From Desulfovibrionales bacterium (GTDB lineage Bacteria; Desulfobacterota; Desulfovibrionia; Desulfovibrionales; Desulfovibrionaceae), in contig JASGMV010000044.1 of assembly GCA_030156255.1 (NCBI GenBank), forward strand, positions 1-34,399: a stretch of 34,399 nt of DNA. Direction: 5' to 3'. Shown in pieces: positions 1 to 34,399 of this stretch (within the stretch, counting starts at the first letter, position 1; every line of letters begins with the position of its first letter). The translations under genes and the position numbers were made by a program. Below the pieces are notes generated by a model. That model was given only the letters and a program-made list of their open reading frames with translations. It had not been told where the DNA came from and did no database searches.

Positions 1-573
1 CTCGTTTTTCTTTTCCTCCTTCATCCGAGTCCCGCAGGGGCAGGTGGGCAGGCCTGCCGCGATCCATTTGGCTGTGGTGCGCACGGTGTAGCCGCATTTC
101 GGGCAGACGACCTTGCGCAGGCGGGTGGTTTGTTTGCGTTTGCCGGTGTGGAGCGGACCGGGGCAGTGGTTCGGGTACGCTCCCAGCTCGGCGACGATCC
201 GCGAGAGCCGGGCTCGTAGCTCCGAGCCGGCGCGGGTGGAGCGCATGGGACCGGTCAGGCCGATCCGCGTCGCCACGATCCGGAACTCCGTGCCGTGTCC
301 CGCCTCCAGTCCCACGGCGGCGTGCACCAACTCGTGCGCCAGAGTTTCGGCCACGGCCAGCGAATCCTTAACCTGAGGTGAAATGAAAATTTCGGTGTGC
401 CCGTCCCGTCCGGGGCTGGTGCTCCAGCACTCGCCCAACGCGCCGTCGCCTCCGGTGGTGAGTCCGCACGAGACGCACAGCCGCTCGGGCAGCGCCACGC
501 CGGCGCGCTCGAACTCCAAGCGCAGCCGGGCGGCGAGCCTCGCCAGCCATAAATCCCGTGTGGTGTCCTCCAT
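1..573 (-). CDS. SprT-like zinc metallopeptidase, 3' end beyond the window
   Basis: Open for 191 codons from an ATG at 573 to the window edge with no stop, so the gene is cut off at its 3' end. Residues 80-84 read HELVH, the HExxH zinc motif, and a third candidate ligand lies in AGHGTEF (91-97), the SprT/Spartan pattern. A zinc ribbon follows, with C157, C160, C178 and C180. SprT-like proteins are ATP-independent metalloproteases; Spartan relatives cut proteins crosslinked to DNA, and such genes are often carried by plasmids and phages. Role here is inferred: protecting or clearing DNA during transfer. No clear Shine-Dalgarno precedes the ATG. It faces away from the transfer genes and has no internal TAG in the visible part. 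Confidence 0.8.
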   Translation of the reverse strand, partial: MEDTTRDLWLARLAARLRLEFERAGVALPERLCVSCGLTTGGDGALGECWSTSPGRDGHTEIFISPQVKDSLAVAETLAHELVHAAVGLEAGHGTEFRIVATRIGLTGPMRSTRAGSELRARLSRIVAELGAYPNHCPGPLHTGKRKQTTRLRKVVCPKCGYTVRTTAKWIAAGLPTCPCGTRMKEEKKNE

Positions 574-868
574 CGGAGCCGTCCATGTTTTGGTGTTTGG
601 CGGGCGATGCGCGCCCGTGACACCGCGATGATGGGCGATCGGCCTTCCAGCCATGATCCGGTGGATAGCGATTTGCTGGGATGCGGCCAATACAAAGCGT
701 TTAAACGCTCCGTGTTGCAGCAGTGAATGCGATGCTGCATGAAGTCATGAGCGGAGAAATATGGAGTCATGGGCAGCAAGGAATCTTCACGAGTAAATCT
801 CGCGTGTGAATGTCAACGTAAACTTCACTCATTGCAGTTGACACAAGATGACATTGAGGTGATTTGCA
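574..868. other. Non-coding stretch with palindromes
   Basis: No convincing gene on either strand. It lies between the divergent SprT-like gene and the first transfer gene and should hold the promoter of the former, which I cannot place. It contains a perfect 14-base palindrome at 696-709 (AGCGTTTAAACGCT) and a hairpin with 7-base arms TGCAGCA/TGCTGCA at 716-739. These could be operator sites; no protein can be assigned to them. Confidence 0.4.
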
Positions 869-896
869 TTGACTTTTCATTTCCATCTGCTAGCAT
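869..896 (+). promoter_or_regulatory. Sigma-70-type promoter of the transfer module
   Basis: TTGACT at 869-874, a 16-base spacer, and TAGCAT at 891-896. The run CATCTGCTA over the spacer/-10 junction recurs at the promoter at 1829-1856, which suggests a shared promoter design. Transcription would start about 165 bases before the first gene. Confidence 0.5.
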
Positions 897-1070
897 GCGG
901 TACGAGGAGAGGTCTCTCCTCCGCAAGAGCAAACCAACACACATTTTCATACCGGCTGGTAAAGGCCGCCGGAGCAGATAGATGGCGCACACCATCCTGC
1001 TCCGGTGTTCGGAGCGGGTGACCAAATTTCACCCCGGCTCCGAGGGAAGCGGAGCCAAAGGAGGAGCATC
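897..1070 (+). promoter_or_regulatory. Long structured 5' leader
   Basis: About 170 bases lie between the promoter and the ATG at 1071 and can form several hairpins: GAGGAGAG/CTCTCCTC at 904-921, CCGGAGCAG/CTGCTCCGG at 969-1005, and GGCTCCG/CGGAGCC at 1036-1056. The last ends directly before the Shine-Dalgarno AAAGGAGGAG. This arrangement could regulate ribosome access. I do not recognise a known riboswitch class. Confidence 0.35.
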
Positions 1071-1766
1071 ATGGGATACGCAGCAGTCCGGAGCTATCAG
1101 AGCCCGCAAGCATTGAAGAGGAAGAGGGTTCTGCAATTTGGCGTTCCGGCCATTCTGGCCGCCGTCGCCTTGCTGGTCTTCTGGGGCGTGGACTGGCAGT
1201 GGGGCAGAGACTCCGAAGCCGCGCCGCATCTGGAGCGGAGGGAGCAGAATCTGGCGCAGGAGATGGTGCAAACGCCCGCGGCGCCGACGGTCAAGGTCTC
1301 CGTGGGTGGGAAGATGGGACCGGTGGGCGTCGAGGCCAGCAGGCAGATGACGTCGGAGGAATTCGCGAAGGAGATGAAGGGGCTCGAACGAGCCGTCAAG
1401 TTCGACGTCTCGCTGGCTAGGAATCTCGCTGCGCAGGCCGATCCGCGGATGAAGAAGCACAACCAGTGGGCAATAGAAATTGAAAACCAAGGACTGATTG
1501 GAAGGGAGTTTGATTATGTCTTGCGAGGCGGGATGAAGGCCGACTTTCGTCGCCTTGATATAGCAAAGCTCCTGCGCGGTTTGCCTTCTGAGGAGCGCGA
1601 GTTGCTATATGACGACTGGCTGGATCAGCGCGGGATTCTCAAAGCCAAAAAGGAAAGCTCCATTCCCATTCTGGAGGATATCTGCCGCCGTTATCCGGAT
1701 AATCCGGCGGCGCAAAAGATCATGGCGATCGTGGATTACTCGAAGGAAAACGGCTTGTTCCTATGA
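1071..1766 (+). CDS. Single-pass membrane protein of the transfer module
   Basis: 231 residues, unrecognised. The ATG at 1071 is chosen because a strong Shine-Dalgarno (AAAGGAGGAG) stands just before it. A short basic N-terminus is followed by one hydrophobic segment (about residues 22-40), then a hydrophilic, charged and helical C-terminal part that would lie outside the cytoplasm if the positive-inside rule holds. It ends in TGA followed by a strong terminator at 1793-1823. Its place as first gene before a VirB6-like gene suggests a transfer-apparatus component, but no family motif supports a more exact call. No TAG inside. Confidence 0.7.
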   Translation: MGYAAVRSYQSPQALKRKRVLQFGVPAILAAVALLVFWGVDWQWGRDSEAAPHLERREQNLAQEMVQTPAAPTVKVSVGGKMGPVGVEASRQMTSEEFAKEMKGLERAVKFDVSLARNLAAQADPRMKKHNQWAIEIENQGLIGREFDYVLRGGMKADFRRLDIAKLLRGLPSEERELLYDDWLDQRGILKAKKESSIPILEDICRRYPDNPAAQKIMAIVDYSKENGLFL

Positions 1767-1792
1767 AGCCTCTCACCAGCACGGATCACCGG

Positions 1793-1823
1793 AAGAGGCG
1801 GAACCGCAAGGTATCCGCCTCTT
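1793..1823 (+). terminator. Rho-independent terminator
   Basis: Perfect 10-base arms (AAGAGGCGGA/TCCGCCTCTT) around an 11-base loop, followed by a T-rich stretch. It separates the gene ending at 1766 from the next transcription unit. Its T-rich tail runs into the -35 box of the promoter that follows. Confidence 0.8.
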
Positions 1824-1828
1824 TTCTT

Positions 1829-1856
1829 TTGAAAAAATACCGGCATCTGCTATAAT
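1829..1856 (+). promoter_or_regulatory. Sigma-70 promoter for the VirB6-like gene
   Basis: TTGAAA at 1829-1834, a 16-base spacer, and a perfect TATAAT at 1851-1856. It directly follows a terminator and stands 27 bases before the GTG start at 1884, so the leader is short. It shares CATCTGCTA with the promoter at 869-896. Confidence 0.75.
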
Positions 1857-1883
1857 GAAACGAGGTGCATTCACCAAAACCAA

Positions 1884-4742
1884 GTGCTCCGCCCAATACA
1901 AAAAATACTGGTCATACTCCTGCTGGCGCTGGGCGCGGCGGTGGCCGCGCCGCACGCCGCGCTGGCGGACGATGATAACAAGTCCCCGCTGGCTCAATAC
2001 GAGGGCAATGTCTGGCGGGTCTATTTCAACCAGATGGATTCTGAAACAGGTGGAACAACTTACGCAATTGAGCTTTGCGCAGAAGATAAAACAAATAATC
2101 TTTGCCGCCAATGTGAGCCCGACTACTATCTCACCAAAGATAATACTTGGGAAAAATACAACCCGGAAATCAGCCGCTACGTCTGCGTGAACTGGATCGG
2201 CGATGAAGACGCCGACAACGTCGTTGACTCGGACGGCAGCTGGCTCGCCCAATCGCTGACCGCGCTGACGCTCAACATTACGCGGGTGATGCGTCTGGTC
2301 GTCGAAATCTTCACGCCCAGCGTGGAGCGCATTTTGGACTGGGCTTTTCGCATGCCGCCCGAGCTGCAGGGCATCTGGAACAAGGTGCTGGCCTTTTCCA
2401 ACACCGTGCTGGTGCTGGCCGCAATGGCGGTGGTGGTGCTCAACCTGCTGGGCATCCAGATGAGCAACTACGCCTTCAAGACCTTCGCCCCGAAATTCAT
2501 CTTCGCCGCCATCGGCGCCAACCTCAGCTGGGTCATCGCTTCGCTGGTGCTGGACATCGGCTAGATCGCGTACAACGTCATGCTGAACATCGCCGGCCGG
2601 GGGGATTCAGCCATCGGGATCGCCTACATTCTGGACTACAACTCCTACCAGCAGCTCGGCCGGCTGGCGAGCGGCACGACCTACGGCATCAACGACTGGA
2701 TGCTGTTTCGCGGGGCGATTTTCGACCTGCTGCTCCTGCTGTTCCTGATCGTCCCCATCGTGACCATCTGGGGCGCCTTCATCGTGCGCTACGTCTTTCT
2801 CATGGTGGAAATCGCCGTCGCCCCGCTGGCCTACATCGGGTTCGCCCTGAAGCCCGACCTGTTCGGCAAATACTGGAATACTTTTCTCGATCACGTCTTC
2901 ATGCCGGCCAAAGTGGCGTTCTTCATCGCCATCGGCGTGCTGTTCAAGAGCGCGTACATCAGCATGATGGCCGGCGCATCCGGCTCCAGCGCCGGCGCGG
3001 TCAGCGTCAGCCAGGAGCAATGGGCGCAGGCCGCGCAAGGCGGTAGTTTCGTTGACTCCATCATCTTTTTCGCCGTGTCCGCGGTGTGCATCTTCATCGC
3101 CACCAAAGCCGCCATTTCCAAGACGGCCTACATGGACAAGGCGATGGGAGCCATCACCGGCCTCGCCAAGATGTGGAACAAAGTACCGGTGGGCGGGATG
3201 AGCTGGCTGGCGAAGAAAGGCTTCGGGGCGACGAAAGGAGCCGTCAAACTCAGCGGCAAGGGCGTCGGTTGGGCTGCGGACAAGACCGGCGTCACCGAAA
3301 AACTGCGCCAAGCCGGCGCGGGGACTGTGGGTCAGCATTACCGCGACACCAAAGCCGCCGCCAAAGACCTGTGGAATGATGAAACCGTGAAGAAAGCACG
3401 CACGAAGGCCTCGGGCGCCGGCAAGTGGCTCATGGGGCAGACCGGCGATCTGGGGCGTGACATCGCCCAAGCGGACAGCATCACCGGCGGCGCCAAAATG
3501 GTCTGGGAATCATGGAAAGGCAACATGGACGATCTGGAGAAGGAAGGCCAGCTGAACTGGGCCAAACGCTTCGCCAACGTCGGCCATGTGGGCGACATCG
3601 CCACCGGCGGCGTGCTCAAGGGAACCGGATTCAGCGTGGGCGGCATCAAGGCGTCCATCCAACTCAAGCTGGACAACGAATACTCCAAACACATCCGCGA
3701 CGAGAAATACCGCGACCGCCTCCAGTACGGCACGCGCCAGCAGCTGATCGCCGGCCTCAAAGAGAACGTCGCGGACGCCCGTAAAGGCGACCGCTACGCC
3801 ATGATCGCCGCCGAGCACCATCTCGAAGCACTGAAAAAACACCTCGGGTACATGGGCGTGGACGAGGCCGAAGAGATGAAAAAGGTCTGGGCGGAAATCA
3901 TCGGCAACGAGAAAGGCAAGAACCCGGAGCAGAACATCGTGCGCCGCAGCTATGCCGGCATTTCCGGCGACTATCTCGGGCAAGCGCGCGCCGATAACGT
4001 CAACTTCGCGGACATCAAGCACGGCGCCGACGGACAAATTGAGGGCTTCTACCGCGCCGACAAGGACGGCAATATCTCCGCCATGCTCGATCAGCTCTAC
4101 AAGGACGAGTACAAGGGCATGGATCTGAAAACCGTGTACGACGGCAGCCGGTTCAGCATCAAAAGCAGCAAGGGACAGCCGGCGCCGAAAGTTTTCGAAC
4201 GGATCGCCAATGGCGAAGCCGTGCTGCATCCGGAGTTTAACATCAACAGCGCCGTGCTGAACAACATGTCCGATCCGCACCAGATCGCTTTCAATGAGGT
4301 GCCGGACGGCAACGTCGCCGCCTTTGCCGAGATGACGGAGCACCGCAATCTCGCCAATATTTCGATACTCCAACGCAGCATGACCGAGCTAGACAGTTCC
4401 ATGCGCAAGACCATGAATGTCGAACTGCGCAACGCCATGCAGGAGAAACACGAAGCCATGGCGAAGCTTCTCGAGGTTTACAAAGATGACGGCCTGATGA
4501 AGAAGATCGACGAAGGCCTGAGAAAGATCACCAAAGCTGACGACGAGAAGGCCATCGACTTCGCCAAGCGGCTGTCGCAGGAGGTCAACAAGATCGTGGC
4601 GGATTACGAGAAGAAGGACGCCGCCGGCGCCGTGACCGACAGTGTGAAGGATCGAATGCAGGCCATCAACGCGGCTGACGCCGAAATCCGGAAGGCGCGT
4701 AAGGCGAGCACGTCGTCATCCTCTTCCTCCACCACGCCATGA
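1884..4742 (+). CDS. VirB6/TrbL-like transfer membrane protein, read through an in-frame TAG
   Basis: Codon 227 (2562-2564) is TAG. The upstream part (signal peptide about 1-28, acidic extracellular segment, hydrophobic helices) and the downstream part (several more membrane helices, then a soluble charged C-terminal half) share one frame. The TAG falls within a membrane stretch, between VLDIG and IAYNV. Together they give 952 residues with the layout of large VirB6/TrbL-type inner-membrane proteins of type IV secretion: a polytopic core plus a long soluble tail. Start is GTG at 1884, since the signal peptide begins there. It ends in TGA overlapping the next ATG (ATGA). If TAG stopped translation, the product would lose most of the membrane core. 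The family call rests on topology and style, not on a catalytic motif. Confidence 0.7.
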
Positions 4743-5062
4743 CCCTCCTCTCCGCCATCATCCATCACCGCCCCGAGCAGATCACGGCCGACGACCTGGC
4801 CGAGGCCGCGCCGGACGACCTGCTGGCGGCCATCGCGGGCGTCGATGAGGTGCTGCGCAGCCCCACGCTCTCCGAAGACATGACCGTGAATGACGCGCGG
4901 CGCATGGTGGATGCGATGGGCGAGCTGAATACCTTGCTGGAGCTGGCGTATCATCTGGCCGCCAGCCCGGAGCAGCTGGAAACCAAGGAGCGGGAGTGGG
5001 AGGCGGCCGCGCAGCGGACGGCGGAGGCGTTGCGGAGCAGGAGCGCCGATTCCCGCTCGTGA
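4739..5062 (+). CDS. Small acidic helical protein
   Basis: 107 residues, unrecognised. The start codon overlaps the TGA of the preceding gene (ATGA at 4739-4742), which implies translational coupling and the same operon. The protein is Ala-, Glu- and Leu-rich with no hydrophobic segment, so a cytoplasmic helical protein is likely. It lies between the VirB6-like and M15-like genes, so it probably serves the transfer machinery. Ends in TGA, no TAG inside. Confidence 0.65.
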   Translation: MTLLSAIIHHRPEQITADDLAEAAPDDLLAAIAGVDEVLRSPTLSEDMTVNDARRMVDAMGELNTLLELAYHLAASPEQLETKEREWEAAAQRTAEALRSRSADSRS

Positions 5063-5086
5063 ATCGCCATTTTTCACTCTTGAGCC

Positions 5087-6679
5087 ATGGCGCAGCAAAC
5101 CAACGAAGAGCGCGACCGGCTCGGCAAGGCGCTGGATGAGGTTTTGGCCGACGCAGAGCCGCCGGAGGCGGAGCCTCCCAAAGAGAAAACCTCGAAGCGC
5201 GTGGATATCAAGGCGGATATTTCGGAGCGTGGGCGCCCCGTTTTCGACGACGGCCGGGTCAAGGTCAAAGCCGAGTTGGACAAGCGGCCGGCGGCGGATG
5301 CCGGGAAATCATCTTTGAAGGCGCGCGCCACCGCGGACGGTGAACCGCTGGACATCGAGCTGAAGCGGCAGCCCGCGCCGGCCGGGACTCCGCCGGTCGC
5401 CGGCGAATCGACCTCGCAAACATCGGCGAAAGAGCGAACGGACGCCATCCTGCCGGCGGATGCCGCGCTGCCGGCGCATCCCGAGCCGAAATCCGGCTCC
5501 CGGCCAGCGGAGCAAGGAAGCGGCGGCTCGCCGGTGACGGCCCAATCCCGTTCCCGTTCCCGTCGCGGTCGCCCGGAGACGGCGGCGGTGGTTCGTGGGC
5601 GCACCGATCCGGCCGTCGGCGTTCATCGCGAGCCGGGGCGCGCACCGCGATTCAGCGGGCGGACGCGCGAGGATTCTCTCGGGCGGGCGGGAGAATACGG
5701 CGCGGAGGTGGACCGGCTGGCCGAGTACGAGGAATCGGGCGAGGCGCGCCCCGGCCGGGAGGAACAGAAGCGCGAACGCCGGGAGAACCGCAAGCGTATC
5801 GGTGAAACGGCGGCGGAGTTGGCCAAGTCGGAGGCCGGGCGGCAAGCCCGGCGCATGGCGGGGAAAGCCGTCGGGAAAGCGGCCAAGGCGGCCGGCCGTA
5901 GCGCACTGGCCGCCATCGCGGAGACCGCGCCGGTGTGGGCGCCGATTCTTCTGGCAGCTATTTTGTTGCTTTGGTTTGTCATCGTCATGATTAACGTCGG
6001 CAACCAGAAGGTGACCGTCGATTTGCCCGGAGGCGGCCATAAAACGGTCACGCTTGCCGAAAGCTACGGTTAGACGGATAAAGCCGGCCGGCAGATGATC
6101 TACGGCGGGTCCGCCTACAATGCTCGCAGCTACACCATACCCACGACCTCCACTGGCGGGAGCGGCGTCGCCACATCCTCCGATTAGGAGGGCGGTTCCG
6201 ATCTGCACAAGAAGAACGCTCTTAATCTTGAGGCGGCCGGCGTCACCATCAGCTCCACCGCCGGCTGCGCCAACGAGTACAACAGCTCCTGCACCAGCCT
6301 CGACGGGATGCAGCAGGCCACCCTCGACGCGGCGGTGAATCTGGCCTCCGAGATCGGCGCCTTCCGGCTCTCCGGCGGCACGGAGTGCGGGCACTCCGGC
6401 TGGGCGTGCGACGAAGATCGCCCCACCGAAGCCGAATGCTCCGGCGTGGATTCGCACGCCTGCGGTGCGAAGTTTGACGTGGGGGTGGGGAAATCCGGCG
6501 ATGTGTCCGTGACGAGCAACATTCTGTTCATTCTGCAAAACTATCCCAAAACCACCTCCGGCGGCTACGACATCTACCGCGGCGTGCAAATCGGCGGCTA
6601 CACGTACGACATCATCGACGAGCGCACCTCGCCCGACGGCGCGCATTTCGACTTCGCGCCGCAATCGAGCGGGGGATGA
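5087..6679 (+). CDS. Membrane-anchored M15-like cell-wall peptidase with two in-frame TAG codons
   Basis: 530 residues if codons 329 (6071-6073) and 367 (6185-6187) are read as sense. Residues 1-280 are charged, Arg/Glu/Pro-rich and low in complexity. One membrane helix lies at about 283-302. A Ser/Gly/Thr-rich linker, which holds both TAGs, leads to a C-terminal domain. That domain has the M15-type zinc-peptidase signature: GGTECGHSG, then SHACGAKFDV (H457, D464) and a late GAHFDF (H520), matching the SHxxGxAxD...HxD pattern. Such domains cut peptidoglycan and are common accessories of type IV secretion. With TAG as stop, the enzyme domain would be lost and the membrane anchor kept. Only a weak Shine-Dalgarno precedes the ATG. 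Confidence 0.7.
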
Positions 6680-6681
6680 TG

Positions 6682-6709
6682 TTCGCCTGTGGCGCGGATG
6701 TGCTACAAT
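6682..6709 (+). promoter_or_regulatory. Possible extended -10 promoter
   Basis: TGCTACAAT gives an extended -10 (TACAAT at 6704-6709) 20 bases before the ATG at 6730. The -35 (TTCGCC at 6682-6687, 16-base spacer) is poor. If used, the leader is very short, and the gene that follows has no Shine-Dalgarno. Confidence 0.35.
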
Positions 6710-6729
6710 GACCACAATTCACTGCCCGT

Positions 6730-7293
6730 ATGTCCTTGATCGACTCGTTCGTCGCCCGGCAAAGCGCCAACCACCAGGCGCTGACCAGTTTGCTTTACGG
6801 GAACGTGTTTTTGGTGGGGGTGTTTTATCTGGCTGCGTTCGGAGCCGCTCTGGCCGTGGTCATCCTGCTGGAATGCGGCGTGGTCTGGCTGGCGCGCCGT
6901 CGCGGTTGGTCTGCTTCGGCCGCGGCCGCCAAATCGGACTCCAAGATGTGGCGGCGCATGAATGAGCGCTACGACCGCCTGACGGCCTGCGGCGCCAAGG
7001 CCAATGGGGAGCGCCTCGGCCGGTGGGTGTTCCTGCTGGTCATCACCGTTCTGCTCGTGGTTTTTCGGGAGAACGGTGGATATTTGGCGTACGTGCTGCC
7101 CGGGCTGTATCTGATTCTTTTCGGGTGGAAGGCCTATTTCGGCGCCCGCCACGCCAACTACGTGCGCACCGTGATTCTCTTTCTGGCCTTTTTGGTGACT
7201 TTGACCATGCAGGGCTGGCTGGCGGCTGTCTTTGCGCCCGCCATGTTTTTCATTCTGATGAGTCCGCTGGCTGAGGATGAGGGGGAGGGGTGA
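6730..7293 (+). CDS. Polytopic membrane protein
   Basis: 187 residues, unrecognised. Hydrophobic segments lie at about 27-54, 97-111, 117-131 and 143-175, with a basic, Ala-rich cytoplasmic loop between the first and second. There is no Shine-Dalgarno; the sequence before the ATG is A/C-rich, as in the minus-strand genes of the element. It is the last plus-strand gene of the left module and converges on the serine recombinase, overlapping its 3' end by 44 bases. Ends in TGA. Probably part of the transfer apparatus, judged from position only. Confidence 0.65.
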   Translation: MSLIDSFVARQSANHQALTSLLYGNVFLVGVFYLAAFGAALAVVILLECGVVWLARRRGWSASAAAAKSDSKMWRRMNERYDRLTACGAKANGERLGRWVFLLVITVLLVVFRENGGYLAYVLPGLYLILFGWKAYFGARHANYVRTVILFLAFLVTLTMQGWLAAVFAPAMFFILMSPLAEDEGEG

Positions 7294-8938
7294 TTTCGTG
7301 GGTGGCGGGAGAGAGATTTGGTACAATGTCTTCGGAGGTTTTGAGCAAAAAGGTTCGAACTTCTTGCAAGAGGCTCCACCAGAAGGAACAACCGGAACCG
7401 GACGCCCCCCTGCGCCTTGCCGCAATGCGGATTTGGGCTGGTTCGAACCGGGGCGTTTCGTCGGAATTTGCTTTTTGCGATTCTTGGAAGACTCGAAAGC
7501 ACGAATGCAGCTCCACATGCAACTTTCGGTCTTTCAGGCAGAGGTTCGAACCGAGCGCAGACAAGATGCGTCGCCGGGTTTCGATATCGCCATCGCGAAA
7601 AACAAGGCGAGCGTTGCTCGCGAAGTCGAAAAGGCGTTCAGCCTTCGTTTGCAGGTCCTCTCCGTTTTGGGTGTCTCGCTCAAGCGCCAAATTCAAACTT
7701 TGGCGTTCTTTTTCGTACGCCTTTTGGCTGGACTGGTACGCTTGGTCGGAGATGACGCCGGAAACCAGTTTGTCCGTCAAAGTGGCGGTCTTGGCATCCA
7801 ACCGATTGATCTGTTTCTGGATTTGGATGCGTTCATTGGCGAATGTCCTGTCGTTCTCGGCCTATGTCCGCTGCAATTTTTCCAAAACCCAGTCCGCGAA
7901 CTCCCGGGGAGGCTGGATGGACGCCAATAATTCCTCCATCTGCCGCTCCAACTCGGATTGGCGCAGATATGGTTGGCCGCACCGGATGTTTCTGTTTCTT
8001 TTTGTGCAGCGCATGTAATGATAAACATGGCGATTTCCGTTCTTTTGCACCTTCACCTTGGGTGGTTCAGACGTGATCATGCAGCCGCACTCGCCGCAGC
8101 GCAGCAGTCCGTTCCAGAGCGGCCGGAGTTTTTGCTGCCGAGCGCGTTTTCCCGTGATGATGCTCCCGGCGCGGTCGAGCTCGGCCAACGAGATCATCGG
8201 CTTGTGCCGGCCGTGAACACGTTGGCCTTTCCACTTGAACCACCCGGTGTAGAACGGATTACGGAAGATTTTATGAACAACGCTGAGTGACAACTCGGCT
8301 CCATAACGGGTGCGCAGCTGCAACTCGTTATTGGCAATGTTGCGAAGCTGGGGGACGCTGTACTCACCCGTCAGCAAGAGATCCCAAAGCCGGCGCACCT
8401 TGCTCCACGCGGCCTCATCGGGGAAGATTCGCCGGTCGCCCTCGAGGCCGCCCGGATCGTTGCGGTATCCCAGTGGAGCCATGCACGGCATCCAGCCGCG
8501 CTCCACTTTGCGATCCATTCCTCGGCGTATATCGCGGCTGAGGTCGAGAGAGTATTGCGTGGCATTGGCGAATTCCAGTCCCATGATCAGCAGGTTGTCG
8601 CCTTTGTTGAATCTCCGGTCCGACGTCAGGATGTGATCGATGTTTCCGTGAGTGAGGGCGTACTGGATCGCTCCGGCGTCGAGGGCGTTGCGCGCCAGCC
8701 GGTTGACCTTCCAGCACAAAACGCCCACTGGCTCTTCTTGCGCTGCGATGGCCGCCATCAGAGCGCCGAAGCCTTCTCGGCCGGGTTTGGCGCCGCTCCC
8801 GGTGTCGCTGAAGACATCGATGATCTCTAGCCCGAGATTGACGCGCATCCTCTCTGCCCATTCCAATTGGCTGGGGATGGACTGAATCTGCTTGGATGCG
8901 TCTTCCGTGGATTTGCGGGCGTAGATGAAGTAGCGCAT
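7250..8938 (-). CDS. Large serine recombinase, read through an in-frame TAG
   Basis: 562 residues. The N-terminal resolvase domain begins MRYFIYARKSTED, with the catalytic serine at residue 10 (YARKS). The recombinase domain follows, then a zinc ribbon (RCGECGCM and a later RCTKRNRNIRCG). The C-terminal coiled coil is cut at codon 359 by TAG (7862-7864). Upstream ends EKLQRT and downstream resumes AENDRTFANERIQIQKQ in the same frame, a continuous coiled coil of the kind these enzymes need for integration control. It ends in TGA at 7250. Family role: strand exchange between attP and attB through a phosphoserine link. The tail (GCSFWWSLLQEVRTF) resembles, from memory, tails of recombinases in Candidate Phyla Radiation genomes. 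No Shine-Dalgarno is visible. Confidence 0.88.
7352..7552. repeat. Three copies of the palindrome-like GGTTCGAAC
   Basis: GGTTCGAAC occurs at 7352-7360, 7440-7448 and 7543-7551; the last two extend to the perfect palindrome GGTTCGAACC. Spacings are 88 and 103 bases, neither a multiple of three, so the copies lie in different phases of the recombinase frame. GGTTCGA is also the T-arm consensus of tRNA genes. An attachment or accessory binding site near the 3' end of the recombinase gene is possible. Confidence 0.4.
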
Positions 8939-8973
8939 GTCGCGGGAAGAAAGTCTGGCGGCGCCTTTGTAGT

Positions 8974-9204
8974 TTACCGGACCTCTTCATCGGCGCCTAG
9001 TTTTTCGATACTTTTTGAAGAAATTTTGATTTCGGCGTGAACCACAGCATGGCAGAGCCGCAGAAAAGCCGTCGCCTCATCCTCCGCCTGTTCGGGCGTG
9101 AGGCGACGGCCGGTGTGAACCCGCATCAGCTCCGAAAACTCCGCCACGTCGTCCGGTGACAGGCGCGGCGGAGCCTCGGAGAATGGGCAAATGTCACTCC
9201 TCAT
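8974..9204 (-). CDS. Small protein downstream of the methyltransferase operon
   Basis: 76 residues, unrecognised, acidic and helical. The ATG at 9204 lies inside the end of the upstream gene, whose TGA is at 9194-9196; this overlap indicates coupling. It ends in TAA at 8974-8976, 36 bases before the recombinase start. No membrane segment or catalytic motif is visible. The order methyltransferase, small gene, this gene, recombinase suggests one transcription unit. Confidence 0.55.
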   Translation of the reverse strand: MRSDICPFSEAPPRLSPDDVAEFSELMRVHTGRRLTPEQAEDEATAFLRLCHAVVHAEIKISSKSIEKLGADEEVR

Positions 9205-9595
9205 CCGCCAGAATGACGTCATGCACGTAATTGCGGGCCAGCTTGCGCGCCAGATGCGCGGCGCTCTTCTCGGACAGGAACTCGGGGACAGACTTGCGTT
9301 TCTCACGCATCAGCTCCGCGAACTCCCCCGGATGAACCGCGATCCAGCCGTCCACCGCCTTGTTACGCCTCGCGTTCTCGGCGCGAGTCCGCGCCAAGTC
9401 CTGTTCGCGAAGCAATCGCGCCCGCCGCTCGCGGCGAAGGATGCGGCGGATCATAGCCTTCTCGGCCGGGGTGAGTTGGGACATGGGATATGGTGAATGA
9501 CGGCCCTATGATGGCGGGTTGGCGTTCCAAAACTGATCCGAGGCGCGCCGGATTGTTCCGGATTCCGTCGCCCCGCGGTTTTCGATGGCGCTCAT
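9194..9595 (-). CDS. Small basic helical protein, probable in-frame TAG near its N-terminus
   Basis: Two starts are possible. From ATG 9595, which overlaps the methyltransferase TGA (ATGA at 9592-9595), the protein has 133 residues and TAG at codon 30 (9506-9508). From ATG 9484 it has 96 residues and no TAG, and the bases before that ATG (CATTCACCAT) resemble the A/C-rich leaders of neighbouring genes. The body is rich in Arg and Glu (AEKAMIRRILRRERRARLL) and helical, with no hydrophobic segment. Function unknown; a nucleic-acid-associated role is conceivable. Ends in TGA. Because of the alternative start, this is the least certain of the TAG cases. Confidence 0.55.
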
Positions 9596-10488
9596 GGCCG
9601 CTGGCTCAATTCTTTGAGCTGGCGGAAGTACCGGTAGTGCGTCGATGCCCGCCACCTCTCCAGCACCTCGTCCCGATCGTTGAATTCCAGCGCTAGCGGT
9701 CGGGCGTTGGTTCTGATGCGCCCCTTCTTCTGCGCCAAGATGGCCTTCATGCGAATGTTGACGCCGGGGAACGTTCCTCTCGGCAGCCGAACCTCCGCGA
9801 GCGAGGAGAAGGCCGCGTCGAAAAAGCGCCGGGTTGCGGCGTTGACCAGCCATCGTGCGTGGTAGTCCGGGCAGATGAAGGCGATGAAGCCGTCCGGCCG
9901 CAGGCTTTGCTCCGCGCGCTCCAGGTAGTAGCTGACGGCCGAGACCATGCCCGGCTCGTCTCCCAGCGGGTGTGAGCGCACCGCTAGGTTGACGAACGGC
10001 GGGTTGCCCAGGATGTAGTCGCAATCCGGGATCGGCTGCATGGCGCGCATGTCGGCGCATTCGATGCTGGTGGAGGGGAAAAGCCGAGCGCAGACCCGGT
10101 GCGCCATCGGATCCTTTTCCACGCCGTGCAGCTCGCAGCCGTCCAGATAGTTGAAGAAGGAGCCCTTGCCGCAGCAGATATCCGCAACGCGCGAGCCGGG
10201 CTCAACCTCCAGCATCTCCACCAGCGTGCGGCACAACTCGTCCGGGGTGAAGAATTGCCCCTGCTCAAATCGACGCTTGGCGCGGGTGTACTCGCCGAAG
10301 TCGGCGAACTCGGCCCGGTTGAGTTGGTGCAGCCCCCCGTTGCCGGTGTAGTTGCGGTAGATGAAGTGCGGCTGCGAAGACTACACGGCCAGCTCGTTGT
10401 ATTTGCGGCGGCCGTCGTGGTCGCGGTGGATGGTCGTCACGGGATAGCGGACGCGGGCGGTGTAGCGCCCGGTAGTGATGTTGTTCAT
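9592..10488 (-). CDS. N6-adenine DNA methyltransferase, read through an in-frame TAG
   Basis: 298 residues. TAG at codon 36 (10381-10383) separates the first 35 residues (ending KYNELAV) from SSQPHFIYRNYTG and the rest. Behind it come EQGQFFTPDE, the usual N-terminal region of N-6 methylases, then VADICCGKGSFFNYL (motif I, SAM binding) and GNPPFVNL (motif IV, NPPF catalytic). The first ATG after the TAG lies well past the motif I and NPPF regions and no obvious restart exists before FFTP, so the TAG must be passed for a normal enzyme from this start. Role: methylation of adenine in DNA, probably to protect the element or set its own methylation; no restriction partner is seen. Start ATG 10488 follows the repeated hairpin leader. 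Ends in TGA overlapping the next ATG. Confidence 0.85.
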
Positions 10489-10509
10489 CGTGATGGTGAA
10501 TGGTGAAAT

Positions 10510-10531
10510 GGCGGGATTTAGCCCTCCCGCC
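10510..10531 (-). repeat. Intercistronic hairpin, copy 1
   Basis: Arms GGCGGGA/TCCCGCC with an 8-base loop, 21 bases before the methyltransferase ATG. Read on the minus strand, it follows the stop of the gene at 10553 and is followed by an A/C-rich leader without Shine-Dalgarno. The same unit recurs at 10998, 11712 and 12494. Confidence 0.7.
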
Positions 10532-10552
10532 GGGGGCGTGGTGCTTTCTCCT

Positions 10553-10975
10553 TCAGTACTGTTCAAACGCTCCAAAGTGGAGGCGAATAGCCCGCCCTGG
10601 CCGTAGCTCATATGGACGACCATCCGTCAGCGTGAATACATAGGCTTGCTTGCTGGCATTCTTGATGAAGATCCAATCCGACTCCCAACAAAACACTCCG
10701 ACCGGTCGGAAGTAACTGTCTCTGAAGTTTAGGCTGCCGCGCAGTGTCTCAAGCGGATAGTCTTGCACCGCCTCGCCGGGAGCTATGGTGTAGCGGAGAC
10801 TATACTCATTGAAAAATCGCACCTTCGTGTCGAAATCCTCCTTAGTTCGCACGGATTGCAACATGTTCCATGCCAAATCTCCGTGACCGCGAGGGCCAGG
10901 ATACATGTCGCCATTGAACTCTATGGATTGATGAAACGAATCGTCAGTGATGAGGTATAATGTTCCTCTGGTCAT
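10553..10975 (-). CDS. Accessory protein of unknown function
   Basis: 140 residues, unrecognised. It starts MTRGTLYLITDD and is mixed alpha/beta in look, rich in aromatic residues, with no signal peptide or membrane helix. It is preceded by the repeated hairpin and A/C-rich leader (10976-11019) and has no Shine-Dalgarno. Ends in TGA, no TAG inside. Position in a run of small accessory genes of a mobile element suggests a host-takeover or anti-defence role, which is only a guess from context. Confidence 0.6.
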   Translation of the reverse strand: MTRGTLYLITDDSFHQSIEFNGDMYPGPRGHGDLAWNMLQSVRTKEDFDTKVRFFNEYSLRYTIAPGEAVQDYPLETLRGSLNFRDSYFRPVGVFCWESDWIFIKNASKQAYVFTLTDGRPYELRPGRAIRLHFGAFEQY

Positions 10976-10997
10976 GTGTTGTAGTGAATGTTGAAAT

Positions 10998-11019
10998 GGC
11001 GGGATTTGCCCCTCCCGCC
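10998..11019 (-). repeat. Intercistronic hairpin, copy 2
   Basis: Arms GGCGGGA/TCCCGCC with an 8-base loop, 22 bases before the ATG at 10975. It lies directly after the TGA of the gene at 11034. The loop differs slightly from the other copies while the arms are identical. Confidence 0.7.
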
Positions 11020-11033
11020 AGGGGCTTTTGCGT

Positions 11034-11687
11034 TCAGTCGGCGAAGGTGAAGTACTTCATCTTGCGTGTGCGCGAGACGGCCTCGGGCAGCCGAACCCAC
11101 AGGCCGTCCATGACGGGGTGGACGCCGTCCCATTTTTGGGCGCCGTTGCCGCTCCAGACTTGGGTCATGCCGTCCCGCGCCTTAATGTCGTGTTCCAAGT
11201 CGTCGAGAGTGAGGTCCGTCTCAATGGTGTTTTGGCCGAGAAAGTTGCGCCAGACGCTGTGCAGGAGGTGCTCCCGCTCCATCTCGTGAACGCGACCCCG
11301 ACCCCAGCCTTGCAGTTCATCGCAGATCACTCGCAACATGGTTTGCAGCCAACTGGTGTCGATGACCGGCTCGGTCAGCAGGTGCACGCCTTCTTGACGC
11401 GTCCCGGCGATGAAGCATGTCGTCCGGCGTTGGAGGGTTTGGCCGATGAGGCCTTCAATGGCCGGGGTGGCAAGCCAGCCGGAGCAGATTGCGACCCTTT
11501 CCTCCGGGCTGCGAAAGTCCCAGACCAGCTCCAGTTTCCAGCTCGCGAACTCGGGAATGCCTTGCGACTACATGATCCGCTTGAGTTCGCCGTGCAAAGC
11601 GTCATCGAATCGCTTGCGCGTTTCGGCGTTCCAAAATCCGCCAAGCGCTTCGACCTTGGCGATGTTGGACATGGTGAATTTTTTCAT
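11034..11687 (-). CDS. Unknown protein read through an in-frame TAG
   Basis: 217 residues, unrecognised. TAG is codon 40 (11568-11570): upstream ends GELKRIM, downstream resumes SQGIPEFASWKLELVW in the same frame. The first 39 residues are basic and helical (SNIAKVEALGGFWNAETRK). The remainder is a soluble domain rich in Trp, Glu and Asp. The start ATG at 11687 is preceded by a 24-base A/C-rich leader and the repeated hairpin, as for its neighbours, which supports a start ahead of the TAG. With TAG as stop only a 39-residue peptide would be made. Ends in TGA. Confidence 0.7.
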
Positions 11688-11711
11688 CTGAGTGAAAGGA
11701 ATGGTTAAAAT

Positions 11712-11733
11712 GGCGGGATTTTCCCCTCCCGCC
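11712..11733 (-). repeat. Intercistronic hairpin, copy 3
   Basis: Arms GGCGGGA/TCCCGCC, 8-base loop, 24 bases before the ATG at 11687 and 10 bases after the stop of the gene at 11744. Same arms as copies 1, 2 and 5. Confidence 0.7.
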
Positions 11734-11743
11734 GGGGGTTAGG

Positions 11744-12016
11744 TCAGGAACACCAAACCGAAGTGTATCCGTCGCCATCTTTCTCAATCTCTCGGCGGAG
11801 GCTGGTGATGATCTCACGGGTTTGATCGGTCATCTGGTCTCCGAGGTCCTTCTCGACTTGATCGAGATTTGCTTCCCAAATAACAATCTCTCCGTATTCA
11901 TCGTTTCGCTGATCATCCCAGTAGTTTTCCGCGGCCTCGACAAACTGCTAGTCGCGCCACATATTGAAAATTTCGTCATGCAGATTTAACTCGTAAGTGT
12001 ACGCTCGAACAGACAT
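11744..12016 (-). CDS. Small acidic protein, MSxRAY family, in-frame TAG
   Basis: 90 residues. Begins MSVRAYTYELNLHDEIF. TAG is codon 23 (11948-11950), between MWRD and QFVEAAENYWDD, and the frame then runs 67 codons to TGA at 11744. The whole product is strongly acidic and helical. The first residues MSVRAY match MSIRAY of the gene at 12530-12799, so the two look like paralogues, and both carry an early TAG. Preceded by a hairpin with an 8-base loop and an A/C-rich leader. Function unknown; small acidic proteins of this kind are typical accessory genes of phages and conjugative elements. Confidence 0.65.
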
Positions 12017-12042
12017 TGTGATGTGGTAAAGGTTGAAATGAT

Positions 12043-12062
12043 GCCGGTATTGCGCGACCGGC
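12043..12062 (-). repeat. Intercistronic hairpin, copy 4 (divergent arms)
   Basis: Arms GCCGGT/ACCGGC with an 8-base loop, 26 bases before the ATG at 12016. The arm sequence differs from the other copies while loop length and distance to the start codon are kept, which points to selection on structure rather than sequence. Confidence 0.55.
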
Positions 12063-12069
12063 GGCGCGA

Positions 12070-12468
12070 TCATTTCGTCAGCTCGCGGAGAGCAGATAGG
12101 ATTTCGCCCGCGAAAGCCTCCCAGCAAAGACACTCGCCGTGATAGAACAGCGCCTCAATTCTGCTGTCTTCACGCGCGATCTCCTCAAACCCGAATTCAC
12201 CAATCCAGCGCTCCGTCCATTCGATAAAATCTCGCGCGTTGTTCCATAAGTCATCGGAGCCGTCGCTTGTTTGTGAGTCTGCCCACTCCTCCACGATATC
12301 GCGCCAGCAGTGTCCTTGCTCATCCCTGTCGCTCCGAAAGTCGTTTCCCTCACGTCCCTTCAGGTCTTCAGCCTTGAAGTTGATGTCACAGAGGAAATCT
12401 TTGACCGCCTCGGAATTCTCAAAATCAGCGCCCATGCGCTCGGTGATTTGTGTGATGATGTTTTTCAT
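12070..12468 (-). CDS. Small acidic protein of unknown function
   Basis: 132 residues, very rich in Glu and Asp, helical, with several Trp residues; begins MKNIITQITERMGADF. Unrecognised. No TAG inside; ends in TGA at 12070. The upstream leader has the repeated hairpin at 12494-12515 and no Shine-Dalgarno. Its charge and size could fit a DNA mimic or anti-defence protein, but nothing in the sequence proves this. Confidence 0.6.
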   Translation of the reverse strand: MKNIITQITERMGADFENSEAVKDFLCDINFKAEDLKGREGNDFRSDRDEQGHCWRDIVEEWADSQTSDGSDDLWNNARDFIEWTERWIGEFGFEEIAREDSRIEALFYHGECLCWEAFAGEILSALRELTK

Positions 12469-12493
12469 TACGAAAACAAAATGATGTAAATTT

Positions 12494-12515
12494 GGCGGGA
12501 TTTAACCCTCCCGCC
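12494..12515 (-). repeat. Intercistronic hairpin, copy 5
   Basis: Arms GGCGGGA/TCCCGCC, 8-base loop, 25 bases before the ATG at 12468 and shortly after the TGA of the gene at 12530. Confidence 0.7.
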
Positions 12516-12529
12516 GGGGGCGTGGCGCT

Positions 12530-12799
12530 TCAGAAGGCCACGAACGATAAACCTTCCTGGCCTTTTTCCATGGAGTGCAGTATTTCCTTGAGGATGAGCT
12601 TGCTTTCTTCTTCCTGCACCTTGGACAAAGCATCTTCAAGCTCCTCCTTTTCGAGGTAGAACTACCCGCCGCAATCGTCGTTTAGCTGCGGGTAGATCGA
12701 GTCACCCAGGACATCCATGATCTCCGTATCGCACGTGAGATTGAATGCTGGGGACGACTCATATTCCAGCGTGATGATTTTGTAGGCTCGAATGGACAT
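12530..12799 (-). CDS. Small acidic protein, MSxRAY family, in-frame TAG
   Basis: 89 residues. Begins MSIRAYKIITLEYESS. TAG is codon 46 (12662-12664), between NDDCGG and FYLEKEELEDALSKV; the frame continues 43 codons to TGA. The part after TAG is a clear amphipathic helix with heptad-like spacing, so it reads as real protein. Paralogue of the gene at 11744-12016 by its N-terminus. It is the first gene of the minus-strand block and would be transcribed from the inverted-repeat region at 12925-13045. Confidence 0.65.
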
Positions 12800-12836
12800 A
12801 GCGAATGTGGTAAGATGTAAGTGAATGCGAAAGGTT

Positions 12837-12853
12837 CGGGAGTTCTTCTCCCG
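12837..12853 (-). repeat. Leader hairpin, copy 6 (weaker match)
   Basis: Arms CGGGAG/CTCCCG with a 5-base loop, 37 bases before the ATG at 12799. The position before a start codon without Shine-Dalgarno matches the other copies, but loop and spacing differ. On the plus strand it is followed by a T-run, so it could instead terminate a plus-strand transcript. Confidence 0.4.
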
Positions 12854-12924
12854 GCCTTTTTCTCGGGCGGGTCTCTGCTCATGTTGAAAATGAAAAGAAA
12901 GAATCGAAGCGGATAAACACTTCA

Positions 12925-13045
12925 CCCCCCACATAGCAGCTGGATGCCGCGGTCAAGTCCGAACATCAAATAGAAGCCTTCCGCTCGCCGCGTGCAGTCG
13001 CGGCGGGACTTGAGGGCCAGGCATCCCTGGCTGCTACAATGTGGG
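12925..13045. promoter_or_regulatory. Long imperfect inverted repeat with promoter-like arms
   Basis: The left arm (about 12925-12960) and right arm (about 13005-13045) are inverted copies sharing the blocks GGACTTGA, GGCATCC, GCTGCTA and TGTGGGG, around a GC-rich centre of about 45 bases. Each arm contains a promoter-like pair: TTGACC with TATGTG (15-base spacer) toward the minus-strand genes, and TTGAGG at 13010-13015 with TACAAT at 13035-13040 (19-base spacer) toward plus. It probably drives the minus block. A role as replication or transfer origin is possible. It also accounts for the non-coding stretch 12800-13135. Confidence 0.45.
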
Positions 13046-13079
13046 GACCCTTAAACGGTCCAGAAGGCAACGGGGGTAC

Positions 13080-13114
13080 GGCAACCGGCTGTCCTTTCCG
13101 GACAGCCGGTTGCC
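13080..13114. repeat. Perfect 15-base-pair hairpin
   Basis: GGCAACCGGCTGTCC and its exact reverse complement around a 5-base loop, 22 bases past the stop of the regulator gene. The only T-run (AAAAAA on plus at 13115-13120) is on the wrong side for a normal terminator of that gene, so the function is unsure: terminator, antisense RNA end or protein-binding site. Confidence 0.6.
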
Positions 13115-13135
13115 AAAAAAGACGCTTTTCAATTG

Positions 13136-14179
13136 TCACATTTCAGTCAGGCGCCCCTGGCAGTATTCCCGTCTGTCGACGACGCTTTTCTTCAGCATAT
13201 CCCAGTTGGCCTCATTGAGCGCCCATTGCAAAAGGTCTTTGCCTTTTCGCGCCTCGGTTTCGTCTGCATAGGCGTCGTTTTCATGCAGCCGGATGACGTA
13301 ATCCGTGATGGCGTCCCGGATTTTCCAATAAGTCGGCTCCTTGTGTTCGTTGATGCGATCCAGTCGTCCCGGAGCGTCATTTTTGATGATGATGTCGACG
13401 ATTTTGTACTTGTTCGTGGTTTTCAGGTAGGCCGTGACGTTGTCGAACACCGAGACGTCAAGGATTTTCGCCTCGTTGATCATATAGTCGGCCATGGGGA
13501 TGATGTTGGTTCGCCCGTTGTGAACCCATGATTTCATGACCCGCTCGGAAACCAGGCCAACGAGAGATTGCGGGTCTTCCTTGAACAAGGCGATTGCATG
13601 TTCTGTCGCCTTCGCACGATAGCTTTTGCCCATCTCCGACAGGCGATGCAATCCTTCCTCCGACACGTCGTCTTTCAAATACGTCTCCACGCAAAGCAGG
13701 CGATAGCTTTCCGGGTTGAGCTGCTCGCAGGCGTAGTCGAGCAGGAACGCTTGGTCGAAACCCTCGGCCGCCAGCAACTCGGCGCAACCGTCCAGACCGT
13801 ACAGTTCGGACAGCAGTCGCTCGAAGTCCTTGACCTTCTGGGGCCGCAGGTCCACGCAGGCGTGGCTTTGGCGCTTCTTCAGAATCCCGAGAAAGGTTTC
13901 GTCACTCAAATTCTCATCGGTGAAATGGGCCGGATCCATGCCAAAGGCGTCGGCCACGTGTTTCACGCGGCGCAAGGGCACGCCCTTGGTCTCCCAACGC
14001 GAAAGCGTCGTGATGTTCGAGATGATGGGAACCCTGCTGTCCGGAATGCCTTTTTGGCTATGGACATACGACCACCGATCCCACCCGAGCAGGCTTTCCG
14101 CAGTCATGCCAAGATATTCCCGAGCCAGACTCAACCGCCTTCCCGCTGTTGCGGAGACCTTTTCCTTTGATCTCGCCAT
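13136..14179 (-). CDS. Helix-turn-helix regulator of the element
   Basis: 347 residues from ATG 14179, chosen because GGAGG stands just before it; a start 42 bases upstream lacks one. The N-terminus (about 10-90) resembles an XRE-type helix-turn-helix with an insertion (SLAREYLGM ... NITTLSRWETKGVPLRRVKHVADAFGM), the end of which matches the DNA-recognition and dimer part of such domains. The remaining 250 residues are helical and unrecognised. It stands next to the inverted-repeat region, so it probably controls the minus-strand block or the divergent right module. Ends in TGA, no TAG. Confidence 0.7.
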   Translation of the reverse strand: MARSKEKVSATAGRRLSLAREYLGMTAESLLGWDRWSYVHSQKGIPDSRVPIISNITTLSRWETKGVPLRRVKHVADAFGMDPAHFTDENLSDETFLGILKKRQSHACVDLRPQKVKDFERLLSELYGLDGCAELLAAEGFDQAFLLDYACEQLNPESYRLLCVETYLKDDVSEEGLHRLSEMGKSYRAKATEHAIALFKEDPQSLVGLVSERVMKSWVHNGRTNIIPMADYMINEAKILDVSVFDNVTAYLKTTNKYKIVDIIIKNDAPGRLDRINEHKEPTYWKIRDAITDYVIRLHENDAYADETEARKGKDLLQWALNEANWDMLKKSVVDRREYCQGRLTEM

Positions 14180-14221
14180 GAGGCGCCTCCATAAATGCAG
14201 AATTAAAACAAAATACAACAC

Positions 14222-14671
14222 ATGGGCTTCCGCGCCGCGCCGGGGATAGAGCTTTCAGTCATGGGCGCGGAAAACACGGCCGGAGCCGTCCCGGCGTACT
14301 CGACCCCCATGGGCTCCCTGCAAGCCCTCATCCTGATGCTTTCCGGCGCGGGAGCGCTGGCGGCGTTGCACGCCGATCCGGCGATCCGCTCCAGGCTGCG
14401 CATCGAAGACGTGGCTCACATTATTTTGGAGCTGCATCCGCAGCGCGATTGCCCTTTGTGCGGCCAGACGCGCGTCAACCGCGGCCGGCCGTGCCCTTGT
14501 TGCCATGGTTTGCAGCGTCGCTTCTTCAATCCGAAGCAGAGGCTGCACCGATGTCAGACCATGCTGATCGCAGGTCTAGGTTATTTCTATAGATTATCTA
14601 GAAGAGTGAGTAAACCACTTTCCGCAGATTTGCCGCAAGAAAATAATGTGGCCGATGACAACCACCTTTAA
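14222..14671 (+). CDS. Zinc-ribbon-like hypothetical protein
   Basis: 149 residues if started at 14222; ATG 14262 or 14309 are alternatives and none has a good Shine-Dalgarno. Residues around 78-95 read CPLCGQTRVNRGRPCPCC, a short zinc-ribbon-like cluster, preceded by a hydrophobic/Ala-rich stretch. The 3' part (14570-14620) is AT-rich compared with its surroundings, with TCTAG at both ends, and might hold the promoter of the next operon. Ends in TAA. I cannot assign a function, and the start is uncertain. Confidence 0.45.
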   Translation: MGFRAAPGIELSVMGAENTAGAVPAYSTPMGSLQALILMLSGAGALAALHADPAIRSRLRIEDVAHIILELHPQRDCPLCGQTRVNRGRPCPCCHGLQRRFFNPKQRLHRCQTMLIAGLGYFYRLSRRVSKPLSADLPQENNVADDNHL

Positions 14672-14685
14672 ACAGGAGGAACGCT

Positions 14686-15702
14686 ATGTCTTCGCGTTCG
14701 AAGCGCCGCCCGAACCGGGCGGCCAAGGACCCCGAGACCGTGGTCTGGGACGTGGATCGCCGCGCCGAGACCTTTCCCGTGGATCACGACCATCTGGCCC
14801 GCGCCCTCAAGGGCGCGGGCGCGCCGAAGGATAAGGACGTCCCGTACAGCCTGTGCCGGGACATCGAGGCCTACGCCCGCGACAAGTGGCGCAACTGGTG
14901 CGAGGAGAACGTCCGCGGATTGAAGCAATTGGCGCTCACGGCCGGGGCAAAGATCGCGTCCATCGCGGACCAGCGCGAGCTGCTGCTGGACCGGCTGCGG
15001 TCCGCGCCGGCGACCGTCCCCGTCCCCAACGCCGCGGCCGAGCCGTGGACGTCGTGGGCCGTGGGGTGCTTGGTCGCGCTGCTGGCCGCGTGCGGGCTGA
15101 TCCTTTTTCTGGACGCCGTGACCATCGAGGACATCCTCGTCGCCACGCGCGCGGCCTACGCCGAGCGGCCGTGGGTGGCCTGGGTGCTGTCCATTTTCCT
15201 CGGCCTTGTGGCCTGCGCGCTGAAGGTCGGGGCGCACCACGTCCCGTTTTTCAAGCGGCACGAGGGCGCGTTGAATCTCGGCTTGAGCATCGCCGGGGCG
15301 GTCTGCCTGCTGGCCGGCGGCGGCATGACCCTGCTGGCCGAACTGGGCGGCGCGCCGGGCGCCGACTCCATGGACATTTTCGCCGCGGGCGCGCCGTCCG
15401 CGGGCATGGGCGCGCAGGCCGTCATCGGCCGCTGCCTGCTCATCGTGGCGGCCATGTGCGCCGTGGGACTGCTCACCTCGATGATCCACCGGCTGGTGTC
15501 GAGCCACGGTCGGCCAACCCGCGACAACCCCGAATTCCTGGAGCTGAAGCGCCAGCTCCGCGATCTGGACGAGAATCTGGCCCACGCCCGCCGCGAGTCC
15601 GCGGTGGTGGAGCCGCTGGAGCAGGCCATGCGCCGCGGAGAGGACAACTATGCCCGCCGCACTATGGCGGCGCTCTACGAACTGCACGTCAAAACCCGCT
15701 AA
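14686..15702 (+). CDS. Four-helix membrane protein of the right transfer module
   Basis: 338 residues, unrecognised. Start ATG 14686 with Shine-Dalgarno AGGAGG. A basic N-terminus and a soluble helical part (1-115) are followed by four hydrophobic segments at about 122-142, 160-182, 200-220 and 250-272, then a charged coiled-coil-like C-terminus. First of a plus-strand series with regular spacing and strong ribosome sites that ends in the coupling protein, so it probably belongs to the conjugation apparatus. Ends in TAA, no TAG. Confidence 0.65.
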   Translation: MSSRSKRRPNRAAKDPETVVWDVDRRAETFPVDHDHLARALKGAGAPKDKDVPYSLCRDIEAYARDKWRNWCEENVRGLKQLALTAGAKIASIADQRELLLDRLRSAPATVPVPNAAAEPWTSWAVGCLVALLAACGLILFLDAVTIEDILVATRAAYAERPWVAWVLSIFLGLVACALKVGAHHVPFFKRHEGALNLGLSIAGAVCLLAGGGMTLLAELGGAPGADSMDIFAAGAPSAGMGAQAVIGRCLLIVAAMCAVGLLTSMIHRLVSSHGRPTRDNPEFLELKRQLRDLDENLAHARRESAVVEPLEQAMRRGEDNYARRTMAALYELHVKTR

Positions 15703-15716
15703 CCAAGGAGTAGCCG

Positions 15717-16883
15717 ATGGCTCCCCGTTTCTTTGCCGTGTTGATACTGCTGGTCTTGACGTTTCCCCTGTCCGGCTGCGGTACGGAAAGCCGGGCGTCC
15801 GACGACCGTCCGGCCGCGTTCTACGTCATCGCCGCCCCCTCCGGGCGGGAAAAGACCTGCCGGGCGCAGGCCGAACTGCTGCAACGCGTCCTGCTCTCCG
15901 CCATGCGGCCCGGCGATTCCCTGCGCTTCGCCGTGGGCCGCAAGGACGTGGCCGACTTCGCCTTCGCGCCGGACGTCGAGCTGGCCTCGGCCGCGCGGCA
16001 GGACAAGATTCGACCCGGCTGGGCTCGCGTGAAGCAGCACTATCAGGCTGCGGCGCAGTTCGAAGGGCCTGACCGTCCGCTGGACGTGGCCGCGGTCCTG
16101 CCCCAAGCGGCGGACTGGGCCGAGGCCCGGCCCAAGGCGCTGAAGATCATTGTGCTGGTCGGCCAGCCGGGTGAAGTCCCCCAACTGGCTCCGAGTCCGC
16201 GCGAGCAGGCCGCCTTGCAGGGCGCGGTCGTGCACATGATCCAGCCCACCGGCGAGCTGTCGCCCGAGGAGCTGCATCGCGGCCGGAGCGAGTGGGAGCG
16301 GTTCTTCGCCGCGCGCGGGGCGCGTTTGATGACCTATTCGGCCAACCCGTCCGCCTGCGAGCGGCTGCGCCCCGAACTGGCCGCATCATTGATGGCCGAG
16401 GCGCCCCGGTCGGCGACGTCGGAAATTGAGACCGCGCCTGCGCAACCGTCGATGGCCGCCAAGGAATCCGAGCCTGCGTCGTCCGAGTCCGTACTCCCCG
16501 AAACCGTCGCGGCCGAGTCGTCGCCGCGGCAGTGGCGGGTGCGCATCCGCTGGCAAGACCGGTCCTCGGACTACGACCTGCACGTCCTCCAAGAGCTGGG
16601 CGGCGTGACGCACCGCAGCACGTCGGCCAACTCCCACCAGCGCCACCGCCTGCCGAGCAACTGGGAGGAGGTGGAGCTGACGGCCGTCTCCGGCGCCGAG
16701 CTGGTGGAGCTGATCCACTGCGCCGGCCCGGCCGACCCCGGTCTGAAGGTGGAGGTTCGCGATCCGTCCGGCCGCCTGCTCCAAGCCACGGACGTCGGCT
16801 TCCTGTTTCGCGACGCGCGCGGGAGCGGCCGCAATCCGGATCGCAAGACCGTGGTCATGATGGACCTGCTGCCGCAGCGATAA
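15717..16883 (+). CDS. Lipoprotein with a C-terminal beta-rich YfaP-like domain
   Basis: 388 residues; Shine-Dalgarno AAGGAG, 14 bases after the previous gene. Signal peptide with lipobox LSGC, lipidated cysteine at residue 21, so it should be anchored in the periplasmic membrane leaflet. Residues 30-220 are an alpha/beta region; residues 225-265 are a Ser/Pro/Glu linker. The C-terminal domain has WQDRSSDYDLHV, resembling the DxDLHV motif of DUF2135/YfaP-type domains. Likely an envelope component of the transfer system; the domain match is from memory and moderate. Ends in TAA. Confidence 0.65.
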   Translation: MAPRFFAVLILLVLTFPLSGCGTESRASDDRPAAFYVIAAPSGREKTCRAQAELLQRVLLSAMRPGDSLRFAVGRKDVADFAFAPDVELASAARQDKIRPGWARVKQHYQAAAQFEGPDRPLDVAAVLPQAADWAEARPKALKIIVLVGQPGEVPQLAPSPREQAALQGAVVHMIQPTGELSPEELHRGRSEWERFFAARGARLMTYSANPSACERLRPELAASLMAEAPRSATSEIETAPAQPSMAAKESEPASSESVLPETVAAESSPRQWRVRIRWQDRSSDYDLHVLQELGGVTHRSTSANSHQRHRLPSNWEEVELTAVSGAELVELIHCAGPADPGLKVEVRDPSGRLLQATDVGFLFRDARGSGRNPDRKTVVMMDLLPQR

Positions 16884-16891
16884 ACCCCAAC

Positions 16892-16916
16892 CCCGGCCGG
16901 ACGATCTCCGGCCGGG
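16892..16916 (+). repeat. Intergenic hairpin
   Basis: Perfect 10-base arms CCCGGCCGGA/TCCGGCCGGG around a 5-base loop, just before the Shine-Dalgarno of the next gene (ACAGGAG). No T-run, so more likely a transcript-stabilising or translation-modulating structure than a terminator. Confidence 0.55.
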
Positions 16917-16931
16917 CACAGGAGAAGCACC

Positions 16932-17276
16932 ATGCCCGATGCCCCGACCCCCGACACCCAAACTCCCGAACCCCGGAATCAGGAACTCGCCACGGCAGCC
17001 CAGATTGAAGCGATGGAAAATCTTGATATCGACTTCGATTTGCCCATCACCAAGCGCGAGGCCTCCGAGAAGATCGAAAAGGCCAAACTAAAGCTGGACG
17101 CCAGGGACCTCGCTCGGATGCAGTCCAAAGTAGACATGAGGCGCATCGCCTACGATAGCTTGAAGCTCAACCACGAAATTGCGGAGAGCGGCTTTGGTGA
17201 CGAGATTGAGGACGAACTGGCCCAATTGCGCCAGACCGGCCGGTCCGCCAAACGCCAGAGCAAGCGCAGCCGCTGA
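16932..17276 (+). CDS. Small helical protein
   Basis: 114 residues, unrecognised. Good Shine-Dalgarno (AGGAG). A Pro/Thr-rich N-terminus (residues 1-20) is followed by a highly charged helical body with coiled-coil character (KREASEKIEKAKLKLDARD) and a basic tail. Soluble. Between lipoprotein and coupling-protein genes in one operon, so a transfer accessory role is likely. Ends in TGA. Confidence 0.6.
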   Translation: MPDAPTPDTQTPEPRNQELATAAQIEAMENLDIDFDLPITKREASEKIEKAKLKLDARDLARMQSKVDMRRIAYDSLKLNHEIAESGFGDEIEDELAQLRQTGRSAKRQSKRSR

Positions 17277-17287
17277 CATGCAACCCC

Positions 17288-17315
17288 GCGCCGCCCCGGA
17301 TGTCCGAGGCGGCGC
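17288..17315 (+). repeat. Intergenic hairpin
   Basis: Arms GCGCCGCC/GGCGGCGC with a 12-base loop, between the genes ending at 17276 and starting at 17335. No T-run follows. Similar in position to the hairpin at 16892-16916. Confidence 0.5.
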
Positions 17316-17334
17316 GCAACCGAAGCGAGGCCCC

Positions 17335-17706
17335 ATGAGGAGAATCATCGCCCTCCTGACCAAAGGCATGGATGAGGTTCCCACTAAGGTTCAAATTTCT
17401 GATCTGAAGCGCCTCGGCGTCCGGGTCCCGCTGCTGCTGACGCGCTCCGCAGCGAAGGAGATTGTGGATCGGGAGCTGGCCGTCCGAAATCTCAAGGACC
17501 TTCAGCTCATCCTGGCCAAAAAGAGCGAGGCGAGGGAGCAACAGGAAAAGATCGCCGCCATGCGCAAGGCGTATCAGGGACAGGAAGCGGAAAAGCGTCG
17601 TGAGGCCGTTTCGAAAAGCACCGAGTTGGCCTCCATTGATGAAGAGGAACTCGCCCGACTGCGGCGGAAGTACGGAACCGACCGGCGCATCGGCCGCGGC
17701 CGATAA
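17335..17706 (+). CDS. Small charged helical protein
   Basis: 123 residues, unrecognised. Start ATG 17335 after GCGAGG; an in-frame start further upstream would overlap the previous gene and has no ribosome site. Residues 50-100 are a long charged helix with coiled-coil character (AKKSEAREQQEKIAAMRKAY). Same operon as the coupling protein. Ends in TAA. Confidence 0.6.
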   Translation: MRRIIALLTKGMDEVPTKVQISDLKRLGVRVPLLLTRSAAKEIVDRELAVRNLKDLQLILAKKSEAREQQEKIAAMRKAYQGQEAEKRREAVSKSTELASIDEEELARLRRKYGTDRRIGRGR

Positions 17707-17721
17707 ACCAAGGAGCACGCC

Positions 17722-17973
17722 ATGATCGCTCAACTCTTCGGCTCGATTCAGGAATTCATAGCCCTGGCCTTCATCATCGGCACGGTCTGTCTGATGATCG
17801 GCCTGAAGGGCGCCGGCAAGTGGCTGATGTCGCTGGTGGGACTGTCCGTGCTGGCGTCCCTTCTGTTCGGATTTGTCCGCGAGCATCCGATATTTTTCGG
17901 TGTGGCGGCGATTCTGGCTCTGCTCGGCGGGCTGGCTTTGCTCTTCCGTCGTAGAAACAGGACGGAGGTCTGA
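17722..17973 (+). CDS. Small two- or three-helix membrane protein
   Basis: 83 residues, hydrophobic along most of its length (about 10-26, 32-50 and 55-75) with a short basic C-terminus. Shine-Dalgarno AAGGAG, 15 bases after the previous gene. Directly upstream of the coupling protein, which itself has N-terminal membrane helices, so it may be its membrane partner. Ends in TGA. Confidence 0.6.
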   Translation: MIAQLFGSIQEFIALAFIIGTVCLMIGLKGAGKWLMSLVGLSVLASLLFGFVREHPIFFGVAAILALLGGLALLFRRRNRTEV

Positions 17974-17977
17974 ACCG

Positions 17978-19669
17978 ATGGAGGCCATACTGCTCACAGG
18001 CTTCGTCGCGGGCTGTGCGGCGCTGCTGGGTCTGTTTCTCGTCTTGAACAACGCATTCCTCATGTCCGGACCTTTCAGCTTCATCTTCGCGCCGCTGGCC
18101 CTGGCCGCTCGGGGGGCGCTGCTCGTCGTGCAGACGGGCTGGGTGTTTTTGACCTGGCTGCTGGGCCTGCGCCGCAAACCGCTGGGCGCGCGTTGGGCTA
18201 CGCGGCGGGAAATTCGCAAGATGCTGCACCCCGACAATCCCGGCTGGCGCATCGGGCCGAAGATGAAGCTCGGCCTGCGCCAGAGCTACGCCCACCTCGC
18301 GATTGAAGCCAAGACGAGGGTTGGCAAATCCACGAAATTTGCGATTCCCACGCTCCTCGAAAGCGACATGAATTTTCTGGTGACAGACCTCGCCAACGAG
18401 CTGTTCACCCGCACGGCCGGCTGCCTCACCAAGCGCGGCTACGCCATCCAGGTTTTCCATTTCGACCACCCCGCCAAGTCCTGCCGCCTGAACCCGTTGG
18501 CTCTGTGGCGCGACGACGCGGACCAGCTCCAGAACGTCTTCGCCACCATCGTCGGCAGCAGTGTCTCCTCCGGCGACAGTAAGTCGAAAATCTGGGACTC
18601 CTCCGCGATTGACCTGTTGTCGCTGTTCGGCGCGGCCTTGGCGGAATTCAGCCGGGCGCGGGGCTGCGATGGCTACCTGACCTTCCGCAACGTACAATTC
18701 CTGCTCTCCAACCTTGGCCTGCCACCGGACGAGGGCGAGAAGATCACGCATCTGGACCGCTTCATGGCCCGCTACCTGCGCCATGACCCGGTGCGCCTCG
18801 CGCTGTACAAGACCGTGGTCTCGCAGCTGTCCTCGGGGCACGACGGCCCATGGGCGTCAGCGCAATTCACGGCCCAGGCGGCTTTGAAAGACTTGGTCCG
18901 CGCCACGCCGGACTTCATCCTCTCGGGCAACGATTTCGATTACGCGAGCCTCCGCCGCGGCAAGAAATCCGCCGTCTTCCTGATCTGCAATGAGGCCGAC
19001 ACCGACAACTACCGCCTGCCCATCAATCTGATCTTGAGCGCCATCTGCGAGCGGTTCATGCGCGAAAGCCAGGATGACGAGACTTTGCGCCCCGTGGGAA
19101 TTTTGATCGAGGAGGCCGGCAACATTTATTTCCCCAACCTCGCCAAGCTGGCCGCCACTCTGGGCAAACGCCACACCTCGCTGGCGATGATCTTCCAGTC
19201 CATGGAGTCACAGCTGGAGAACCTCTATGGCCGCGAACAGGCGCATACCATCCTGAACGGAGGTGTGAATAATTTTCTTTATTACCGCGGGCTTCCGGCC
19301 TCGGCGCGCGACCGCGTAATCCGTGAGCTGGGCCGCAAGGTCGAAGCCAACCCATCCACGGGCGCGGTCCGCGAGTCCGACCTCATGTCCAGCGTCGAAC
19401 TCAAGCACCTCGGCGACGGCGCGGTCTTCCTGACCACGGACGCCCGCCCCGTGCGTATCAAAAACATCCCACCGTACTTCAAGGACAAGCGGCTGGCGGC
19501 GCTGGCGAACCTGAAGCCTCCCAAGCTCCCCGAATGTGCATTTCAACCCTCGCCGCTGCTGACGTGGGACATCGCGCTGGGCCGGCCGACGCCTCCGCCG
19601 GTGCCGGAGCAAGAGCAGGAGCAATCCCCGAAGCCGGATAACCGCCAGGAGAACCAAACGGATGCCTGA
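17978..19669 (+). CDS. VirD4/TraG-family type IV coupling protein
   Basis: 563 residues from ATG 17978, preceded by CGGAGG. Two hydrophobic segments at about 3-24 and 33-62 anchor it in the membrane. The ATPase begins with a Walker A region KTRVGKST (112-119) and contains a Walker B-like stretch GILIEEAGN (about 370), followed by the conserved LAKLAATLGKRHTSLAMIFQS, typical of VirD4/TraG/TraD proteins. The family brings the relaxase-DNA complex to the type IV secretion channel and powers transfer. It strongly supports the conjugative nature of the element. No relaxase is visible in the window. Ends in TGA, overlapping the next gene by 8 bases. Confidence 0.9.
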   Translation: MEAILLTGFVAGCAALLGLFLVLNNAFLMSGPFSFIFAPLALAARGALLVVQTGWVFLTWLLGLRRKPLGARWATRREIRKMLHPDNPGWRIGPKMKLGLRQSYAHLAIEAKTRVGKSTKFAIPTLLESDMNFLVTDLANELFTRTAGCLTKRGYAIQVFHFDHPAKSCRLNPLALWRDDADQLQNVFATIVGSSVSSGDSKSKIWDSSAIDLLSLFGAALAEFSRARGCDGYLTFRNVQFLLSNLGLPPDEGEKITHLDRFMARYLRHDPVRLALYKTVVSQLSSGHDGPWASAQFTAQAALKDLVRATPDFILSGNDFDYASLRRGKKSAVFLICNEADTDNYRLPINLILSAICERFMRESQDDETLRPVGILIEEAGNIYFPNLAKLAATLGKRHTSLAMIFQSMESQLENLYGREQAHTILNGGVNNFLYYRGLPASARDRVIRELGRKVEANPSTGAVRESDLMSSVELKHLGDGAVFLTTDARPVRIKNIPPYFKDKRLAALANLKPPKLPECAFQPSPLLTWDIALGRPTPPPVPEQEQEQSPKPDNRQENQTDA

Positions 19670-20045
19670 TCGCACCGCACCGCTCGCCAATCTGGGCCGC
19701 AAGGTCGAGCCTTCTGAAGTGGCCCGGCTTTTCGAGGTTGCGCAGTCCACGGTTCTGCGTCATCCTGAGCGGTACGGTGGGGTCAGGATTGGCCGCCAAT
19801 GCTTGTTCTTTGACAATCTCATAGGCGAAACTGTCAGGAGTTATCATGCCGCACAAGTTCAAGCGCAACGGCGCATGGACCAAGCAATGGTACGGCCAGG
19901 TGAAAGTGAACGGCAAGAGGTTTCGGGGGCCGCTCATGGCGACGCGGGCCGAAGCCGTGGAATGGGAGGCGGAAAAGCGCAGGCGGTTGGCGACCATGCC
20001 GGAACAGGAGATTGTGGCGAAAACCGCCACGGTCTCCTTGATTGA
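19662..20045 (+). CDS. Excisionase-like helix-turn-helix protein
   Basis: 127 residues as the frame runs to TGA at 20043. The first 60 residues form a MerR/excisionase-type helix-turn-helix (VEPSEVARLFEVAQSTVLR, then VRIGRQCLFF), the usual layout of small recombination directionality factors. It overlaps the end of the coupling-protein gene by 8 bases and the integrase by about 200. The part after residue 62 is Gly/Arg-rich and may carry little function, being an out-of-frame reading of the integrase. A place directly before the integrase fits a role in excision. Confidence 0.55.
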   Translation: MPDRTAPLANLGRKVEPSEVARLFEVAQSTVLRHPERYGGVRIGRQCLFFDNLIGETVRSYHAAQVQAQRRMDQAMVRPGESERQEVSGAAHGDAGRSRGMGGGKAQAVGDHAGTGDCGENRHGLLD

Positions 20046-20985
20046 GTGGGCCAACAAATACCTGGACTACGCCTTCCGGTACCAACCGAAGACCTACAGC
20101 GAAAAGAAGCGAGTCTTGGCCCGGGCGGTCAAGGCTCTGGGCAAAAACACGCCCGTGACCGCTATCAGCCCGGGCGTTGCTCTGGACTATCTGCAAGGGC
20201 AGTACAAAAAGCGCTCAGGCCACGCCGCGAACAAGGAGCGAAAGAACCTCGTGGCGGCCTGGCACTGGGGCGCCAAGTACATGGACGGCTTCCCCGACGT
20301 GAATCCCTTCAAGGCCGTGGAAAAATTCCCCCACGACAAGCAGGAGCGATACGTTCCCCCGGAAGAAGACTTCTGGGCTGTGGTGGACAAGGCCAAGGGA
20401 CAAGACAGAGTGATGCTGCTCACCATGCTTCACACCGCCGCTCGCAAAGGCGAGGTCTTTCGACTCCAGTGGTCGGACGTGGATTTCAGCCGGCAACGCA
20501 TCCGGCTGACCACGCGGAAGCGCATGGGCGGAAGCATGGAGGCGGACTGGATTCCCATGACGGACGATCTGTTCAATGTGCTTCTTGAGCACAGGAGATC
20601 GGCTGTCAACGAATGGGTGTTCGTTCAGAGCGTGGGGCGCCACAACGGCAAGCCATACAAGGAAAACCGCGGATTCCCCCAGGAACTCTGCGAAGAGGCG
20701 AAGGTCAAGCCCTTCGGCTGTCACGCGATCCGACACCTTACGGCGTCCATCCTGGCGCGCGCGGGTGTCCCCATCGTTGTGATCCAAGGGCTGCTCAGAC
20801 ACAGAAAGCTCTCGACAACCGAGGGTTACATACACGGCCCCGAACATTTGCGCCCGCACCTTGCCGTGCTGGAAGGCGGCGCCAAAGTCGGGTCCAAAGG
20901 AGTCGTGCGTATGGGGTGTAAAAACGAAGGGTCCAACAGCGGGTCCAACAAAAGAAAAACGGGCTCAGGAGGGACAATCTCCTAA
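19846..20985 (+). CDS. int: Tyrosine-type integrase
   Basis: 379 residues; ATG 19846 has a good ribosome site (AGGAG, 5 bases away). The N-terminal part resembles an arm-binding domain and core-binding SAM-like region (65-150). The catalytic domain shows R200 (HTAARKGEVFRL), H293xxR296 (CHAIRHLTAS), H319 (GLLRHRKLSTTEGYIH) and the nucleophile Y328, the tyrosine recombinase set. Its 3' end lies about 45 bases from the 3' end of tRNA-Asp, the standard arrangement of elements that integrate in tRNA genes. It would carry out integration and excision of the whole element. Ends in TAA within its terminator. Confidence 0.92.
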   Translation: MPHKFKRNGAWTKQWYGQVKVNGKRFRGPLMATRAEAVEWEAEKRRRLATMPEQEIVAKTATVSLIEWANKYLDYAFRYQPKTYSEKKRVLARAVKALGKNTPVTAISPGVALDYLQGQYKKRSGHAANKERKNLVAAWHWGAKYMDGFPDVNPFKAVEKFPHDKQERYVPPEEDFWAVVDKAKGQDRVMLLTMLHTAARKGEVFRLQWSDVDFSRQRIRLTTRKRMGGSMEADWIPMTDDLFNVLLEHRRSAVNEWVFVQSVGRHNGKPYKENRGFPQELCEEAKVKPFGCHAIRHLTASILARAGVPIVVIQGLLRHRKLSTTEGYIHGPEHLRPHLAVLEGGAKVGSKGVVRMGCKNEGSNSGSNKRKTGSGGTIS

Positions 20986-20996
20986 ACCCGTTTTCT
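20957..20996 (+). terminator. Terminator of the integrase gene
   Basis: Outer arms AAACGGG/CCCGTTT and inner arms AGGAG/CTCCT, followed by TTTTCT. The integrase stop codon lies inside the hairpin. Confidence 0.7.
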
Positions 20997-21028
20997 AAAT
21001 AAAACCAGCCTATTGGCTGTTAGTTGGC

Positions 21029-21031
<3 letters not shown>
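20997..21031 (-). terminator. Terminator of the tRNA operon
   Basis: On the minus strand CCAGCC, a 15-base loop, GGCTGG and then TTTTATTT. It begins within the CCA end of tRNA-Asp and faces the integrase terminator. Confidence 0.65.
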
Positions 21032-21105
<74 letters not shown>

Positions 21106-21114
21106 GCATTTTCC

Positions 21115-21190
21115 TGGTGGGCGGGACAGGGCTCGAACCTGCGACCCCCGGCTTGTAAGGCCGATGCTCTCCCAGCTGAGCTACCCGCCC
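21115..21190 (-). tRNA. tRNA-Val (TAC)
   Basis: 76 bases including CCA. Acceptor arms GGGCGGG/CCCGCCC, D-arm AGCTCAGCTGGGAGAGC, T-loop GGTTCGAGCC, anticodon TAC at 21155-21157. Nine bases upstream of tRNA-Asp, so cotranscribed. Confidence 0.95.
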
Positions 21191-21203
21191 GCCGAAACAG
21201 CGT

Positions 21204-21232
21204 CCTTAACCGGTTTTGCTCCCGCTTGTCAA
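21204..21232 (-). promoter_or_regulatory. Promoter of the tRNA operon
   Basis: On the minus strand TTGACA (21227-21232), 17-base spacer, TTAAGG (21204-21209), followed at once by the tRNA-Val region. The -35 is perfect and the -10 weak. Confidence 0.55.
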
Positions 21233-21288
21233 CTTTATCTTGCAGGAACCCGGTCGCTTGCGACCCATGTCCACCGTCAGGAAGAGAA

Positions 21289-21317
21289 TATCTACTCATG
21301 AGGGCCCGGCTTGTCAA
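21289..21317 (-). promoter_or_regulatory. Second upstream promoter of the tRNA operon
   Basis: On the minus strand TTGACA (21312-21317), 17-base spacer, TAGATA (21289-21294). Tandem TTGACA promoters are plausible for a tRNA operon. Confidence 0.5.
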
Positions 21318-21388
21318 TTTCTTTTTTCAACCCGGACCCTTTTTTCTTCAAAGGGCCAGCAAAGCCGATTTCCCTTTAAAACACCACG

Positions 21389-22453
21389 TTACACCACCTT
21401 CGGGTCCAGTTCGCCCTTGGCGTAGCGGGCGGCCATGGCCTCCAGGCCGGTGGGTTTGATCTTGTCCGCATGGCCCGCCGAACCAAAAGCTTCGTAACGC
21501 GACACGCAGATGGACTTCATGGCGTCCTTGGACACGCCCAGGTACTGGCGGGGGTCGAACGCCTTCGGGTTGTCCACGAAGAACTTGCGGATGGAGCCGG
21601 TGGAGGCCATGCGCAGGTCCGTGTCCACGTTGACCTTGCGCACGCCGTGCTTGATGCCCTCCTGAATCTCGGGCACGGGCACGCCGTAGGTCTGCCCCAG
21701 GTCTCCACCGTAATCATTGATAATTTTAAGCCACTCCTGAGGCACGCTGGACGAACCGTGCATGACCAGATGGGTGTCCGGGATGCGGGCGTGGATTTCC
21801 TTGATGCGCTGAATGGAGAGCACCTCGCCCGTGGGCGGCTTGGTGAACTTGTAGGCGCCGTGGCTGGTGCCGATGGCGATGGCCAGGGCGTCCACCTTGG
21901 TCTGTTTGACGAAGTCCGCGGCCTGCTCGGGGTCGGTCAACAGCATGTCGCGCGTGAGCTTGCCCTCGGCGCCCACGCCGTCCTCCTTGCCGGCCGTGCC
22001 GGTCTCCAAGGAGCCCAAAACGCCCAACTCAGCCTCCACGGACACGCCGCAGGCGTGGGACATCTCCACCACTTTCTGGGAGACTTCAACATTGTATTCG
22101 TAAGTGGACGGCGTCTTGTGGTCCGGCATGAGGGAGCCGTCCATCATGACCGAGGAAAACCCGGTCTGGATGGACATGGCGCACACCGCGGGAGAAGCGC
22201 CGTGGTCCTGGTGCATGCACACGGGAATGTCCGGCCAGTCTTCGATGGCGGCCAACAACAGATGCTTGAGGAAAGCGCCGCTGGCGTATTTCCGGGCGCC
22301 GGCGGAAGCCTGCAGGATGACCGGGCTGTTGGTCTGCTCCGCCGCCTCCATGATGGCCCGCACCTGCTCCATGTTGTTGACGTTGAAAGCCGGGATGCCG
22401 TAGCCATGCTCGGCTGCGTGGTCCAGAAGCTGACGTAAGGAAATAAGGGCCAT
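21389..22453 (-). CDS. fba: Class II fructose-bisphosphate aldolase
   Basis: 354 residues, normal length for the class IIB type. It cleaves fructose 1,6-bisphosphate into dihydroxyacetone phosphate and glyceraldehyde 3-phosphate in the cytoplasm. The zinc-site region CMHQDHGAS (H81, H84), [18 protein letters not shown] and NVDTDLR are the family signatures. Ribosome site AAAGGAG before ATG 22453. Third of three minus-strand genes, 42 bases after pgk. Ends in TAA. Confidence 0.95.
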
Positions 22454-22495
22454 AGTGACTCCTTTGGTTGAGAGGTTCCGACGAAACGCGCCGCA

Positions 22496-23674
22496 TCAAC
22501 CCTTGGCGCGCTCTTCGAGCATGGACACCACCGGGAGCTCCTTGCCTTCGAGGAATTCAAGGAACGAGCCCCCGCCTGTCGAGATGTAGGATATCTTGTC
22601 CCCAACGCCGTATTTGGCCACGGCCGCCAGGGTGTCGCCTCCGCCGGCCAGGGAAAAGGCGTCGCTGTCCGCAATGGCCTGGGCCAGGGTCTTGGTGCCC
22701 TCGCCGAACTGGTCGTATTCGAATACGCCCACGGGCCCGTTCCAAACAATGGTTCCGGCCTGCTGCATGAACGTGGCGTACCGGGCCGCAGTCTCGGGGC
22801 CGACGTCCAAAATCATGTCGTCGTCGGCCACGTCTTCAACCTTCTTGACCGTGGCCGGGGCGGACTCCGAAAGCTCCTGTCCCACCACGACGTCCGTGGG
22901 GATGGGAATTTCCGCTCCGGCCTTCTTCGCCTTTTCGATCAGCTTTTTGGTTTCGTCCAAAAGCTCGGGCTCCACCAGCGACTTGCCCACCGGCTTGCCC
23001 GAGGCGAGCAGAAAATTGTTGACCAAAGCGCCGCCCACGATGAGTTGGTCCACCTTCTCCGAAAGATTGTTCAGCACGGTAAGCTTGGTGGAGACCTTGG
23101 AGCCGCCCACAATGGCCACCAAGGGGCGCTTGGGGTCTCTCAAAGCCCGGCCCAAGGCGCTCAATTCCGCGGAGAGCAACGGACCGGAGCAGGCTACGGG
23201 AGCGAACCGTCCCGCGGCGCAGGTCGAAGCCTGGGCGCGGTGGGCCGTGCCGAAGGCGTCCATGACGTAGACGTCGCACAGGGCGGCCATCTTCTTGCCA
23301 AGGGCCTCGTCGTCGGCCTTTTCTCCGGGGTTGAAGCGAACGTTCTCCAGCAGCACCGCCTGGCCGGGCGCGACCTCCACGCCGTCCAGGTAGTCCTTGA
23401 CCAGCGCGACCTCCTGGCCCAACTCCTTGGAAAGATACGCAGCCACCGGCGCCATGGAGAATTGCTCGTCGTAGACGCCTTCCTTGGGCCGGCCAAGGTG
23501 GGAGCAAACCATGACCCGGGCGTTGGCCGCCAGGGCCATACGGATGGTGGGAAGCGACGCCTGAATCCTGGCGTCGTTTCCGACCTGTCCGTTCTTGATG
23601 GGAACGTTGAGGTCCTCGCGAATCAGCACGCGCTTGCCGGCCAGATCCAGGTCGGCCATATTCAGAACGTTCAT
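22496..23674 (-). CDS. pgk: Phosphoglycerate kinase
   Basis: 392 residues from ATG 23674, preceded by AAGGAGGAAAT; an in-frame ATG 27 bases upstream lacks a ribosome site. It transfers phosphate between 1,3-bisphosphoglycerate and ADP. Seen: [11 protein letters not shown] near the N-terminus, [20 protein letters not shown], and the C-terminal nucleotide-site region GGGDTLAAV with STGGGSFLE. Between tkt and fba, so carbon-metabolism genes are grouped. Ends in TGA. Confidence 0.96.
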
Positions 23675-23830
23675 ATTTCCTCCTTCACGGATGTCGTTCA
23701 AGGCTCGATGACTGTTCCTACACGAGCCAAGACAACAGGTCCACTCCCTTCCGCGGATTTAACGGATTGGCGCCAAAATTTGCGATGATCCGAGCCGCGC
23801 CGCCACACAGGAGTCGAAGAAGGACAAACG

Positions 23831-25831
23831 CTATACGTCGCCAAGCATCTCCAGCACATTGCGCACGGCGTTCTCCACCGTAAAGCCGAAACGCTCGAAC
23901 AGCGCCTTGCCCGGTCCCGAGCAACCATAGCGGTTGATGGACATGATGCGCCCCTTCGGGCCGGCGACGCAGCGCCAGAGATATGGCGCAGCCGCTTCGA
24001 TCACCAACCGGGCCGTGACGGCCTCCGGCAGAACGCGAGCCTGATACGCGGGGTCCTGGGCCTCGAAGCGATCCATGCACGGCATGGAAACCACGCGAAC
24101 CCTGTGTCCGCGCTTCGAAAGCTCCTTGGCGGCCTCCAGGGCCAGATGGACCTCGGAGCCCGAGGCGACGGCGATGGCGTCGATTCCACCCTCCGGCTCG
24201 TACACCACGTAGCCGCCGCGCCGCATGTCGGCCCTGCTGGACGGATCGGCCTTGAGCGGCGGCAAGCCTTGGCGGCTCAGCGCCAAGCAGGTCGCTCCCT
24301 GGCGACGCAGGGCCTCGCCCCAGGCCACGGCGGTCTCCAGGTCGTCGGCCGGACGCCACACTTCAAGCAGCGGCATGACCCGCAAGGCGGCCAGATGCTC
24401 GATTGGCTGGTGCGTGGGACCGTCTTCCCCCACGCCGATGGAGTCATGGGTCAGCACGAAAATGGAGCGTATTCCCATGAGCGATGCGCTGCGAAGCGCG
24501 CTGCGCATATAGTCGGAGAACACCAGAAAAGTTCCGCCATAGGGAATGAAGCCCTTGTGCAGGGCAATGCCGCTCATGATGGCGGCCATGGCGAACTCGC
24601 GCACGCCGTATTCGATGTAATTCCCGCCATAGTTTTCTGCGGTTACGGCGATGGAAGACTTCGTTTTGGTGTTGTTGGACCCCGAAAGATCGCACGAACC
24701 GCCGGCCAGCTCCGGCAGAAGCTCCACCAGCTTTTCCAGGACCATGCCCGAAGCCTTGCGTGTGGCCACGGGTTTGTCCTGCGCGGCCATCTCCTTCAGA
24801 ATCGCCTCCAGCCCGGCGTCAAAGCCGTCGGGCAATTCTCCGGCCGTGCGGCGGGAGAACTCGGCGGCCAGCTCCGGATATTGCTTCGCATAGGCGTCGA
24901 ACAATTTCCGCCAGGCGTCCTCGGACTCGGCGCCCTTTGCCCTGGCGTCAAAAGACCGGTACACGTCTTCGGGCACGGCGAAGGGCTCCTCGTTCGCCCA
25001 GCCAAGCGTCCTGCGGGTGTTCAAAATCTCTTCCGACCCCAGCGGCGAACCATGGCAGCTCGACTTGCCCGCGGCGTTGGGCGCGCCGCAACCGATGGTG
25101 GTCTTGCAGCAGATGAGGCTCGGCCGGGACGCGTCCGCGCGGGCCTCGGCGATGGCTCGCCGCACGGCCTCGGCGTCGTGCCCGTCAACGCTCCACACGC
25201 CCCAGCCGTAAGACTCGAACCGCTTGGGCGTGTTGTCCCGGAACCAGCCATCCACCGGTCCGTCGATGGAAATGCCGTTGTCGTCGTAAAGAACGACAAG
25301 CTTGCCGAGCCTCAAGGTTCCGGCCAGGGAACAGGCCTCGTGGCTGATGCCCTCCATGAGGCAGCCGTCGCCCACGGTGGCGTAGGTGTAGTGGTCCACC
25401 ACCGGGAAATCCGGCCGGTTGAACCGGGCGGCCATCATGCGCTCGGCCAGGGCCATGCCCACGGCGTTGGCGACTCCCTGGCCCAAAGGCCCGGTGGTGG
25501 TCTCGACGCCAGGAGTGTGCCCGTATTCGGGGTGCCCCGGCGTTTTGGACCCGGGTTGGCGGAACTGCTTGAGGTCCTCGATGGACAGATCGTAGCCGGT
25601 GAGGTGGAGCAGGCTGTACAACAGCATGGAGGCGTGGCCGTTGGAAAGGACGAAACGGTCGCGGTCGGGCCACTGCGGATCGGCGGGATTGTGTTTCAAA
25701 AAGTCGCTCCACAAAACTTCGGCGAAATCGGCCATGCCCAGAGGCGCCCCCGGATGTCCTGATTTTGCCTTATCAATGGCGTCGATGCTGAGGACGCGGA
25801 TAGCGTCGGCTCGTTCTTTCCGGGTAGACAT
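23831..25831 (-). CDS. tkt: Transketolase
   Basis: 666 residues from ATG 25831 (ribosome site AAGGAG); a longer frame exists upstream but has none. Transketolase moves two-carbon units between sugar phosphates with thiamine diphosphate. Family marks: [12 protein letters not shown], the TPP motif [13 protein letters not shown], and in the C-terminal half [20 protein letters not shown]. It ends in TAG (23831-23833) at the normal C-terminus ([11 protein letters not shown]); readthrough would add only 23 residues to a TAA. So TAG works as stop for a chromosomal gene. The upstream gap (25832-26047) holds TTGACA on the minus strand, with no good -10. Confidence 0.96.
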
Positions 25832-26047
25832 GCGCTCTCCTTGGCTGTGTGGCTTCATGGCGTCGAACGGCTCCGCTCGCCGCCCGCTCGGGAAGGGGAT
25901 ATCTCACTTGAAGCGATAATATGTCAACATGGTTACAACAGGGACAATGAGACGGGAACGGGCGGGAGTAAAGCGCTTCGGAACACGCCGGTGAGAGATT
26001 CCGGCCGACGCTGTGCGACGGTCAACGCATGGCGGCAAGCCTGTTTT

Positions 26048-26821
26048 TCAGGCTCTGTGCTTCTCGATCAGAAGGATCATGTCCCGGGCCGGCGCGAAGT
26101 CGGGATTGAGTTTTTCGGCCTTGCGCAGGTGCTCCAACGCCTTGTCGTAGCTCCCGTCGTCATAATAGATGCGCGCAACGTTGAAATGCAGATGCTCGTC
26201 GTTCGGATCGTACTCCAAGGCCTTGCGGTAATACTCCAGGCCTTCCTTATACATATGGCGCTTGCGCAGCTTGATGCCGAATTCGTTGAAAAGATGTTTG
26301 TTGTCCCGGGCGAAGGCGAAATCCAGTCCGATGATCTTTTCGAAGATGACGCCGGCCTTTTCGAGCTGGTTGGAGTCCAGGTAGGTCACGCCCAAACCGA
26401 AGGTGGCCCTGAGATTGTCCGGGTCGATGGACAAGGCTTCCTGGTATTTGTTCTCGGCCAGATTATGCTTGCCCTTTTCACGCAGCCTGTCGGCCTTTTC
26501 CAAATTATGGTTCAAAGACTCGAGAGCCGGCTTGACCTTGTTGAAATAGATGAGCGGCTCGGGTTGAAAACGGGACAGAAAAACCTGCTCCTCCATGGGC
26601 TGTTTGGCCCCGGAGGGCAGATAATCCCTGTTCAGAGGTTGGAGAAAGATGTCGCCGCTATCCGCTTTGCAGGCATAAAAATAGATGCAGGGCTCGCTCC
26701 CTTCCATGCTCTCGCCGGGAACCAACCCGCCGTCCTTGTCCGAAACCACGATTTCGAACTGTTTCGACTTCATAGATCCGGCCAAAACCACCTCCGCAAC
26801 CCAGGGGTGAAGAGGATTCAT
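26048..26821 (-). CDS. Tetratricopeptide-repeat protein
   Basis: 257 residues. The first 100 are an unrecognised domain, beginning MNPLHPWVAEVVLAG with PilZ-like or adaptor character unclear. From about 115 on, TPR units follow (AENKYQEALSIDPDNLRATFGLG, cut here to the idea of YxxAL and DPDN patterns; later EYYRKALEYDPNDEHLHFN). TPR domains mediate protein-protein binding. No signal peptide, so cytoplasmic. Stands alone on the minus strand. Ends in TGA. Partner unknown. Confidence 0.75.
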   Translation of the reverse strand: MNPLHPWVAEVVLAGSMKSKQFEIVVSDKDGGLVPGESMEGSEPCIYFYACKADSGDIFLQPLNRDYLPSGAKQPMEEQVFLSRFQPEPLIYFNKVKPALESLNHNLEKADRLREKGKHNLAENKYQEALSIDPDNLRATFGLGVTYLDSNQLEKAGVIFEKIIGLDFAFARDNKHLFNEFGIKLRKRHMYKEGLEYYRKALEYDPNDEHLHFNVARIYYDDGSYDKALEHLRKAEKLNPDFAPARDMILLIEKHRA

Positions 26822-26982
26822 CCAGCCTGACTTCTAGAATAACGGATACCCCGTCTTTCGCCTGAAATCCAGCCGGAAGCCCGCCGAAAAGCGTCGCAGT
26901 CCGGGTTCTTCTTCATAACGTCCCGAAACTGGACGAAAAAAAGTAAAAAAAATTTCGGCGAAGAAGGAAGGGTGCGATGGGT

Positions 26983-27213
26983 TTATTGGCTTGCGGCGTT
27001 CGGATTCGGCTCGAAATAGTCTACAAAATTGTCGATAAATCTCGCCAACTCCTCCATTTCCATGGCGATTCTATCGAAATCTTCGACACTCAAATTTTCT
27101 GGTTCGTTATGCAAAAAAAAGTCCGCACGCTGCCGCAACGCCAAGCAGACTGTGGCGATGTCCTTCAGACACTGCTTGCGATTCATGCTCTTCCCGTCAG
27201 AATTTTCATCCAT
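26983..27213 (-). CDS. Small acidic helical protein
   Basis: 76 residues from ATG 27213 (MDENSDGKSMNRKQ); no strong ribosome site. Acidic and helical (VEDFDRIAMEMEELARFIDN). Unrecognised. Ends in TAA. Flanking non-coding sequence at 27214-27484 shows no further gene. Confidence 0.5.
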   Translation of the reverse strand: MDENSDGKSMNRKQCLKDIATVCLALRQRADFFLHNEPENLSVEDFDRIAMEMEELARFIDNFVDYFEPNPNAASQ

Positions 27214-27484
27214 AGAAAAGATGATAGCTGATTTAAAAAACCAAGGCAACCATCCTCATAACGCAGAAACGCGAAAACGAACAGGTCCAGCGCTCCGGCC
27301 CGAAACAGTTTTCTCCAAAGGCGCCGCATAAAGTCGGCCGGAATGGACGCTTCAAAGCCCACAAAACGAACTCTTACGAAACATTCCCCGCGCTCATCCT
27401 GCAACTGTCCGACAGCCGGCGGCGTGGACTTGTTGATCCGGATACAGTAAAGACGATGCGCTGCATTCCATCGAGGAGCTGGCG

Positions 27485-28111
27485 GTGATCGACTACATTA
27501 CAACGGGAACCGTGTTGGGGTTATCCGCAGGTCTCGCCCCCGGACCGCTTCTGGCGCTTGTCATCTCCGAGACGTTGCAGCGCGGGGTCAAAGCGGGCGT
27601 CGGCGTCGCGCTTTCCCCGATCGTGACGGATCTTCCCATCATCCTGCTGACGTTGCTCCTTCTGGCGCAATTGTCCGGATTACACGATGTGCTGGGAATC
27701 ATCTCACTCCTCGGCGGCGCCGTCATTCTGCACATGGGGATCGACAGCCTTCGCCCCAATCCCACGGAATGCGTCGGCTCGGGAACGGGGCGGCGGTCGT
27801 TGATGAAAGGAGTGCTGGCGAACGCCTGCAACCCCCATCCCTATCTGTTTTGGCTGAGCGTCGGGGGGCCGATCATGAGCAAGGCTCTGAGCCAGGGAAT
27901 CGCCGCGCTTGCCGCCTTTATCGGGTGCTTCTACCTCTCCCTGATCGGGGCCAAAGTTCTCCTCGCCATTTTGGTCGGCCGCTCAAGAAATTTCCTGACC
28001 AGCGCGCTGTACACGTATATCTTGCGCTTCCTGGGCCTGGCGTTGTGCGTCCTGGCCTTTTTCCTCTTTCGGGAGGGATTCTATCTGTTGGGAATCATGC
28101 ATCGGGGGTAG
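27485..28111 (+). CDS. LysE-family amino-acid exporter
   Basis: 208 residues with GTG start 27485 (ribosome site GAGGAG). About six membrane helices; the N-terminal GLSAGLAPGPLLALV is the conserved LysE/RhtB signature. It would export amino acids or similar small molecules. It ends in TAG (28109-28111) where the family normally ends; reading on would run into about 340 out-of-frame codons of the next gene, so here TAG must be stop. Confidence 0.85.
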   Translation: MIDYITTGTVLGLSAGLAPGPLLALVISETLQRGVKAGVGVALSPIVTDLPIILLTLLLLAQLSGLHDVLGIISLLGGAVILHMGIDSLRPNPTECVGSGTGRRSLMKGVLANACNPHPYLFWLSVGGPIMSKALSQGIAALAAFIGCFYLSLIGAKVLLAILVGRSRNFLTSALYTYILRFLGLALCVLAFFLFREGFYLLGIMHRG

Positions 28112-28177
28112 CCCGCAGTTGTGCGGCGCGGAGAAAACGCGGCCGGACGGCAGGCGCGAGGGCCTCTCCCCGCGCGT

Positions 28178-28218
28178 TGTTTCATCTTCGGTTTCATGTT
28201 ACGTGAAACACATGAAAC
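28178..28218. promoter_or_regulatory. Activator-binding repeats before the sigma-54 regulator gene
   Basis: TGTTTCA at 28178-28184, GTTTCA at 28191-28196, TGAAACA at 28204-28210 and ATGAAAC at 28212-28218 form nested inverted repeats, the centre one being GTTTCA-N7-TGAAAC. The last copy covers the start codon of the regulator gene, which suggests autoregulation. Confidence 0.55.
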
Positions 28219-29594
28219 GGCTGCAAACGCCCATTCCCCCGGAACTCATCCTCGACCACCTGGCCGTGGGCGTCTTCACCGTGGACCCGGACTTCCTCAT
28301 CACGTCGTTCAACGCCCAGGCCGAGGAGTTGACCGGCTTCACCCGAAAGGAGGCCCTGGGCCGGCGCTGCTACGAAATCTTTCGCGCGGACATGTGCTTC
28401 GAAGGCCACTGCGCCCTGCGCAGAGCCATGGACAGCAAGTCCAGCATCGTCCGGGAGCGGGCCAACATCCTGGACAAACGCAACCAGGAGCGGCCGGTGG
28501 AAATCTCCGCCGCCGTGCTGCGGGACAAAACCGGGGCCATCATCGGAGGGGTGGAGACCATCCAGGACGACTCCAACCGGGCCGCCTTGGAGAAACAGGT
28601 CAAAGCCTCCTACTCGTTCGGGGACGTCATCGGCAAAAGCCCGGCCATGCAGACCCTGTTCGAGGCGCTGCCCGTGCTCTCGGCCACGGACTCCACCATG
28701 CTCATCCTGGGCGAAACCGGAACGGGCAAGGGACTCACGGCCCGGGCCGCGCACAACGCCAGCCCGCGCCGCGAAGGGCCGTTCGTCAAGGTCAATTGCG
28801 CAGCCCTGCCCGCCCCTTTGCTGGAGTCCGAACTGTTCGGCTACCGCAAGGGCGCCTTCACCGACGCGCGATCCGACAAACCCGGCATGTTCGAACTGGC
28901 CCACGGCGGAACCATCTTTCTGGACGAAATCGGGGAGATGGACATCGGGCTGCAAGCCAAGCTGCTGCAAGTCCTGGAGGACAAGGAGTTCTACCCGCTG
29001 GGCGGGGTCCGCCCCGTCAAGGCGGACGCGCGGGTCATCGCCTCCACCAACCGCGATCTCGCGTCCATGGTCCGGGAAAAACGCTTCCGGGACGACCTGT
29101 ACTACCGGCTGCAAGTGGCGCAGTTGGAGCTTCCGCCCTTGCGCGAGCGCCGTGAAGACATCCCGCTGCTGGCCGCCCGCTTCCTCCAGGAGCAGGGCGC
29201 GTTGGAGGGCCATACGGCCCGGGGACTCAGCAGCGCCGCCCTGAAATTGCTCATGGAGTATGGCTTCCCGGGCAACGTCCGGGAGCTGCGCAACATTCTG
29301 GAGTACGCCGCCGCCCTGAAGCCGGGCGGACGCATCGAACCGGCCGACATGCCGCGCTATCTGCTCCGGATCGACTGCCCGCCGGCCGGAGCGCAGCGAG
29401 CGGCCGCGGCGGAAACCGCGCCGCAGTCCGATTCGACGCCCGATCCGACGCCGGAGCGCAGCGAAACCGAGCGAAAAGCCGTAACGGACGCCTTGCACCA
29501 GGCGAAGGGCTCCCGCAGCGAGACGGCCAGACTGTTGGGGATCAGCCGGACCACGCTCTGGCGCAAGATGAAGCAATTGGGCCTGGGCTGGTGA
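28212..29594 (+). CDS. PAS-AAA-Fis sigma-54-dependent activator
   Basis: 460 residues from ATG 28212; longer frames upstream overlap the operator. The PAS sensor at about 10-125 has cysteines C53, C62 and C67 in a CYEIFRADMCFEGHC context, seen in redox- or metal-sensing PAS regulators. The AAA domain has Walker A GETGTGKG (167-174), GAFTDA (214-219) in place of GAFTGA, and Walker B TIFLDEIG (234-241). A Fis helix-turn-helix is at about 420-455. It should activate the sigma-54 promoter at 29702 and bind the TGAAAC/GTTTCA repeats on both sides of its gene. Ends in TGA. Confidence 0.92.
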   Translation: MKRLQTPIPPELILDHLAVGVFTVDPDFLITSFNAQAEELTGFTRKEALGRRCYEIFRADMCFEGHCALRRAMDSKSSIVRERANILDKRNQERPVEISAAVLRDKTGAIIGGVETIQDDSNRAALEKQVKASYSFGDVIGKSPAMQTLFEALPVLSATDSTMLILGETGTGKGLTARAAHNASPRREGPFVKVNCAALPAPLLESELFGYRKGAFTDARSDKPGMFELAHGGTIFLDEIGEMDIGLQAKLLQVLEDKEFYPLGGVRPVKADARVIASTNRDLASMVREKRFRDDLYYRLQVAQLELPPLRERREDIPLLAARFLQEQGALEGHTARGLSSAALKLLMEYGFPGNVRELRNILEYAAALKPGGRIEPADMPRYLLRIDCPPAGAQRAAAAETAPQSDSTPDPTPERSETERKAVTDALHQAKGSRSETARLLGISRTTLWRKMKQLGLGW

Positions 29595-29637
29595 AACACT
29601 TGTTAACATTTCTAAACAATTGTTTCAACTTGTTTCA
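29592..29637. promoter_or_regulatory. Upstream activating repeats of the cytochrome operon
   Basis: TGAAACA at 29592-29598 (overlapping the regulator stop), then TGTTTCA at 29621-29627 and at 29631-29637, plus the palindrome AAACAATTGTTT at 29614-29625. They match the repeats before the regulator gene and lie 65 to 110 bases upstream of the sigma-54 promoter, a normal enhancer distance. Confidence 0.6.
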
Positions 29638-29701
29638 AAAATTCATATACAACGACGCCAAGCAAAACTCCAACCATATGAAATACATGAACATAACAGT
29701 C

Positions 29702-29717
29702 TGGAACAGTTCGTGCA
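29702..29717 (+). promoter_or_regulatory. Sigma-54 promoter
   Basis: TGGAACAGTTCGTGCA keeps GG at -24 and GC at -12 with exactly 10 bases between. It lies 22 bases before the GTG start of the first operon gene and just downstream of a sigma-54 activator gene with its repeats. Confidence 0.75.
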
Positions 29718-29739
29718 GACTTCCGCCCGAGGTGGCGCT

Positions 29740-30069
29740 GTGAAGACGATAGCAGCCCTGTGCCTGTGGGAAGAGCGCATCGCTCCCCGCTACGACCGCT
29801 CCCAGAAGGTTCTGGTCGTCCATCTGGACCACGGGAAGGCGGTCGAAGCATCGACCATCGCCGTGGAGCATCTGGACCGCGAAGAGCTGTGCAAGACGCT
29901 CATTGCGATGAAGATCAACACGCTCATTTGCGGGGGCGTGGTCGATCCTTGCCGGCGGACCTTGGAGCAGGCCGGCGTGAAGATCATCGACAACGTCATC
30001 GGCAGCCCCCAGGCAGTGCTCTCGCGCCACCTCGCCGGCGCGCTATCGTCCGGGACGGTCGTGGACTGA
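29740..30069 (+). CDS. NifX/NifB-type cofactor-binding domain protein
   Basis: 109 residues from GTG 29740 (ribosome site GAGGTGG); an in-frame ATG at 29620 would overlap the sigma-54 promoter. The single domain resembles the dinitrogenase iron-molybdenum cofactor family (NifX/NifY/VnfX and NifB C-terminus): AALCLWEERIAPRYDRSQKV, then KINTLICGGVV, with a DNVIGSPQAVL end. Such proteins bind iron-sulfur or metal clusters; several redox operons of sulfate reducers contain one. First gene of the cytochrome operon. Ends in TGA. Confidence 0.75.
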   Translation: MKTIAALCLWEERIAPRYDRSQKVLVVHLDHGKAVEASTIAVEHLDREELCKTLIAMKINTLICGGVVDPCRRTLEQAGVKIIDNVIGSPQAVLSRHLAGALSSGTVVD

Positions 30070-30132
30070 CCGAAGAACCGGACGGCGGCGTCTCCGGCGG
30101 GAGCCAGGGCTTACGCATGCAAGGAGATCGCC

Positions 30133-31047
30133 ATGAAGTTGACCCGTCGAGGATTCTTCGCATTGGCCGGAGCGACCGCGGCGGCGGCCGCGCCCGGCGC
30201 AGCCTGCGCCTGGGAGTCCAAGGCGCCGGAAAACCCCTACAGCTGTCTGGTGGACATCACCCGCTGCATCGGCTGCCGCAAGTGCGAGCAGGCCTGCAAC
30301 GAGGTCAACCACCTGCCCCCGCCCGCAACCCCGTTCGACGACGCCCGGGTCTTCGACGCCCAGCGCCGGCCCGACGAAAAAACGTACACCGTGGTCAACC
30401 GGTTCGAGACCGGACGGCTCGACGAGCGCGGCCAGTCCGCGCCGGCTTACGCCAAAATCCAGTGCATGCACTGCCAGGACCCGGCCTGCGCCTCGGCCTG
30501 CATCACCGGCGCGCTGTCCAAAAAGGACAACGGCGCGGTCCATTACGAGGTCACGCGCTGCATCGGTTGCCGGTACTGCATGGTGGCCTGCCCGTTCCAG
30601 ATTCCGGCCTACGAATACCACAATGCGCTCACCCCGGAGGTGCGCAAGTGCACGTTCTGCTTCGAGCGCATCACCAACGAGGGCAAGGCGCCGGGCTGCG
30701 CCTCCATCTGTCCGGTGGAGGCCATCACCTTCGGCCGGCGGGCCGAGCTGCTGGAAACGGCCAAGGAGCGCATCCGCAAGGACCCGGCCCGTTACGTGGA
30801 CCACGTCTACGGCGAGCATGAGGTGGGCGGAACGAGCTGGTTGTACGTGTCCGGCGTCCCCTTCGAGCGCATCGGCTTCCAGAAGCTGCCCGCGGCCCCG
30901 CCGCCCAAGACCACGGAGACCATCCAGCACGCGCTGTTCAGCTATCTGTGGTCGCCGGCGCTGCTGTTCGGCGCATTGGGCGGGGTCATGGCCCTGACCC
31001 ATCGCGGCGAAGACAAAAACCAACAAGACAAGGGGGAGCGGTCATGA
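30133..31047 (+). CDS. Tat-exported ferredoxin-type subunit (HmcB/DmsB-like)
   Basis: 304 residues; ribosome site AAGGAG. Twin-arginine signal [11 protein letters not shown], so exported folded. Cysteine groups [35 protein letters not shown] and CTFCFER...CASIC give four [4Fe-4S] clusters. A C-terminal hydrophobic segment (about 275-292) anchors it in the membrane. It should pass electrons between the NrfD-type membrane protein and the multiheme cytochrome in the periplasm. The stop overlaps the next start (ATGA at 31044-31047). Confidence 0.9.
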
Positions 31048-32210
31048 GCCAGCATCCCGCGCCTGTTGCGCGGCCGTTCTGGACGCCCGGCGTCCTGGTC
31101 ATGGTCGGCTTCATGATCGCCGGCGGGCTTGCGCTGCTGTACCGCTTCACCGGCGGGCTCGGAGCCGTAAGCAATCTGGACAACGCCTATCCGTGGGGTT
31201 TGTGGATCGGCGTGGACGTGGCCTCGGGCGTGGCCCTGGCCGCAGGCGGATTCACCACCGCCTTTCTGGGCCACATTCTGGGCCGCGAGGCCTATGAACC
31301 CGTGGTCCGGCCGGCGCTGCTCACGGCGGCGCTGGGCTACACCTTCGTGGCCTTCGGGGTGTTCGTGGACATCGGCCGCTCGTGGGCCGTATGGAAACCA
31401 ATCATCTTCCAGAACCACAACTCGGCGCTGTTCGAGGTGGCCATCTGCGTCATGACCTACCTCTCGGTGCTCTGGATCGAGATGATCCCGATCATCGCCG
31501 AACGCTACGGGAAAAAGATTCCCTTGCTGGGCGCGTTGGACCGCGGTCTGTCGAAGTTCATGTGGGTGTTCATCATCCTCGGAGTGGTGCTTTCCTGCAT
31601 GCACCAGTCCAGCTTGGGAACGCTGATGGCCATCGCGCCCACCAAGGTCCATCCCCTCTGGTACACGCCGTGGCTGCCGCTTTTGTTCCTGCTCTCGGCT
31701 TTCGCCGTGGGCTACCCCATGGTGGTCGTGGAGACCACCATCGCCACGTCGTCCCTGAAGCTCGAGTCCGAAACGCCCGTGCTCTCCAGGCTGATCCGGT
31801 TCACCATTCTGACTCTGGGGTTGTACATGGCGATCAAATTCTGGGATCTCGCGGACCGCGGCGCCTTCATCTACCTGTGGGACGGCTCGGGCCGCTCCAT
31901 CGCCTTTTGGGCGGAGGTCGGGCTGGGCGTGATCCTGCCGTGGGTCTTGCTGCTCTTCCCGGGGGTGAGGGCCTCGCGCCGGGCGTTGTTCACGGTTTGC
32001 CTGTTCATCGTGGCCGGGGTGCTGCTGAACCGCATCAACGTGTTCATCACCGCCTTCGCGCCGCCCTTCGCCAATCACAACTATTATCCGGCCATGGGAG
32101 AAATCCTGGTCACGGCGGGCTGCGCGGCGACCATCATGTTCCTGTACCGCATCGGCGTGACCTATCTGCCGGTGCTCTCGGCCCGCAGGATTGAGGAGGT
32201 GGAGTCATGA
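31044..32210 (+). CDS. NrfD/HmcC-type membrane quinone oxidoreductase subunit
   Basis: 388 residues from ATG 31044, with GGGGAG before it. About ten hydrophobic segments, typical of the NrfD/PsrC/HmcC family, which binds quinones in the membrane and exchanges electrons with a periplasmic ferredoxin subunit. It carries no haem motif. Coupled to its neighbours by ATGA overlaps at both ends (31044-31047 and 32207-32210), which fits a fixed subunit ratio. Confidence 0.9.
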
Positions 32211-34366
32211 AGCGCCAGACGATCACCACCGGGTTGGCCTTGGCCGCCCTGCTCGCGGCCCTGTTCCTGCTGCTTCCGGAGGAGGCGCGGGTGTCCGCGG
32301 CCGCGGCCAAGGAGTCCAACCCCGCGGAGAAGGTGCGCACGAACCGTTTCGCCGCGCCCCCGGGCTGGTCGGCCGTGGACCAGGACAAAGCCGTGGAGCG
32401 CGCCAAGACGCCGGCGGCGCCGGTCAAGGAGGTCCATCAGGAGGACGCCCTGCTGCGCCAGCAGCGGCTGCGCAAGCTGGGGTTGACCACGGCGGACATG
32501 CCGGCCAGCTACATGCTGCTGTCGAGCCCGCTGGTCAACACCTACGAGGACAAATACGGCCCCGTGCGCTTCATGCACGCCAAGCACGCCGCGAGCCTGG
32601 ACAACAACTGCGCGCTTTGCCACCACTACCAACCGGCGGGCGAAAACGCCCCGGAGACCGTGGCCTGCCGCGCCTGCCACCGGGAGGCGTTCAACAGCAC
32701 GGCGGCGGGCAAGATCGGGCTCAAAGCTGCCTACCACCAGCAGTGCATCGGCTGCCACCAGGCCATGCGCAAAGGCCCCACGGACTGCGCCGGCTGCCAC
32801 GCCAAAAGCCATGTGGACCACAAGGACCTAGTCCAGCTTCCGGACGACCCCACGCCCCAGCAGGTCACCAAAGAGTGCCTGCGCTGCCACGAAGAGGCGG
32901 GGCGCGACATGCTCAAAAGCGCCCACTGGTTGTGGCGCGGCCCCTCGCCCTTCACCGTGGAGCATCGCAAGGAGGTCATGAGCGGCAAGGCGACCAACAC
33001 CATCAACAACTTCTGCATCGCCGTGCCCTCCAACTGGCCGCGCTGCACCAGCTGCCACGCGGGCTACGGCTGGAAGGACGCATCCTTCGACTTCAAGAAC
33101 GAAAACAACATCGACTGCCTGGTCTGCCACGACCAAACGGGCAGCTATAAAAAAGCGCCGCCCGCGGCCGGCATGCCCGATCCCAAGACCGACCTCGTGT
33201 ATGTGGCGCAACACGTCGGGCCGTCCAACCGGGCAACCTGCGGCGCCTGCCACTTCAGCGGCGGGGGCGGGGACGCCATCAAGCACGCGGACATGTCCTC
33301 CCAGCTGCTGCACCCGGACCGCAACTGCGACATTCACATGGGCGGCTACGACTTCACCTGCGTCGAATGCCACACCACCAACCGGCACAAGATCGCGGGC
33401 CGATCGTCCTCGGTCCCGGTGGCCGAAGGGTCGCGCTCATGCACGGACTGCCACAGCGACAGCCCCCACTACGGGCAAACCCTGCTGGACCACCATTTGA
33501 ACATGCATTGCAAAACCGTGGCCTGCAACACCTGCCATTCGCCCATCTACGCCAAGTGCAAGCCCACCAAGACATGGTGGGACTGGTCGCTCGCCGGCAA
33601 CAAGTCCTACCCCGTCGCCAAGGACGAGTTCGGCATGCCGGACTACAACTGGATGAAAGGCGAGTTCCGCTGGAAGGAGTCGGCCAAGCCCGAATACGCC
33701 TGGCACAACGGCTACATGGAGCGGCTGCTCATTGGCGACGTCATGAACATGACCGGCGCCGTGGTCGACAAAAACGATTCCTACGATCAGAAAAGAAACG
33801 GACGCTACGTCCACATCACCGAGCCGTTGGGCGATATCACCGACCCGGCTTCACGCATCGCGCCGTTCAAGATCATGCGCGGCGTCCAGCCCATGGACCC
33901 GGAAAACCGCTATCTCCTGGTTCCGCACCTGTACCCCCTCAACAAGACCGACGCCTACGCCTACTGGAAGAACCTGGACTGGCAAAAGGCGTTCCAGGTG
34001 GGTATGAAGGCCGTGAACCTGCCGTACAGCGGCGCATACGGCTGGGTGCGCACGGACATGTATTGGCGCATCGAACACGAAGTCATGCCCAAGGGAATGG
34101 CTCTGTCCTGCGTGCAGTGCCACGAATCGCTCAAGGGCGAGCGGACCTGCGACCGCTGCCATCAGGACAACCGCAACGTGGACTTCAAGAAACTGGCCCA
34201 CAAGGGAACGGACTTCTCCTGGCTGGCCTCCCGCGGCCGGGACGTGCGCGGGCTGGTCAACGCCACGGACTACATCGACTTCAAGGCCCTGGGCTACAAG
34301 GGAGATCCGATCCTTTACGGAGGGCGCTTCAAGAAACTGCCGCTGGGGTATAACGCGAAACAATAA
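32207..34366 (+). CDS. 13-haem cytochrome: c3-type tetrahaem domain fused to an octahaem OTR-like domain
   Basis: 719 residues, signal peptide about 1-33. Thirteen CXXCH motifs at 135, 154, 180, 194, 224, 280, 304, 345, 385, 412, 440, 635 and 648. The first four lie in a class III (c3-type) domain. The rest match octahaem tetrathionate reductase-like proteins: CLRCHEEAGRDMLKSAHW, FCIAVPSNWPRCTSCH, NIDCLVCHDQTGSYKK, VECHTTNRHKIAGRS and the ending DFKALGYKGDPI. That is nine motifs instead of the usual eight. It is the periplasmic electron-transfer or reductase end of the complex; the substrate (tetrathionate, nitrite or another) cannot be told. Ends in TAA. Confidence 0.9.
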   Translation: MKRQTITTGLALAALLAALFLLLPEEARVSAAAAKESNPAEKVRTNRFAAPPGWSAVDQDKAVERAKTPAAPVKEVHQEDALLRQQRLRKLGLTTADMPASYMLLSSPLVNTYEDKYGPVRFMHAKHAASLDNNCALCHHYQPAGENAPETVACRACHREAFNSTAAGKIGLKAAYHQQCIGCHQAMRKGPTDCAGCHAKSHVDHKDLVQLPDDPTPQQVTKECLRCHEEAGRDMLKSAHWLWRGPSPFTVEHRKEVMSGKATNTINNFCIAVPSNWPRCTSCHAGYGWKDASFDFKNENNIDCLVCHDQTGSYKKAPPAAGMPDPKTDLVYVAQHVGPSNRATCGACHFSGGGGDAIKHADMSSQLLHPDRNCDIHMGGYDFTCVECHTTNRHKIAGRSSSVPVAEGSRSCTDCHSDSPHYGQTLLDHHLNMHCKTVACNTCHSPIYAKCKPTKTWWDWSLAGNKSYPVAKDEFGMPDYNWMKGEFRWKESAKPEYAWHNGYMERLLIGDVMNMTGAVVDKNDSYDQKRNGRYVHITEPLGDITDPASRIAPFKIMRGVQPMDPENRYLLVPHLYPLNKTDAYAYWKNLDWQKAFQVGMKAVNLPYSGAYGWVRTDMYWRIEHEVMPKGMALSCVQCHESLKGERTCDRCHQDNRNVDFKKLAHKGTDFSWLASRGRDVRGLVNATDYIDFKALGYKGDPILYGGRFKKLPLGYNAKQ

Positions 34367-34383
34367 CAACCGCCGCCTGCGGG

Positions 34384-34399
34384 GCCGGGGCGCCCCGGC
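34384..34399 (+). terminator. Probable start of a terminator hairpin at the window edge
   Basis: GCCGGGGCGCCCCGGC is a perfect palindrome 18 bases after the cytochrome stop. The T-run, if there is one, lies beyond the window. Confidence 0.45.

What the first reader, a model, noticed from the sequence alone, without database searches (positions are those of the whole stretch)
1884..12799. TAG appears to be a sense codon in eight genes of the element
Nine in-frame TAG codons (2562, 6071, 6185, 7862, 9506, 10381, 11568, 11948, 12662) interrupt eight reading frames that continue without shift into recognisable protein: the rest of a VirB6-like membrane core, an M15-type peptidase domain, a recombinase coiled coil, and the FFTP region of a methyltransferase. 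No TAA or TGA interrupts these genes and no frameshifts are seen. Random decay would give all three stops; if equally likely, nine of nine TAG has a chance of about 1 in 20,000. TAG to Gln is known from some phages and ciliates, and TAG to pyrrolysine from some bacteria; which applies here cannot be told. In a conjugative element this seems undescribed.
Basis: partly seen in the sequence, partly recalled or inferred. Interest (0 to 1): 0.95.

Follow-up and report, generated by a model that had tools for sequence, protein, structure and literature searches.

The report
TAG-as-glutamine code in integrated mobile element
A mobile DNA unit sitting in a bacterium's chromosome appears to use the stop codon TAG as the amino acid glutamine in its own genes while the bacterium around it still uses TAG to end proteins, a trick known from viruses that would be new for a conjugation-type element.

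Summary
Better evidence is a second, diverged copy on contig C27 of the same genome: its VirB6-like and recombinase genes hold four TAGs each and no TAA or TGA. Together 16 of 16 are TAG (p about 1e-5; about 3e-5 if the one shared TAG counts once). The recombinases are conserved past the TAGs, at TAG positions that differ between copies. Homologues at seven TAG columns jointly favour glutamine, though single columns vary. The host uses TAG as a stop (transketolase, LeuA, LeuC) and has release factor 1. None of 41 complete tRNAs has a CUA anticodon, and PylS is absent. The unit has a VirB6-like core and serine recombinase related to Patescibacteria proteins and sits in a tRNA-Asp island with a tyrosine integrase and a coupling protein. 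Best reading: TAG=Gln (code 15) in a non-phage mobile unit, read by a suppressor tRNA outside this assembly. Whether this host decodes it is open.

The parts
1..690 (-). SprT-like zinc metallopeptidase gene (HELVH), no TAG; its last codons and TGA lie on contig C82
   Evidence: phrog_6361 at 3.7e-42; 67-69% identical in the C27 copy; end read; the metallopeptidase name rests on the HELVH motif, recalled
1005..1766 (+). small membrane protein, no TAG
   Evidence: first part 59% identical in the C27 copy
1884..4742 (+). VirB6-like membrane protein, 952 aa, in-frame TAG at 2562 (codon 227)
   Evidence: second copy with 4 TAGs; transmembrane core related by profile to proteins of small-genome bacteria, five of the seven rows read from named Patescibacteria; VirB4-type ATPase gene near it at the two loci examined
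2562..2564 (+). TAG codon, also TAG in the C27 copy; seven homologues have H,Q,N,H,S,N,N here
4739..5062 (+). small protein, no TAG
   Evidence: 80% identical over 87 residues in the C27 copy
5087..6679 (+). membrane-anchored protein with an M15-like peptidase motif (SHACGAKFD...DGAHFDF), in-frame TAGs at 6071 and 6185, motif downstream of both
   Evidence: motif label recalled; no Pfam match, no informative PDB match; not found in the C27 copy
6730..7293 (+). membrane protein, no TAG
   Evidence: 49% identical in the C27 copy
7250..8938 (-). large serine recombinase, 562 aa, in-frame TAG at 7862-7864 (codon 359)
   Evidence: Resolvase, Recombinase and Zn_ribbon_recom domains; 60% identical to the C27 copy, which has 4 TAGs at other positions
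9194..9484 (-). small conserved gene, no TAG; the TAG at 9506 lies upstream of its start
   Evidence: 91% identical in the C27 copy, no stop
9592..10488 (-). N6-type DNA methyltransferase with in-frame TAG at 10381-10383, upstream of the FTP and NPP motifs
   Evidence: N6_Mtase; the best phage and plasmid matches begin 7 residues after the TAG, weaker ones at 24-25% identity run across it
11034..11687 (-). protein of unknown function with TAG at 11568-11570
   Evidence: coding score positive on both sides
11744..12133 (-). small protein (MSVRAY...) with TAG at 11948-11950
12530..12934 (-). small protein (MSIRAY...), by eye a paralogue of the previous one, TAG at 12662-12664
17873..19669 (+). 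VirD4/TraG-type coupling protein of the surrounding island, no in-frame TAG
   Evidence: T4SS-DNA_transf 4.7e-27; translation
19846..20985 (+). tyrosine integrase of the island
   Evidence: Phage_integrase 9.8e-22
21029..21105 (-). tRNA-Asp(GTC), intact side of the attachment site; its 3' part is repeated at C27:13043-13089 (47 bases, 100%)
23831..25858 (-). host transketolase that ends at TAG (contrast case)
   Evidence: domains complete before the TAG

Best explanation
A mobile unit (about 13 kb here, a second diverged copy on contig C27) uses TAG as a sense codon, most likely glutamine, in its VirB6-like, peptidase, recombinase, methyltransferase and small genes, while the chromosome around it uses TAG as a stop. 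Shown: the TAG-only pattern in two copies, conservation past the TAGs in the recombinase, host TAG stops, release factor 1 in the host. Inferred: the codon is read by an amber-suppressor tRNA-Gln(CUA), charged by the host's own glutamine system and competing with release factor 1, so that full-length transfer and recombination proteins appear only when that tRNA is present. The tRNA is not in the assembled genome; it would sit on an unassembled or unbinned part of the element, on another element in the cell, or in the donor.
For: 16 of 16 in-frame stops in nine genes of two copies are TAG, p about 1e-5. The second copy's recombinase is 60% identical with its TAGs at other positions. Recombinase dN/dS is 0.26 overall, 0.35 after the window TAG, 0.16 if the variable tail is left out. 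Opposite the five recombinase TAGs the other copy has CAG, CAA, GAG, TTG and CGG. One VirB6 column is TAG in both copies and H,Q,N,H,S,N,N in seven homologues. Summed over seven TAG columns Q ranks first (13.3; E 10.0, K 5.4); in controls, sets of five true Q columns give Q first in 93% of draws, sets of any other residue in 0-6%. None of 22 gene ends in the two copies is TAG, though for the nine TAG-bearing genes that is so by construction; against 11 of 73 host ORFs. Host genes end at TAG past complete domains. prfA is present. 340 of 715 code-15 phages had no recognised CUA tRNA (PMC11210395, passage), so its absence here is not decisive.
Against: No CUA tRNA in the genome. Taken singly, Q is the best residue in two of six scored columns; the others prefer E, L, R and S. 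The stop-symmetric scan is TAG-rich in host DNA too (21 of 38). The host-trained coding score after the window recombinase TAG is near zero, 0.03. VirB6 dN/dS is 0.70 at dS about 1. The island's genes between 13 and 21 kb carry no in-frame TAG (five genes, 2064 codons). No other genome with a TAG-rich relative was found. There is no proof of translation.
Confidence: 0.7

Rival explanations
1. The unit evolved under a TAG=Gln code elsewhere (a recoded donor, or a helper phage's tRNA) and now lies in this standard-code host without a suppressor; its long genes are silent or truncated here, a dormant immigrant. (This shares the recoding claim with the best explanation and differs on where decoding happens.)
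For: No CUA tRNA among 41 complete tRNAs and RF1 present; only the nested unit, not the island genes, carries TAGs; many recombinase relatives and VirB6-like matches are in Patescibacteria.
Against: The TAG-bearing genes of both copies are open apart from TAG, which argues that decoding was available until recently. The tRNA set of the bin is itself incomplete (no tRNA-Ile-GAT, no tRNA-Ala-TGC), so absence is weak. No recombinase with more than one TAG was seen in the 150 rows listed from 379 genomes of a Patescibacteria phylum.
Confidence: 0.3
2. The genes are decaying pseudogenes and all stops happen to be TAG.
For: TAG is the likeliest stop for this codon make-up, 44-51%, and crude scans of host DNA are TAG-rich too. 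The C27 copy lacks the peptidase gene. No VirB4 of the one family sought is in the bin.
Against: 16 of 16, p about 1e-5; recombinase dN/dS 0.26; one TAG shared by two copies whose dS is about 1. In the 150 Patescibacteria-phylum recombinase rows listed, 12 carry one or two stops, in all TAA 9, TAG 3, TGA 2, and none has more than one TAG; one of the three TAGs was checked and is the gene's natural end.
Confidence: 0.08
3. Pyrrolysine or another amino acid is inserted at TAG.
For: Pyrrolysine is read from UAG in some bacteria (recalled); E and K rank second and third in column scoring.
Against: No PylS over the cut-off: best 29.8 bits against 178; Q ranks first in sum.
Confidence: 0.05
4. No dedicated tRNA: ordinary glutamine tRNAs (CUG or UUG) misread UAG at low level, giving a little full-length protein as regulatory readthrough.
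For: Gln fits the columns best in sum; host tRNA-Gln(CTG) and (TTG) are present.
Against: Two to four TAGs in one gene would multiply low readthrough to near zero; RF1 is present; the anticodon stems of the two tRNA-Gln look ordinary by eye (sequences).
Confidence: 0.07
5. The unit is a remnant or relative of a code-15 temperate phage or phage satellite rather than a conjugation-type element.
For: The recombinase matches phage integrase family phrog_95, the methyltransferase and the SprT-like protein match phage families; code 15 is known in phages.
Against: VirB6-like core with a VirB4-type ATPase gene near it at the two loci examined. Among 10 proteins of the unit and its surroundings given to PHROGs no head, tail or terminase family appeared. 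Five scans of viral contigs with unit proteins found no relative.
Confidence: 0.12

Closest known systems
Code-15 (TAG to Gln) bacteriophages such as Lak and crAss-like phages
   Same: TAG read as glutamine in a mobile element inside standard-code hosts, in late-stage genes; about half carry no recognised CUA tRNA (PMC11210395, passages; PMC10746230, passages)
   Different: Here a chromosomally integrated unit with a VirB6-like protein and a large serine recombinase, no virion gene seen; TAG is sparse (16 of 181 Gln-type codons in nine genes)
UGA-recoded Gracilibacteria
   Same: Same recombinase family read through a reassigned stop: 5, 11, 15 and 16 in-frame TGA in the best matches of four Gracilibacteria loci
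   Different: There the whole cell is recoded (recalled) and the codon is TGA; here only the unit, and TAG
Patescibacteria loci with VirB6-like and VirB4-like genes
   Same: VirB6-like core matched by profile in 14 of 33 genomes that hold a recombinase relative, some weakly, most but not all named Patescibacteria; VirB4-type ATPase near it at two loci, one from a Parcubacteria genome and one from a record titled only uncultured bacterium
   Different: None of the 15 VirB6-like rows holds a TAG, two hold one TGA; the host here has a 3.8 Mb genome and no VirB4 of that family in the bin

Membership tests
Code 15 (TAG to Gln) mobile element | In-frame TAG in many conserved genes, other stops not | tested here: met
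   16 TAG, 0 TAA, 0 TGA inside nine genes of two copies
Code 15 (TAG to Gln) mobile element | TAG columns hold glutamine or close residues in homologues | tested here: met
   Q ranks first summed over seven columns, with controls; singly Q leads in two of six columns, and family columns vary widely
Code 15 (TAG to Gln) mobile element | TAG not used as terminator by the element | tested here: inconclusive
   0 of 22 gene ends, but 9 of the 22 by construction; 0 of the other 13 is only mildly unusual at the host rate of 11 of 73
Code 15 (TAG to Gln) mobile element | Suppressor tRNA with CUA anticodon | tested here: not met
   None found; not strictly defining, since 340 of 715 code-15 phages had none recognised; the bin's tRNA set is incomplete
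Code 15 (TAG to Gln) mobile element | Full-length protein with Gln at UAG | not testable with these tools
   needs proteomics
Pyrrolysine use | PylS and tRNA-Pyl | tested here: not met
   best PylS_Cterm match 29.8 bits, cut-off 178; no CUA tRNA found
Integrative conjugative element | Integrase and tRNA attachment site | tested here: met
   tyrosine integrase beside tRNA-Asp with a 47-base repeat on C27
Integrative conjugative element | Coupling protein | tested here: met
   T4SS-DNA_transf at 17873-19669
Integrative conjugative element | VirB4-type ATPase | tested here: not met
   no P-loop_TraG match at E 0.01 in the bin; one family model only, and the element is cut at the contig end
Integrative conjugative element | Relaxase | tested here: inconclusive
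   relaxase-like ORF on C82:23938-24918 by motif recall, no Pfam match; its link to this island is not proven

The most novel reading that the evidence does not exclude
A conjugation-type integrated element keeps its recombinase, transfer-channel and peptidase genes in a private TAG=Gln code inside a standard-code chromosome, so that it is locked by code and switched on only when a suppressor tRNA is supplied: a genetic-code switch for horizontal transfer.
Probability: 0.4. Interest if true: 0.95.

Novelty: new variant of a known kind. Interest (0 to 1): 0.82.

Why it matters
Stop-codon reassignment by a mobile element against its host's code is known from phages. In a chromosomally integrated unit with conjugation-type genes it would mean that a private code can persist in an element inherited with the chromosome, that one tRNA could gate integration and transfer, and that such genes are easily overlooked because standard annotation reports them as fragments. 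It also offers a testable case of one chromosome with genes written in two codes side by side.

Tried and rejected
Suppressor tRNA: the whole-genome tRNA model gave 43 matches, of which 41 are complete tRNAs with other anticodons and two are tRNA fragments. ARAGORN on C27 and C82, relaxed Rfam scans of the unit regions, a hand-written CUA cloverleaf scan of C69, C27 and C82 (in a later check it recovers 19 of 20 known tRNAs) and a genome pattern scan whose 18 hits are no more than the 20 of its control (ARAGORN was run on 8 of the 18 loci, pairing on all 18) found none. tRNA-Leu with anticodon TAG reads CUA codons, not UAG.

Relatives: VirB6 in 198 genomes matched only this genome. The two genome-contig scans: VirB6 found nothing, the recombinase found 56 loci. 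Five viral-contig scans found nothing. Plasmid searches with VirB6 protein and unit DNA found nothing; a phage DNA search gave two short methyltransferase matches; a small unit protein found no phage match. In 395 genomes of the same phylum the recombinase profile at E 1e-40 matched 10 genomes; only this genome's matches hold TAG (four, and one plus the gene's own TGA end); one other row holds one TGA. In one search, besides Gracilibacteria, one locus had one TAA, one had one TGA and one (L084) had three TGA, one TAG and one TAA.

Dropped from the TAG count: 9506, and C27:4525-5316 (-), first called with one TAG, because homologues of two window genes lie on the other strand there. Genes were found as frames open under TAG read-through, so a gene broken by TAA or TGA could be missed; the stop-symmetric scan was run for that reason, with the mixed result told above. 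For this, and because the shared TAG may be one event, I lowered confidence in the best explanation from 0.72 to 0.70 and raised the decay rival from 0.06 to 0.08.

Host frames: of ten read-through frames given to Pfam, five have a domain ending before the TAG (hybrid kinase, LeuC, LeuA, FKBP, chagasin), one more a weak PAS match before it, one (integrase) has the TAG upstream of its start, one holds no TAG and two had no match; in none does a matched domain span a TAG. Other such frames were not tested.

A structure job on the piece after the second TAG of the peptidase gene gave pLDDT 41 and was not used. A first look at one distant recombinase with a TAG printed nothing; repeated, the TAG is at the end of the gene. 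The ArgRS family search was of no use.

Host name: not obtained; records of the window's own genome may be left out of the named collections (note). Of four papers I saw search passages only; of the rest only listings.
Full report
What was checked. The window is the whole of contig C69 of a 3.84 Mb genome in 106 contigs, 99.3% complete. The eight TAG codons at 2562, 6071, 6185, 7862, 10381, 11568, 11948 and 12662 interrupt seven genes in frame, and reading continues without shift. The ninth, at 9506, lies between the methyltransferase gene and a small gene that begins at ATG 9484, and is dropped.

How strong is TAG-only. From the actual codons a random one-step nonsense change gives TAG in 44-51% of cases, so eight of eight in the window has p of 0.0015-0.005. 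That alone would be suggestive only.

The second copy. A search of 198 genomes (this one and relatives) with the VirB6-like protein matched just this one, at two places: the window and C27:2107-4383, 32% identical, with three TAGs in the matched stretch. The start of C27 carries the same gene order: SprT-like, small membrane protein, VirB6-like (876 aa, four TAGs), small protein, membrane protein, serine recombinase (four TAGs) and two small genes; the peptidase gene is missing. The first 99 bases of C69 and C27 are identical and the last 79 of contig C82 match them, so the assembly probably broke at a shared sequence. The two TAG-bearing C27 genes hold no TAA or TGA; the other six homologous genes hold no stop in their aligned parts. 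Together 16 of 16 are TAG, p about 1e-5 to 2e-5 (2e-6 if only C-to-T and G-to-A changes are allowed). One TAG is shared; counting it once, p is roughly 5e-6 to 4e-5.

A control with mixed result. Because genes were first found as frames open under TAG read-through, I scanned for all three stops alike, asking for open, coding-like sequence on both sides (loosest setting). On the gene strand of the units it finds six of the window's eight TAGs and three of the eight on C27, no TGA, and two TAA that are the ends of the C27 VirB6-like and recombinase genes. It also flags antisense sites within the units, TAG and TGA, and in host DNA 21 of 38 flagged sites are TAG, from gene ends and antisense frames as far as examined. 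So the scan does not set the unit apart by itself; homology across the TAGs and the second copy do.

Are the genes alive. The recombinases are 60% identical over 562 codons, dN 0.30 and dS 1.14; after the window TAG dN 0.38 and dS 1.09, and 0.26 against 1.62 if the variable tail is left out. At the five recombinase TAG columns the other copy has GAG, TTG, CAA, CGG and CAG. The host-trained coding score after the window TAG is only 0.03, but the protein there is conserved. VirB6 is more diverged, dN/dS 0.70, and says little. One VirB6 TAG is shared by the copies, in a conserved hydrophobic stretch; of 11 homologue rows aligned seven have a residue there, H, Q, N, H, S, N, N, five of the seven from named Patescibacteria and two from records titled uncultured bacterium.

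Which amino acid. For seven TAG columns (five recombinase, two VirB6) I scored each residue against the other copy and the homologues with BLOSUM62. In sum glutamine ranks first (13.3), then E (10.0) and K (5.4); W, C and F are last. In controls on five known recombinase columns at a time, true glutamines gave Q first in 93% of draws and other residues in 0-6%. Singly, of the six columns printed, two prefer Q and the others E, L, R and S. The alignments were made with TAG written as Q, which may lean slightly; the TAG row itself was left out of the scoring. Two further VirB6 TAGs of C27 with unsure alignment were not scored. No PylS reaches the cut-off.

The host. It uses TAG as a stop: 11 of 73 long host ORFs (mechanical ORFs), and genes with complete Pfam domains end there: transketolase in this window, LeuA, LeuC, a hybrid kinase, FKBP and chagasin-like genes on C27. 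Release factor 1 is present at 541 bits; a second match (C68, 281 bits with the prfA model) is taken to be release factor 2. None of 22 gene ends in the two units is TAG, nine of them by construction.

The tRNA. 43 matches to the tRNA model comprise 41 complete tRNAs, none with CUA, and two fragments. Targeted scans agree, and the hand-written scan recovers 19 of 20 known tRNAs. The set lacks tRNA-Ile(GAT) and tRNA-Ala(TGC), often in rRNA operons (recalled), so some sequence is missing from the bin. Among 715 phages predicted to use code 15, 375 carry a CUA tRNA (PMC11210395, passage), so absence is common even there.

What the unit is. The recombinase is a large serine recombinase with 56 named relatives at 25-38% identity, mostly Patescibacteria and Omnitrophota. 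The VirB6-like core matches by profile in 14 of 33 genomes searched, some weakly, and at the two neighbourhoods examined a VirB4-type ATPase gene is near. The unit sits inside an island: a tyrosine integrase and a coupling protein lie between it and tRNA-Asp at 21029-21105, and 47 bases of the 3' part of that tRNA recur at C27:13043-13089. The two units are therefore, by inference, near opposite ends of one island and in opposite orientation; the middle is not assembled, and how C82 fits is not settled. Five island genes between 13 and 21 kb have no in-frame TAG in 2064 codons (about four would be expected at the unit's density).

Mechanism. Shown: reassignment pattern, host stops, RF1. Inferred: a tRNA-Gln(CUA) charged by the host competes with RF1; without it the recombinase, VirB6-like protein, peptidase and methyltransferase are cut short and the unit is silent; with it they are made. 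In phages, recoding is thought to hold back late proteins (PMC10746230, passages). Whether this host has the tRNA, or the unit is dormant here, cannot be told.

Comparison. Same phylum: 395 genomes, 10 with the recombinase profile at E 1e-40, TAG only in this one. A Patescibacteria phylum: 379 genomes, 172 with matches; among the 150 rows listed (counted by hand, more are not listed) 12 have one or two stops, TAA 9, TAG 3, TGA 2, and none more than one TAG. The TGA-rich Gracilibacteria matches (5, 11, 15, 16 TGA) show that a truly recoded recombinase is visible by this method. In nine literature searches of the held library no conjugative or integrated non-phage case was seen in the listings.

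Noticed in passing
L031 (C14:12611-12683), L032 (C103:2047-2105), L175 (C8:56810-56837), L189 (C106:65924-65953): Fragments that look like parts of tRNA-Arg(ACG), tRNA-Thr(CGT), tRNA-Arg(TCT) and the 3' end of a tRNA-Glu, probably attachment-site scars of further integrated islands in this genome.
   Followed up: no
L047 7834-12691 (C27): Low-GC stretch (about 41-46%) between the second unit and the attachment site with a Dam-like methylase, a HIT-like protein and a 1075-residue multi-domain protein (names by eye).
   Followed up: partly
window 10505-12525: A recurring intergenic motif (gcgggatt...cctcccgcc) between the small genes of the minus strand, about four copies by eye, looks like a hairpin between gene cassettes.
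   Followed up: no
window 8974-9306 and 9194-9484: Two overlapping minus-strand reading frames, both conserved at protein level in the C27 copy (61% and 91%).
   Followed up: partly
C82:23938-31236 (L059): Relaxase-like and MobC-like (by eye), ArdC-like and HepT-like genes next to the shared contig end; may belong to the same island, link unproven.
   Followed up: partly
L084: A recombinase relative in a named MAG (bacterium isolate DBS2-1.bin102) holds three TGA, one TAG and one TAA in the matched stretch, an ordinary-looking broken copy and a contrast to the TAG-only genes here.
   Followed up: no
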